A stretch of 64,000 bases of DNA, from contig JBBHKE010000697.1 in NCBI GenBank assembly GCA_037447655.1, positions 58,501 through 122,500 on the forward strand, read 5' to 3'. Positions 1 through 64,000 of the stretch are shown one piece after another. The notes beneath the pieces were generated by a model. It was not told where the DNA came from, did no database searches, and saw nothing but the letters and a program-made list of their open reading frames with translations. Origin of the DNA: Zygnema cylindricum (taxonomy: Eukaryota; Streptophyta; Zygnematophyceae; Zygnematales; Zygnemataceae). The position numbers were made by a program, and so were the translations under genes. Position 1 is the first letter of the stretch. Each line of letters opens with the position of its first letter.

Positions 1-130
1 TGCGACGCTTTGTCGAGTCCCCTAAGTTTTGCGAAATAAATAGTGTTACTACCGCGTCAAATTTGTGACGCTTTGTCGCGTTCCCTAAGATTTGCGAAAT
101 GAATAGTGTTTCTACCGTGTCAGATTTGCG
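1..130. repeat. 63-bp tandem repeat, cut by window start
   Basis: Two near-identical copies begin at 1 and 64 and a third begins at 127 (each starts TGYGACGC), giving a 63-bp period. The copies differ at a few positions. The array probably continues to the left of the window. No coding potential is seen. Confidence 0.75.
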
Positions 131-149
131 ACGCTAATCATGATGTCAC

Positions 150-391
150 GTACTTCCACGATACCAAAGAGTACAAAGTATAATAATGTAGGGTTGTATG
201 GACAGTACAAATTTTTCTTTTTTTTTAGTTTTTTGGTTGACCGACCGTAACCGACCGTTTTTTTTTTCTGGTGAATCAACCAACCACAACCGCCCGGCCC
301 TCAAAATTTGGCAACCGAATCCGTTCCGGAACCGGCGCGGGCGGTCGGTTAACGGTCGGTCACGGTTTCGGTTGACCGTTTGCGACCTCTG
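150..391 (+). mobile_element. Truncated hAT-like MITE
   Basis: This block is the inverted, diverged counterpart of 25,679-25,920. Shared landmarks are the ACGATACC and TACAAAGTA-like segment, an oligo-T run, the CCGTTCCGGA core and a terminal TTTGCGACCTCTG. That last sequence is the reverse complement of the hAT-like end CAGAGGTCGCAAA. Only one terminus is recognisable, so the copy is truncated on its left side. Small ORFs in both strands here are incidental. Confidence 0.55.
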
Positions 392-1480
392 ATCGGTGGA
401 CAGTTGAAAATCAACCTGAGCGGTCGCTTTGGAAAAAATAATGACAAAAAATTTAAGGTTTGCCTTGTTCGGTGTCCTTTGGGTCATCTTCTCAATTGTA
501 GTCAGAAGGTTCCGCCACCATGAATGGAGTGAAACATGCATAAGATTAAGACTACAGTTTCAAAGTAATATATCAATTCATTGTTGGATAAGATCACCGC
601 AGAAACACACAATGTCTGTGATATAAATTTCATTTACAACAAAACAAAGCATAATATTTTGTTTGACACACGTTCTTCTTCTATTTCTATCAAAATAAGG
701 CGCTACTCTGATTCTGGAAAACAAGACATAGAACGATGTCGATCAATGCGAGGAAGACAAGAAAAACTAGATAAAGCTGAGAATAAGGATTAAGATTACG
801 ACATTCAAGTGACCGATACGTTGTCGGTTTACAATGTAGTCGAACACATGCTAATGTATTGATTGGCTGCTTGGATTCCATCACTGAAAAAATACACAAT
901 TTGATATGCATTCCATTTACAAAAGGTTATGCCATCGCGAGTGAAGTACAGCTTGCACAGGATTAAATTACAGTTGCATATAATGTAACAATACAATGCT
1001 TAGATGCGATCACTATTATTTTTGGGAAAACTATGGACTCTTAGCGATGAGATAATCTCGTCGCTAGAATAGCGATGACCAGCGATGAAATGTTGTCTAC
1101 TTTAAAGAGACGTTACAGAATTCAAACGCGTCAGACGAAGAGAAACTTAATACCAAAAAAAATCCGTGCGTACTAAAATGAAACATTCTGTTACGACCTA
1201 CGGACGGAAATCACCGCGGATTATATGGACAGATTCGATTGTCGGTGTACAAACTCCTTATTTGTGTTGGAGAAAGTCGGTGTATGATAGATCATCAGGT
1301 ACAATCAAAGAAGTACCGATCAGCATGAATTACTTAGGACAAATCAAGATTATTTGCAGCAGGAAATTGTACTTAGGATTAAGTGCACTAGGTAGTGGAA
1401 CCGGCAGTACGATAGTGCGCCTACATTGATCTTATTGGCAGATAAATATTCAGATAGTCTTGTTTGTATAAAGTAGGAAT
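392..1480. other. Unassigned intergenic DNA
   Basis: No gene, RNA or repeat is recognised over about 1.1 kb. Short ORFs exist (for example 87 codons at 1,166-1,429) but have no recognisable domain. The stretch at 1,020-1,090 repeats the word GCGATGA several times without clear periodicity. Confidence 0.4.
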
Positions 1481-1734
1481 TAGACATATGATTGAATTAA
1501 CTTGTACAAGTTCACTAAGGAAAGTGACATTTAAGACTGTTTTTGTAAGTGTGTCACTTTGTGACTGATCAGAGTTTGTGCTTGTTTGTGCTTGAAACTC
1601 TGTCAGTATATTGTTAAGTGTGAGCTCTAAGTGAGCTACGTTGTAAGCCTAAGTGGCTTTTTGTAGTGTTAAGTGTAAGCTGGTCAAAGTGGCCATTTGT
1701 GTGGTTTTTTTGCGTTGTCTTTCTGCTGAATTAA
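1481..1734 (+). other. Probable LTR or leader of Copia fragment A
   Basis: This lies directly upstream of the Copia gag start at 1,735. It contains repeated words (AAGTG, GTGAGCT, TTTGTGCTTG), as LTR U5 and leader regions often do. No second LTR copy, TG/CA ends or primer-binding site could be paired with it, so the assignment rests on position only. Confidence 0.3.
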
Positions 1735-2925
1735 ATGGGTGACTCTGTGGGTGACTCTGCAGCTTCTGGTAGTATCCCTGTTGCTGCAGAGCAACAGGTT
1801 ATGGGCCCACAGCCCAGAGTACCTAGGTTTGATGGAGACAACTACTTATATTGGAGAGGAATCATGAAGCTGTATTTTGTCGAAAGAGAGCTCATGAATG
1901 TGGTGGACGGTTCCCTTGCCGAAACAGATCCTACATGGAGCAAGAAGAATACACAGTGTGTCAGCGCGCTCACGAAGGCACTATCTTTAGAAATCCGAAT
2001 GGCACACATTCAGATGGACAAGGCGAAAGAAATTTGGACATCCTTGGAAGATATGTATCAACAAACGAATGTTCAGCGATAAATGATAACTGCTACAAGT
2101 ATTTTTGAGTATAAGTACAATGGTGGTCGTATCTCAGATTATTGTTATGGTCTTAGGAAGTTGTTTTTAGAAAATGCATGCTCAGAAGGTGTTTTTCCTG
2201 CTGCACAGCAAGCCATGTTGCTTATGAGAGGTTTGCTTGAAGAATATAAAGGCGCCTCTAATGCACTAAAGAAAATAGACCAATCATCTTGGAATCTAAC
2301 AATAGCAATTCAGCTAGTGTTAGAAGAAGAATCTACTAATCTAGCAATGAAAGGAAGTAAGTCAGGACAAGTATTGAACACTCAGTTTCAGAATAGAAAT
2401 CAGTATCAAACGGGTCGATCAAGTAACAAAACATGGGCATGTTTTTATTGTTTCAACAAAGGTCATTTGGTACGAGAATGTCCAATTCTGAAGAAAGACG
2501 CTCTGACAGGAAATTTTCGAGAGGGATGGAACAACAACCGACACTCTTCAAACAAAGGACAAAATTATAAGCAACCTGAAAAGGCATCTATCTTTTTGGC
2601 CGAAAAGGAAAATATCCAGGAAGACAAAGAAAAAATTGACAAACAAATTAGCAGTTTTCCAATTGTGTCAAGAAAAGAAATGTTTGCGATGACAAGTGCA
2701 AGATTCGGACCGAAAGAGAACACATGGATTATGGACACAGGAGCATCAGCTCACATGTGTGGAGACATGGAGCTATTTGAAAATCTTGAGCCCATCTCAC
2801 CACAAGACATCTACTATGCAGATGACATCTATGTAGTAGCAAGCTCGAAAGGAAAGGTGAATCTCAAACTCAAAATAGATGGTCAGACAGTAGACAGGAC
2901 TCTGAATGATGTGTTTCCTGTCTGA
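1735..2925 (+). pseudogene. Copia fragment A: gag, zinc knuckle and protease
   Basis: This encodes the gag and aspartic protease part of a Ty1/Copia polyprotein. The first 115 codons carry the gag N-terminus (FDGDNYLYWRGIM, then RELMNVVDG). A TAA at 2,080-2,082 interrupts the frame, which then continues in the same frame for 280 codons. That part has a CCHC knuckle (CFYCFNKGHLVREC) and the protease active site WIMDTGASAHMCG. The frame closes at 2,925, just before the usual GAG-pre-integrase region, so a frameshift separates it from the next ORF. A related gag fragment lies on the minus strand at 37,950-38,700. It was once part of a single polyprotein and is now non-functional. Confidence 0.85.
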
Positions 2926-3070
2926 TGTGTTATATATTCCACAGTTCAGTTTGGATTTGTTTAGCACATCATTGGTAGAAAGCAAAGGATTTGAAGTAAG
3001 TTTGAAGCATGGGAAACAAGTGGTCAGTTAGAACGGATTTGTTGCAGCTGTAGGAACAAGAGGAGAAAAT

Positions 3071-4069
3071 ATGATGTATAGGCTTAATCTGGCTGACGAA
3101 TTTAATGGAAAGAAAGTTCTTTACTCGGCTGTAACAAATGATAATGATCTATGGAATAAAAGGTTGGGACATGTTCATAGAGAAAAATTAGGAAAAATGG
3201 TGAAAAATGATGTAATCAAAGGAGTAAAACTGTCACAAGATAAGTCAAATGAGCTATGTGATGGATGTGCTCTAGGCAAAATTCACAAACTACCATTTCC
3301 AGTTGCAAGTAATCATATAGCTAAGAGAGTTTTAGAAATAATAAATTCGGATGTTTGGTCTTACAAAATACCTTCTATAGGGGGAGTGCGATATATGCTT
3401 ACACTAACGGATGATTTTTCAAGATATACTAAGGTGTACTTCCTAAAGAAAAAGAGTGACGTCTTTGAGTATTTTCAAGAATATAAAATATGGAGCGAAA
3501 AGATACATGGAGTTCCTATTTTAAATCTCAGATCCAATAACAGAGGCGAATATGTCTCACAGGTGTTTTCAGATTTTCTCAAGGAGCATGGAATTTCTCG
3601 ACAACCAACGGTTCCATACTCACCTGAACAAAATAAAGTTGCAGAAAGATTAAATAGGACACTTGTAGAGTGTGCTCGGACTATGTTGGCAGATAAAGGA
3701 ATAAGTGTGAAATATTGGGCAGAGGCCTTAAATTGTGCTGCATATATTAAAAATAGGCTAGAAAGTAAAGCAACTCCAGGAAAAACTCCTTATGAACTTT
3801 GGACAAAAGAAAAACTCGATGTTAGTCATTTTAGAGTTTTTGGCAGTAAAGTTTTTATACTTTACAATGATCCAAGCAGATGGAAAATGGAGCCAAAAGG
3901 AATGCCTGGCATCCTACTAGGATATGATAATAATGCAAAAGGATATAGAGTCAATATACCAAGTACTGATCAAATTGAAGTCGTCGCCAGTATGATAATA
4001 ATGCAAAAGGATATAGAGTCAATATACCAAGCACTGATCAAATTGAAGTTGCCAGAAACATCCTTGTGA
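3071..4069 (+). pseudogene. Copia fragment A: pre-integrase and integrase
   Basis: The 332-codon frame starts with the GAG-pre-integrase zinc-binding region (WNKRLGHVHREKL, then CDGCALGK). The integrase core follows: the first Asp is in INSDVWS and the Glu is in KVAERLNRTL. The second catalytic Asp is replaced by Asn (LRSNNRGEY where the family has D-N-G-G-E). A 68-bp tandem duplication (units from 3,923 and 3,991) shifts the frame near the end, because 68 is not a multiple of three. RT and RNase H are missing downstream. The linker is joined directly to repeat R1. Confidence 0.85.
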
Positions 4070-4267
4070 AAGATGAGTCAGAGTCAGTGAATGTATTTGC
4101 ACTAACACCTGAATAGAGAAGCAAGAGGGAGATGGTCTTGATGGAGTGAGACAAGTGACTAATGAGCAATCTACAACTCCTCACACAGAAATGACGGTGA
4201 CACTTGAGACAGAAACGAATGGATCACCTCAGACAGAAACGAATGAATCCATAGAACATGATATAAG

Positions 4268-4489
4268 TGGTCCTGCCGAATTTCCGTACGTCCACGGAGG
4301 ACATACTCACGCATTCTCCCAAGTGACGACACGTGTCCCAAGTGTGAATGAACCGTGAACTCCCAACTTCACTGTCACACTAATTTCGGTAATTACTGAA
4401 CCGAACTCAATCAAAAATAGCTTAAGTCCCGAACAGCTCTCTCTCACAGCTGAGGCATAAAGAGGACTTAAGCTTTCTAAAAAACAACA
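4268..4489 (+). repeat. Repeat R1, probable 3' part of a Copia LTR
   Basis: A 222-bp segment running from TGGTCCTGCC to AAACAACA is repeated at 10,715-10,935 with only a few differences. It has TG..CA ends, and its terminal AAACAACA matches the end of the LTRs of the Copia-like element at 36,145-39,609. In both places the right edge abuts sequence of Copia B. I infer it is the 3' terminal part of the Copia A-family LTR. Confidence 0.55.
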
Positions 4490-6054
4490 TGATGCGCAGA
4501 TTTCACATAGAAAAATTGAAGGGTTCCATCCTCGACACGCTCCCGAGAATAGTGATATTGGATGTCGATGTACTTGGTGCCCTTGTGGTGAATTGGATTC
4601 TTGATCAAAACAAGGGCACCTTCAGAATCGGAGTTGATGGGAGTGGGTCCGGGTGGAGGAAAACCAAGATTGGTGAGAAGGGTTCGAAGCCAAACAGCTT
4701 CCTTAGCGGCATGGCAAGTAGCCATGTATTCAACTTCAGTAATGGAGCAAGCTGTAGTAGGTTGTTTCCTGCAAGACAAAGAGATAAGCCCATTCCCCAA
4801 GAAAAAACAAGAGCCTGTAGTAAAATAGCGGAAAAACATCTTGCGCCCAATCAGAGTCAACAAAGCCAATGAGGGTAGTAGAACTAGAGGAGGAGTAAGA
4901 GAGGAGGAGTAAGTGAGGCAGAAGGATTTAGTGCCTTGCAGATATCGAAAGACTCATTTAGCAGCCGCAAGATGATCTAGAGAAGGTTTTTGAAGAAATT
5001 GACTAAGTTTTGTAACCGCTCTAGCAATATCTGGCCGAGTGGCTTGCATGGCATACATAACAGCGCCCACCATATAGCGGTAAGTGGCATGGAGCAGAGG
5101 GGAGAGGAGGGTGTCGGTGGAGGGGACAAGAGGAGAATTGGCATCCAAAGGGGTGGAGATAGAAGAGCAATCGGTCATACCAAAACGGTCAAGGAGATCA
5201 AAGACAAAGGTTTCCTGGGAGATGCAAAGAGTCTTAGTGGAGCGATTACGGAGGACTTGGATTCCAAGGTAATATGTGAGTTCAACGAGGTCACTCATGT
5301 CAAAATAACGTTAAAGGAGTTTAACGCTGGAAATTTCAGAAAGAGACGGACCAACAAGGATGAGGTCATCAACAAAAATAGCAACGATGATTAAAGAAGC
5401 ACCTAAGCCACAAAAATAGATGCTAAAGTTAGCGTCAATGCAAGTGAAGCCTTCTTTCTTCATAGTGGCATCGATAATCTGGTTCCAAACACGAGGAGAT
5501 TGTTTCAAACCGTATATTGTTTTGATGAGGTGACAACTAAGTTTTAGAGCCACAGGACACATACCCTCCAGGTTGCTGCATAAAAATGTTTTCTGAGAGG
5601 ACACCGTTCAGAAAGGCATTTTTAACGTCCATTTGATGAATATGGAAATCATGTTTAGCAGCTAATGGAAGGAGAGCTCGAATCGACGTGAGACGAGCAA
5701 CTGGAGCATAAGTTTCACTGAAATCTATACCTTCAATTTGGGAGAATACCTTGGCTAACAATCAGGCTTTGTATTTGTCAACGGATCCGTCCGCTTTTTG
5801 TTTAAAGCAAAAAACCCAATTTGAACCGATGGCTTTGCGACCTGAAGGAAGAGGAACAAGATTCGAAGTGTTGTTGGATATGACGGCGGAATACTCTGCG
5901 TCAACTGCACTTTTCCAAAGATGAGAGTCAGGGCGTTTGAGAGCGGATTTGAGAGAAAGGTGAGTGGAGATGAGAGAGGCAGAGGCACCAGTTGAATAAG
6001 CGCAAGCAAGGGATGCATGACCCATGGTCTCAATAAGGCGAGACTGAGGACCAC
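4477..6054 (-). pseudogene. Copia fragment B: reverse transcriptase and RNase H
   Basis: Read on the minus strand from 6,025 down, successive frames give RT: SNWVFCFKQKADGSVDKYKA, then IDFSETYAPVARLTSIR, HQMDVKNAFLNG, and YGLKQSPRVWNQ. The catalytic box is FVDD (AIFVDDLILV). It continues through YYLGIQV to TRPDIARAV. RNase H follows at 4,869-4,477 (TTACSITEVEYMA; NSDSEGAL; NPIHHKGTKYIDI). The frame changes at least four times, so the protein is dead. It is truncated in the last RNase H segment at 4,490, where repeat R1 begins. It belongs with the integrase at 6,292-7,362 and the gag at 10,940-11,740. Confidence 0.85.
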
Positions 6055-6291
6055 GAGATCTGGTCGGGTAACGACGAAATGTATTGGGGGGGATAAAAGA
6101 GGGTGGGGATCTGAAAGGAGGGGAGGGGGAGGGAGTATAGTGGACGAAAGAGAGGAAAAGAGAGGATCATCATCATGGGTAAGTTGAGAGGACCGAGATG
6201 GGGAGGGAGAGGGATCATTTGAGATGATGGGGTCATTGATAAAAGGGGTGGGAGGAAGAGAGGGGAGTGGAGGTGGGGAAAGTGGGGGAAC

Positions 6292-7362
6292 TCAGATAGA
6301 AATAAAGTCGGGTGGGGATTGGATGGGGGTGGGGAAATCACAAAGAGAGGGATAAGAGGAGAGGTCGACAGGAGAGGATGGAAGGGGAGGACGGGAGAGA
6401 GTTTGGAGAAGGGGGGATTCGTTAAAAGCAACATCGTGTGTGGTGATCACACGACAACGCGAAAGGCACCAAATGCGGTAGGCTTTTGAGTTAGTGGCAT
6501 ACCCTACAAACGTTCCACGAAACGCGCGAGCACCCCATTTCCCGGTAGAATGGGTGAGGTTCTTATACCTCACTTCGCAACTGAAGGTACGAAGGTGGCG
6601 GACATCGAGTTTTATAGAGGACCATGCTTCCATGGGGGTATTGTTAAGCCTAGCACTTGTCGGGCACAAGTTACGAAGATAGTTAGCGCATATGGTTGCC
6701 TCATCCCAAAAAGAAAAAGGCAAATTTGCGAGATACAACATAGATCGAGCCATTTCCGCTAAAGTACGATTGTACCTTTCGACAACGCCGTTCTGCTGAG
6801 GAGTGTATGGTGCACTCAACTGGTGCGAGATGCCATGGTGAGCGAGGAAGGAGGAGAATTGGTGAGACATAAACTCGCCACCGTTGTCAGTGCGTAAAGC
6901 CTTGATGCGCTTGTTGTGAAAATTTTCTGCAAGCGCTTTAAATTCCTGAAAACGTGCAAAAACGTCAAATTTATGACAAATAGTGTACACATGGGAAAAG
7001 CGGGTGGCATGATCGATGAAAGAAACAAAGTACAAGGAGCCACCAAAACTGCGTGTGCGCATGGGACCGCATACGTCGGCGTGAATGAGAGCAAGTGTTT
7101 CCGTGATAATGGTAGTACTGATAGGGAAAGATTGACGAGGCATTTTGCCTTGAATGCACCCATGACAAAAATCCAATTTTTTGTTAGAAAAAGAGTTGAT
7201 TCCGGTTACAAGTTTTGGCAAAGAAGTTAAACTAGCGCTATTTAAATGCCCATAGCGTAAATGCCAAAGGGAAAAATCGTCTACACAAGCATTTAAAGCA
7301 AAAGGGACGCTAACACTTGATGCATAAAGATTTTTAGGATAGTAGGATTGTAAAAAATACAT
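6292..7362 (-). pseudogene. Copia fragment B: pre-integrase and integrase
   Basis: A 356-codon frame with the GAG-pre-integrase zinc region (LWHLRYGHLNSASL; CHGCIQGK). The integrase core appears complete: first Asp in HADVCGP, second Asp in LRTDNGGEF, Glu in NGVVERYNRTL. It is followed by the typical FVGYATNSKAYRIW segment and a proline-rich linker. Unlike its neighbours this domain keeps an open frame and its catalytic residues. It was part of a longer polyprotein, and weak protease-to-integrase linker similarity continues to about 7,510 before Copia A' interrupts it. Confidence 0.85.
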
Positions 7363-7621
7363 AGTCTTTTGCTATTCTAAAACCTACGCTAATTTTGTCC
7401 TTTTTGCTTAAAAATTGAACGCTATCTTCATCAAACTCGGCCTTAACGCCGTCAGTCATAGCGACTCGAACAGAAAGTGTACTTTCCTTATTAACGCTAA
7501 TTGAAAAAATAACCTAATTAGAATAATGGAAAAAATAAAATTATGGATTGTATTTTGGGTTTTTTTTTTTGGAAAAAGGGCACCGAATTGGCGTTATATA
7601 CTCTAATAGCGATTGACGGTG

Positions 7622-8718
7622 TAGTGTTAGAAGAAAAATCTACTAATCTAGCAATGAAAAGAAGCAAGACAACACAAGTATTAAACACTCAGTTTTAGAA
7701 TAGAAATCAGTATTAGACAGATCGATCAACTAACAACCCATGGGCATGTCAGATCGATCAACTAACAACCCATGGGCATGTTTTTACTGTTTCAACTAGG
7801 GTCATTTGATACGAGAATGTCCAATTTTGAAAAAAGACACCTTGAGAGTAATTTTCGAGAACGATGGAACAACAACCGACACTCTTACAACAATGGAAAA
7901 CCTTATAAGCAACCAGAAAAGGCATCTGCTATTTTTGTCAAAAACGAGAATGTCTTAGAGGAAGGAGGAGACAAAGTTAACAAACAAATCAGCAATTTTC
8001 CAATTGTGACAGGAAAGGAAATGTTTGCAATGAGAAGTGCAAGATTCAGACCAAAAGATAACACATGGATTATAGACACGGGAGCATCTGCTAAGGGAGC
8101 TATTCAAAACTCTCCAGCCAATCTCACCACAAAAAATCTACTATGCAGATGACAAGTGTGACAAGTGTGAAATATTCGGCAGAGGCTTTAAATTGTGCTA
8201 TATATATTAAAAATAGACTAGAAAGTAAAGCAACTCTACAAAAGATACCTTATGAACTTTGGACAAAAGAGAAATCGGATGTTAGTCATTTTAGAGTATT
8301 TGGCAGCAAAGTGTTTATACTTAACAATGATCCAAGTAGATGGAAAATGGAGCCAAAAAAAATGCCTCGCATCCTACTAGGATATGATAATAATGCCAAA
8401 GGATATAGAGTCAACATGGCAAAGACTAATCAAATTGTAGTTGCTATAAACACCCTTGTGAAAGATGAGTCAGATTCAGTGGATGTATTCCCACTAACAC
8501 TTGAACAGAGAAGCAAAAAAGAGATGGAATACATTATCTTTGACGAAGTGAGACAAGTGACTGAAAAGCATTCAGCAACTTCTCATACAACATTCTGCAA
8601 CTCCTCACAACTCATACAACATTCTGCTACTCCTCACATAGTAACGACGCCGACGCCGACGCCGACGCCGACACCTCAAATAAAAACGAATGGATCCACA
8701 ACACCACGTGACAGATAA
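7622..8718 (+). pseudogene. Copia fragment A': knuckle, protease remnant, integrase tail
   Basis: A second copy of the Copia A family. Its left edge (TAGTGTTAGAAGAAAAATC) corresponds to an internal gag position, so the LTR and gag N-terminus are missing. It keeps the post-knuckle region and the protease site (WIIDTGASA). An internal deletion of roughly 0.9 kb relative to copy A then joins protease to the integrase C-terminus (SAEALNCAIYIKNRLESKA) at about 8,150, where ACAAGTGTG is repeated. A 32-bp tandem duplication starts at 7,718 and 7,750. A short CGACGC microsatellite sits at 8,644-8,672. The MITE-like end CGATTGACGGTGTA lies just to the left. Confidence 0.8.
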
Positions 8719-8769
8719 CTCTATCCCATCGACAACAACATCAAGAAGAGATCCTTCGATTCCAGTTTC

Positions 8770-9030
8770 AAATTTTCCGGGTGGGAAAAAGACAAGCACA
8801 AGAGAAAAAAGAATCAGTTCAAGACTCAGGCATTTGACAACAATGTACGCACACTCGGAGGCATTTGACAACAATGTACGCACACTCGGCTGCATCTGGA
8901 GAACCTTTAACCATCCAAAAATCCTTCCGGGGGGGAAAAAGACAAGCACAAGAGAAAAAAGAATCAGTTCAAGACTCAGGCATTCGACAACAATGTACGC
9001 ACACTCGGCTGGAGAATCTTTAACCATCCA
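8770..9030 (+). repeat. Local tandem duplications in the Copia A' linker
   Basis: A block beginning CCGGGTGGGAAAAAGACAAG at about 8,777 recurs at about 8,926 (period near 149 bp). Within it the phrase ACAACAATGTACGCACACTC occurs three times. The duplications lie in the low-complexity linker between integrase and RT and probably reflect replication slippage or template switching. Confidence 0.7.
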
Positions 9031-9070
9031 AGAAGCCTTCTCCGTACCAGAAAAACACTAGAGAGAAGTA

Positions 9071-10502
9071 TTGAATGACGAAATGAAACTGATTATGGTG
9101 GCCCAAACTTGGGAATTGGTTGAGCTCCCTCCAGAGCGGAAAGCCATCAGAAGTAAGTGGGTATTCAAGGTAAAATTAAACTCAGACAATATTGTTGAGA
9201 GAGATAAAGCTAGACTAGTAGCTAAGGGATACAATCAAAAGGAAGGAATTGACTTTGAAGAAACCAGGAATTGACTTTGAAGAAACTTTTTCACCAGTAG
9301 TGAGATTTCCAACAATTAGAATCTTGCTTACCTTTGCAGCCATAGAAGATATAGAAGTCCATCAAATGGACATTAAAACTGGCTTCTTACATGGGGAATT
9401 AGAGGTGGTTATCTATATGAAGCAGCCATAAATGTACGAAGAAAAAGGGAAAGAAAACCTTGTCTGTAAATTAGTAAAATCTCTATATGGGCTGAAACAG
9501 GCCCATCGTCAGTGGAATATCAAATTAGATGAGTTTCTTACTAAGTTAGGATTTACTAGGATAAGCTTAAATCATTCAGTGTATATTATGGAAGGGGAAG
9601 AAAGAGTAATTTATATTGCAATTTACGTAGATGATCTGCTCCTAATGAGCAAATCATTGATAGAAATTAACAAAGTCAAAAAATCCTTAAATACCAGATT
9701 TGAAATGAAAGATTTAGGAGAAGCAAAATATGTTATGGGGATTCAATTAGAAAGAGATAGAGAAAAAAGGATAATTAGACTTACACAAAAAGAGGCTATC
9801 GGAAACATGTTTGATAGATTCGATATGTCAGATGCAAAAAGTAGTGCAACTCCTATGGAAAATAAACAGAAAACTGAAGGGATAGAAATCAGCTTAGGAG
9901 TTATAGTTAGAGATATAACAGAAAATGAAAATTTGACTGAAATTCCCTATAGACAGGTAGTAGGAAGTCTTATCTACTTTATGAATTGTACGCGTTCCGA
10001 TATTGCCGCAGCAGTTGGGGTGCTTAGCACAATTTTGCAGAATCCGAAGAAGACAGATTGGGAAGCTGCAAAGCTTGTTATGCGATACCTAGTTGGGACC
10101 AGGAATTTGCATCTTAACCTGTGAGGAACAAGTGTAACAATTGGAACCTAGAGTGATGCGAGCTATGGAGACATTCCTAGTCGAAAATCAACTACTGGAT
10201 ATATAGTACAGATTGGAAATGGAACGTGTTGTTGGAGTAGTAAACTTCAAAAGGTAGCTGCCCAATCGACGATGGAGGCTGAATATATGGCAGCAAGAGC
10301 GGCAGTAAAGGAATTGTTATAGGTGAAATCAATACTACAAGAACTAGGATTTATGCAATTAGGTCCACAAATTGTTTGGTGTGATAATCAGACAGCTATT
10401 TCAATTGCTTCCAATCCATGTCACCATTTCAAAACCAAACACATGGATATCAGGATTCATTTCGTTAGAGAAAAGGTCTTCTCTAAAATTATAAAATTGC
10501 AA
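9071..10502 (+). pseudogene. Copia fragment A': reverse transcriptase and RNase H
   Basis: RT begins with the SKWVFKVKL and RLVAKGYNQKEGIDFEET motifs. A roughly 22-bp duplication at 9,243-9,287 shifts the frame. It resumes with FSPVVRFPTIR and HQMDIKTGFLHG. After a TAA at 9,429 comes a 230-codon frame with YGLKQAHRQW, the intact catalytic box YVDD (IAIYVDDLLLMS) and YVMGIQLERD. RNase H follows (GYSDA-like, STMEAEYMA, WCDNQTAISIA, TKHMDIRIHFVRE), with stops at about 10,122, 10,147 and 10,319. Two of these read as TAG where the family has Trp. This is the RT that copy A lacks. Confidence 0.85.
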
Positions 10503-10714
10503 CTAAGTCCTACTTTTATACACCGAAACTACACTAAGCTGTACGGAGGCATTCCAGCCGCACGTCTAACATTCTATCACAAATATTTACACCGAAGTTC
10601 AGACAACGTAAAGTGATAATGATCTAGTCACGCATTGTCACGATTTGTTGGCGGCGGCTGTCAGCGGTCCGATTAGAGGATTTGGCACCGTAGAATTGAC
10701 TTCATGAAGTCTAG
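10503..10714 (+). repeat. Copia A' LTR portion
   Basis: ACTAAGTCCTAC at 10,503, TACGGAGGCATTCCAGCCG, and AAATATTTACACCGA match, in the same order, 36,593-36,800 inside the left LTR of the Copia-like element nested in Gypsy D. The region follows RNase H directly, as a 3' LTR should. It is rearranged or diverged after 10,612. Confidence 0.5.
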
Positions 10715-10935
10715 TGGTCCTGCCGAATTTCCGTACGTCCACGGAGGACATACTCACGCATTCTCCCAAGTGACGACACGTGTCCCAAGTGTGAATGAAC
10801 AGTGAACTCCCAACTTCACTGTCACACTAATTTCGGTAAGTACTGAACCAAACTCAACCAAAAATAGCTTAAGTCCTGAACAACTCTCTCTCACAGGTGA
10901 GGCATAAAGAGGACTAAAGCTTTCTAAAAACAACA
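10715..10935 (+). repeat. Repeat R2, second copy of R1
   Basis: Near-identical to 4,268-4,489 (TGGTCCTGCC to AAACAACA). It ends exactly where the Copia B gag knuckle begins on the minus strand. The pair R1/R2 could in principle be LTRs of one element spanning 4,268-10,935, but the flanking bases show no matching 5-bp duplication. Confidence 0.6.
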
Positions 10936-10939
10936 GAAT

Positions 10940-11740
10940 TTGACGCCACTGCAGCTTTTTTGCGTGCCAGCTTGCGACATTCGGTTGCCGTGTGTCTTGG
11001 CTTTTTGCAATAATTGCAAATGACAGACGGCGGCCCCCCTAAGTTAGGTTTAAAATTTGAAGCAAAGTACGCGTTTACTTGGGAAGGGTTATATGCAAAG
11101 TAGACAAGATTTTTGCTTCTTCATGCATTAATTTTGTACATAAAACGTAAAAAGGGATCGGATTTTCAAGATTGTCAAAAGATGAGATGAAAGGTGCGAA
11201 TGATTCTGGCAATCCCCCTAATAAAGTGGATGACAAATCTTCATCAGACAGGATTACGCCAATCATTTCACACTTCCTTGAAAATAGGTCAACTGTACTT
11301 ATCCAATCTTTCATCGATTCCGTCGTCTTCTTCATTAAATTGAAAAATGCTCGCTTTTGAATGCGACGAGCCGCCCAACCAGTTTGTACGTACGCGGCCG
11401 TCAAAGGAGACCAAGCATCGGCCTACGTGAGGGCGCCTCGAATGAGTCGCGTTTTTTCTGTCGTTAGCGCCATTACTAGGCGCGCGTGAGCGTTGTCGTC
11501 CTTGACTTTCAATTCCGCGATTTCTTGAGTTTTGGTTGTTTTGGTCGCCGCGTCATCTGTAGTATTAATGACTGGTGGTTTAGATGTGCTTGTTAAAAAA
11601 TCCCAAATTTTCTCTAACTTAAAAAGATGCATGGCAAAAAATGACCAATCATAGAAATTTGAACCATCGAACTTCTGAATATTATTGGAAGTTGCGTGGT
11701 TTGGCCCATAACCTATAGGAGTAGGATTATTGGACGCCAT
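10940..11740 (-). pseudogene. Copia fragment B: gag
   Basis: On the minus strand the frame starts at 11,740 (ATSNNIQKFDGSNFYDWSFF), a typical Copia gag N-terminus. It is shifted before a second frame (11,404-11,075) containing the UBN2-like core (FFNLMKKTTESMKDWIS; LGGLPESFAPFISS). Near 10,960-11,040 a CCHC knuckle reads CNYCKKPRHTATEC. It is the 5' part of the same minus-strand element whose integrase and RT lie at 4,477-7,362. The two halves are separated by Copia A'. Confidence 0.8.
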
Positions 11741-12145
11741 AATAAAAGATAGAGATAGTCAAAACATTTGGAATTGTGTGATCGAGATTGATAATTTCAT
11801 TATGAAACGAGATCCTTTTATACAAAGTTACAAAATGCTAATTACTGTAGATAGTACTGAACTACGCTACACAAAGTAGATTTGGGCGGTTACACAAAGA
11901 CCAAATCTATTAGACAAAGTTGACCGACGAAAAGAAAAGGAAAGAATAAGACCAAAAGTACAATTATAAGACCGCACTTGAGTAAGTTGAGTACGGTTTT
12001 GTTCACATAGGACAAAGTAGACTAAAGTGGACGATCCCGCACTCGAATAAGTGGAGTACGGTCTTTGTTCTCGTAGGACAAAAGAATAAGTGGACGAGAC
12101 CGTACTTGAATAAGTGGAGTATGGTCTCGTTTGACCTAAGACGAA
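11741..12145 (-). repeat. Upstream region of Copia B with roughly 63-bp repeats
   Basis: This lies just upstream of the Copia B gag start, so it should hold the leader and 5' LTR. At 11,971-12,140 there are three imperfect units of about 60-65 bp, each with the pattern GACCGYACTYGARTAAGT, GTACGGT and AGGACAAA. Such sub-repeats are common in LTR promoter regions. No partner LTR was found. Confidence 0.5.
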
Positions 12146-12219
12146 ATGAGACTAAGGTTGACATACGGAAACAGACCAGAAATTACCCTTAACACAACTC
12201 AATGCGTGTCCGAATGCCC

Positions 12220-12880
12220 AATAGGGGGGGAGAGGGGAGACGATGAGGGGGGGGGAGCAGAGGGAGGGAGAGGGGAGGGGAGGGGGGAGGGGAGGGGAGG
12301 GGAAAGGAGGGGGAGGGAGAGGAGAGAGGGAGGGAGAGGGGAGGGGAGGGGGGAGGGGGGAGGGGAGGGGTGGGGAGGGGAAAGGAAAGGGAAAGGGGAG
12401 GGAGAGAGGGGGGGAAATAGGAGGAGGATTAGTTGGGGGTGGAGGGGGAATGGGGGGGGCATGAGGATGGGAGCAGGGATGGGAGAGGAAGGGATAGGGG
12501 GATAGGGGAGGCATGGAAGGGGGGAAGGGAGGAGGATGGGAGACCGACCGCCCACTTCATAATATGGGGGGGAGGGGGACGGGGAGAGGGAGAAACCGGG
12601 TTGAGGAATAGGGGAGGATAGGAGAGGAGTATTCCCCGCTCCCCCGTCTCTCCTTCCCCTCTCCCCCTCCCCCCCCGGTTTGCTAGCACCAAGGTGTGGG
12701 GGAGAGAGGGGAAGAGGAGAGGTTTGGGGGAGAGAGAGGGGGCAGAAGGGAAGAGGAGAGAGAGACCGGGCGAGACGGGGGAAGAGACTGAGTAGGGGAG
12801 GAAGAGATAAGGAGAGAGAGAGGGGGGAGAGACGGGGAGGAGGGAGTGGTCGGGGGGAGGGTCAGAACTGTAGAAATTAA
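12220..12880 (+). repeat. G-rich polypurine tract
   Basis: About 660 bp dominated by GGGGA, GGGAGA and GGAGG words on the plus strand, with a short interruption and a pyrimidine inversion at 12,630-12,680. Long ORFs occur on both strands only because of the skewed composition. Many runs of three or more G make G-quadruplex or H-DNA formation plausible. Confidence 0.85.
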
Positions 12881-13084
12881 TGGTCTTTTAAAGTATTTTC
12901 TAGGTCTGAATAGAAATAAGAAAGAAGCCGAGGCAGTCTACCTCTAACTTCTCTCTCCAACTTCTCAAACTTGTCGCAGTCACTGAGAAATTGGAGAGGG
13001 AGCTAGAGCCATGGCTACCTAGGCTATCCAAAGGTTTACAGGAAAATATATTTTAGTTAAGGGTTTTATTTTACTAAAAGGTAT

Positions 13085-13165
13085 GTGCCGGTGGCAGGAT
13101 TTGAACCTGGTACCTGCCGGCCGGCAGACAGCCGGTAGCCGGTTGCCTTAGCCGTTAAGTCTAGA
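13085..13165 (-). tRNA. tRNA-like sequence (SINE head or tRNA relic)
   Basis: On the minus strand a perfect box B (GGTTCAAATCC) lies about 50 bases after an A-box-like GGCTAAGGCAACCGG. The T-arm pairs (CAGG with CCTG). The 3' side ends CCGGCAC, but no matching 5' acceptor strand was found. It is therefore a degenerate tRNA or the Pol III promoter of a tRNA-derived SINE, not a usable tRNA. Confidence 0.4.
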
Positions 13166-14060
13166 AGTAGTGTTACGTATTATAGGGTTTGATATTTATT
13201 TAAACATTTAAATGTAGAAAAGTTCATTTAACTGTAACTGATTACGAGAGACATATATCTAGTAAATGTAAAAGTACGGATTCCTGTACGGACAAGAAAC
13301 CAATACCTCGCATTTATTTCTTTTGTAAAACAAATAACGCGCATGTATTTATTACGGCTACGATTAAATGTGAATTTAATCGGACGGCCGTAATTAACGC
13401 CGAGATCGCGGAAGAGGATTTCGGCAGTTTATGGTCATCGCCACATCGGATGACACGTGGCGGAATGACATTGGATCGCGCCATCTCCAAGGATTAAAGG
13501 AGCGAATCCAGACATACCACGTGTCGATATTTAGGCCATGTCGTACAATGGCCGTACATAAAGTACACCGGCAGCTGTACTATTGTGTACGGAGCTGCAT
13601 TCTGATTGGCTCCGTACATCAGTAGATAGAGTCTGTGAGAGAGATAGGACTTAGAAAAATTAGAAGATAGGACCCTCTCTCCCAGAGAGCTTCTGTACAA
13701 AAGGTCAACTTTGACCCTCCATAACTTACTGCTCAAGGGAGCAAATTCAGAGATTCTTTTTGCTATCAACTCAGGGGAGTCTTATCTTCACAGAGGTGAA
13801 GTTGGTCAGAGTTTTTGTCTGCCAGGGTGGCAGTTATTTTTGCTGAAACACAAAGGGGTCAGGGTTATCCTAGAGGCTTCTTGGAAGCTGTCCACTCTGA
13901 GGAATTATGGAGGTCTCAAAGTTTCACAAAGGGGGAAGGGGAGAAACCAGGGGGAAGGAATTATGGAGGTCTCAGAGTTTCACAAAGGGGGAAGGGGAGG
14001 ATCCACGGGGAGTTAACTGGGGAGAGGGGGGAGGAAGGAGAGGGGAGGGATAATTTAAAT
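13166..14060. other. Unassigned DNA with a 56-bp tandem duplication
   Basis: No gene is recognised. The only structure noted is a tandem duplication in the purine-rich end: GGAATTATGGAGGTCTCARA recurs at 13,901 and 13,957. The segment around 13,620-13,740 resembles an LTR tail in style but has no identifiable partner in the window. Confidence 0.4.
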
Positions 14061-14960
14061 GAGTGACACAATAACTAATAAATAAATATATAATAAATAA
14101 AATCAATAAGTAAATAAGTAAAAAAAAAAACAAATAAATTGAGTAAATAATTAGTTAACAAAAAAAAAGATCACAAAATTTTCATGGTACATCGTTTTTG
14201 GGGCAAATGGAAAAAGTACAAAAACTCCACAAAAATAAAAATAATAATAATAATAATATTAAAATAAATAAATAAATAGAAAAATATGTAAAAAAACAAA
14301 ACAAAATAACGTCACGAATACAAAAAAAGTCGACCCCAGATCAATGAATTCGAAGAAAAGTCCACTACCTTCCCAGAAAAAAAAAAAAAAAGCAAGAAAA
14401 GAAAAGAAAAGAAAAAAAAACCACATAGACACCCTGTTCCCAAATTTTATAAACCAATAAAACATCTTTTTCTTTACATTTTTAAACATATTTTTTGTCG
14501 TGTACACGTCCTTCCAAACCCACTTAAGACAAAAAAATTATACCAAATTTCCTTTTTTTATTTTTCTTTCCTTCCGATACCAAATAGGACAAAAAAAAAA
14601 CTTGAATCGTAAAATTTTAAATCTAACAATTGTGAAAAATAAAACTCACGCAAAAATAAAAATTCAACGCAGATTAATGACGAAGCACTAAAAGACAAAC
14701 AATCGATTGAGTTGTCCCTTTTGAGTTCAATTACAACTTGGTATGAAAAAACACTAAGGAGTTGGTATAAACAATCATAAGTACACGTACACACAATAAT
14801 ATTTATTTATTTCTCACACACTTCTCACATAATTATTGTGACAATAATAATGTAAGTATAATAAATACTTCTATATAAGTACTTCTAATTCGGAATAATT
14901 ATATAAGTATTGGAGTGTTTCAGTCGCAACATATAGAGACTGTAGTCACAACACAAACAG
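14061..14960. other. AT-rich intergenic DNA
   Basis: Runs of (AAATA)n, (AAT)n and poly-A dominate. Short ORFs are compositional. Nothing else is seen. Confidence 0.5.
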
Positions 14961-15004
14961 ATCAAGTTCATGCAAATAATAAAAGACGAATTTATGGTAT
15001 TTTC

Positions 15005-15497
15005 TAATGTTGTGTATCGGTAAGGATTTGCCGATAACGGATGTGAGCCTTTTTTCGGGTAGCCGATAATCTATAAATCGGTACGGAGCTATATGCACGG
15101 ACCGTACAAATAAACGTACGGCTGTTCACTCAACTGTACGTGTTATTCCCCCGACGCGCCCTACTCACAACCCCTATCTACTGAGGTGTCTACCAATCAG
15201 ATCATTTGTACAAGCCGAAAGTACAGTAACCGGCATGAGATATGAACGGCTTTAGTACGGCTCCAGTTAAAATGATGTACCTTTCACATCCTACGCCATG
15301 GCTTTATCCCTTTCTTCCTTGGGATCCACTGGAAACCTGCCACATGTACTCTGGACTGAAAGTACAGAAAGTATAAAAAGTACAAATATATCGGAAGTAT
15401 AAAAAGTACAAACATATCGGTAACTCTGACCGTTCGATAACCGATAACTATTGGTATCGGTGTTATCGCGACAATTTTTTACCGATACACAACATTA
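15005..15497. mobile_element. Complete hAT-like MITE with 8-bp duplication
   Basis: The element is bounded by a perfect 16-bp inverted repeat, TAATGTTGTGTATCGG at 15,005 and its complement ending at 15,497. It is flanked by an exact 8-bp direct repeat GTATTTTC at 14,997-15,004 and 15,498-15,505. An 8-bp target duplication is the hallmark of hAT transposases. At 493 bp with no coding capacity it is non-autonomous. The interior carries several CGATAA words, shared with the larger relative at 29,668-46,499. Confidence 0.85.
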
Positions 15498-15893
15498 GTA
15501 TTTTCCAATAAAGGACGAAGCGAAGGTGCGGAGGACAAAAGCAACGGCGAATTTTTTTAGCTCCACCCCCTTTTGACTAAAAAAAAGTGGCTCCGGGTGT
15601 TGTAGGCAGCGGTATTTGTTCGTCATAACTTCTTCGAAATTGGCTTTTCTTTCCTTTTTTTAAAAAGAATTTTCTAGGTTTAGTGGGTATGCCTCGTCGT
15701 ATTTTGGATCACCCAAACGCTTTTGCTGTATGTAAGGCTATATGTGGTTTTGGACCATATGTATTAGTGGTCGACCTTATTACTGTTTTTCAAAGTGTAA
15801 GAGAGGGAGAGGAAGGGGGAGGGGGAGGGGGATGTTTGAAATCGGCGATATTCAACTTATTGCGTGGGCTCCATAGTGTTAACTTTGGAAAAT

Positions 15894-15964
15894 GGCCAAG
15901 TAGGGGATTGAACCCGGGACCTGTACAAACCGTTCACTACCTCTACCAACTGAGCTACCCGGCC
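15894..15964 (-). tRNA. tRNA-like gene or relic
   Basis: On the minus strand this 71-nt stretch starts GGCCGGG and ends CTTGGCC, a 7-bp acceptor stem with two G-U pairs. Box A matches the consensus exactly (TAGCTCAGTTGG) and box B matches (GGTTCAATCCC). The D-arm forms, but no convincing 5-bp anticodon stem can be drawn, so no anticodon is assigned. A tRNA pseudogene or SINE head is most likely. Confidence 0.5.
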
Positions 15965-16082
15965 GATGTATAAGCAAGCGCCTAATACCAAATGAAAACA
16001 TCTACAACCTTTTTAAACCATTTAGACCATATTTTAATCATTTTTTTTACCGTTTTAACCGTTGAAACTCTCTTACGCTGCA

Positions 16083-16616
16083 TTAAATCTCACCTGTGAC
16101 AGGACAAGTTCGATGGCCTTGACTAAACCATTTATGAATCGAACTCCTCCCTTAAGTTTGTCCTATAGCAATCATTACTGGATCCGACATTAATCCTTGT
16201 GTGATTGGACACAAAAAAGACGAAGGAGCGTCTTCGGCTACAGACAAAATTCGGCTCCTACGTCTCGTTTTATCAAAATCCACACTATTTAGCACTTTCG
16301 GTGGACAATTTTTGTCGTTTTTCGTACAATTATTCGTCGAATTTGAAAAAAGGGTCGAGACGAACGAATTGCCGTTATTATTATTATTTTGGTTTCGATT
16401 TACAAATTCCGTCATCGAATTGCTGTTAATTTGAACCAGAACAGTCGAATTTTGTACGTTTGCAAGATAAATTCGAGAATTTGTGAGGTCAATAATGGGT
16501 TTTAAATGGGTTAGAGGATTTGAAATCGTCGACAATTGCAATTCGATTTGCAAATTTTGATTTATTTGTTTTTTTGATCGAGAATTAAGTCTGGAATGTT
16601 TGAATTGATAAGGCAT
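16083..16616 (-). pseudogene. U-box E3 ligase, first exon with nonsense codon
   Basis: On the minus strand a 154-codon frame has an Asn/Ser-rich N-terminal region and then the start of a U-box (SFLCPITQGLMSDPVMIAIG, then QT). A TAA at 16,152-16,154 falls where U-boxes normally have Tyr after GQT. Beyond it the same frame still encodes the rest of the motif (SSIHKWFSQGHRTCPVTG). A good splice donor (ACAG then GTGAGA) lies near 16,093. U-box proteins transfer ubiquitin and in plants often carry C-terminal armadillo repeats. No downstream exons were found. It is either a recent pseudogene, a sequencing error at one base, or a truncated product. Confidence 0.7.
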
Positions 16617-16734
16617 TCACATGTTTGAATGTTGATAGTGAATGTCTACGTGACGAAAGAGAGAGAGGAGAGGATGACGGTCTTTTATGTGATCGAAAGT
16701 ACAAATCTTTTCGATGTTTGTTTTCGAACTTATG

Positions 16735-17249
16735 TGTAACAGGGTTATAGAGTTGGGTACTTAGTAGCTAGCAACTAGGCTGCTATAGTTGCGGTGTTTG
16801 AGCAGCGCAGCTGCGATTCCAGACCAGCGCAACATATCAGCGTAGCAACTTAGCGGCGTAGCTACTTAGTAGCGTAGCAGCATAGCAGCGCAGCAGAGCA
16901 ACGCTGCTTAGCAGTATAGCAACGTCGCGGAATGTAGATCGAACGGTATTGTTCTAGAAGGATATTTTTAGATTTGTCTCGGTTGACAGTGAAGGTCCAC
17001 GTGTACAGTTGTATAGGAATAGGTCGACTACCAACTAGTTAGTTTAAATAGTGAAGTAGGTCTAGTCTGCAGAATACTCTTGGAGTAGACCTTCGCAGCG
17101 AGGGCTGAATCTTGTTATCTTCTCCCGGGTAATAAAGCGCAACCTTGTCTGTCATCGCTGTGTGCTCCTGCTGTTGCTACGGGAAGATCCTAGGAGCCTT
17201 CGGCTGTGTATTGTGGTGTATTATAGTGCTTATTTTTGTCCCTTTTACA
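16735..17249 (+). mobile_element. Solo LTR of the Gypsy C family
   Basis: The 515-bp segment starts TGTAACAGGG and ends CCCTTTTACA. It is the inverted, diverged counterpart of the LTRs at 18,190-18,718 and 25,049-25,564, sharing the GCTGCGCTG-type repeats and the CGTAGCAACAGCAGGAGCAC block. An exact 5-bp duplication TTATG flanks it (16,730-16,734 and 17,250-17,254). No internal region is present, so it is a solo LTR left by recombination. It lies just upstream of the U-box exon. Confidence 0.9.
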
Positions 17250-17254
17250 TTATG

Positions 17255-17520
17255 TCTTAGGTTTTGGTTCAAAACTGTTGTTGACGATGAGGAAGAAGAA
17301 GTTATCGAAGAATTTGTCGAAGAAATCGTCGAAACATTTGTTAAAACCTTCGTGAAAGAATTTATCAAAGAACCATTTGTCGAATCATTTGTCGAATCAT
17401 TTATCGAATCATTTTTCGAATCATTTTTTGAATCATTTGTCGAAACATTTGATGAAGATTTTGATGAAGAATTTGTCGAAAGATTTGTCAAAAGATTTGT
17501 AGAAGTTTTTTACAATTTTT
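17255..17520 (+). repeat. 12-bp minisatellite with open frames
   Basis: The core 17,300-17,500 is built from variants of GAATCATTTGTC (12 bp). The plus strand therefore reads as a 148-codon frame with repeats of Glu-Ser-Phe-Val type, and the minus strand as Asn-Asp-Ser-Thr repeats. The plus-strand frame begins inside the solo LTR, so its hydrophobic N-terminus is LTR-derived. I do not regard either strand as a proven gene. Confidence 0.6.
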
Positions 17521-18184
17521 GTGCAGAGAGTACCAAAAAAGCAAAAACACTGCACGTATCCAGCCTATGCATACTTTTTTCCGGGCGCTGATTTCCGTAG
17601 AAGGCCGTCTCTTTCAAACACACATGTCGTCACACACGGCGTAGTAAAAACATTGGGCACCTGTCGGCAAGTAAGAAGACGTAAAACGAAACAGCATTTT
17701 TGTGCGACAGCGAAAGGTATTTTAGGGTTTAGACACGTCGACAATGTGGCATACAGACATTACGAAGTCACAAAAATTGTACAGTGTGTGGAGAGACGCC
17801 TCAAATTGAAGTCGAGTTAAAGTTTCCTCTCATTTTGTGTACCACTTCATCTATCACATTGTTTCGACACGTCTACGTAAGGCACTTTTTTAAGTAACAA
17901 GTTATTTTCATTTTCATACGAATGCTCGGAAAGTTGTACTGAGAATCTTTGCTAAAAAACAAAGTAGCAAGACTAAGTTTCGGTTACATGCTGAAGTTCC
18001 CTTGCTGAGAAAAATTAGTAGGCGGCAACAAAGTCAAATTCCATTTCGTACTAAAAATGACGTCATCAATAAAATATTTTGTGCCAATGGAGAGAGATGA
18101 TTACATTTTCAACAAAAAAAAGGTGGGCACGACAAAAGAAAAACCTATTTGCAGACGCCATGAAAGTCCGTACAGATGTCAAAA
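17521..18184. other. Unassigned DNA left of Gypsy C
   Basis: A 99-codon ORF at 17,521-17,820 has no recognisable domain. Nothing else is seen up to the Gypsy C target duplication at 18,185. Confidence 0.4.
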
Positions 18185-18189
18185 ATCGG

Positions 18190-18718
18190 TGTAAAAGGGG
18201 TGACAATACACCACAGCACGTCACAGTGCACAGCGGAAAACACCAAGGATCTTCACGTAGCAACAGCAGGAGCACACAGAACTCACAGACAAGGTTGCGC
18301 TTTATTACTTGGAGAAGAGTACAAGGTTGCGCTAGCTGTGTAGGTCTACTTGAGGTCTCCCATTCACTAGGTCTACTCGCCTATTTAAACTAGCTAACTG
18401 CTAGTCAACCTAGTACTATACAGCTGTACACGTGAACCTTCACGGTCAACCGAGATCTATCCAAAACTTCCTTCTAGAACTATACAGTTCAATCTACATT
18501 TTGTGGCGTTGCTATGCTGCGCTGCTGCGCTACTAAGTTGCTACGCCGCTAAGTTGCTATGCTGCTATGTTGCTATGCTGCGCTGGTCTGGAATCGCAGC
18601 TGCGCTGCTCTGGAATTGCAACTGCGCTGCTCTGGAATTGCAACTGCGCTGCTCTAAAATCGCAACTATAGCAGCCTAGCCCTAGCCACTAAGTACCCAA
18701 TTCTGTAACCCTGTTACA
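18190..18718 (-). repeat. Gypsy C 3' LTR
   Basis: A 529-bp LTR, downstream in the element's minus-strand orientation. It differs from the 5' LTR by scattered substitutions and a longer GCTGCGCTG-type repeat array (18,510-18,660), so the insertion is not very recent. Confidence 0.92.
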
Positions 18719-18735
18719 GTGCCTCCCACTAAGGA
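18719..18735 (-). promoter_or_regulatory. Gypsy C polypurine tract
   Basis: On the minus strand TAGTGGGAGGCAC lies immediately before the 3' LTR. The AGTGGGAGG core is a typical plus-strand primer site for plant LTR elements. Confidence 0.7.
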
Positions 18736-18763
18736 TTCAGCATCCTGCTGAACTTTGATTGAC

Positions 18764-20632
18764 TCAGGGAAATCGCAATTGCAGGAGTATGTCATATGTT
18801 TCCTCGCGATACTCTTCGAACTCCTGGCGAAGGGCGTCGAGTTGATTTTGGAGCTGTTCACATCGGGTCTCCAATAACGCGATGTGATGATCTGCAGCTG
18901 CCAACCGCCTCCGAGTGATTCGTTCTCGAACCTGATTCTCCCCTTCCTCAACCTCGGGTACCTTGGGTTGCGGAGGAACGTCCGCCGGTGCAGGCTCCTC
19001 GGGTGTCGGAATCCAGGGTTCTTTGGATTCAGCCATTGGGGGAACTTCCTGCGGTTCCTCTTCCGCTAGTTCCCTCCGAGGTACCTTCCATAATTTAAAG
19101 GACACGTGTTTCCTTGCAGCTCGGGCCCGCTGCAGAGCATTCTTTCGAGCCAGCTTGAGTACCCGCACCTCTGGGGTGACCTCCGCTCTAGAGATGATGT
19201 CGTGGAGGCGGACATCCCACGGGTGATAATGACGGAGTAACCCGGGAACATCAATCCTGTACCTGTAGTTGTCCTCTACCACTTCCACGAACGATAAGGC
19301 GTGAGGATTCAGCTGCACATAACCTTTATGATTATTTCCCAGGTCCTTGGTCCGCATGAAATTCCACGCAGGGTGTGACGAAACATCGGCAGGAATACGG
19401 ATAGGATCTCCAGGCTTCCCTATACGCCATTCCTCGGGCCACTTCGAGGGGTTCCAATAAAACCTTTTGGCGAAGGTGAAGGCGAGGTCCGGATGCTGGG
19501 TGTCAACCAGTAGTGGGAAGAGGAAGTCGGAAATTTCCTCTCCCTGTTCACTTTCCTCCTTCGGATCTCTTCGGTTCCCTCGCAAGAGGAACAAATCGTC
19601 GCCACTGGGGCATTGTGCCTCTGCCTTCTTTTCCGCGCTTTCAGACGACTGCTTGTCCGCGGTACTCTCATTGTTTGGGTCCCGCATCACCTCCAGATCT
19701 GAGGCGCGCTCTTCAATTGGCGGAGGCGTTGGTTCTTGTTCCGGTTCCTCAGCCTCCGATAGCTCATGATCTTCTTTAAATTCCTGATCACCTTCCCGGG
19801 CAGGGGTGTATTCAAGGTCCTGTGAATTTTCTGACCCCTCCCCCCCACTGGTCTCTACCACTCCTGCCTCGCTACTGGCACTTTCCTCAGGTTCTGGCTC
19901 TACTTCTACTTCTCTTCGCCTGCTTACTTCCACCATGGCCTCCGCTGCCTTTAACAATCTATCGGGACAGTTCTGATCTCCTTGTCCCACCCACACCCGT
20001 CTCCTCCTTTTCGGTGGTGGAGAGGACGACGACGCCATAGAAACTGCTGAACCAGACAATTCCGGTAGTTCTAGAAGCAAAGGTAAACTGACTATGCAGA
20101 GAGAAGCAATTTCGAAGCTGCCAAGACTAGGTTGGTCGCGAGGACGGATGGCGGCTTTATTCACGAGGGTTGAGGATTTCACTTTTGGACTGTGCGAAGC
20201 GTCACAGCGTGCGAGGGTATCGCAGCCTCCATCATTTATAAAACTGCGCTGCTGCGGCGAAAACGAGGGTTCCTCGTTACCCACATAGTGAAACACAATT
20301 TCGCCGTTGCGCTTTTCTGTCAGCGTAGCGGTGGTGCTGCGATCCTCTGACGTCATCGTAACCATGTTGCGCTGCGGTGGCTGCGGTGGCTGCGCTACAA
20401 CAGCGCTGCGGGGTGGTAACATCGCCGTTGCAGTCTTTTGCCGCGTCCCCAAGATGATTGCCATGGTTGCGACACTGCAATTCGCTCCTTTGTTGCGGCC
20501 GCTACGATTGCCCCTCCGGTAAAGCTGAGTGTCCTTACTCCGCTGAAACCGACGCAGCAACTCTGGGGAATGCATATCCCCCTCGTCCACCGAAAAGTCG
20601 TCCTCAGCACCGTAACCCTTCCAACGCACCAA
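18764..20632 (-). CDS. Gypsy C extra 3' ORF, fused to chromodomain end
   Basis: A 622-codon open frame on the minus strand. Residues 1-32 are the second half of the chromodomain (VRWKGYGAEDDF..). From an internal Met at 20,038 (about residue 199) an independent protein of about 424 residues can start. It has a basic nuclear-localisation-like cluster (PPPKRRRRVW), a long Glu/Ser/Pro-rich acidic region, and a moderately conserved-looking middle (about residues 380-500, with FYWNPSKWPEEWRIGKPGDP). The C-terminal coiled coil is HHIALLETRCEQLQNQLDAL. No signal peptide or transmembrane helix is seen, so it is not an env-like protein. The function is unknown. That it stays open in an element whose pol is broken suggests it was constrained until recently. 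Confidence 0.7.
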   Translation of the reverse strand: MVRWKGYGAEDDFSVDEGDMHSPELLRRFQRSKDTQLYRRGNRSGRNKGANCSVATMAIILGTRQKTATAMLPPRSAVVAQPPQPPQRNMVTMTSEDRSTTATLTEKRNGEIVFHYVGNEEPSFSPQQRSFINDGGCDTLARCDASHSPKVKSSTLVNKAAIRPRDQPSLGSFEIASLCIVSLPLLLELPELSGSAVSMASSSSPPPKRRRRVWVGQGDQNCPDRLLKAAEAMVEVSRRREVEVEPEPEESASSEAGVVETSGGEGSENSQDLEYTPAREGDQEFKEDHELSEAEEPEQEPTPPPIEERASDLEVMRDPNNESTADKQSSESAEKKAEAQCPSGDDLFLLRGNRRDPKEESEQGEEISDFLFPLLVDTQHPDLAFTFAKRFYWNPSKWPEEWRIGKPGDPIRIPADVSSHPAWNFMRTKDLGNNHKGYVQLNPHALSFVEVVEDNYRYRIDVPGLLRHYHPWDVRLHDIISRAEVTPEVRVLKLARKNALQRARAARKHVSFKLWKVPRRELAEEEPQEVPPMAESKEPWIPTPEEPAPADVPPQPKVPEVEEGENQVRERITRRRLAAADHHIALLETRCEQLQNQLDALRQEFEEYREETYDILLQLRFP

Positions 20633-20715
20633 ATATTGGGTGGAGTTGGAAATCCGAGAGTCGCAGGACTAAAGGATTTCTTCCACCTCATACTCGTCCG
20701 AGGTTCCTCGAACTG
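20537..20715 (-). pseudogene. Gypsy C chromodomain with internal stop
   Basis: On the minus strand the frame reads EYEVEEIL, then TAG at 20,669-20,671, then SRISNSTQYLVRWKGYGAED and ELLRRF. The layout is that of a chromodomain. The usual Trp-Glu-Pro after the WKGY segment is replaced by Ser-Val-Asp, so the aromatic cage is incomplete. It follows the integrase C-terminal region. Confidence 0.75.
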
Positions 20716-20833
20716 GTGGTAAAAGAGTATACCGTCGTCGATTAGGGAACATTGAATCAGGATCGCGGAATGGTTTAAGAAGGGAAACATGGAAAACATT
20801 GTGGATATGCCAATCTGTCGGGATATCCAACTC

Positions 20834-22038
20834 TTAAGCTACGTCGCCCACACGGGAAAGAATTGTGAATGGGCGCGTGAACTTTGGTGCCAACTTCTTA
20901 GAGAGGGCACCCGGCAAGGAGAGGTTTGCCATATTAAGGCGAACCTTGTCCCCCACGCTAAAGACGGTGTCCTTCCGGTGGGCGTCGGCCTGCGACTTTT
21001 GACGATCCTTTGCCATTTGGAGCGCCTTGGCCGCCTTTTCCAGGTTTCCTTGCAGCGTTTTGGCAAAGTCTAGGGCTGCCGGTGTTTGGCAGTCCGCTAA
21101 CAATAAGTTTTGGGGAAGAGTGGGCGTTGTCGTCCATTAAGAGAGAATGGCGTAGCATTCGTTGACGAGTGCACTGCACTGTTGTATGCTACCTCGATTG
21201 CCGTTAAATGGTCCACCCAATCCGTTTGGTGCACCGAGACATAAGCCCGCAATGCTTCCTCCAAAGTTCGATTCACCCTTTCAGTCTGTCCATCAGTTTG
21301 AGGGTGGTAGGCTGTGTACATGGCCAGCTTCGTGCCACATAACGCAAATAGATTTTGCCAAAAGTGGCTCACGATTTTACGATCGCGGTCGCTGACGATC
21401 CTTTTCGGAAGACCGTGATGGCGGAATATCTCCCGAAATAATAAGTTCGCGATATCTCGTGCAGTAGCTGTGGTGGACGTGGGTAGAAAATGTGCCATTT
21501 TTGTCAAGTTATCCACGACCACGAAGATTTAGTCGTAGCCCTCCTTTGTCTGAGGAAGGGCCACGATGAAATCCATCGAGATCGCCTCCCAAGGAACAAA
21601 TGGTATTGGAAGGGGTTGTAACAGACCTTGTTGCCCTGAATCTGATTTGTTCCTATTACACGAGTCACACGTCCGGACATATTTTGCAATGTCTCGAGTC
21701 ATGTTTGGCCAGTAATACGCCTCAGCGACACGTGCGGTTGTTTGATCCCGCCCAAAATGTCCACTAAGCGGCTCGTCGTGACTCATTTTAAGAATCGTGT
21801 GACGAAGTTTCGTATTTGTTGGCACATAAAGTCGTGTTGTCTTACTCGGTCTGTACCGCCACATACCATTGGCGGTTCGAACGAGTACCTTCCGTTTGAT
21901 GAGTTCCTTTAGTGAATCATCGTCGCCGTAGGCGACCTTTATCCGACTTAACCACTGTTCGTCCACTTGCACCGTACTGGTGACTGCGCTGATCTTCGGA
22001 TCTTGCGCTGCGGTCGACGCTGCGGTGTTCTCTTTCAC
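20834..22038 (-). pseudogene. Gypsy C integrase
   Basis: The first frame (22,038-21,529) has the zinc-binding H-H-C-C region (MSHDEPLSGHFG; YVRTCDSCNRNK) and the first catalytic Asp in ISMDFIVALP. A stop at about 21,529 interrupts it. The next frame (21,522-21,097) holds the second Asp (IVSDRDRKI) and Glu (HPQTDGQTERVNRTLEEAL). After a frameshift at about 21,100 the C-terminal DNA-binding part continues to 20,834 (FSVGDKVRLNMANLSLPG; KLAPKFTRPFTIL). All three catalytic acidic residues are present, but the frame is broken at least twice. Confidence 0.88.
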
Positions 22039-22151
22039 AGAGTCTCCGTTCCCCTGCTGCGATGCTTGCTGTCGTTGCTCCGCTACCGGCGCAGCAACGT
22101 CGGGTCTTCTTGACAGCGCATCCGCTGGGTTCGTTTTGCCCGGCTTATATT

Positions 22152-23543
22152 CTATGACAAGGTCCGGGCCGAAGGTCTGCAGAACATCATCCAGCGCACT
22201 TGTTTCTTACACAACTTCGGTTGGGTTTGGAGATATTGTAAGGCGTGGTGATCCGTGATAACCGTGATCCGTTTCCCCTGAACGTAACACTTCCAAACCT
22301 CTAGCGCATTGATGATAGCTATTGTCTCTTTCTTATGGGTGGCCCAGTTCAGCTCTGCTGCCTTTAGTTTTCGACTGTCGAAGGCGATGGGTTGAAGGCC
22401 TCTCCCTTGATCTTGCATAAGGATCGCTCCAATAGCCGTATCGCTAGCGTCGGTAATTATCGTCCAAGGTAAGTCCGGATCGGGAACAGCTAACACAGGG
22501 GCGGTAACCAACCGCTCCTTTAGCGTGTTAAAGGCTGCCCCTTGCGCCGCTTTCCAATCATAGGGCACATCATTCTTGAGCAATTCCGTGAGCGGTGCAG
22601 CGATTTTTGCGAAACCTTCGACAAAACGTCGATAATAGGAGCATAGTCCTAGAAAGCTCCGTAACTCCGTGATATTTGCCGCTTGTGGCCACTCCTTAAC
22701 GGCCTTTGTCTTGTTTGGATCCACTGCGATTCCGTCCCGGCTCACCACATGGCCTAAAAAATCAATCTTCCCCTTGAAGAAGTCACATTTACTTCTTTTT
22801 GCGTATAACTTATGCTCCCGAAAAACTCGTAGGATTGTTTGTAAGTGCTTCATATGCTCTTCCTTCGTTCGGCTATACACCAATATGTCATCTAACAAGA
22901 CGATCACAAACGCGTCTAGATATTGCCGAAAGATGGAATTCATTAAATGCATAAAGGTCGCCAGTGCGTTAGTCAACCCGAACGGCATTACCCAAAACTG
23001 GAATGGACCGTATCGAGTTCTGAACGCCGTCTTCTCCACATCCTCCTGGACAATTCTGATCTAGTGGTAGCTGCTCCGCAAGTCTATTTTCGAAAAATAT
23101 TTGGCACCTCGAAGTCGATCCAACAATTCGTCGATCCTCCGCAGGGTATATGCATTCTTCACCGTTAATTTGTTCAGCGCTCGGTAGTCTACACACATAC
23201 GGAAACCTCCATCTTTCTTGTTCACAAAGAGAACGGGGGCTCCATACGGTGACTTGCTTGGTTCGATTCCTCCTGCTTCGACCAACTCCGCGAGTTGCTT
23301 TTTTAGTTCGTCCAACTCGGTGTAGCTCACCTTGTACATTCGATAAGCCGGGGGTACCGCACCAGGAACAAGCTCTATCCTATGGTCTACTTCGCGCTTC
23401 AGAGGTAATCCTTCAGGGAGCTTCGGGGAAAATACATCTGCGTACTCCTCGAGAAGTTTTGTCACGACTTCCGAGGCCTCTTTGAAAGTCTTTCCAATGT
23501 CGTCACTTTCTTTGGAGTCGAAGTCGGATCCTTCTTCTTCCAT
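22152..23543 (-). pseudogene. Gypsy C reverse transcriptase and RNase H
   Basis: The first frame (23,543-23,061) has [40 protein letters not shown] and [17 protein letters not shown]. It ends at [10 protein letters not shown], where a short frame break occurs. The second frame (23,039-22,152) has [15 protein letters not shown] and the catalytic region [13 protein letters not shown], where Leu replaces the usual Tyr before the two Asp residues. It also has [10 protein letters not shown], and RNase H with [28 protein letters not shown] and [10 protein letters not shown]. Confidence 0.9.
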
Positions 23544-24124
23544 TCTTCCGAGATCTCCTCCTTCGGCTCCTCCATTGGCTGGACGACCGCCATACCAATC
23601 GTTTCCCCTTTCTTGAATGCCATCTTAAGCTGTAAGGCCGAAAGCAGGCGTCCCTCTTCCGCTCCCTTACCAGCAGCTCCCGCTTTTACCTCGAACTCTT
23701 CTTCACCCTTCTTCACTCTCATGGCGCCACTTCTCCAATCAATTGTCGGATTCCATTTTCGCAGCCACGGCTTCCCCAAGATTACCTCATGGTCCCCAAG
23801 AGGTAATACATGAAGCGTGTCGTACCATCGGAATTTCCCAATGCCGACGCGTAACCTCGGGGTACAATGGGTAATGGATAACGAACTTCCGTCGACCAAT
23901 CGTACCGACTAATGATCATTTAGTCCCACGAGAGGAAGTTTCACCCTTTTCACCGTCGCCTCGTCAATGAAGTTCCCCGATGCTCCGGAGTCCATCATAA
24001 AGTTAGCTGCACTCATTCCTATATGACCCCAAAATATCAAAGGGTCTCCTCCTTCACCGGCTAACCTCATAACGGTAAGTTTTCCCTTTTTGGGACCTTT
24101 CCGTTTTGGAAACTCTCGAGCCAT
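23462..24124 (-). pseudogene. Gypsy C aspartic protease region
   Basis: On the minus strand the frame at 24,124-23,909 contains NFMMDSGASGNFIDEATVKR, a retropepsin active site with Asp-Ser-Gly. A stop and shift near 23,909 lead into 23,899-23,462, which has the flap-like and C-terminal protease parts (HEVILGKPWLRKWNPTIDW) and a charged linker to RT. Confidence 0.85.
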
Positions 24125-25015
24125 ATGATCTGAAGAACCGCACTAAAAGCATAGGCCATTTTGCCTCCTCCGCTGGATTTCCTTGGGGGACAAGTCAATG
24201 CTCTTGGTCTTGGTAGTTTTCTTCTTTTTCCGCAGGACGTTGACCGCTTCCTTATCCACATTAATTGCGCCGAGCTCCATGGGGGTCGGACCTTCGTCTC
24301 GTCGGTTTCCTCCGCTACTGCTCGACCCGAAGTGATAAGGTCTTTGGAGATTAAAGTCGACCGAATCGGTCCGCTCCGCAAACTGGATGATTATTGAGAG
24401 AGGAGGAGTCGTGCTTTCCTGAGCAAGCCATTGTTCCATATCTCTACAAATAGACGACTTAAGCCCCTTCACGAAGCAATCCACGGCTTCATCCTCCGTC
24501 ATCGTAGGTATTTGAACTTTGCACTCCAAGAACCGCTGCGTAAACTCCATCACTGAAGTTTGTTGCTTCAATACTGCGATCTTATCTCTCGCCGCCTTCA
24601 CCGTGTTGACGGGCTGCCAAGTGTCGTGGAGTAGTTGAACGAAGAGCGCCCAGACAGTCGGTATCTCATCGTCCTCCACCATTGTCCTCCACCACGCCCC
24701 CGGTGCCCCTTTAAGAAGACCACCCGCGTAGTGAACCTTCTCACGATCCGATAGGCTAGGAAAATTCTCGAGATAGTTCGCCACGGAGAATAGCCATGAG
24801 TCAAGGTTCTTGTGTCTTGCAGGGTCAAACTCGTAGGGAAGTCTTAATTTCGGTCTCCGGGAGTCTCTCTCTACGCCTCCATGAGGTCGCTCCCTTAGAC
24901 GCGACTCTAAGGCTGTGACGGTGTTTCTCAGCTGTGCATTCTGTAATCTCACACCTTCCAACTCCCTAAGAACTTGCGCCAACGTTTCTGTAGTGGATAC
25001 GCCGTGTTCATCCAT
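24125..25015 (-). pseudogene. Gypsy C gag
   Basis: A 290-codon frame starting at 25,015, 34 bases inside the 5' LTR edge. It has an N-terminal coiled coil (about residues 15-45) and the retrotransposon gag core (LDSWLFSVANYLENFPSLSD, GAPGAWWRTM, VKGLKSSICRDMEQW). The frame stops at the zinc knuckle. Reading through, the knuckle is C-x2-C-GSSDHMARE with the last Cys replaced by Phe, so it is probably defective. Gag forms the virus-like particle. Confidence 0.88.
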
Positions 25016-25029
25016 GCTGTCGAGTCACG

Positions 25030-25047
25030 AGTAAAAGCACCGATACC
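25030..25047 (-). promoter_or_regulatory. Gypsy C primer-binding site
   Basis: On the minus strand, one base inside the 5' LTR, the sequence reads TGGTATCGGTGCTTTT. Its first seven bases match the primer-binding site complementary to initiator Met-tRNA (TGGTATC), the usual plant choice. Confidence 0.7.
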
Positions 25048-25048
25048 A

Positions 25049-25564
25049 GTGTAAAAGGGGTGACAATACACCACAACATCTCACAGTGCACAGAGGGAAA
25101 CACCAAGGATCTTCCCGTAGCAACAGCAGGAGCACACAGAACTTACAAACAAGGTTGCGCTTTTTTATTTGGAAGAGAGTGCAAGGTTGCGCTAGCTGTG
25201 TAGGTCTACTTGAGGTCTCCCATTCACTAGGTTTACTCGCCTATTTAAACTAGTTAACTGCTAGTCAACCTAGTATTATACAGCTGAACACGTGAACCTT
25301 CACGGTCAACCGAGATCTATCCAAAACTTCCTTCTAGAACTATACAGTTCAATCTACATTCTGCGGCGTTGCTATACTGCGCTGCTACGCTGCTGCGCTA
25401 CTAAGTTGCTACGCCGCTAAGTTGCTATGATGCTATGCTGCTATGCTGCGCTGGTCTGGAATCGCAGCTGCGCTGCTCTGGAATCGCAACTGCGCTGCTC
25501 TGAAATCGCAACCATAGCAGCCTAGCCCTAGCCACTAAGTACCCAATTCTGTAACCCTGTTACA
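25049..25564 (-). repeat. Gypsy C 5' LTR
   Basis: A 516-bp LTR, upstream in the element's orientation. It is homologous throughout to 18,190-18,718 and, inverted, to the solo LTR at 16,735-17,249. Confidence 0.92.
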
Positions 25565-25678
25565 ATCGGACTGAAACCGCCGATTTTTTAGTATAAATTA
25601 ATATTTTACAGTTTTATTTTATTTTTTTGAAGTATTTTTAGTTTGCTTAAAGTATTGTCAAGGATGTCCAATTTTCGT

Positions 25679-26134
25679 CATAGGTCGTAAACGGTTACGC
25701 GAAATCGTACCTGACCGGTTACCAGACCGCCCGCATCGGATCCGGAACGGATTCAGGTGCCAAATTTGGGGGATCGGGCCCATTTGGGTAGGTGATTCAC
25801 AGAAAAAAAAATCGGTTACGGTCGGGTAAGCAAATACTGAAAAAAATACAAAAGTTTTGTACTCTCTATACTATCCGACATTATTGTACTTTCTACCCTT
25901 GGTATCGTGGAAGGTATAAGGGAGATGTATCACTAATTTTGTATTTTATTTGGGTACCGGCGAGTACGGGTAGTCGAGGGAAATCGAGTTTCGGTTTACT
26001 TTTATTTTTATAAACGCGTATCGGGTATCAATTTAGGAACGTGACATAACCCGATCGGACATCGTGTACTCAAAATTTTGAAAAAAAAGAATGTCGATTT
26101 CGGCTATCTAAAATTTTGACTTTTGCAACCTCTG
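25679..26134. mobile_element. hAT-like MITE, full length
   Basis: The ends form an imperfect inverted repeat: CATAGGTCGTAAACGG at the left, and CAGAGGTTGCAAAAGTC as the complement of the right end. The flanking octamers are ATTTTCGT (25,671-25,678) and ATTCTTGT (26,135-26,142), matching at six of eight positions, consistent with an aged 8-bp duplication. The left half is the inverted homologue of 150-391. Confidence 0.65.
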
Positions 26135-26248
26135 ATTCTTGTAAAGTCATTCAGTTGAGATGATATATAAAATCGCCAACATCAATTTTAATATTGTTTA
26201 CTTCAAATTAATATGTAGTTAACTCTTCCATCAATCCAATTGAAAATA

Positions 26249-26466
26249 ACACCATGTATCGATATTAGTGTTGATACTTTTTCCGTCACTTAAAATATCT
26301 TTTCTCCATACACACTCATTCGATTTTCAGATGGAGACTGCCAATCGTAAGATGAAAATCTTGGCTTTCATTCGAAACCGTCACATCCATAATCCGACAA
26401 GTGTATACGGATGAAAGATGTTTTAAGTGGCAAAAAAAACATTATCAGTAATAGCGATGCACGGTG
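26249..26466. mobile_element. Small TA-flanked MITE
   Basis: The left end ACACCATGTATCGATATTA and the complement of the right end, CACCGTGCATCGCTATTA, form an inverted repeat bounded by TA on each side. This matches the TIR family CACCGYGHATCG found at 28,733, 46,834, 46,842 and 47,042. The interior (AAAATATCTTTTCTCCAT and GACTGCCAATCG) also matches 47,555-47,735. Confidence 0.6.
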
Positions 26467-26468
26467 TA

Positions 26469-28080
26469 GTTCACGATAAGAAACGCGCGGTTAGCATAAC
26501 GTGGTTAATAAAAAAAAGGGGAAAGAAAACGGACCTCTTTGAGAGGTGCTATTTAACAAAATAAATTTCATCAAAAGCACGGCAGGCACTATTGAACAAA
26601 CAATACATTATGAAAAAAATAATAAACGTGCTTTAAGGCTTTTTTATTGCACTAACAAAAAGCTTATCCTTTGAAACAATAGTCAATATAATATTTCTAC
26701 AAGTATTTGTATGGATAATTTTACTCATATGAAAGATGTGTTGCAAATGGATAAGTCGTAATAAAGCACTTATAAAAATGAGCAAGAGACCCTTCTAAGT
26801 GTGGACAATTGAAATGAAACCTAAATAAAAAAACAACGGCGAAAAAGAGTGGCGTGAAAAAAAGAGGTGTGTATGGTTGTCACCCGAGACGGCAATCCAA
26901 GCTACTAACATAGGGTTCGCACAATAAACAAAATAGCAACGATTTTTTTTGTAAAAAAATGACTTTGACACTGAAATCTAGTGGCGGCGGCAAGCTTTTC
27001 AAGGTATGCATGAGACGAAAAACATGCATGAATAGGTTTGTAAAAAACCTCTTAAGGGAAGCTCAAATTAGGTGGTGAAAAAAACCTTTTTGAAGACTAG
27101 ATCTTCGTTTTGAGTTCTTGGATTTGACAAGGGAGAGAAATAAGGGCATATATACCGAGACATCTTTAACAAAATAGTGGAAAGGAAATAACATTTATTT
27201 ATTGAAAGAAGACTAGTAGAAAATCGAATTACTATCCATGACTGAAAGAGATGGGGGGGGGAGTAGTGTGGATGCCACCGACCAAAATAAAAAAGAAAAT
27301 AATAAAAATAATGAAATATTAACAACTTAGACATGTTATCATTGCCACCCGCCATTGATGACCAATCCAAGCCTCTCGATTTAAACAACTGAAAGTAAAC
27401 ATCTAAATTAAACTCATGTGGCCCAATTGTCGATCAACTATCCCTTATACTAAAAATCGTGGAGAATTGTGAAAAGACAATTCTTGAAGATTATAAACCT
27501 GTAGTACATTACGGTGTACGATGCGACTAGCGTGGTAAAAGGTTGAGGTCAAAGAAAATTCTGAAAAAAAAAAAACCACTTGAAACTCAAACTTAGGGTG
27601 ACTTATCCAGTTTACAAAAGGTAGGTTGAAACAACTAGCAAATATAGCGGGTTAGAAATGATGTGCGCCTTGTTGAGGATACCCTTAAAAAGAAATATCG
27701 TATAAATCTCAAAAAGGGGAGTAAACGAGGAAAAGAGACCATAATGTAACCAAGCCAAAAACTTTCATGACTAAACCAAAAGTCAAATTTACAACAATTC
27801 TTTAATGTTAATTATGAGAACGTGAAGCTTGAGCTAATCATTTGGCGGTCATTATTTTACTAAAGGAAAGGTAAGTTAAAAAATTAAAACAAAAGCATGT
27901 GGCGTATGAAATTCAATACTTGACGGAAAAAATATTTGACCATAAGACTAAAATGCATAAATGTTACTTATATTTTCACTCATCATGTGCCGTAGTAAGT
28001 AATTAAGTATTTCACCACCTCTTCCTGACACCTTATACTTTCTCTCCATCCATTCCACCTTTCCACTTTAAATCTTCCAA
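26469..28080. other. AT-rich intergenic DNA
   Basis: No gene, repeat unit or RNA is recognised in about 1.6 kb. A short G-run (27,250-27,260) and poly-A runs are the only features noted. Confidence 0.45.
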
Positions 28081-28086
28081 AAAACC

Positions 28087-28163
28087 ATGTCCTTCCTCCT
28101 TCTTTTTCTCCTCTGTCTCTCTCTCTTTCCTTCTCCTCTCTATATATATATATATCCTATATA

Positions 28164-28196
<33 letters not shown>

Positions 28197-28440
28197 CATA
28201 TATATCTATATATATATATATATATATATATCTTTTATGTATGTATATATATTTATATGTATGTATGTATGTATATCTCTCTCCTCTCCTCTCTTACTCT
28301 CTCTCTCCTCCTGCTCCTGCTCTCCCCCCCTCTCTCTTATATATGTATATTATATATCTTTCTCTCCCCTCTATATGTTTATATATATATATGTATATAT
28401 ATATTTTTCTTCTTCTATATATATGTATATATATATGTAA
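28087..28440 (+). repeat. Microsatellite: CT-rich and (TA)n / TATG array
   Basis: Alternating blocks of TCTCTC and TATATA with GTATGTATGTAT steps. Three overlapping frames are open purely because of the simple repeat. Confidence 0.85.
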
Positions 28441-29264
28441 ATAAACAATTAATATCTGCTCCTCCAATGTTAAAATTCTCGTCTACCAAATCATCCTCAA
28501 AGATGTCTCAGTATGTGCTCACCATGAACTCTGTAGTGAGAACCTGTGTGACCATTTTATTTATGTAGTTTGCTGGGTTTGTTAAAGTGAACTCGGCGTG
28601 GTATGAATTTTTGTATGATTGGACGTTATTGACGACGCACGTCGTTGCAATGTTTGTGGTGGGGTGTTGCGATGATTGACGTCAATCTGAACTGGTGCGT
28701 GGCAGCTCCATTATGAGCAACATACGTAACTATACCGTGAATCACTACTAGCGTAATGAAATAGATAGCGTATAGCGTTATTTACGCTAATTGGGAATTG
28801 CAGTTTTTTCCAAAAAAACTTTTATTCTAATTTATCATTTACTCTAATTTGTAAACTGCTTTGTAAAAAATTTTCGGCACATAATATATCCACACTAAAA
28901 TATGTGCATGTACGAAATTTTTAAATCCTACGCCGTCAGCTTTTTTTTACATCCGCATGTGCTAGAAAATATTTACGCAATTACATGTTAGCGCGACTAC
29001 GGGACATCGTAATTTTTTTTTTGTACTTTTCTACTTGAAAAAGTACAAAATAGTACGACTTTGACAATCCTTACACCACCCTATTTAAAATGGCACCATA
29101 TTAGAGTATGAACCCTATTTAATGGGGTACCTCAAATAACGTTTAGAAACATTTATAATCATTAATTCTATTTGAGAATTTGCCGAAAAAATCAGGGTAC
29201 CTCAATTAGAGTCATGAACGCTAATAGTTGTACCTGCGTGCAAGAAAAAATGTCTCTGCGATTA

Positions 29265-29455
29265 ACAATTCCCATATTTTTTTGGAAAAAATGAAATTCT
29301 CAATTAGCTTAAGGGAATTGTTAATTTTTTGGAAAAAAATGAAATTCTCAATTAGCGTTCCCATATTTTTTTGGAGAAAATTGAAATTCTCAATTAGCGT
29401 AAGGGAATTGATATTTTTTTAGAAAAAGTTGAAATTCTCAATTAGCGTAACGAAA
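29265..29455 (+). repeat. Tandem repeat inside the outer MITE
   Basis: About four imperfect units of 45-60 bp, each with GGAAAAAATGAAATTCTCAA and TTAGCGTAAGGGAATTG words. These are internal sub-repeats of the TA-flanked MITE. Confidence 0.65.
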
Positions 29456-29899
29456 TTGATCATGACAATGACTGTTGTGGTTGCGAATAGTCACTTACGT
29501 CATTTTGTCAAAATTGTACGTTTGAAGTACATATTGGTACAAATAAAGTACCGTTGCGTACAAATTTGATGGTCGATCGGTTGGACAACTTTGACTTTCA
29601 AAATATTATTTCAACCGCTTAAAAATGTTCCGCGCTTGCGGACGTCGACCGTCATAATAAAATTAGCTAGTGTTCTGTATCGATAAAAAACTTATCGCGA
29701 TAACACCGATACCGATAGTTATTGGTTATCGAACGGTCAAAGATTCCGATATATCGGTCTAGGACCAAAAAATTCCATATCGGCGATAACTTAAAAAATA
29801 CATAGTATGCATACAATAGCACTTTATAACATACTGTATTATTTTATTGATTTTATTTAACGTTGCATGCCACGTATAAAAATCTATTCCGTTACCATT

Positions 29900-31094
29900 T
29901 GTCAAGCGCGTGTGCATCTTTGGCACATTTGCATTCCCAGGAGTTCCGGGGCTTCATTCCACTTTGTACAGACTCTAGCGTACGGAGAAGGAAGAGGACA
30001 ATCAGCCGAATCAGATCTTTCTATTTCCCTCCTGGAACACTACGCAATTTAGTTCACCTTAAACAGAGGTCGAACTGAGGAGTTAGTCTGGTGCAAAGTG
30101 TCTGATCCATTATAGTGTGTGTTCTATGTAGCTCTAGTAGAGGGATACCTTAGAGAACGACACGTAACATTTGGGATTATCCCGTAGATCTTACTGTTAG
30201 CTGTCAGTATGATGTTAGTTTAGACCCAACCACCGGGCAAAGCATTTATGACGCAGGGACAAAGTTAGGCGGTTTCACCTCGAGTCAGAACTTTGTTTCC
30301 ATTTTGTGTGTTAGAGGAGGACCCTCGGCCGCTAATCCAGCCGGGACTAGTCGTCTAATTTTTAGCCGTGAGTGTAGTACAGTCTGTTTGTCTTATGTCA
30401 GTACGATAACAATTGCTGGCCGCTGATTGGCCAATCACATTGCTTTGACTTTGGAAATTGCAGTAGGACAAACTCTGGTTGTATAAGGCACTTGGGGCCG
30501 AAGGAGACAGGTTGCTTTTTCAGTAGTGTCTCCTGAGAAAACCCCCAGAGAATTAAATCAATCTTTCTGTTGGAGAACGGTTGCATTGTGTCGTTGACTC
30601 TATTGCCATCTTTGTTTTGGATTGTCTTTTGTGGAGACCGTAGCACGGGTGGGTAGTTGGCACTATCTCCTCTTTGGGCGGTTTGGAAATTCGCTGTTTG
30701 AAACTAAAAAGAGTTTTGTCGGATCCTTGCGGTGGAACCGGGAGGGGTGAGGGAGACTCATACCGATCTTCGGGGCCATTGGGAGAGGTTTTCTTCTTCA
30801 GAGTTTAATCATCGTTGCACTCCGGGGTATGTGAATTCGCTTCACCATTATCATTCATTTCTATCTTTAATTCCATTCTCTGGGGCAAGGTGATATTGTT
30901 TAATATGAAAAGCCGATATTTGTTATTTCTATATTTCTGCGTGGGAGTTATTTGCACACTCTTGTGGTCATCTTTGGGTTTGTCCATAGTTTTTGCGGAA
31001 AGGATCGGACGACTCTCATTTCCTTCCTATTCTTTGGAGAGTAGCTGGGAGTGTGGCATTTAGTGGGCTTCCAGCGGAGTAGCACAAAATCTGG
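29900..31094 (+). repeat. Gypsy D 5' LTR (segment B only)
   Basis: This 1,195-bp segment is about 97-98% similar by eye to 44,440-45,637. It starts TGTCAAGCGCG and its homology ends at AAATCTGGG. The roughly 200-bp segment A that accompanies B at the 3' end of the element is absent here. The sequence from TGGGAAAAGCC onward could be the primer-binding site (it starts TGG), but the tRNA is not identified. Confidence 0.85.
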
Positions 31095-31186
31095 GAAAAG
31101 CCACCTGTCCCCTTTTGTTTAAAAGGATAGCGGCTTAGGGTGGTGTATTTAATCCGAGAGATCTAGCTCATCTGCTCGTGTAAGTC

Positions 31187-33205
31187 ATGGGCGGAGGAGA
31201 AGCTCCGGATAAGGATCCTTCCGGTGTTAGTCTGGAAGAACAGGAAAGACAAGAAGGGGTGGCACAAGAAGAAGAGTCCCAGGTGCCTGAGGAATCGGTC
31301 CCTTTCACCTCTGCTTTGAACATTGAACAGTTTCTTAAGGGGATGATGCCCAAGCCGGTTGTCGTCGAGACTCCTCCGAGGCCGACAGAGACGCAACCGT
31401 CACCTCCACCTCCTCCAGTCTTTTCCCCTGAAAACTTTGCGACGTTGTCCGAGGCCGCCAGGGCTAGGGCCACGGGGAAGGTAGAAAGACAACCTTTATC
31501 TCCCTGATCTCGTAGAAAGGGTTTGGCTCACAAGGAATCGGTCATAGGCCACCTTCGCGAGGTGGTACGTTATACCAAATCCAAGGCTCCAATAGTGGAG
31601 ACATACATGGATCCTGAGCTCTTGTCGGATCTGAACCGATCCGGTCCTAAGGAGATTCTAGCCATTCACAGTATCCATGAGTTGAAGGTTAAGAAGGAGC
31701 TGGTGCAGCAGGTTGATAGAAGCGACCGAGCCCGGATCATACGCTCAGTGGGAGGAGTAGTGGAGATCCTGAGTAGCTCGTCCGACAGTGGCTCTCGCAT
31801 CTCAGCCCGAGAGCAAGCGGAGATGCCGTCCACTTCACGACAACAGCCCACCATATCTCAAGAAACTGCTATCAGTAGACCTTCTAGGGGCAGAGCCACT
31901 TCTCGGGGCAGGACCAGGGAAGGGAGTAACAAGCGGAAGATACCTGAGCCTAAGAGAGATTTCCGGTTCAACCATCGGGACTGCAAAGGTCGATTTGCTC
32001 CCCTAGTCAAAGAAGAGCCGTTCTTCCCTTTTGCCTCAATTTCCCCAAGTTCTATGTCTCCTTCCGCCCCAGTTGTCAAACCATCCGAAGAACTATGGCG
32101 TTCAAGGCCTACAGACCCCAAGGTACCCGGTTTGGGGATTGCGGATCTCTCGGGTGTGGTGAGCAGCACCCAGAAATTGGTTTAGATTTTGCGATCGCAG
32201 GATAAGGCTACGGCGGGGGCCGGACGCGTCGCAATAGATTGGGATGCCCTTGAAGAGGAAAGGAAGAGAGCATTGGAACAGGAGTTGATCCTGATACGGG
32301 AGGCTAGACGGAGATCTGGGGGAATCCTTAGTGGACAGGTAGCACCTCCCCGTAGAACAGGTCCCGCGACGGAAGCACAACCTTTGGATCACGCAACTCC
32401 CACTGTCACGCGAGATTCCCGGACGTCACCAGAACCGAGACCAGAATCTCCTCTTCAGCGGGAAGGGGAGGAAACAACATGGCCTAACAAAAAGGGGTTG
32501 GGTGCAGATTTGCCGAGTAATCCGGTAGCCGCGGCTACAGGTCTCCCTACATTTGTCTCGGTCGAGGGATCTTCTACGGTGGAGGCCGTGGTGCAGCTAC
32601 AACCAGACCGGAGACTACACATTTCCCTCGGACTTACTACTCCTCCTCCATCTCCACCTCAGGCATCCTCTCCTTCGCCTTGTGTTTCTCCGGCCGCTGC
32701 AGTCCGTGGGTCACCGGGACCACCCGTCTTACCCTACAAAAACGACGTTCCTGCCTACTCTCCTCCTCACCGACGTTCTCCCGGTTCTAGCGAAGGAACT
32801 CCTCCACCAGAAACCTCCAAAAGGCGTACACGAAAACAAACACCTTTCCCTCGTAGTCCTCTGTCATCTCCATCCCCTTCTCCACCAATCTCTCAAGAAC
32901 CACCGATGACTAAACCCATTCTCCACATTCCTTCGGTGGAAACATTTCACCGAAAGGAACGGGCCTCTCCTGGGTATAGAGGAGCAGGACTTCGGACAGC
33001 TTTTCCCAAGGTGATAAGCTCCTTAATTCCCAAAGGGCCAACTCAAGGGAGATACTGGTCATCTCACTATCCCACCAGTGACCAGAACTTCGTTAGTGGG
33101 GGGGAGTGCCATCTCTCGTCAGACCGCTCCCTCTACCGGAGAAGAAGACGAGCCCAAGCCAGACGACGCAAATCCAGGGGTAATTTCACCGGTTCAGTTT
33201 GTTAG
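31187..33205 (+). pseudogene. Gypsy D proline-rich gag leader ORF
   Basis: A single reading frame of about 670 codons starts at ATG 31,187 and is interrupted by only two stops (TGA at 31,505-31,507 and TAG at 32,183-32,185). The protein is disordered in character: acidic at first, then Ser/Arg-rich, then strongly Pro/Ser-rich (about 32,640-32,920). No domain is recognised. It overlaps the gag frame, which takes over just after a G-run at 33,100-33,107. A one-base slip there probably separated what was a continuous long gag precursor. Confidence 0.65.
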
Positions 33206-34640
33206 CCCAACCGGACCATCCTCTTCACAGTTCACAAACCTTGCAGAGGAGGAAAAAGAAATGGGGGACATAAGGATCTTTACAGGAGATAGCTCGGGAA
33301 TCACTTTCTCTGATTTCGAACTTCTGTGGAAGTTGTTTACCCAATCTGAAATCAACAAATACAGGGGAGGGGCCATTCCAGCAGATTTTGAAACAACCTT
33401 GTTTCCGATGATGGTAAATTATCTAGCCGGAGGAGCTTTGGCCGATTATAAGGAGCGTCAACCTTTGTTGATGGCCCCTAGTATCAAAATATCGGATCTG
33501 GCTCTGGACGCTGAGGCTCTTCAGGCAGCAGCCGACTTGGCTGCCGCAGCCGCAGCTCCTCTCACCACCACTCTCACCATGGATATGAAACTTCAGGCCC
33601 AATGCAGGGCCTATGTCAACCACCTGCAGGCGGTACAGCCTGCCGAAGCAGCCACCCGTATGGTTGCCAATCCTAATCCCTGTACCACACTTCTGGACAC
33701 TTGGAGACTCTTTTACACAGAAAGGAACGAAACTGCCATCAAGGAGTTCACAGACTTCCGCTGTTTGAAGAATGAAACTCCCCAGATGCTCTTTAACCGC
33801 CTCTCCAGCCTTTGCCAGAAGACCAAACTCTCCACCATCGATACACCGGCTATGGCCAACAAAAATTATGTCGCTGTTCGAAATTCCTTCGGGCCAACAG
33901 GACAGGCAGCTCTGGAAAATTGGAGTGCCAGTCAGGCTATACACGATCGGAATCCGACAGCTCAAGAAATTTCATTGGCTCCTATGAAATTGTATCATCA
34001 TTTTGTTAATAGCGAGGCACGAGAAAAGGCTGTTACCGGGAAATCCAGAGCCAACTTTGCACGTTTCGCCAGGGAAACCTCGCTCAGCCACGACGAACAG
34101 ACAGAACTGCAAGCTTTGCGGAAGCTTAAGGGGAAACAGGAAGCAAAGGCCCGACTTGAACCTCCAATGGGGGGAGATGAAAAAGTTTTTCTTTACGACT
34201 GCCTGAACTGTAACCAGCCAGGTCACGGATGGAAGAGGTGCCCCCGAAAGCTCAAACCAGAACTCGCTATCAAGCAGAAGGAGTTTGAAAGGGAGCGTGC
34301 GGAAAAAACCAAAAAACAACAAGAACGCAAGCAAGGAGGCGGAGGAGGAGACCGAACCCTGGTCACTAAAAAAACCTATAAACCTACTCCACGCTGTGAA
34401 ACCGCCAAAATGTCTCAATCCTAGTTGAGACAAATCCGTCTTCCGAAATTCGATGACGCTCAAATCTCTAATGAGCTAAGGGGGAAGTAGACTACTGAAG
34501 GGTCAAAATGTGAAGCTTGTGGGTTCATGGGCCACAAAAAAGGGCAATGCTTTTGGAAAAATGGGGTTTCGAAGAAGATGATGCAGTATGCATTGTTTTT
34601 AGGCGAAGGGGAAAGTGCCGTTAATCCTCTGCCACTGTAA
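33078..34640 (+). pseudogene. Gypsy D gag with two zinc knuckles
   Basis: The open frame runs from 33,078 to 34,424. From about residue 60 it carries a gag/capsid-like helical region (RIFTGDSSGITFSDFELLWK; FTDFRCLKNETPQMLFNRLS), a first CCHC knuckle at about 34,200 (CLNCNQPGHGWKRC) and a basic tail. Two stops (34,422 and about 34,488) follow. The same frame then encodes a second knuckle at 34,509 (CEACGFMGHKKGQC). Knuckles bind the genomic RNA during packaging. The first frame is well preserved, so decay is moderate. Confidence 0.8.
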
Positions 34641-34643
34641 CTT

Positions 34644-35603
34644 TTGTATCCCTGGGGACGATCTCCAAATGAACCGGGGCCCAGCAAACTGACACCGGAA
34701 CATATCATTCAGCAACAGAGCACTCAGTTGGCCGCTTTGGCAACAGAACTGGCCGCTCTCCGACTGAGATCCTCTTCCCGCACTCCTCAACCTCTTACGT
34801 CGGCTCAGAAACTGCAGAAACAAAAACAAGAACTGCTACAAAAGCTAGCGGAGCTGGAGCAGCAGACCACGTTGGGTGGAGATGATGATGACCTGATGGG
34901 TTGGGATATGGAGCCTCTAAAGGCTCAGCATGCTAGGACATTTCTGTCCGTAGCATGGAATGTTGGTGTAGGGGACAGTCGCAGGCAACTGCGCTCTACA
35001 ACGTCCTCCCAAAGAAATGACAAACAACCGATGGAACAAAAGGATCAGAGTCGCAAAGCCACCGGCCCCTTATCCTTTACCCCGCGAGCAGTACTTCTAA
35101 ACAGTAACGTTGTACTGGGACTCAAGCCGACTAACCCACCTCCTCCGGCTCCGAAGAAACTTCCTCCCGGTGTTGAAGATTACAAGAAGACACAGCCGAA
35201 AGAAAATACTTCAACCACTGAAACAGATCAAGAGTGGTTCGACATATACATGGCAGAAAGACCGTCCACAGATCCGCCAATTACACCTCTTACGGGGAAT
35301 TCTGACGCCGAAAGTGAGGAAAAAGGGGGGGGGGAACAAGAGAAATCGGAAGACGAACACTCACCCATTTCATCGCCCAAAGCTCTCCCTCCTTACTCCA
35401 AACCGGCAGTTATGCTAGTACGACATTTAATGCCCTACGCCTTGACGCATGTGAAAACGTTGGCCTCCTCCCACAATTTGCCCGAAGAAACCCTCATTCA
35501 GGCATTAGGGGAAGAAATTCACACTAGGAGGAAAAGGGTCGCGTTGTCAGAACCACCCAAGACAGTTTTCATGTCGGTAGAACCAAAAACCTCTATGGCA
35601 TAA
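34644..35603 (+). CDS. Gypsy D gag-pol linker ORF
   Basis: A 319-codon frame with no recognised domain. It contains a predicted coiled coil (about residues 22-75, IQQQSTQLAALATELAALRL then QKQKQELLQKLAELEQQ), an acidic stretch, and a proline-rich middle. The end (about 270-319) looks more ordered (VKTLASSHNLPEETLIQALG). It sits between the second zinc knuckle and the protease, in the same frame as gag, and was probably part of the gag-pol precursor. Confidence 0.55.
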   Translation: MYPWGRSPNEPGPSKLTPEHIIQQQSTQLAALATELAALRLRSSSRTPQPLTSAQKLQKQKQELLQKLAELEQQTTLGGDDDDLMGWDMEPLKAQHARTFLSVAWNVGVGDSRRQLRSTTSSQRNDKQPMEQKDQSRKATGPLSFTPRAVLLNSNVVLGLKPTNPPPPAPKKLPPGVEDYKKTQPKENTSTTETDQEWFDIYMAERPSTDPPITPLTGNSDAESEEKGGGEQEKSEDEHSPISSPKALPPYSKPAVMLVRHLMPYALTHVKTLASSHNLPEETLIQALGEEIHTRRKRVALSEPPKTVFMSVEPKTSMA

Positions 35604-35613
35604 GGCCCTTTCG

Positions 35614-36039
35614 GTGGCTCTTATTCTCAACAGGACGGGAAATTTTAAACTTAATGGATACGGCGGGTACCTGGATGCAGTGGTGGATACCGGAGCTCTT
35701 CCAAACTTAATAACTACATCAGCGTTACAACAAATGCCCGAGGAACTCCGGCCAAAAATCAGTCCAAGTGACATATGCTTGAGCAGAATCAGCAGTGGCA
35801 GCCAACCAGTATATGGGATCATAAAAGCCATGGAAATCGAATTTGCTGACGATGCAGGCCAGCACGTGCAGATTCGGCTTCCCTTCCTAGTGGTGGAAGG
35901 TAAGCAATTTGAAATTTTGCTGGGTATGGCTACGTGGACAAGGTTGAACATGGAGTTGAGCGTATGGAAAGAACAAGTTACAGTCTCAGACCCTGAGGAT
36001 CCTCAAGGAACAAAAGTGGTGGTCCCCTTGGATTTGTAG
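35614..36039 (+). pseudogene. Gypsy D aspartic protease
   Basis: A 141-codon frame with the retropepsin active site YLDAVVDTGALPNLITTSAL and a C-terminal ILLGMATW segment matching the family's hydrophobic Gly motif. It lies in a different frame from the preceding ORF and stops at 36,039. About 100 bp later the nested Copia-like element splits the precursor from the methyltransferase. Confidence 0.8.
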
Positions 36040-36144
36040 AACCGGGGAAAAACGACTGTTCCGGTGTCTGGATGCTATCCGGTATACTCTGTCTCAACCC
36101 TCTTGGAGCTGTTCAAATACTCTAACGATATCGCTGATTCTATC

Positions 36145-37410
36145 TGTTGTCCATAGCCATTTTCAGCCATGGATTTACCCTCGGAAGCACCACAAACTAC
36201 CCAAAAACAGCCTACTTTGAATCAACACAGAATTCTACAGAAATAATAAACCAATCTGAAACTCTAAAGAGAGATTGTTTTTAGGCTATTAAATATCCTC
36301 ACAAAGTTTCAGACAAAAATAATAAAAAGAGCGATCACATCATCTAGTCAAAGTTGCAGAAAAACAGTCTGCCAGAACTCTGATAAAACTGACAACTTCA
36401 CAATATATTTACACACAGACCAGGCACACAATAGGTCTGCAAATCTGTAGCAAGGTATACAATAGAAGGAAGAACATACACGCAAAATTTCACATAATTT
36501 TGCCAACAGATCTGAGTGCAATACTCAGACAAAATTTCCAAAAATGACCATAAACAGTTTTTGGTACAGAAAGTTCCCTATGTCTTAAAATGACTAAGTC
36601 CTACAAATGTAAACTAGAGCTCACTACTGAACGTACGGAGGCATACCAGCCGTACGCTATCTACCAGCTACCTCAATTAATGTTAGTATACCCGAATACT
36701 TCAAGGTATGTCAAAATGAGTAAAAGTACACTAATAACTAATTCACAAAAAGACAAAACAATGTTTTCCAAATATTTACACCGACAACAAAATCGTATGC
36801 TGAGTCATTGCGTGTAAGTCAACAAGACTACGAATCTCGTAAAACAATCCGAGCCGTCCAAAAATAGATATTGTATGATTGACGCGATTTCGCGTCACCA
36901 CTACTTGAAAAATACCGGCGGCCTTTGTGCGCCGTCCGTCGCTCTTGTTCGGCACCCTCGATGTCGCGCCACGTGATCCCAAATTCCACTTGACGAAACG
37001 ACGTCAAACCATCCAAATTTGTCCGTACTGCAATTACGTACTTCGCCATAAATTACGCCTACCAATTTTAAGTACTCTTGTAAAATAAGATTCTTTGTAC
37101 CGTCGCGTCCTTTTCCATAAATGCCACTTGTCCCATTATGTTTCTTACGTGCGACGTACCATTTTAGTCTCTTCAAATATTTTACGCCGGATCGCGTCGC
37201 AATCCGCCGTCCATTTCTTAACGCATTCCGCGCCACTCATTTACTCCATCACGTCCCTTCAATTTTACTCATACATTTACTCCCGCAATCCACAAATCCA
37301 TTCGAACCTCCATTTCTATAACCACATTACTTTCGGTAATAACATACACACGAAACGTCGCGTGCGCACAAAACGTGGCGTACGCACGAAACTACGTTTT
37401 CAAAACAACA
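36145..37410 (-). repeat. Left LTR of the nested Copia-like element
   Basis: A 1,266-bp terminal repeat with TG/CA ends. The segment 36,593-36,800 matches the LTR remnant after Copia A' RNase H (10,503-10,612), linking this element to the Copia A family. Confidence 0.8.
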
Positions 37411-37859
37411 CTCCCCCGAAAATTTAGTTTCGTGCACCCATAGTAAAATATTTTGCGTTTGAAATGTAACTGTACCTTTCGTTCAAATGTCACCACTGCT
37501 TCCGCTGACGTCACCACTCGTTTGCTGACTTCACAACTGATTTTGCTGACGTCACCACTGCTCTAGCTCCCTGCTGCCATGTCTTCTAAAATTCTTCCGT
37601 GTTAAATACACCATTGCTTCCACTACCTCTTTCTAGGTCTTCAAAAATAAAAACTTTCTTTCTCACACAATTTCAAAATTTAAAATTTTAAATCCGTAAT
37701 TCCTCAAAAAGTTTACTAAATGTAAAAGATAATCTCTTCCCTAAAATTATTTTTCACGATGCTTTCTTTTGATCATTTTCTGCACATGTTTTCTTCTACG
37801 ATTTATCCTTTGACTTCTACTTCTTTTCTTTGTTTTCTTAATAAATTTGGGTATTTTCT

Positions 37860-38760
37860 CAATTTTTGAACTTTTTCCTTTTTCTGATATTACAAACTTC
37901 CTCTCCTACTTCAATTTTCTGAACACATTTTCTCACTCCCTCTCTAAGTACAGTAATATCCTCATGCAAATTATTTTCAGTTTCCACTTCCAAGTGATTT
38001 TCACTTCCTCCAACTATTCTCACTTCAATAACCTCTTCCACTTGTATTTTCTTATCACTCACCAATCTCTCGTCAGAAAAATTCACTGAAACTAAATCCT
38101 TTGCTGTCACCCCTTTCTCCACTCCATTTTTGGTGATAGCACGTGTTTCCTTTCCTTCCTCATTTTCAATACTTCGAAAAATAACAGTCGGCAAGTATAC
38201 AAACTCATCAACGGGAAGTGTAGCCCTTCGTGTAGGGGGTCGAACCCGATTGTCATCCCATCCATTTCGAAAATTTCCTGTGACACATGCACTTTTATAA
38301 AGTGGACATCCTCTAAAAGTATGTCCTAAGTCATCACAATAAAAACAATTTTGACATACCTTGAAGTATTCGGGTATATTAACACTCCATCCACCACATC
38401 CATAAGCTCCCTCAACTTGAAGTAGCTCTCCATAATACTCCTCCAACAATAATATTCAGTTCCATCAAATATGGGTAAGTACGATTCATCCAATATGGGT
38501 AGCCATGGGCGTGGGCCCATAACCTCTTCCTCTTGTAAATATTTATCACTCACCAATCTGTCATCGGAAAAATTGACAGAAACCAAATCCTTTTCTGTCA
38601 CCTCTTTCTCCACTCCATTTTCGGTGGCAGCATATGTTTCCCATCCTTCGTCATTTTCCATATTTATAAAAATAACAGTCGGCAAGTATACAAATTCATC
38701 AACGGGAAGTGTAGCCCTTCGTGTCGGGGGTCGAACCCGATTGTCATCCCATCCACTTTA
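37860..38760 (-). pseudogene. Duplicated Copia gag fragments
   Basis: The minus strand carries two tandem, diverged copies of the same gag segment (about 38,016-38,270 and 38,519-38,760), each reading LVSVNFSDERLVSDK-like and PTVIF..EN. Between them are a gag N-terminus (PIFDGTEYYCWRSIMESYFK) and a CCHC knuckle (CFYCDDLGHTFRGC). Short pieces of the element's own LTR (around 38,350-38,385) and an inverted copy of 38,257-38,313 (at 38,746-38,803) are embedded. Order and orientation are scrambled, so no working gag is encoded. Confidence 0.7.
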
Positions 38761-38806
38761 TAAAAGTGCATGTGTCACAGGAAATTTTCGAAATGGATGG
38801 GATGAA

Positions 38807-39609
38807 TGTAAACTAGAGCTCACTACTGAACGTACGGAGGCATACCAGCCGTACGCTATCTACCAGCTACCTCAATTAATGTTAGTATACCCGAATACTT
38901 CAAGGTATGTCAAAATGAGTAAAAGTACACTAATAACTAATTCACAAAAAGACAAAACAATGTTTTCCAAATATTTACACCGACAACAAAATCGTATGCT
39001 GAGTCATTGCGTGTAAGTCAACAAGACTACGAATCTCGTAAAACAATCCGAGCCGTCCAAAAATAGATATTGTATGATTGACGCGATTTCGCGTCACCAC
39101 TACTTGAAAAATACCGGCGGCCTTTGTGCGCCGTCCGTCGCTCTTGTTCGGCACCCTCGATGTCGCGCCACGTGATCCCAAATTCCACTTGACGAAACGA
39201 CGTCAAACCATCCAAATTTGTCCGTACTGCAATTACGTACTTCGCCATAAATTACGCCTACCAATTTTAAGTACTCTTGTAAAATAAGATTCTTTGTACC
39301 GTCGCGTCCTTTTCCATAAATGCCACTTGTCCCATTATGTTTCTTACGTGCGACGTACCATTTTAGTCTCTTCAAATATTTTACGCCGGATCGCGTCGCA
39401 ATCCGCCGTCCATTTCTTAACGCATTCCGCGCCACTCATTTACTCCATCACGTCCCTTCAATTTTACTCATACATTTACTCCCGCAATCCACAAATCCAT
39501 TCGAACCTCCATTTCTATAACCACATTACTTTCGGTAATAACATACACACGAAACGTCGCGTGCGCACAAAACGTGGCGTACGCACGAAACTACGTTTTC
39601 AAAACAACA
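38807..39609 (-). repeat. Right LTR of the nested Copia-like element (shortened)
   Basis: The last 803 bp of the left LTR, apparently identical. The first 463 bp are missing and replaced by an inverted gag fragment at the junction 38,803-38,807. Confidence 0.8.
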
Positions 39610-39637
39610 CTATCTAGCAATTCCCTATTTCCAAGCG

Positions 39638-40790
39638 GTGGGAAAGGGAGTATCAGAACCGATTGGTACAGGTGGCCACACTTCGGCAGGAAGTGGAGAG
39701 GAGTTGGCTGCAATATCACCCGGAGCAACAAAAGTTCCCCGGTCGGAACTTCCAACAGTTCCTAACAAAGGGAAAGACTTTAATCGACAAATGGTGTCAC
39801 TACAAATCCCGCTTTCTGGTCTTAGGATTCTATCCCTATTTTCTGGTATTAGTTCCGATCAAGAAGCCGTCCTGCAAGCTGGATACCAAATAGAAACTTA
39901 CTCAGCAGTCAAGATTGACCCGGACGCCCGTGCAGTTAGTGAGACCCGCCTGCAACAGTTGCACCAACTTTACCCACAGCAACTCATGGTGTCCGCCATG
40001 TCTAACTCTCATCGCACGCTTCCCCAGAATGTGGATAATATCACGGAGTCCCATCTGGAAAAGCTCGGAAGGGTAGACCTTGTGGTCGCTAGATGGCCAT
40101 GCCAGGGGTATTTGTTAGCACGACAGGGCCGAGGACACCAGGACGTTCGTAGCAGAACCTTCTTTCAAATGACCAGACTAATAACAGGGTTACAGGAACG
40201 CCAGGACACACCAGTGGGGTACGTCTTTGAAAACGTTCACCCCACAGATGATAAGAGAAAACAAGTGGTCAACAGCTAGAACCAAGTGACCAAGGTTCTA
40301 GGGACTCCCATAGTTTTTGATGCAAGTCAGATCAGATCAAGAGCCCACAGAGTTCGGGCATATTGGACCAACTTGGTTCCTCTTCCAACCCTCCAACAGT
40401 TGTTGAGAACAAAAGTTACAAATCCCAACATCACAGTCCAACAGATCCTCGACCCGGGGCGAATGGCCAAACCGGTGATCAGAGCCGACAAAGCACCCTT
40501 TTTCTGTTGTAATAAGCGTGGGTATCCACGGAGGGCCCTCCCAACTCTGGTATCTTTTCCTAATAGCCACGCTTATTGGAAGGGCGTACCAGGAATGATC
40601 TTTGACAGTACAACCGACACGTGGACAACGCCAAATATTACAGAAAGGGAACAAGCAATAGGGTTTCAACAGGGAACCACAGCTGCGCCAGGGTTTCGGC
40701 TTCAAAAAGGTGCGGTTTAATCGGACAAATCATGGATTTAAATGCAATTTCCTGGGTGCTGAAACATTCTCGTGCATTCTCAAGCCTTCA
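39638..40790 (+). pseudogene. C5 cytosine-DNA methyltransferase domain of Gypsy D
   Basis: The enzyme family transfers a methyl group from S-adenosylmethionine to C5 of cytosine in DNA. Motif I is LRILSLFSGISSDQEAVLQA (residues 62-81). The catalytic loop, motif IV, is VDLVVARWPCQGYLLA, with Cys155 at 40,100-40,102. Motif VI is YVFENVHP. After one TAG (40,277-40,279) the same frame continues with motif VIII (RSRAHRVRAYWTN), a target-recognition-like region and motif IX (NITEREQAIGF). A frameshift at about 40,700-40,714 precedes motif X (GLIGQIMDLNAISWVL, 40,714-40,761). The motif order is canonical, not permuted as in plant DRM enzymes. It lies between protease and RT. Key residues remain, but this copy is interrupted. 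Assignment to the family is firm; the closest subfamily is undetermined. Confidence 0.88.
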
Positions 40791-42064
40791 GTCTCCAAAA
40801 TCACGGACAACATACCTTCAAGCTCCACAGTTGTTGGCCATGCAAGCAACTCTAAAGCTAGTGGGGGGGAGAGAGACAAGGAGGGAAAAATTCACATTCA
40901 CCAAATTCCCAGGAACTTCCTCTGTTGGGGGGAGCAATGGCACACTGGACCCAACAGTTTCCTTAGTGGGGGGGGGCGGAGTCCGTGAACAGGACAGCTT
41001 AGAGGAAGTTGTCTGCAGCAGCGTTTTAACAGCCGAACAAGGGACCGACCCACAGGTAGAGCTGACCTTCAACATCTCTCTCTTGGGTAGACCACTGGAA
41101 ACATTTGCGGCAGTGGAACGTGGGAAGATGGACTGGGGTCTAGGTGAACAGCTAGACCCACAGCAGAAGGCTCGGCTCTCCAAGCTGTTAGAAGATAACG
41201 GGCACGTGTTCGCTTCGTCTGACACCGATGTAGGGATCTATAAAGGGACTCCTTTTCGGATTGACTTGATCGACGAGGCGGCTACTGTTTAGCAGAAACA
41301 GTACCCTCTAAGTTTCAAGGAGAAGGAGTTCATCACTTCAAAGGTGCAGACTTTGGTGGAAGTTGGGCTGGTTCAGGAGAGTACAGGACTACATGGGTTT
41401 GCCTCACCAACCGTGCTCCCGCCAAAGAAAGACTCCTCAGGAAAAACTATAGATTTCCGGATGTGTGGGGACTATCGGATGCTCAACGCGGCAACTGTCT
41501 CCGACCGTTATCCTATGCCTACCCCATAAGAGATCTTCGACTCTCTTGCTAGGGCCACCATTTACTCCACTTTGGATATGAAAAATTGATTCCACTGGAT
41601 TGCAATGGAGCCGAAACACCAAGAGAGGACTGCTTTTTGGGCCGGATCCAGGCTATATGAATGGCTGTACATGCCATTTGGCCTCAAGAATGCACCTGCC
41701 AAATTCCAACGGGCCATGGACGAGGCTCTCCGGGGATTTGATTTTGCAGGGTGTTATATCGACAATGTTATCATTTTCTCCAAGACATTCGAAGAACACT
41801 TGGAGCACATACAGATCGTTCTCCAGGCACTCCAAGCAACGGGCTTGAAGTGTCACCCGGGGAAGGGCATCTTTGGGGTGCAGAAAATTATTTATCTGGG
41901 TCATGAGGTGACTCCGAGACAGTGGGTCCCCACATGGTTAAGGTGGCAGCCCTAGATGCTCTTCCATCCCCGCAGGATATTTCTGCTCTTCGTACTTTCT
42001 TGGGCCTTGCCAACTATTACCGGCGGTTTATTCCTGAATTCAGTAGCCACGCTCAGCCATTGAA
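40791..42064 (+). pseudogene. Gypsy D reverse transcriptase
   Basis: One reading frame carries RT with three in-frame stops (TAG 41,290, TAA 41,527, TGA about 41,587). The order is a connector (FNISLLGRPLETFAAVERGK), LSKLLEDNGHVFAS, GTPFRIDLID, GFASPTVLPPKKDSSGKTID, then MCGDYRMLNAATVSDRYPMP. Fingers-palm motifs follow (WLYMPFGLKNAPAKFQRAMD). The catalytic box reads YIDN (YIDNVIIFSKTFEEH), so the second Asp is Asn. The thumb region LGHEVTP and, after a frameshift near 41,950, a FLGLANYYRRFIPEFS-like segment complete it. It is inactive. Confidence 0.88.
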
Positions 42065-42068
42065 CTAA

Positions 42069-42566
42069 GTGTTGCGAAAGGACCAGGAGTGGCAGTGGAA
42101 GGAAGAACAGCAGATAGCGTTCTTATTCCTGAAGGATTCCCTCAAACAGCATCTTGTGCTCCGGATGCTTAATCACCAGCGGCCTTTTCTCCTTTATACA
42201 GATTGGAGCAGGTTCGGATTGGGAGCAATTTTGGCTCAATTTGACGAGGCAGGGGCTGAGTATGTAGTGGCCTACGCGAGCCAAAGTAATAACAGAGCCG
42301 AGGGGAATTACAGCAGTTACCATGGGGAATTACTCGCCGCGGTTTGGGCCATCCAGCACTTCCGGCCTTACCTCTATAGAGTACACTTCACCCTTATTAC
42401 GGATCACCAGCCCCTCAAATGGATCATGGAGAACAGTAAGTTGACTGGAAAGCTGGCCAGATGGGTTCTCATCTTGCAGGAATATGATTTCAGCATCATC
42501 CATAGAGCCGGGGAGATTCATGGGAATGCCGACGGACTCAGCAGGAATCCGGACCCTTCCACCTGA
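42069..42566 (+). pseudogene. Gypsy D RNase H
   Basis: A 165-codon open frame: FLLYTDWSRFGLGAILAQFD with the first Asp, YSSYHGELLAAVWAIQHFRP with Glu, LITDHQPLKWIM with Asp, and the terminal HRAGEIHGNADGLSRN. The RNase H core residues are all visible. It degrades the RNA strand of the hybrid. It is part of the broken pol polyprotein. Confidence 0.85.
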
Positions 42567-42797
42567 GACTCTACTGGGGCGCGACATGACGAAGACCCTG
42601 AGCTCAGCTTGGGACTTATCCGGGCTTCCTCTGCTTTTATTTGGCTGCCTCGGGTCGAAGGAGAACTGTCAACTTTTGCTGCAGATGTAGAGGGGCAGGC
42701 CCCCATTGGAGCCGTCTGGAAAGATATATGGAATGATAGCGATTCCCTCCAATCTATCCAGAAGGGCTCTCCTCTATCCCACCTTGTCGGAAGTTAA

Positions 42798-43627
42798 TTG
42801 TCCCGTGTTCAGTACCGAATGGCAGCTTATGAATGGGACCGAGGCATCCTTCTCCGGAAATGGGCCGATGGGAGGAGGAAAGTGGTTCCCCCTCCGGCAG
42901 ATCGAGAAACGCTCATTGTTCGGCTCCACCAGCAATGCGGGCACTTCGGACAGAAACGAACCACCTCGCTAGTCACAGGGTCGTATTGGTGGCATGGGTT
43001 GCGCGCCCAGGTCAATGGTGTGGTGCAGACGTGCCCTTCTTGTGACCGGGTAAAAGCAGCTTTTGACAAAAAGGGTGGGACTGAGCTTCACTCCCTCCCC
43101 ATCCGGGGGATGTTTTACAGATGGTCACTAGATCTGCTAGGACCACTTCCTACGAGCAGGAGGGGGAACCGTTTTGTTCTGGTCATGATTGAACACTTCT
43201 CTAAGTGGATTGAATTGGTGGTTCTTCCCCGAAAGGAGTCCAAAGCAATCGCGGACGCATTCTTGTAGAGAGTGTTGTCTCAATTTGGAGCACTGGGCGA
43301 AGTTCTAACGGATCAGGGGTCCGAGTTTGCCGGAGATTCTCTAACCTTTTGGAGAAGTGCCTCATTGACCACAAGTTAACCAGCCGAGACCACCCCCAAG
43401 CCGACGGCTTGGCCAAGAGGTGCGTACAGACAGTGAAGCGGTCACTACGGAAATATGCGGTTGAAAAGGATTTGGGGGAGTGGGACACACGAGTGCCTTG
43501 GATTGCTATGGGGTACAGGTTCAGCAGGCAGGCATCTCTCCACTCCTATAGCCCTTACTTCATTCTCTTCGGCTGACATCCCATCCTACCAGGGGCTGCG
43601 TCGGCTCAGGCGGTTGTTCTTCCGAAG
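42798..43627 (+). pseudogene. Gypsy D integrase
   Basis: The zinc-binding region (VRLHQQCGHFGQKRT; VQTCPSCDRVK) and the first catalytic Asp (WSLDLLGPLPTSRRGNRFV) lie in the frame 42,798-43,268, which ends at TAG. The second Asp follows (LTDQGSEFAG). After a frameshift the third segment is HPQADGLAKRCVQTVKRSLR, where the family has Glu in the position here occupied by Lys (AAG). The catalytic triad is therefore incomplete. Confidence 0.85.
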
Positions 43628-44189
43628 ATGGACAACCGGGGTACTGTAGAGAAACTGATTGCCGACCGGGCTAAGGTATTTCAGCGAGAAATACCTCTTG
43701 CCATGGGCAATTTACAGGTTTCTCAGCACAAAGATCAACTCAGGTATTCCCAACGACGGAGCGGCAATTATGTTCCCCGACAACGTCGATTTGTGCCCGG
43801 AGATTTTGTGTATCGCATGCAACAGAAGAAGGATACTTTGGACATTTCGGCCGGATGGGTGATTCTGAAAGTGGTGGAGGTCTCAAACAAAGGGGTTCTT
43901 ACCTTGGAAGGGAAGGATGGCCGCAGAATTAAAGAAAATCAGATCAATGTGGCCCCTTGCCATCTGCGAGGGTTAGAGGATGAACCCACTTTCCACCTCA
44001 CTTATTTTGCACATCCTCCAGCCTGTTCCTCTGCCTGCCATGTGTCCTCCGTACCCTACCTCCTGTTTCCTGTTGGTGTGTGAACGCTGTCACCATGGGT
44101 GGCATGACCGCTGCCTACCTCTGAATTGGGAGCCACGCTCTCAACCCGCAAATCCGTGGTTCTGTGGGGACTGCGAGTTTGGCGGCTAA
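43628..44189 (+). pseudogene. Gypsy D integrase C-terminus with PHD-like finger
   Basis: The frame 43,628-44,083 is a basic C-terminal domain with an SH3-like integrase tail (RFVPGDFVYRMQQKKDTLD; GWVILKVVEVSNKGVLTLEG). A frameshift near 44,040-44,080 leads to the frame ending at 44,189. That frame reads VCERCHHGWHDRCLPL and then PWFCGDC, which is C-x2-C-x4-H-x2-C-x16-C-x2-C, the second to eighth ligand layout of a PHD finger. A first Cys pair may be ACSSAC just upstream, in the other frame. PHD fingers read histone H3 tails, so this could replace the chromodomain of chromoviruses as a targeting module. Confidence 0.72.
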
Positions 44190-44219
44190 TCTGTCTAATC
44201 CTCTTAGTCACGTGGGACT

Positions 44220-44233
44220 AAGAGGGGGGGGGG
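44220..44233 (+). promoter_or_regulatory. Gypsy D polypurine tract candidate
   Basis: AAGAGGGGGGGGGG lies 31 bases after the PHD frame stop and directly before segment A. It is the best plus-strand priming site at this end. If it is used, segment A would be the start of the 3' LTR. Confidence 0.55.
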
Positions 44234-44437
44234 AATCTAGGGGGGTACAGGGTACCTTTCTTTTCCACTCCATTCCTCCTTACTATCTATGCATATCCCT
44301 GGGGGGGGGTAATGAACAGAGATGGGCATTATCACGGATCCAAGGGAGCATCAGCATTTGGGGTGGATTGCAGGTTTCTCATGCACACCTCCTTGGACAT
44401 ATAACCTGGACCTCCCGGTTACCAGGCACGCTCGACA
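44234..44437 (+). repeat. Segment A, first copy
   Basis: This 204-bp segment (AATCTAGGGGGG to CTCGACA) is repeated at 45,629-45,833. It is joined to segment B by GC, producing the near-palindrome CTCGACAGCTGTCAAG at 44,431-44,446, which looks like an LTR-LTR junction. Confidence 0.75.
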
Positions 44438-44439
44438 GC

Positions 44440-45833
44440 TGTCAAGCGCGTGTGCATCTTCGGCACATTTGCACTCCCAGGAGTTCCGGGGCTTCATTCC
44501 ACTTTGTACGGACTCTAGCGTACGGAGAAGGAAGAGGACAATCAGCCGGATCAGATCTTTCTATTTTCATCCTGGAACACTACGCAATTTAGTTCACCTT
44601 AAACGGAGGTCGAACTGAGGAGTTAGTCCGGTGCAAAGTGTCTGATCCATTATAGTGTGTGTTCTATGTAGCTCTAGTAGAGGGATACCTTAGAGAACGA
44701 CACGTAACATTTGGGATTATCCCGTAGATCTTACTGTTAGCTGTCAGTATGATGTTAGTTTAGACCCAACCACCGGGCAAAGCATTTATGACGCTGGGAC
44801 AAAGTTAGGCGGTTTCACGTCGAGTCAGAACTTTGTTTCCATTTTGTGTGTTAGAGGAGGACCCTCGGCCGCTAATCTAGGCGGGACTAGTCGTCTAATT
44901 TTTAGCCGTGAGTGTAGTACAGTCTGTTTTGTCTTATGTCAGTACGATAACAATTGTTGGCCGCTGATTGGCCTGTCACATTGCTTTGACTTTGGAAATT
45001 GGAGTAGGACAAACTCTGGTTGTATAAGGCACTTGGGGCCGAAGGAGACAGGTTGCTTTTTCAGTACTGTCTCCTGAGAAAACCCCCAGATAATTAAATC
45101 AATCTTTCTGTTGGAGAACGGTTGCATTGTGTCGTTGACTTTATTGCCATCTTTGTTTAGGATTGTCTTTTGTGGAGACCGTAGCACGGGTGGGTAGTTG
45201 GCACTATCTCCTCTTTGGGCGGTTTGGACTTTCGTTGTTTGAAACTAAGAAGAGTTTTGTCGGATCCTTGCGGTGGAACCGGGAGGGGTGAGGGAGACTC
45301 ATACCGATCTTCGGGGCTAGTGGGAGGGGTTTTCTTCTACTGAGTTTGGTCATCGTTGCACTCCGAGGTATGTGAATTCGCTTCACCATTATCATTCATT
45401 TCTATCTTTAATTCCATTCTCTGGGGCAAGGTGATATTGTTTAATCTGAAAAGCCGATATTTGTTATTTCTATATTTCTGCGTGGGAGTTATTTGCACAC
45501 TCCTGTGGTCATTTTTGTGTTTGTGCGGAGTTTTTGCGGAAAGGATCGGACGACTCTCATTTCCTTCCTATTCTTTGGAGAGTAGCTGGGAGTGTGGCAT
45601 TTAGTGGGCTTCCAGCGGAGTAGTACAAAATCTGGGGGGGGTACAGGGTACCTTTCCTTTCCACTCCATTCGTCCTTACTATCTATGCATATCCGTGGGG
45701 GGGGGTAATGAACAGAGATGGGCATTATCACTAATCCAAGGAAGCATCAACATTTGGGGTGGATTGCATGTTTCTCATGCACACCTCCTTGGACATATAA
45801 CTTGGACCTCCTGGTTCCCAGGCACGCTCGACA
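44440..45833 (+). repeat. Gypsy D 3' LTR (B plus second copy of A)
   Basis: A 1,394-bp segment with TG/CA ends: B (44,440-45,637), nearly identical to the 5' LTR, then the second copy of A (45,638-45,833). If LTRs are B+A, the 5' LTR has lost A. If they are A+B, as the PPT position suggests, an extra A follows the 3' LTR. The ambiguity is real. Confidence 0.7.
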
Positions 45834-46841
45834 CGTTTAGCTGCAATTTATTATGGACAACGCAGCATATAAATGTTGGCCGGTTAACTGAACAAAAATT
45901 TTACGGCGACGTACGTCATTTTACCAAAAACTGGTGAACATGGAACTGTAAAAGGACGGCGCACACAAAAGTACAACGGACGCAAAATAACATTCTGCGC
46001 GCCACCTGAATCAAAAGGACGACTTGGAATTAGAAAACACGAGCGGACGGGCCAGCGTGAGCGCCGACATCCCGGAATGGCTCTTTTGGCAGCTTATGCC
46101 AAAAAAGTCGACAGTTTGACACGTCGCAGGTCCCCATTGGATCTCAAGGAATAAAGGGACAAAGCCATGGCGTTGGATGTGAAAGCTACATCGTTTTTAC
46201 TGGATCCGTATCAAAACCGTACAGATCTCATGGCGGCTACTGTTGTTTCTGTGCTTGTACACGTCCGGAGAATAAGACGTACAGTTGAGTTTACAGGCCG
46301 TACATTTATCTGTACGGTCCGTACAGTTATTGCCGATAGTTATCGTTATCGGCATTATCGCCGATAAGTACCCGATATTATCGGCTACTTATCGGCGATA
46401 AGACCGATTTCGATATATCGTACCAATATATCGATTATTGGATACCCCAAAAAAGGCCCATATCGGTTATCGACAAATCCTTACCGATACACAACACTAA
46501 AATTAGCAATTCACACGGCCGGCGAACGTTTACGGTAACAAATTTGCGGCAACCACATCCACATATTAATAATTACGTATTAATAACTGTTGCAGACAGT
46601 CACTTTTTGTCTTTAAGTGAGCTCCACGGTGAGAGCACTTAACCGCAAAATTGAAATTTAATCGTCTAAGCGTTACACTGAATTTAGACGCAAATTGAAA
46701 CGAAACCTCTTTAAACTGAAGTACTATAAGTCTTGTACGGAAATATTAAAACGCACGAAGCGAAATAAACTTTGTATAACGCAAATTGTTTCATTACGCT
46801 ATCTATTTCATTATGGTAATAGCGATTCACGGTGTACAGTA

Positions 46842-47735
46842 CACCGTGAATCCTTATTAGACTAAAGAAATTATTAGTGTCAAAAATTAATTAGTGTCAT
46901 TGATACTAATTTAGTGCTGGAAACGTGGCAGATTATGGTCCATGTCCTTAAATAGTATAGTTTATTCTACTTAAGGTATCAATATCAGAATTATGGGGTG
47001 CCGATATAGTGTACATAAGTCTAATAACGATTCAAGTTGTACACCGCGCATCGTAATTAGAGTAATGAAACAATTAGAGTAAAAAAAGAGAAAAAAATAA
47101 TTAGAGTAATTTACTCTAATTTATGTGAATGAACTGTTTCAAAAAGGAATTTACTCTAATTTATGCGGTGTACTCTAATTTGGCAAGCTAATATCCTCTA
47201 CTGTAAATAAGGTATTTGTACAGAATTTGACAAAACGTACAGTTTATCGTCACTATGACGTTTGCACTACGCGGTTTGTTAAAACGCAGTTACATGATAA
47301 TGGCCTGTATTAAATCGTTATTTGTATTTTTTTACTTATAAAAGTACAATTTTGCACGGTCGGACGTCGTCCGTACTCCACACTATTTAAAATGAACATA
47401 TATTAGAATTAAAAACGTTAATTAAACCTTACCTTAAATAGCATAATGAAAAAATTAGAATCATTTACTCTATTTGATGTGATAGAGTCGAAATTTCGAG
47501 CGACCGAATTAGAGTAATTTACTCTAATAACGATGCGCGGTGTAGTGTTCATAATTTGTTCGCCACGTAGAATATCATTTCTCTGTTTGTCCGCTTTCCC
47601 ATTTGAGACCGCCAATCGGAAGTTGAGTAACCCCACCTTTCAATCGCAACCGTTAGATCCAAAATCTGACAAATGTGTACGGAGAATAGATGTTAAGATA
47701 AGCGAAAAAAACATTTAATAGCGATTCAACGTTTA
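46842..47735. mobile_element. Cluster of TA-flanked MITEs
   Basis: At least three elements sit side by side. 46,842-47,039 has ends CACCGTGAATCCTTATTAGA and the complement CAACTTGAATCGTTATTAGA. 47,042-47,542 has near-perfect 24-bp ends (CACCGCGCATCGTAATTAGA and CACCGCGCATCGTTATTAGA) flanked by TA at 47,040-47,041 and 47,543-47,544. 47,545-47,733 matches the element at 26,249-26,466 and ends GCGATTCAACGTT before TA. The middle one may have inserted into a terminal TA of its neighbours. Confidence 0.7.
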
Positions 47736-48560
47736 CAGTACAGGACAGTACGGTAATGTAGCGACGTGGCGCCATAGCGAAAGAGAGAAGAGGACATACG
47801 AAGCTACAGTGCACGATGAAACTGTGAAGACTTTGACTTTTGAAGATTTGCGTTATATGTAAAAAAGATGTAGCTGTTTTTAAGGGAAACGACAAGAAAA
47901 ATATTGAATGGATAGGACGAGCCCTGAAAAAATATCGTCGTCTTGTGAACTTTTGTCATTAGGGATTGTCCGACTTTAATGCAAAGTGTACGGATTCATT
48001 CTAGGTTCCACGCTTTCAGGTAAGAAATCTGCTCATCCAATAAGAGTCTATATTTAGACGTACGATTCCGTAGATCCTGGCTACTACTAACCGACGAATT
48101 CCAGCGACTACGAAATGTCGGGGAGCAGTTGTCCTCTAGTGAGGTTTGGCACGGTCCATGCTGTCGATCGTGGTCTGGGTAGAAGAGACAAATTTTATGT
48201 ACGAAGGCGACCAATCATATTTCAGCTCGGGTTCATAAAGTACGATGGATCATTTTTTGCCGTACTTGGAAAATACCGGCATCCATTCAGGTGCTATCTG
48301 CTTCAGTACGGCCTCGGCAATTTTTGTCAGCATGCGGAAGGAGTTTGTCATCTTCCATGTTTTTTTATTTCATGGATTGACTTCGACTCGAAACCCTTGC
48401 TTTTTAATATATTATTTGTAAAAGTGCGATTATTTACGGAATTGTATTCAAAAATATTATACCATGCGAACATTTTAGACGGTGGAAATTTCGTGCGGCT
48501 TTCTCATTCCGGTATCAAAGAATTTCATATTCCCCACACGAATCATCCGTATACTCTATT
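47736..48560. other. Unassigned DNA with a 176-codon ORF
   Basis: The plus-strand ORF 48,115-48,645 is rich in aromatic residues and has no recognisable motif. It runs into the 1.2-kb duplicated block without sharing its boundary, so it is probably fortuitous. Nothing else is seen. Confidence 0.35.
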
Positions 48561-49793
48561 TACCAATAAGATTATAATTTACCGTACGCTTATAACCGTG
48601 CAATCTCGCACGAAAAGTTTGTGGCACGAGGTTCTAAAAAATTAAAAAATTTAAAAAAATAAAAAATTGCGTCTCCGCCCATCAAAGTCACATAGCGGCT
48701 CGGAGATAAAAGACAAAGGACGTCGCCTACAATAGTATTATAGTTTACCGTACGGTTCAAATCGTACAAGCTCGCACGAAATATTTGCGGCATGATGTTC
48801 GAAAAAAAATAAAATATAAACATAGCGGCTCGGAGGAAAGGACAAGGATAAGGACATCGCCTCTTCGTCTCTTTCCCCTGGTCGATGCGTTTGGCTGCTT
48901 GGACACGTGGCGCATTTCCACTGGTACGGCAGAACTGAACTTCAGATGTTCGCATGCAGATGTGACGCGACCTAGGGTTTCGAAATTTTGTGATCGTACG
49001 GTACGGAATACGTACGGAAGCGTCCATCCGTGTAGGACTCAAAAACCGAAGGTGAGATCCGAAACAAATTTGAAAATTCCATTTAATTTTTTTTGTCGTT
49101 TTCTTTGTCGAACCGCCGATTTGAAATTTTGTAAAAGACAAATTTTTTGTGACGTGTGCGAATGATTTACACCTCCGTATGTGAGACGGCCATTTTTTGG
49201 ATTTTATTTATTTATTATTATTTTTTTTTTTTTTTTGACGAACCACACTGTACGGTTTTGGACCAAACCCTGTTTTTATCCTTTTAACTATTTATAAAAA
49301 AATTATATTTTATTTGAACTATTTCTTTTTTGCCATTGTGCCTAATATACCAAAACTAAATGCATTCAACTTTTTAATCCAATAATTATTTAATTATTGA
49401 AATAATTTGATTAGAGAATCCCTTTATTGAAATGATTTATTTTTTATTTTTTATTCCATTTATTGAAACATTTCATTTTTGTAGTACGGCGTTAGAAAAT
49501 TATGACTCTAAGATTTAAAATCTAAACTTTATAATTTTGGAAAATTTGAAGGAAAGTAATGCAATTAAAAAAAAGGCGTAAAAAAAAAAAATAAAACCCT
49601 AAATAAACTATTTTCCTAATGTATGTACAACATTGTGATGCAAAAGTATTAGATTTAATGTTTTTTTATCAATTTTTCATCTTTTTTGTATGAGATTCTT
49701 TCCGATTCGTATCATGTCTTTAGGTCTTTTAATTTTTTAGGTTTTTTTTTTTTTTTTTTTTTCATACCCTTGAAAAATTTTGGGCAATTTTTT
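48561..49793. repeat. 1.2-kb direct repeat, copy 1
   Basis: Shares order and sequence with 50,063-51,215. Landmarks are AGCGGCTCGGAG, CCCCTGGTCGATGCGTTTGG, GGACACGTGGCGCA, GTGACGCGACCTAGGGTTTC, and a distal AT-rich half ending in a long poly-T before CATACCC. Each copy also contains an internal repeat of a roughly 55-bp unit (TATTATARTTTACCGTACG then TTCGCACGAAATATTTGCGG). No coding domain is seen. It is probably part of an unidentified transposon or a segmental duplication. Confidence 0.75.
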
Positions 49794-50062
49794 TTTTTTT
49801 TTTTTTTTTTTCCGGGATTTTTTTCCGGCGGAATGTCATCCTACGCCGCGTCAGTTCGCTAAAAAATTTCGTCAGGTGGCGTGCGCTGTACTATGATCAT
49901 ACGTCATATTCGTACGATCGTACAAAAGTGTCCGCAACTCACACCCATACAATATGCCTACTCTACGCGAGTTTAGTGCCAAGTTTTGTGCGCCTACCAA
50001 TGGCCTACCATAAAAACGCCTACTTTTGAACTATGCCCACAACGAATCGTCCGTACAATCTC

Positions 50063-51215
50063 CTTATCAATAGTATTATAAATTAACGTACGATTCAAAC
50101 CGTACAAGTTCGCACGAAAAAAAATAAATAAATTGTGTCTCCGCCCTCCAGAGTCACATAGCGGCTCGGAGGAAAAGACAAAGGACGTCGCCAACAATAG
50201 TATTATAGTTTACCGTACGCTTCAAATATTACAGGTTCGCACGAAATATTTGCGGCATGAGGTTCGAAAAAAAATAAAAAATAAACTTAGCGGCTCGGAG
50301 GAAAAGACAAGGATAAAGATTTCGCCTCTTCGTCTCTTTCCCCTGGTCGATGCGTTTGGCTGCTAGGACACGTGGCGCACTTCCACTGGTACGGCAGAAC
50401 TGTACTTCAGATTTTCGCATGCAGATGTGACGCGACCTAGGGTTTCGAAATTTTGTGAAAGTACGGTACGGAATACGTACGGAGGCGTCCATCCGTGTAA
50501 GACTCGAAAACCGAAGGTGAGATCCGAAACAAATTTGAATTTAACTTTATTTTTGTCGTCTTCTTTGTTGAAACGCCGATTTGAAAAAGGAAAAGACAAT
50601 TTTTTTTGTAACGCGTGCGAATCATTGTACCTCCGTATGGGAGACGGACATTTTTTGATTTTTTTTGTTTTTTTTTTTTTTGACGAATGCTGTACGGTTT
50701 TGGACTAAACCTTTTTATCCTTTTAACTTTATAAAAGAATTATATTTTATTTTAACTATCTCTCTTGACATTGTACCTAATATTCAAAAACCTAAATGCA
50801 TTCAACTTTTTAATCCAATGATTGAAATAGTTTGATTAGAGGATCCATTTTTTGAAATTATTTCTTTTTCTTAATCCATTTTTTGAAACATTTCGTTCTA
50901 TAAGATAGCGTTAGAAAGTTATGAATCTAAGATTTAAAAATCTAAACTTTGTAATTTTTGGAAAATTTGAAGGAAAGTAATGTAATAAAACAAAGGCGTA
51001 AAAAATTATAAAAACTATTACAAAAAAACCCTAAAATAGCTATTTTCCTAATGTATGTACAACATTGTGCTGCAAAGTATTAGATTTGATGTTTTTTTAT
51101 CAAGGTTTCGTTTTTTTGTATGAGATTCTTTCCGATTTGTACCATGTCTTTAGGTATTTTAATTTTTTAGGGTTTTTTTTTTTTTTCATACCCGTGAAAA
51201 TTTTGTGCAAAATTT
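50063..51215. repeat. 1.2-kb direct repeat, copy 2
   Basis: The partner of 48,561-49,793, with perhaps 85-90% identity by eye and small indels, mainly in poly-T runs. The 270 bp between the copies (49,794-50,062) is unique in this window. Confidence 0.75.
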
Positions 51216-52269
51216 ATTTTTGATTTTTGTCTTTTTTTTCTACATCAAACATTGAAGTGTTTTAGGTTTTAGAAATATCCAAAATGTCCAAAAAAACCCA
51301 AAAAATATAAAAAAACCCTAGAAAAACGTAAAAAAACCTAAAAACGTAAGAAAAACCGAACTTTATTTTACCTAAAAAGTAGTACTTTTTTTGTCCTTTC
51401 TTCCTTCACTCTTTTTATTTCCTTTTATATGAATAACATGAGAATTTTATGCGTATTGGATAAATTTTTATGTCAATTTGCATAAGATATTTTTGTTGAT
51501 TGGATAAAAAATTAAAAGTCCATCTTAATTAAATGAAATGTCGTACCAAATGGGTATAATTTCATGTATATTTGCATCAAAAAGAAAAAAATAACTATTT
51601 GGGTTTATCGATTGATATAAAATCCATGTCCATTAAATAGTGTGGCACCAAAAGGATAAAATTTCATGTCAATTTAGTAAAATGTCATACTAAATGGGTA
51701 CAATTTCATAAATTAATTTATTGATTGGACTAAAATCCATCCCATTAAATACTGTGGCACCAAAAAGTCATCCGTTCGAATAACATTCGATTTAGTTCGC
51801 ACAACATTGTGTGGAATTGATCGAAACATATATTAATTAATTATTATATATGTAGATATTTATAATTTAGTAACTAATAAATAAGAGTATAATATCCAAT
51901 TGGGTTAAAATTTCAATCAATCGACATGATTTTGTACGCATTCGCGATGAAATTTTATTTAAATCAAGACATTTTATATTTAATTGATATAAGAATGGCT
52001 TTTTTTGTCTTTTTTTTATTGACATTTGGAAAAAAAAATATAATTTGATTAACATGCCATATTAAATTGACATTTAATCATGACAATATGACAAATGGGT
52101 GTGATATTTTTATTAAACAAATAAAAAATATTATTTAGGAAATAAGAAAACTAAAGTATCCCAAGTTTTTTCTTTGGTATATAAAACTTCACCAAGTTCG
52201 CATGGAATTTTATCGCATCGACGTGACATTATACGTAATTAACATGATGGGTGTCACAGGTTATACATG

Positions 52270-52960
52270 GAATGCATGTTATATATGTAACATATGTAAG
52301 AAATGTAATGTATGTAAGAAATGTAACGTATGTAAGAAATGTAACGTACGAAATGTAATGTATGTAAGAAATGTAACGTATGTACGAAACGTAACGTATG
52401 TAAGAAATGTAATGTATGTAAGAAAGGTAACTAATGTAATGTATGTAAGAAATGTAACGTATGTAAGAAACGTAACGTATGTAAGAAATGTAATGTATGT
52501 AAGAAAGGTAACTAATGTAATGTATGTAAGAAGTGTAATGTATGTAAGAAATGTAACGTACATAAGAAATGTAATGTATGCAAGAAATGTAATGTATGTA
52601 AGAAATGTAATGTATGTAAGAATTGTAAAGTATGTAAGAATTGTAATGTATGTAAGAAAATGTAATGTATGTAAGAAATGTAATGTATGTAAGAAATGTA
52701 ATGTATGTAAGAAATGTAATGTATGTAAGAAATGTAATGTATGTAACATTTGTAACATTTGTAACCATATGTAATGCATGTAACATATGTGACATATGTA
52801 ACATATGTAATATATGCGATGCATGTAATACATGTAGTGTATGTTAGAAATGTACAATATGTAATGTATGTAACATGTCTACTATATGTAATGTATGTGA
52901 CATGTGTAACATATGTGTGTACTATGTGTCATGATGTACTATATGTACTAGGCAATGCAT
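52270..52960 (+). repeat. 18-bp minisatellite
   Basis: About 26 copies of TGTAATGTATGTAAGAAA and close variants occupy 52,275-52,745. A looser TGTAACATATG array follows to about 52,960. Because 18 is a multiple of three and the unit lacks stops in several frames, ORFs of about 190 codons appear on both strands. They are not genes. Confidence 0.92.
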
Positions 52961-53334
52961 GTCACAGGGGGGACATGTCATCCACTCAATGGAACATGCG
53001 ATGCAATTGGCGTGACATGAGATCCTATTGGTGTCACATTTTATCCAATGACCCATGTTATCTAACCGAAAGCTTTATCCACTTGCCATTACAATATGAT
53101 ACGAAAGCTCCCCCAATTGTCATGTTATTTCATTTGAATGACATAATTTTATCCTGTCATGTCACACATTGTCCACTGACACATGTCATTTTATCATTTG
53201 GTACGACATTGACATAGAATTTCACAGGGGTTTATACCCAATCAATAAAACATTTTATGCAATTGACATAGCTTTATATCCAATTCGATGACATTTTATC
53301 CAATTTATAGTTTTATCCTGTTGACATGGAATCT

Positions 53335-53675
53335 CGCCCGATTTGGGAAGAGGGAGAGAACGAGTGAGAGGAAAGGGAGGTAGAGGGAGGGGAGGGAGAG
53401 GGAGGGAGAGGGAAGGAGAGGGAGGGAAAGGGAAGGAGAGGGAGGGAGAGGGAGGGGAGGGGAGGTAGGAGAGGGAGGGAGAGAGAGGGAGAGGGTGGGA
53501 GAGACGGAGAGGGAGGGAGAGAGTGAGGGGGTAAGGGGAGGGAGAGAGAGGGATAGGCAGAGAGGGAGGGAGGAGGGAGGGACAGAGAGGGACGGCGAGG
53601 GCGTTAGAGGAAGGGAGAGGAAGGGAAAGGGAGGGAGAGGGTGATGAAGGGAAGAGGGAGGGAGAGGAAAGTAGA
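53335..53675 (+). repeat. Purine-rich GGGAGGGAGA tract
   Basis: About 340 bp of GGGAGGGAGA and GGGAAGGAGA words with almost no pyrimidines on the plus strand. The flanks are the degenerate AT-rich repeat, so the tract is embedded in it. Confidence 0.85.
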
Positions 53676-53917
53676 TTGTCTCATTCAATTGACATAATAT
53701 TTTATCTAGTAGACACAATTTCATGTTGTGACGTGACACACTATCCAATGGACATGTGCCACACTATTTAACGGACATGGATTTTAGTCCAATCAATAAG
53801 TTATTTTATGAAATTGTACCCATTTAGTACGACATTTTATTAAATTGACTTAAAACACTTTGACCTTTTTTATTTATCATTTAGATGACTTTTATCTTCC
53901 AATCAGATAAATTCCAA

Positions 53918-53995
53918 TACCAGAAAAACCCTAAAAAACCCTAAAAAAACCCTAAAAATTCCTAGAAAACCCTAAAAATCCCTGAAAATCACTGA
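53918..53995 (+). repeat. Telomere-like CCCTAAAA repeats
   Basis: Six to seven degenerate units of AAACCCTAAA or AAAAATCCCT. They are similar to, but not exact copies of, plant (CCCTAAA) or Chlamydomonas-type (CCCTAAAA) telomere units. The tract is short and interstitial. Confidence 0.5.
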
Positions 53996-54239
53996 AAAAC
54001 CCAAATAATTATTATGAGGTTTGTATGATTTGGATGAAAATGTGATGGGGATTGAATGAAAACTTCCATCTAATTTATGACATGTCGTGCAAATTGCGTG
54101 AGATCCCTCTCTCTCATTGTGTGAGATTTTTCTCTCTCTCTCACCCCCTCTCTCTCTTTCTCTCTCACTTTCTCGATTTGATGTCACGACAATTTACCCT
54201 TTTGACGATGTTTCAGTAGTTGTCCTCGTTTTTTAGGGG

Positions 54240-54402
54240 AGAATATACATATTATATTTATCCATATCTATTTATACATATGCATATCTGTATATTTATC
54301 TATCTATACATATACATATATATACATATATCTAACTCTATATAATACATATATGTGTGTATACCTATCTATACATATACATTTACATACACACACGTAT
54401 AA

Positions 54403-54437
<35 letters not shown>

Positions 54438-54530
54438 TACATATATATACATATATATACATATATATACATATATATACATATATATACATATATATAC
54501 ATATATATACATATATATAGCTTTCTTTGA
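54240..54530 (+). repeat. TATATACA microsatellite
   Basis: Runs of ACATATATAT, densest at 54,410-54,520, with a looser TATCTATA part before. A minus-strand ORF of Tyr/Ile repeats is compositional. Confidence 0.9.
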
Positions 54531-54905
54531 ATTTTATTCTTTTTGGTAAAGCTCCTCTTAACTTTGTTAGGTTGGTATATGTTTGGAGGGTTATAGGGTT
54601 TTTGAAAAAAACTAAATACTTCAAATTTTTGTTATTGAGTTGTGTTTATGAAGAATTCAAATAGGATGGGATATTTTCCATATATATAAAGGAAAAAAAA
54701 AAAAAAAAGGTAGAAGGAAAGAAGCAAGAAAGAAGAATGAAGAAAGAAGAAAGAAGGTAAACCCCAATATGTTTGAGGGATTTTTTTTATTTTAAAATTG
54801 GTATAAAAAAATAATAAATTTTTTTAAGGTTTTTTTTTTTGGTTTTTTTTTTTTTTCTTTACAGGTGGCGAGAGGACTGATAGAGGGAAAGAAAGAGAGA
54901 AAAAT

Positions 54906-57900
54906 ATGATTATTATTATGAAAAAAAACGTTTTTTTCCTTTTTTTTGTGGTTTTTGTGTATGGGTACAATATGGGTATAAAAACCTCCGCACAGGAACG
55001 CTATAGATTTAGTGTTAAAGAAGGTAAATTTATTTCTTTTGTCCTTTTTTTTTTTTTCTTTTCCAGTAAATCTATTTAAAAAAAAAAAAATTTAAACTAA
55101 ATTTACTAAAAGAGAAGGTAATCTTTTTTATTTTTTCCTTTATTCTTGGGGTTTAATATTTTTGCGTGTTGTAAAAGAAAGAACAAAACCCCCCCCAAAA
55201 AAAAACCCCAAAAAACAAAAAAAAAACAAAACAAAAAGCTGAAAATATATCAAAACAAAACAAAACAAAATAAAACAAAAACAGAATAACACAAAATTCA
55301 AACAAAACAAAACACAAAAAAAAAGGGGAAAAGAGTATGTGTTACATGACAATTTTGTAAATTTGAAAAAGCAATAAAGTTACAAACAATTTTCTGAACG
55401 GAGTTTTTGGAAAAAATAAGGTTACAAGATTTTGGGAAAAAATAAGCTTATTAAAGGGGGAAAATAAGGTCAAAAAAAGGGGTAAAAAAGGTTTAAACGG
55501 GAAAAATCAGGTTAAAAATAGGGGAAAAGAAATTATGTTACATGACAATGTTTTCAGATGCACTCTATTAATGGTTTTTGGTCAATTTGGTTTGACTTAA
55601 TGTTATAATTTTTTTTTTCCCTTTTTTCCGGTGAAGTTTTCTGTTTTTTTTTTTTTAATTTGATAATTATTATTATTATTATTATTTTTTTTTTGTGTTT
55701 TTCACGTACTCTTTTTGTTGGAAATAAGGAGTCATTTTGGTAGACAATTTTTTTTTTTTCAGCTCGATAAATTTTTCTTATGATGTGTGTTTTTTTTTTT
55801 TTTTTTCCCTTTTCAGTTAATGCCTTGATGGATATTAAATTAAATTTGATAGACCCCAATAATGTCCTCGAGAGTTGGGGTTCAAGAAATAGAGAATGTT
55901 TTTCCTGGCGAGGATTGCAGTGTAAACCCTCCATCGGACTAGTTAAAATGTACGCTTTTTTTATTTTATTTTATTTATTTTTTATCTTTTTTTTATAAAT
56001 TGTTCTAATTTTTTTCTTGTTTGATTTTTTTTTTTAAAATTTGTTTTTTTGTTTTTTTTTTTTCTTGTTTTTTTTTTTAAATTTTGGTAGTGTTTTTAAA
56101 ATACAAGTTGAAATTTTTAATGTCATATTTGAACCTTGTCACTGAAAACCCACCACCAGACTCGTTCAGTTTTTTTAATTTTTAAGTTTTTTAATTTTTG
56201 ACTTTTTTTAATGTTTTGGTTTTTAAATTTATGTTTTTTTTTTTTATTTATTTTCTTAGTCTTTTAATTTTTCAACTTTTTAATTTTCTTAATTTAATAT
56301 ATTTATTAATTTTTTGAATTTATAAGTTTGTTTATAAAATTAAGTTTTTTTTGTTTGTTTTCTCATTCTTTTTATTTTTTTGCCAAATTTCACATTTTTG
56401 CATATCCCCATTTGATTTTTTTGAATTTTCCAGAGTACTTTTTACAGTAAAATTTGTTTTTTTTCAACGTTATTTTTTTTTTCGATGTTTTCTTTTTTAT
56501 TTTTCTAAACGATTTTTTTCAATGTCTACTAACATTTTTTTTTTTTCGTTTTTTTAAACAGGGATTTGAGCTTTAGCGGTTTATCGGGGACAATCTCCGG
56601 AAGAGTTAATAAGTTTGTTAATTTAGTCACCATGTAAGTTATATGGGGCTTTATTTTAGGGTTTTTTGGGTTTTTTAAGGTTTTTAAGGGTCTTTAAGAG
56701 CTGTAATAGGGTTTTCCAGGGTTTTTTTAGGTTTATTTGGTGTTTTGAGGGTTTTTTAGGTTTTTTAGGGTCTTGAGGGTTTTCAGGTTTTTTAGGGTTT
56801 TAAGGGTGTCTTGGCTTTTTAAGGATTTTAGGGTTTTTTCAGGTTCTTAGGATTTTTTCAGGTTTTTAGGGGATTTTAGGGTTTTTAGGTATTTCTTACT
56901 TCAATGCCAATTAAACGGGGTTTACTTCCATGTTTTTTTTTTATGGTTTTTATAGTTTTACAGGAAGATTAGGTTCATTCCAGAGGTTTAGACAGGGTGT
57001 AGCAGGGTTTATCATGGTTTAATCGGCTTTAAACGATGTTTAAACGGGGTTTTATATTGCTTTCATGAATGCTAAACATCGTTTATTATAATTCCGTGGA
57101 AGTGTTTTGTAGTCTCGCTGATTAAACGATGCGTTTAAACAATGCGTTTAAATGATGCGTTTAAACAATGTTTAAACAAAGTTTGGGCGAAAAGAAAAAC
57201 ATATATCTTCCAAGTTGGACCGAAAGATGTCACCCTTTTTTTTTTTTTGTTCTTTTGTCTATTTTATTTTCTCTTTTTTTTCATCGTTTTTGTCTTTATT
57301 TTTTGTCTTTAGTGTTTTTGTTCTTTTTTTCATCTTTTTGTCATATTTGTCTTTTTTGTCTTTTTTGTCATTTTGTCTATTTTTGTCTTTTGTCTTTTTA
57401 TTGTCTTTATTTATTTATATTTATTTTTTTGACTTTTTGCAGAGACTTCCATAACAACTTGCTGACAGGGACAATTCCAGCCTCAATTTTCCAATTAACG
57501 AAACTAGCTTTTTTGTAAGTAGTTTTTTTTTTTTTTTTTTAAACAATATTTTTTTTGAATTTTGTTTTTTTTTTTTTTTGAATTTTTGAGTCAATTTTTG
57601 AGTCGATTTTTTTTTTTACATTTTTAACGCATTTTTCTTCTTCATTTTTCCATATACAATTTTTCTGTATGCATTTTTTCTTACACATTTTTTTGTATAC
57701 ATTCTTTTCCTTCAATTTTTTTCAGTATCTTATACATTATCCCATATGTATTTTTTTTTTTTTTTTTATTTTATAACTTTTTTTTTTTTTTTCAGAGATA
57801 TGTCAAGTAATAGGCTGACGGGCAGATTGCCAAAATTTGGAAATTTAAACCGACTCGTATATTTGTAAGTTCAGAGCCTCTCTCTCTCTCTCTCTCTATC

Positions 57901-58744
57901 TTTCTCTCTCTCTCTCTCTCTCTTTTTCTCCTCTCTCTCTTTTTCTCCCTCTCCCTCCCCCTCTCTTTTTCTCCCTCTCTCTCCCTCTCTCTTTTTCTCC
58001 CTCTATCCCTCTCTCTTTTTCTCCCTCTCTCCCTCTCTTCCTGTCATTCTCTCTCTACCTCCTCTCACTTTCCCCCGCTCTCTCTCCATCTCTCTTTGCC
58101 ATGCTCCCTCTCCCTCTCGCTCTCCCTCTCTCTCCCTCTCTGGGCATCTTTCTCTTTCTCTTTCCTTCCATTTTTTTTTTCTACTGAATTTACTTATAGT
58201 GATATTATTTATCGTAAGATTTTATCGTTTTATTTTTCCTTAACATTTTATGGAAATATTTTATCGTAAATTGGATGTTAATTTTTTCTATCATAATTTA
58301 ATTTGTTCTCGTTTTCAAACATTTTTTTTTCCATTATTTCTTTTATTTCGATTTTATTTATTTATTGTTTTCTTCATATATTTTATTTTGAGTTTGACGA
58401 TTATCTTCTTTTAAACGAAAAAAACAATGTAAATAAATGAATAAGAAATAAATTCAAATGCTTTCTAATTTTCTGACTTTGATTATTATTATTAATAATA
58501 TTAATAAATATATGTATGTGTATATATATATGTATATATATATATTTATTTTTATGTTATTCAATTTCATTTAACTTCATTTATTTTATTTAACTTCAAG
58601 TTTCATTTAATTTCTTTACCCTTTTTTTAAATTTAATTTGATTTTTTTGTTTTTTATCGTTTTTAACTTTCGCAGAAATCTTTCGCAAAATTTGTTGACC
58701 GGGGATTTGACGGAAATTGGGAAATTAACGAACCTACAATATTT
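54906..58744 (+). CDS. LRR protein gene, first six exons (LRR receptor type)
   Basis: Exons: 54,906-55,023, 55,817-55,949, 56,562-56,633, 57,443-57,514, 57,796-57,864 and 58,676-58,744, all with GT donors and AG acceptors and compatible phases. Exon 1 gives a signal peptide (MIIIMKKNVFFLFFVVFVYG). Exon 2 is the plant LRR N-terminal cap (ALMDIKLNLIDPNNVLESWG, then CFSWRGLQC). Exons 3-6 each encode one 23-24-residue plant-type LRR (SGTISGRVNKFVNLVT; TGTIPASIFQLTKLAF; TGRLPKFGNLNRLVY; TGDLTEIGKLTNLQY) between phase-2 introns. This one-LRR-per-exon plan is typical of LRR receptor-like kinases and related proteins. No transmembrane or kinase exon was found before 61.2 kb, so the rest is missing, lies beyond long introns, or the protein is LRR-only. 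Expected location: secretory pathway or cell surface. Confidence 0.85.
56645..56900 (+). repeat. TTTAGGG-like degenerate repeats in LRR intron
   Basis: About 250 bp in the third intron are built from GGGTTTTTTAGG, TTTTAGGGT and TTTAAGGG words. This resembles degenerate telomere-type sequence on the G-rich strand, opposite to 53,918-53,995. Confidence 0.5.
57880..58165 (+). repeat. CT-rich intronic microsatellite
   Basis: CTCTCT and CCCTCTCTCTTTTT runs within the fifth intron of the LRR gene, 15 bases after the donor. Confidence 0.85.
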
Positions 58745-58995
58745 GTAAGTATTTAATTTTAATATTGTTTAATAATTTTTTATTATAATTATTATAATTA
58801 TTTTAATTATTTATATGATATTCTTAGTTTCTAGTTTTTCTTATAACGAAATTCTCAAATTTTGTCATTATTGTGATTTTTTTTTTAAATTTTGTGATTA
58901 TTTTTAAAACTAAAATAAATTTTTGATTTGCGATTATGTCACAAACCATAGAAAGTAGATGAACCGACATTATAAATATATGCCCCATAATAATG

Positions 58996-60345
58996 GCAAT
59001 ATTCTCTCTCTCTCTCTCCCTCTCTCTCTCTTCCCCTGTTGCTCTTTCTCTCTCCGTCCCCCTCTCTCTCTCCGTCTATCTCTCTCTCTTGCCCTCTCTC
59101 TTTCCCTCTCTCTCTCCCCCTGTCTCTCTCTCTTTCTCTCTTTCTCTCTCTCTCCCGCTCCCCCTGTCTCTCTCTCTCTCTATCTCTTTCCCACTCTTTT
59201 TCTCTCCCTCTCTCTCTTTCTCTTTGTCTCCTCTCTCTTTCTCCCTCTGTCTATCTTTCTCTCTCCCCCTGTCTCTCTCTCTTTCTCTCTCACTTTACCT
59301 GTCTCTCTTTCTCTCTCTCTCTCTCCCCTTCCCCTAGTCACTTACATTCTTCCCCCAGCCCTCTCTCTCCCTCTCTCTCGCTCTCCATCTCTCTCTCTAC
59401 CGATCTATCTCCCTCTACCTCTCCGTCTCTCCCTCCATCTCTTTCTCCACCACCCCACTCTCCCCCGCCGTCCCTCTCCTCCACTCTCTCCCTCTCTCCC
59501 TCACTCTCCCTCACTCTCCCCCACTCTCCCTCTCCTTCTCTCCCTCTCCTTCTCTCCCTCTCTCCCTCTCTCTTCCTCTATCCTTTCTCCCTCTGTCAAA
59601 CTCGCTTTCTCTCTTCCCCCACACTCTCTCTCTCCACTACTCCCAGTCCCTCCCTCTTTCCTTGTCTCACTATCCCTCTCTCTCTTTCCCCTGTGTCTCT
59701 CTCCCATCTCCCCCTCTCCTCCTCTTTCTCTCCCTCTCTCTTCCTCTCTCTCTCACTTTCTCTTCCCCCCGTCCCCCTCCTCTCTCCCTAAATCCCTACC
59801 TCCCGCACCCTCCCACTCTCTCTTTCCTTTTCCTCTATCCCTGCCTCCCTTTCTCTCTCTCTTTCTCCTTCTTTTTCTCCCCCTCTCTCTCTCTTTCTCC
59901 TCCCCTCCCTCCCCGCACCCCCTCCCACTCTCTCTTCCCCCCTCTCTCTGCCCTTTCTCTCTCCCTCCCCTCCCTCTCTCTCCACCTCTCCCTCTCTCTA
60001 TTTCTCACACTCTCCCACTTCCCGACTCTATGTCTCTTACTGTGCCTCTCTCTTTCTCCCCTTTTTATCTTCCCCTCTCTCTCCACACACCCCCTATCCC
60101 GCTCTCTCCGTTTCTCTCTTCCCCGCACTCTCCCTCTCTTCCTTTCTCACCCTCCATTCCTCCCTCTCTCTCCTTCTCTGTCCCTGTCCTCTCTCTCTTC
60201 TCCCTTCCCTCTCTTCCCCATCTTCCTCTCCCCCTTCCGCTCACATTTTCTCCCTCACACTCCCTCTCCCTCTCTCTCCCTCTCTCTCACTCCGTCTCTC
60301 ACTCTCTCCCTCTCGCTCTCTCCCTTCCTCTTGTGTGCTCTCTCT
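58996..60345 (+). repeat. 1.35-kb polypyrimidine tract
   Basis: Almost pure CT sequence (CTCTCTCCC variants) over 1.35 kb. It keeps three plus-strand frames open for up to 473 codons of Ser/Leu/Pro and gives Glu/Arg ORFs on the other strand. These are composition artefacts. It lies in an intron or intergenic gap after the last LRR exon seen. Confidence 0.92.
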
Positions 60346-60735
60346 CTTGCTCCCTCAATGTAAGTTATTTTTTTGACTAACGATATAGTATACATGTTTT
60401 CGGTCAAGAAAATCATTTTAATATGTATTTGTGTATAATTTTTGTATATAATAAAAGTATTACAGGAAGTAAAAGCGGTGATATGTTTTAATAAAATAAA
60501 AGGTTCTTTTTAAGCCGAAAGTTATCGATAATCGGGAAATCCTCTCAAGAAAACGGCATTTTTAAATATGGAATGATATTTTTTATGCCTGTTTCCATCT
60601 TACAAATTGGAGCTTGTGAGCCTTCTCCTTCAGGAAAGATATATCTACACTATATTCTTTTTGTTCACTTTATATATCTGTTCACTATATGAACAGATAT
60701 ATAATATACAAGTATATGTATGTATACATTTATGC

Positions 60736-60786
<51 letters not shown>

Positions 60787-61050
60787 TCTCTCCCTCTCCC
60801 TCTCCCTCTCCCTCTCCCTCTCCCTCTCCCTCTCCCTCTCCCTCCCCCTCCCCCCCCTCCCCCTCCCCCTCCCCCTCCCCCTCCCCCTCCCCCTCCCCCT
60901 CCCTCTCCCTCTATCTATCTATCTATCTATCTATACACTTTATTCTTTTTTTTCTTCTTCTTCAACTTTTTGTTTTTTTTTTTTTTTCTTCTTTTTTTAT
61001 TTATATTTATATATATATGTATATTTTTGTTCACTATATAAATTTCCAAA

Positions 61051-61082
<32 letters not shown>

Positions 61083-61227
61083 TTTATATATGTATATATA
61101 ATGTGAACGAAAAGATCTTTATGTGCAGTTGACTCAAACAGTGGACATATTATTTCTTGCCTCGTTCAATAACGTGATGAGTTATTTGACTTTTTGCAAA
61201 ATTATACTTCATTTTTTCTTTGTCCAG
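60346..61227 (+). repeat. Gap with (TC)n, (CCCTCT)n, (CCCCCT)n and (TA)n
   Basis: 60,346-60,735 has no recognised feature. 60,738-60,930 is a pure (TC)n, then (CCCTCT)n, (CCCCCT)n and (TCTA)n compound microsatellite. 60,940-61,090 is T-rich and TA-rich. The polypyrimidine acceptor of the next exon ends at 61,227. Confidence 0.8.
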
Positions 61228-61796
61228 CATCCATGGCCATAGAAATCGAGCATTACGGAAAAGCGGTTCCATGGCTTGAAACTGCCGTTAAGGCCTATCC
61301 CAGGGATGTAGATTTCCATGCCAGGTAAAATCCTGTATTTTTTTCTTAACATTCTTTTGAGTAGGAACAATAGCTGGTAGAGCAACTGTCAAAATATTTG
61401 TTGTAGAAAATTGCGCCAATGGGTTCGCCAAATTTGTTGGAATAGAGGCTAGTGTTGTCCGTACGGCGTCCGCTTGCATTAATGATGTGAAAGTTAACGC
61501 ATTTGCAGCGCGTGAAATTTGGTCGTGAGACAAAATTGCCGTATGGTTGGTCGTATATGACGTCGCGCCAAGATTGGTTGGGTCACGATGTGTCGTCGCG
61601 GATTGGAGACCATGTGAAGCGACAACTGGTTTGTTGATCGTATCATGGTTTGTCGGTCGTATTGATATGCGACGGTGGGATAGACGTGGATTTCGCGGTC
61701 GCATATTTTTCCAATTTGTCAAAACACCAAGTTGTCTTATTCTATCAATGTGGTCGAATTTTTGTTATTCTTTTTTTTTTTTTTTTTTTTTTTTTT

Positions 61797-61828
<32 letters not shown>

Positions 61829-63159
61829 TTTTTCTGTTTTTCTTTTTGTTTTTCTTGTTCTTGTTCATTTTATTCATCTATTCATATTTCCATTCTTCAT
61901 TTATTCGCTTATTCGTTTTTTTATTATTCATTTATTTCAGGTTAGGATATGTCTACGGAGCTCTCGGACGCCATGAAGAAGCTTTGAAAGAATATTATTT
62001 GGCTCTAAATTTTGCCAAGGAACAAGGATATAAGAAGGGATATCAAAAAAGGAAGGAAAAAAATGGGGGAGAAGGGAAGGAAATTGGTGGAGAAGAGGGA
62101 GGAAGTAGTACGGCTAGTCGTGTGAGTAGTAGTCGTATAATCTTTGGTGGGAAAGGTTCATTGACTTTGGGAAAAACCGAGGTTGTCGATTTATCATCGA
62201 GCACAAAAGTTGAGGGAAAAAGTGGTATGGAAAATTCTTCAAGTACTTTGGAGGATTCTTTGGTTGGAGATTTGCAAGGGCCAATCACCTTTGATGAAAT
62301 AACGGTGAGTCAAAATAACAGAATAACGGTGAGTCAAAGTAACGGAATAACGGTGAGAATAACGATGAGTCAAAATAATAACGGAATAACGGTGAAGAAT
62401 AACGGTGAGCAAAATAATAACTGAATAACGGTGAAGAATAACGGTGAGTCAAATTAAAATAACGGAATACCGGTGAGTCAAATTAAAGTAACGGAATAAT
62501 GGTGAAGAATAACGGTGTGTCAAAATATTTTGAGCACCTATTTTCCATTTTTTTTGTTATTTTGAGCATCTAGTTTTTACCACTTGACCATTTTTTTCTC
62601 CTTTGTTTTCTTTAAAATCAAAGTGGGAATTTGGTTGTAAAGAGTGTTATTATACAAATTAGAGTGGAAAGATTTATTTTTTTGGGGGCCACAGTAATTA
62701 GTTTTAGTCTCTCTTCTGAGTATGATATTAAAAGGAGAAAATGTTTGTATTAAAATTGTGTTAATTTGAACCGGAAAGGAAATTTTGAAATAGTCTCTCG
62801 TTTGTAGTTTTTCTCGGTTTTTTTTCGGTTTTTTTGCATTTTTTGCGTTTTTTGCGATGTTGTGGAAAGTTTTTTACGAATAATTTTTCAGTAAGGTGAG
62901 AATTCTGTTTAACTTCTGCCTACATTTTTGGTTTATGAAATGTAAAACAAAGTATGGAGTACAATGTAAATAAATACAAGTAGAATAAGTAAAATAAAGT
63001 AAATATTAACTATAATTATAAGGAAATGTTGAAATATTTTAAAATGAATAATATAAAATCAAATATTGACTTTTTGGATATTTTGGTTGATGACAGGTGG
63101 CGATCGCTCGATTATTATATGAAACTGACGAAAAAACTGTCGCGTCACATTTGATAATG
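61228..63159 (+). CDS. TPR-type protein gene, three internal exons
   Basis: Exons: 61,228-61,324, 61,941-62,304 and 63,097-63,159, all with GT/AG borders and joining in frame. Exons 1 and 2 give AIEIEHYGKAVPWLETAVKA, then YPRDVDFHAR, LGYVYGALGRHEEALKEYYL, then ALNFAKEQGYKKG. The Trp/Leu-Gly-Tyr-Ala-Tyr pattern is that of tetratricopeptide repeats, which mediate protein contacts. A Lys/Gly/Ser-rich low-complexity region follows, and exon 3 encodes AIARLLYETDEKTVASHLIM. The start and end of the gene are not found. An acceptor-like TTTTTTGCAG at 63,990 could open a next exon but reads GCG TAA in the expected phase. No more specific family is recognised. Confidence 0.7.
61774..61850 (+). repeat. 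Poly-T runs in TPR intron
   Basis: Two runs of more than 20 T, close to the acceptor of the second exon. They give spurious poly-Phe ORFs. Confidence 0.85.
62296..62520 (+). repeat. Repeat of splice-donor-like AACGGTGAGTCAAA
   Basis: From the end of the second TPR exon, the unit AATAACGGTGAGTCAAA and variants recurs about eight times over 220 bp. Each unit contains GGTGAG, so several positions could act as 5' splice sites. The first (exon end 62,304) joins in frame to the exon at 63,097. Confidence 0.7.
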
Positions 63160-63354
63160 GTGAGATAGCAATGGAGTTTTATTTTTTTATGTTGGGCTTT
63201 TTTTTCCCAACTTTAGGTTACGACTGGGATTATTGTTTCTCCATTTGTTAATTATGAAAAACACATTTTCGGGATGCGATTACTTCTTAAGTTTTTACTT
63301 TTCTTATGTTTTTTGTGCTTTTTATTTATTTTTAACTTTATCCTATGTTTTCTG

Positions 63355-63530
63355 TAAAGAGAAAAGAGAAGAAAAGAGAAGAAAGAAGAAGAGAGAAAGG
63401 AGAAGGGGAGAGAAAAGAGAAGGGGAGAAAAAAGAGAAGAGGAGGAGAAAAAAGAAGAAGAGAGAAGAGAGAATGAGAAGAGGAGAAAAAAGAGAAGAGG
63501 AAAGAAAAGAGAAATAGAGGGAAAGAGACG
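63355..63530 (+). repeat. GA-rich purine tract
   Basis: About 175 bp of GAAAAGAGAAG and GGGGAGAAAA words in the intron or flank after the third TPR exon. Confidence 0.85.
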
Positions 63531-64000
63531 AGGCCTTTCCCAGGTTTCTGTTGGATAAGTAGCTTTAAAGTCATTCTTATAGTGGGTTTGCTTTAATATT
63601 TTATTTAAAATATTATTAAGAAAAAGTTGAAAAAGTGATTCTTAATCGTGAGATTTTGGCCGTTTGTTTTCCATTCTTGTTTTGTGTGTGTTTCTGTTTT
63701 TGCTTTTATATTTTTTTATTATTCTATTTGTTTCTGTTTGTTTTATTTGATTCCATTTGGTTCGATTTTATTCTATTTGTTTTATTTTAATCTATTTGTT
63801 TTATTTTTATTTGTTTTATTATAATCTTATTTGATTCTCTTTGGTTCTATTTGATTCTACTTAAGTTTTTGTCTATCTCTATATTACTATTTGATTTTGT
63901 TTGTTTCCCTTTATTCGCTTTTTAGCTTAGCTTTTAAAAAAAATAAAAAATTTAAGGTTTCTTTAGGTTTTTTTGGAACCTTTTTTGCAGGCGTAATATT
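63531..64000. other. T-rich sequence to window end
   Basis: TTTTATTTGATTCTATTTG-like AT-rich repeats at 63,700-63,870. No gene is recognised apart from the possible acceptor at 63,990. Confidence 0.45.

Follow-up and report, generated by a model that had tools for sequence, protein, structure and literature searches.

The 64-kb stretch of DNA analysed here (the window) contains a dead member of a Ty3/Gypsy retrotransposon family in which a DNMT3-type C5 cytosine methyltransferase (MTase) is a regular domain of Pol. The copy is dead: an internal stop interrupts the MTase, motif X of the enzyme is out of frame, and a nested insertion cuts off the protease. For the family we favour, with a probability of about 0.5, a reading in which UAG readthrough would allow CG methylation of the element's cDNA within the particle, a PHD finger would act at the insertion site, and the host would later silence the new copy and leave it to decay.

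The order reverse transcriptase (RT)-RNase H-integrase between direct long terminal repeats (LTRs), established by Pfam, tblastn and repeat comparison, identifies the element as Gypsy; its features lie on the plus strand. The 5′ LTR, which begins with TG, occupies 29900-31095 and is repeated with 96.6% identity as the 3′ LTR at 44440-45636 (K2P 0.034 over 1196 sites). A gag frame at 33027-34421 carries a CCHC knuckle near its end, recognised by eye; the frame has no Pfam match, and the gag/CCHC part of the database protein P0009 matches 34200-34595 in tblastn (E 3.6e-7). The aspartic protease frame at 35581-36036 has a PF13650 match (E 3e-4) just below the cut-off of that model, and the P0009 protease matches 35608-35982 (tblastn, E 5e-23). 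RT lies in a broken frame at 41326-41916 (73% identity to the database protein P0008, E 4e-101; RVT_1 at 41590-41952, 3.9e-18 in Pfam), on the same strand as the protease, and the MTase stands between the two, as the earlier sequence-only reading had held. RNase H follows at 42165-42584 (RT_RNaseH, 1.7e-35; 79% identity to P0008), with a stop at 42564-42566 inside the aligned stretch, and then the integrase, comprising an H2C2 zinc finger and the core, in a broken frame at 42876-43696 (Integrase_H2C2, 1.9e-15; 73-75% identity to P0008, split over two frames); stops and frame changes mark the whole part from RT to integrase. Pol ends in a PHD finger at 44076-44182 (PF00628, E 1.5e-4, 22.1 bits against a cut-off of 24), which is collinear with the C terminus of P0008. 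In tblastn P0008 is collinear with the window from the MTase (39776) through the PHD finger (44174), and chance is therefore excluded as the source of this arrangement.

In the window 3.6 kb separate protease and MTase, owing to the nested insertion, a very young, rearranged LTR element of 3.46 kb at 36145-39609. It contains 807-bp repeats of 100% identity (36606-37412 and 38805-39611) and is flanked by the target duplication CTATC at 36140-36144 and 39610-39614; its assignment to the minus strand follows from an ORF on that strand, which has a CCHC-like knuckle and no Pfam match. About 460 bp of the insertion (36145-36607) lie outside the shared repeat, and there is an inverted duplication at 38253-38306/38752-38805. 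Directly 3′ of the 3′ LTR, 45629-45833 is a second copy (94%) of 44234-44437, the segment before the LTR, an arrangement suggestive of template switching or of recombination between copies. Elsewhere in the window, a Med31/SOH1 match on the minus strand at 52232-52843 (PF05669, E 1.7e-5) is, judging from the protein match, probably an exon from a Mediator gene of the host, and there is a weak TPR match at 61684-62421. A tRNA scan and an Rfam scan at the gathering threshold found nothing in the 64 kb.

The sequence-only reading had called a C5 methyltransferase in this place, and the DNA_methylase model PF00145 matches 39542-40276 with an E value of 6.3e-7, above its curated cut-off (Pfam search). 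When the MTase segment is read through, its top PDB match is DNMT3A (E 7.5e-14), followed by DNMT3C and DNMT3B, with HhaI at 0.04. A profile of 13 MTase sequences ranks DNMT3A first (1.7e-23), then 4onj (1.6e-15), DRM2 (3.9e-11), HaeIII (8e-7) and HhaI (about 5e-5), and DNMT1 chains are absent from its 53 PDB matches (E 0.01). The PDB labels 4onj 'DNA methyltransferase'; we take it to be a tobacco DRM. The profile ranking rules out CMT, DNMT1 and the bacterial dcm type as nearest kin. Motifs I, IV (WPCQG), VI (ENV), VIII and IX share one frame at 39818-40690, and in the alignment the motif order is linear, without the DRM-type rearrangement. By sequence comparison the window MTase belongs to the DNMT3 type with linear motif order, because DNMT3A stands far ahead in the PDB ranking and the motifs are unrearranged. 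Pfam detects neither a PWWP nor an ADD domain in the window element; in this respect, and in being part of Pol, the enzyme differs from animal DNMT3A/3B, which share its collinear motifs and are its top match among solved structures.

The domain as a whole, traced at 39818-40845 by Pfam, PDB and tblastn matches, is broken. A single internal TAG at 40277-40279 interrupts the frame, and motif X, at 40669-40845, is out of frame with the rest, so that the whole enzyme is not encoded by the window copy, though PCQ and ENV are kept; all the motifs listed in the sequence-only reading (I, IV, VI, VIII, IX and X) are present in order, with the amendment that the last is in another frame. The window MTase differs at 4 of 40 positions that are at least 95% conserved among relatives. 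Relaxed selection is not claimed from these lost near-invariant residues, as the database relatives P0039 (6/45) and P0041 (5/40) differ at more of them.

The domain recurs throughout the host genome (353 Mb, 2689 contigs searched). PF00145 gave 782 first-look candidates and at least 123 scored loci, all above the cut-off, and the window's own, weaker match is not within the 123. Every sixth of these was sampled, giving 20 loci with about 10 kb fetched around each (7 kb for one at a contig end). The order protease-MTase-RT, which the sequence-only reading had proposed to look for in other copies, was seen in 12 of the 20 (L012-L016, L018-L020, L023, L025, L027, L028). MTase and RT without protease occur in two more (L024, L026), protease and MTase with no RT within reach in four (L010, L017, L021, L029) and the MTase alone in one (L022); the last (L011) has no retroelement domain and is a chromomethylase-like gene. 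In 9 of the 12 loci with the full order (exceptions L013, L014 and L023) the MTase match is split into 2-3 pieces, indicating that many copies are decayed. The window RNase H gave 2668 candidates, with at least 150 scored, namely the window's own and 149 others of 81-94% identity to it. Every seventh was taken from the second on, giving 22 loci (L032 and L023 among them), and the MTase was found whole or in part at the expected place in 21 of the 22, three of which (L047, L052, L054) retain its C-terminal part only; L066 has no MTase at that place. Copy counts may be inflated by unmerged haplotypes, given the identical pairs L009/L039 and L013/L041.

These counts bear on the idea that an MTase gene or a piece of one fell into a single Gypsy copy, or that the assembly is chimeric. 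The 3.6 kb between protease and MTase in the window would suit it; that distance arises through the insertion, and five host copies of about 87-93% nucleotide identity (L010, L012, L013, L017, L023) have the site uninterrupted. With the full order in 12/20 loci, the domain in 21/22 RNase H loci and collinear relatives in the databases, we reject such a one-off event as having practically no chance of being right; copies lacking the domain, which the sequence-only reading had named as telling against its view, are not the rule in this family. The domain is moreover part of the element's own Pol, MTase and RT lying in one open frame in L007 and L014 (in different frames in L013). Non-autonomous gag-protease-MTase elements (L010, L017, L021) are not claimed: insertion can explain them, and the reading was dropped because RNase H lies on the contig of L010, on the same strand, 8 kb away. 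Among the loci listed, the RNase H copy closest to the window's is at C961:71218-71712, in an uninterrupted frame of 5743 codons, which far exceeds one Gag-Pol; the MTase interval there (L047) matches residues 199-357 of the MTase query only.

The kind of element is already published. Dnmt3 in Pol of a Klebsormidium nitens Gypsy element, KnitGypsy-Dnmt3, was described as intronless and unrearranged (de Mendoza et al. 2018, PMC5890265), as is the DNMT3-type domain here, and the window element is a further case of a retrotransposon-borne MTase, as the sequence-only reading had supposed. KnitGypsy-Dnmt3 has a DIRS-like repeat arrangement according to a figure legend of that paper, whereas the window element has two ordinary direct LTRs. 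When KnitGypsy-Dnmt3 was expressed in yeast no methylation was detected, a result that the authors call inconclusive, and two SymbioDIRS-Dnmt3 enzymes methylated CG de novo in the same host (PMC5890265, section 10). The Symbiodinium elements SymbioDIRS-Dnmt3 and SymbioLINE-Dnmt likewise carry cytosine methyltransferases, but they are DIRS and LINE rather than Gypsy and are called unrelated to the Gypsy case (PMC5890265). Orchid Gypsy elements have also gained an enzyme of nucleic-acid methylation, an m6A demethylase-like 2-ODD; there the demethylase sits in an extra ORF, in contrast to the DNA methyltransferase within Pol here (PMC9289625). A 2025 paper mentions DNMT3s carried by LTR Copia and by DIRS elements, in streptophytes and in dinoflagellates (PMC12344493), and possible roles of transposon-borne DNA methylases are discussed in PMC6338049. 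The main text of PMC5890265 makes no mention of a PHD finger, nor do its abstract and sections 9-11 of a stop site; in the open-licence literature we found no account of liverwort copies, the PHD partner, the second MTase position or the UAG site. Measured against these sources, what is new is the host and the anatomical detail.

Among 43 host loci that, together with the window, have an MTase match (L002 and L010 counted as one place), 15 contain domain-length stop-free MTase frames, 10 of them from a batch (L030-L046) picked for long open frames. In a tree from which three identical or near-identical host copies were left out, the open MTases form two clades. Family 1 includes the window and has P0007/P0008 from the databases as its sister (98/89); the sister of family 2 is P0026 (100/99). 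Each family is more closely related to database proteins than it is to the other family, and the two lines therefore parted before they spread in the host genome. Six open loci, representing four distinct sequences, encode MTases that share 86-88% identity with that of the window, whose end branch is 0.098 long against 0.013-0.034 for theirs. PCQ or ECQ and EN(V/I) are kept in all 15 open frames. Values of dN/dS at dS 0.05-0.2 are 0.13-0.24 for the 13 pairs from family 1 and 0.17-0.42 for the six from family 2, biased downward because frames chosen or found to be open were compared; with that bias, the 19 pairs indicate purifying selection alongside the conserved catalytic residues. For KnitGypsy-Dnmt3 a Ka/Ks below 0.2 has been published (PMC5890265, section 9).

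Such conservation has to be set against the view that catalysis is no longer needed, the domain surviving either because it contributes structure or nucleic-acid binding to Pol or because it restrains the element to the host's benefit. The silence of KnitGypsy-Dnmt3 in yeast (PMC5890265) agrees with this, as does the lower identity between the window and P0008 in the MTase (47%) than in RNase H (79%) or integrase (73-75%). It is hard to square with (P/E)CQ and EN in 15/15 open host frames, and the database relatives that were aligned, in every case where their sequence covers them, retain EN and the cysteine of motif IV; we consider this view improbable.

The preferred reading, in which the enzyme works on the element's cDNA, would begin at a stop codon. 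At 39615-39623, on the plus strand between protease and Pol, the window has TAG CAA TTC, the same nine bases as in host loci; here they stand directly after the inserted element, and the frame onward to the MTase is shifted. In 12 of the 13 distinct family 1 loci with both domains, a gag-protease frame runs into TAG CAA TTC and on into the MTase in the same frame, the exception (L021) having lost the frame. Around these 12 sites, which were located by the nine bases themselves, 17-20% of the flanking positions are invariant, and UAG-CAA-UUC is kept even where the surroundings are about 73% identical in nucleotides (L027). Family 2 has no conserved stop at this place: there is none in L006, L015 and L029, and the stops in others vary. 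UAG-CAR-YYA contexts, of the tobacco mosaic virus type, are leaky, and CAA UUC fits 5 of the 6 positions of that motif. The conserved in-frame UAG between protease and MTase suggests a candidate site of stop-codon readthrough.

A variant of this layout is seen in L001, an open element with the same protease-MTase-RT-RNase H-integrase order and a PHD finger, in which the frame encodes gag, protease and MTase, then meets TAG CAA TCA (6/6 positions), and continues with RT, RNase H, integrase and PHD. If the UAG is leaky, the MTase would be made at the level of Pol in family 1 and at the level of Gag in L001-type elements. L001 is a 9.3-kb contig (CADCWO010000201.1) with identical 127-bp ends in a cyanobacterial MAG; because it is an LTR-type retrotransposon in such a MAG, it is likely eukaryotic contamination with its LTRs collapsed by assembly.

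The PHD finger that ends Pol in the window recurs in L001 with a much stronger match (E 1.4e-13) and lies downstream of the integrase in 5 of 8 sampled family 2 loci (L014, L016, L019, L020, L025). A zinc-pattern scan also picked it out in 18 polyproteins from the databases, each of which has the RNase H-MTase-integrase order. P0037 and P0071 are polyproteins with the MTase placed between RNase H and integrase; beyond their PHD finger lies a stretch that contains a DPWAG(T/S)G motif and to the eye resembles another methyltransferase fold. Ty3/Gypsy chromoviruses are described as ending Pol likewise in a domain of chromatin-reader type, a chromodomain after the integrase; in the window element a PHD finger replaces it, and the MTase is added. 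A second Gypsy element in the window (18189-25564, minus strand) has LTRs of 90% identity and encodes gag, RT, RNase H and integrase; its chromodomain match is weak (E 0.0048), and it has no MTase match.

This partner domain leaves room for another function, in which the enzyme acts after integration, on chromatin near the new copy or on loci of the host; the PHD finger would serve as reader, and silencing or the choice of insertion site would be shaped in this way. The PHD fingers of the window, of L001 and of the 18 polyproteins speak for it, as do the many MTase loci of the host genome (at least 123). Most copies would be silenced, however, and an MTase borne by Pol would sit mostly in particles, and we regard such a chromatin role as possible though rather unlikely.

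What the host did to the window copy can be read from its decay. Sites at which two host copies agree and the window differs were polarised with L007 and L013 for the MTase and, for RT-integrase, with L013 and L012. Most of the changes, 24 of 40 in the MTase and 40 of 66 in RT-integrase, are C-to-T or G-to-A, with 2 and 9 in the reverse direction. Pooled C-to-T rates are 20/278 at CG, 30/363 at CHG and 14/955 at CHH (Fisher p against CHH 4e-6 for CG and 1e-8 for CHG). The signature is absent from L013 (6/410 vs 9/727, p 0.79), which has open MTase and RT-integrase frames, and present in the decayed copy L012 (26/433 vs 20/743, p 0.007); the LTR differences alone give no clear context signal (CG 5, CHG 7 and CHH 10 of 22 transitions). 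We infer that the CG and CHG decay reflects deamination of 5mC after silencing. The suggestion of a self-methylating element, made in the sequence-only reading, thus fails for the window copy, which is unable to methylate itself because it is broken, and whose sequence appears instead to record its own methylation at CG and CHG. Self-methylation is not read from CpG depletion either, an argument dropped because depletion is just as strong in the window's Copia stretches: CpG is 0.48-0.66 in 2001-6000 and 8001-11000, where Copia-type fragments (gag_pre-integrs, rve, RVT_2) lie at 2083-4066 and 8095-10121.

An exon at one of the PF00145 loci of the host genome (C514, L008) has its best PDB matches in 9mvy, 7ubu and 4fsx (E 8e-28 to 9e-28), which the PDB labels DNMT1, with the next DNMT1 chains at 7e-12. 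Presumably 4fsx is the maize chromomethylase ZMET2. By this likeness the host genome has a chromomethylase-like exon, and the CHG methylation points to a chromomethylase as well. Chromomethylases are plant specific and first appear in charophytes (PMC6453930). A streptophyte host is likely because of the chromomethylase-like exon and the CHG deamination signature, both read from DNA sequence; the charophyte host proposed in the sequence-only reading is thus upheld as far as streptophytes, and not as charophyte over bryophyte, related elements being found under liverwort names too.

Relatives in the protein databases (hit lists of 4, 42 and 95, together 134 different proteins; some of the 95 match by protease only or are bacterial-type methylases) include, by source name, Marchantia polymorpha, Calypogeia fissa, Klebsormidium nitens and, for a fragment, Sphagnum balticum. 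No cellular DNMT3 was recognised among these matches, and scans of viral contigs gave no relative. Mapping by blastp reveals two arrangements, protease-MTase-RT and RT-RNase H-MTase-integrase, the latter mostly with a PHD finger. The K. nitens protein P0080 (KFL_009030040), presumed to be a copy of KnitGypsy-Dnmt3, has the order protease-MTase-RT-RNase H-integrase; its MTase is only 33% identical to that of the window and falls in a clade of its own. In a 75-row MTase tree, from which pieces shorter than about 240 residues, five further Marchantia rows and three eukprot rows were left out, the second arrangement forms one clade against the first (98/92). It also lies on one side of a branch in the integrase tree (96/91; 21 rows, three of the protease-MTase-RT kind) and in the RNase H tree (100/99; 18 rows). 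This pattern fits a single move of the MTase within one Gypsy lineage, as far as the three trees go. The window and Klebsormidium groups are neighbours in the 75-row tree (93/72) and in the tree with host copies (87/79), and not in the tree with DNMT3A, which left out four long rows as well. In that tree the DNMT3A row sits on a branch 3.5 long and falls next to the window's group; rooting by DNMT3A failed on so long a branch, and trees without cellular DNMT3 rows do not distinguish one capture from several.

The preferred mechanism would run as follows. The family layout would be gag-protease, an in-frame UAG, and then MTase-RT-RNase H-integrase-PHD. Readthrough of the UAG would yield the MTase at the level of Pol, and the enzyme would travel in the particle, where it would add 5mC at CG to freshly made cDNA, either ahead of integration or in the course of it, and each new copy would thus be marked by the time it enters the genome. 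The PHD finger may bind a histone tail where the copy inserts. Later the host would methylate the copy at CG and CHG, by enzymes of chromomethylase and MET1 type, leading to silencing and to decay of the kind seen in the window copy. Methylation of the element's own cDNA is an inferred step in this chain. Against the mechanism stand the inactivity in yeast, inconclusive as it is, of KnitGypsy-Dnmt3, the only Gypsy-type enzyme assayed (PMC5890265), the chromodomain-type Gypsy at 18189-25564, which does without an MTase, and family 2, which lacks the conserved UAG, together with L013, in which MTase and RT are in different frames; the CpG depletion of the element is also nothing special within the window.

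The findings in the host genome suggest that the association of MTase and Gypsy is older and wider than Klebsormidium. Tentatively, and as a whole unlikely to hold in every part, these elements, with a writer-reader pair within Pol, may represent one old lineage shared by green algae and early land plants; the MTase would have changed place a single time, leaving its position ahead of RT for one between RNase H and integrase, and in this host the copies would be numerous enough to supply a second, transposon-owned source of de novo cytosine methylation. Because DNA methylation is normally what silences transposons, a transposon-owned MTase maintained by selection is puzzling; the problem was raised in 2018 on the strength of a single alga and a single group of dinoflagellates, where the assay of the Gypsy enzyme gave no clear answer (PMC5890265). 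The host genome offers two families with open frames, a likely expression signal, a partner of histone-reader type and dead copies with a readable methylation history, and together these make the question of the enzyme's role for the element directly testable.
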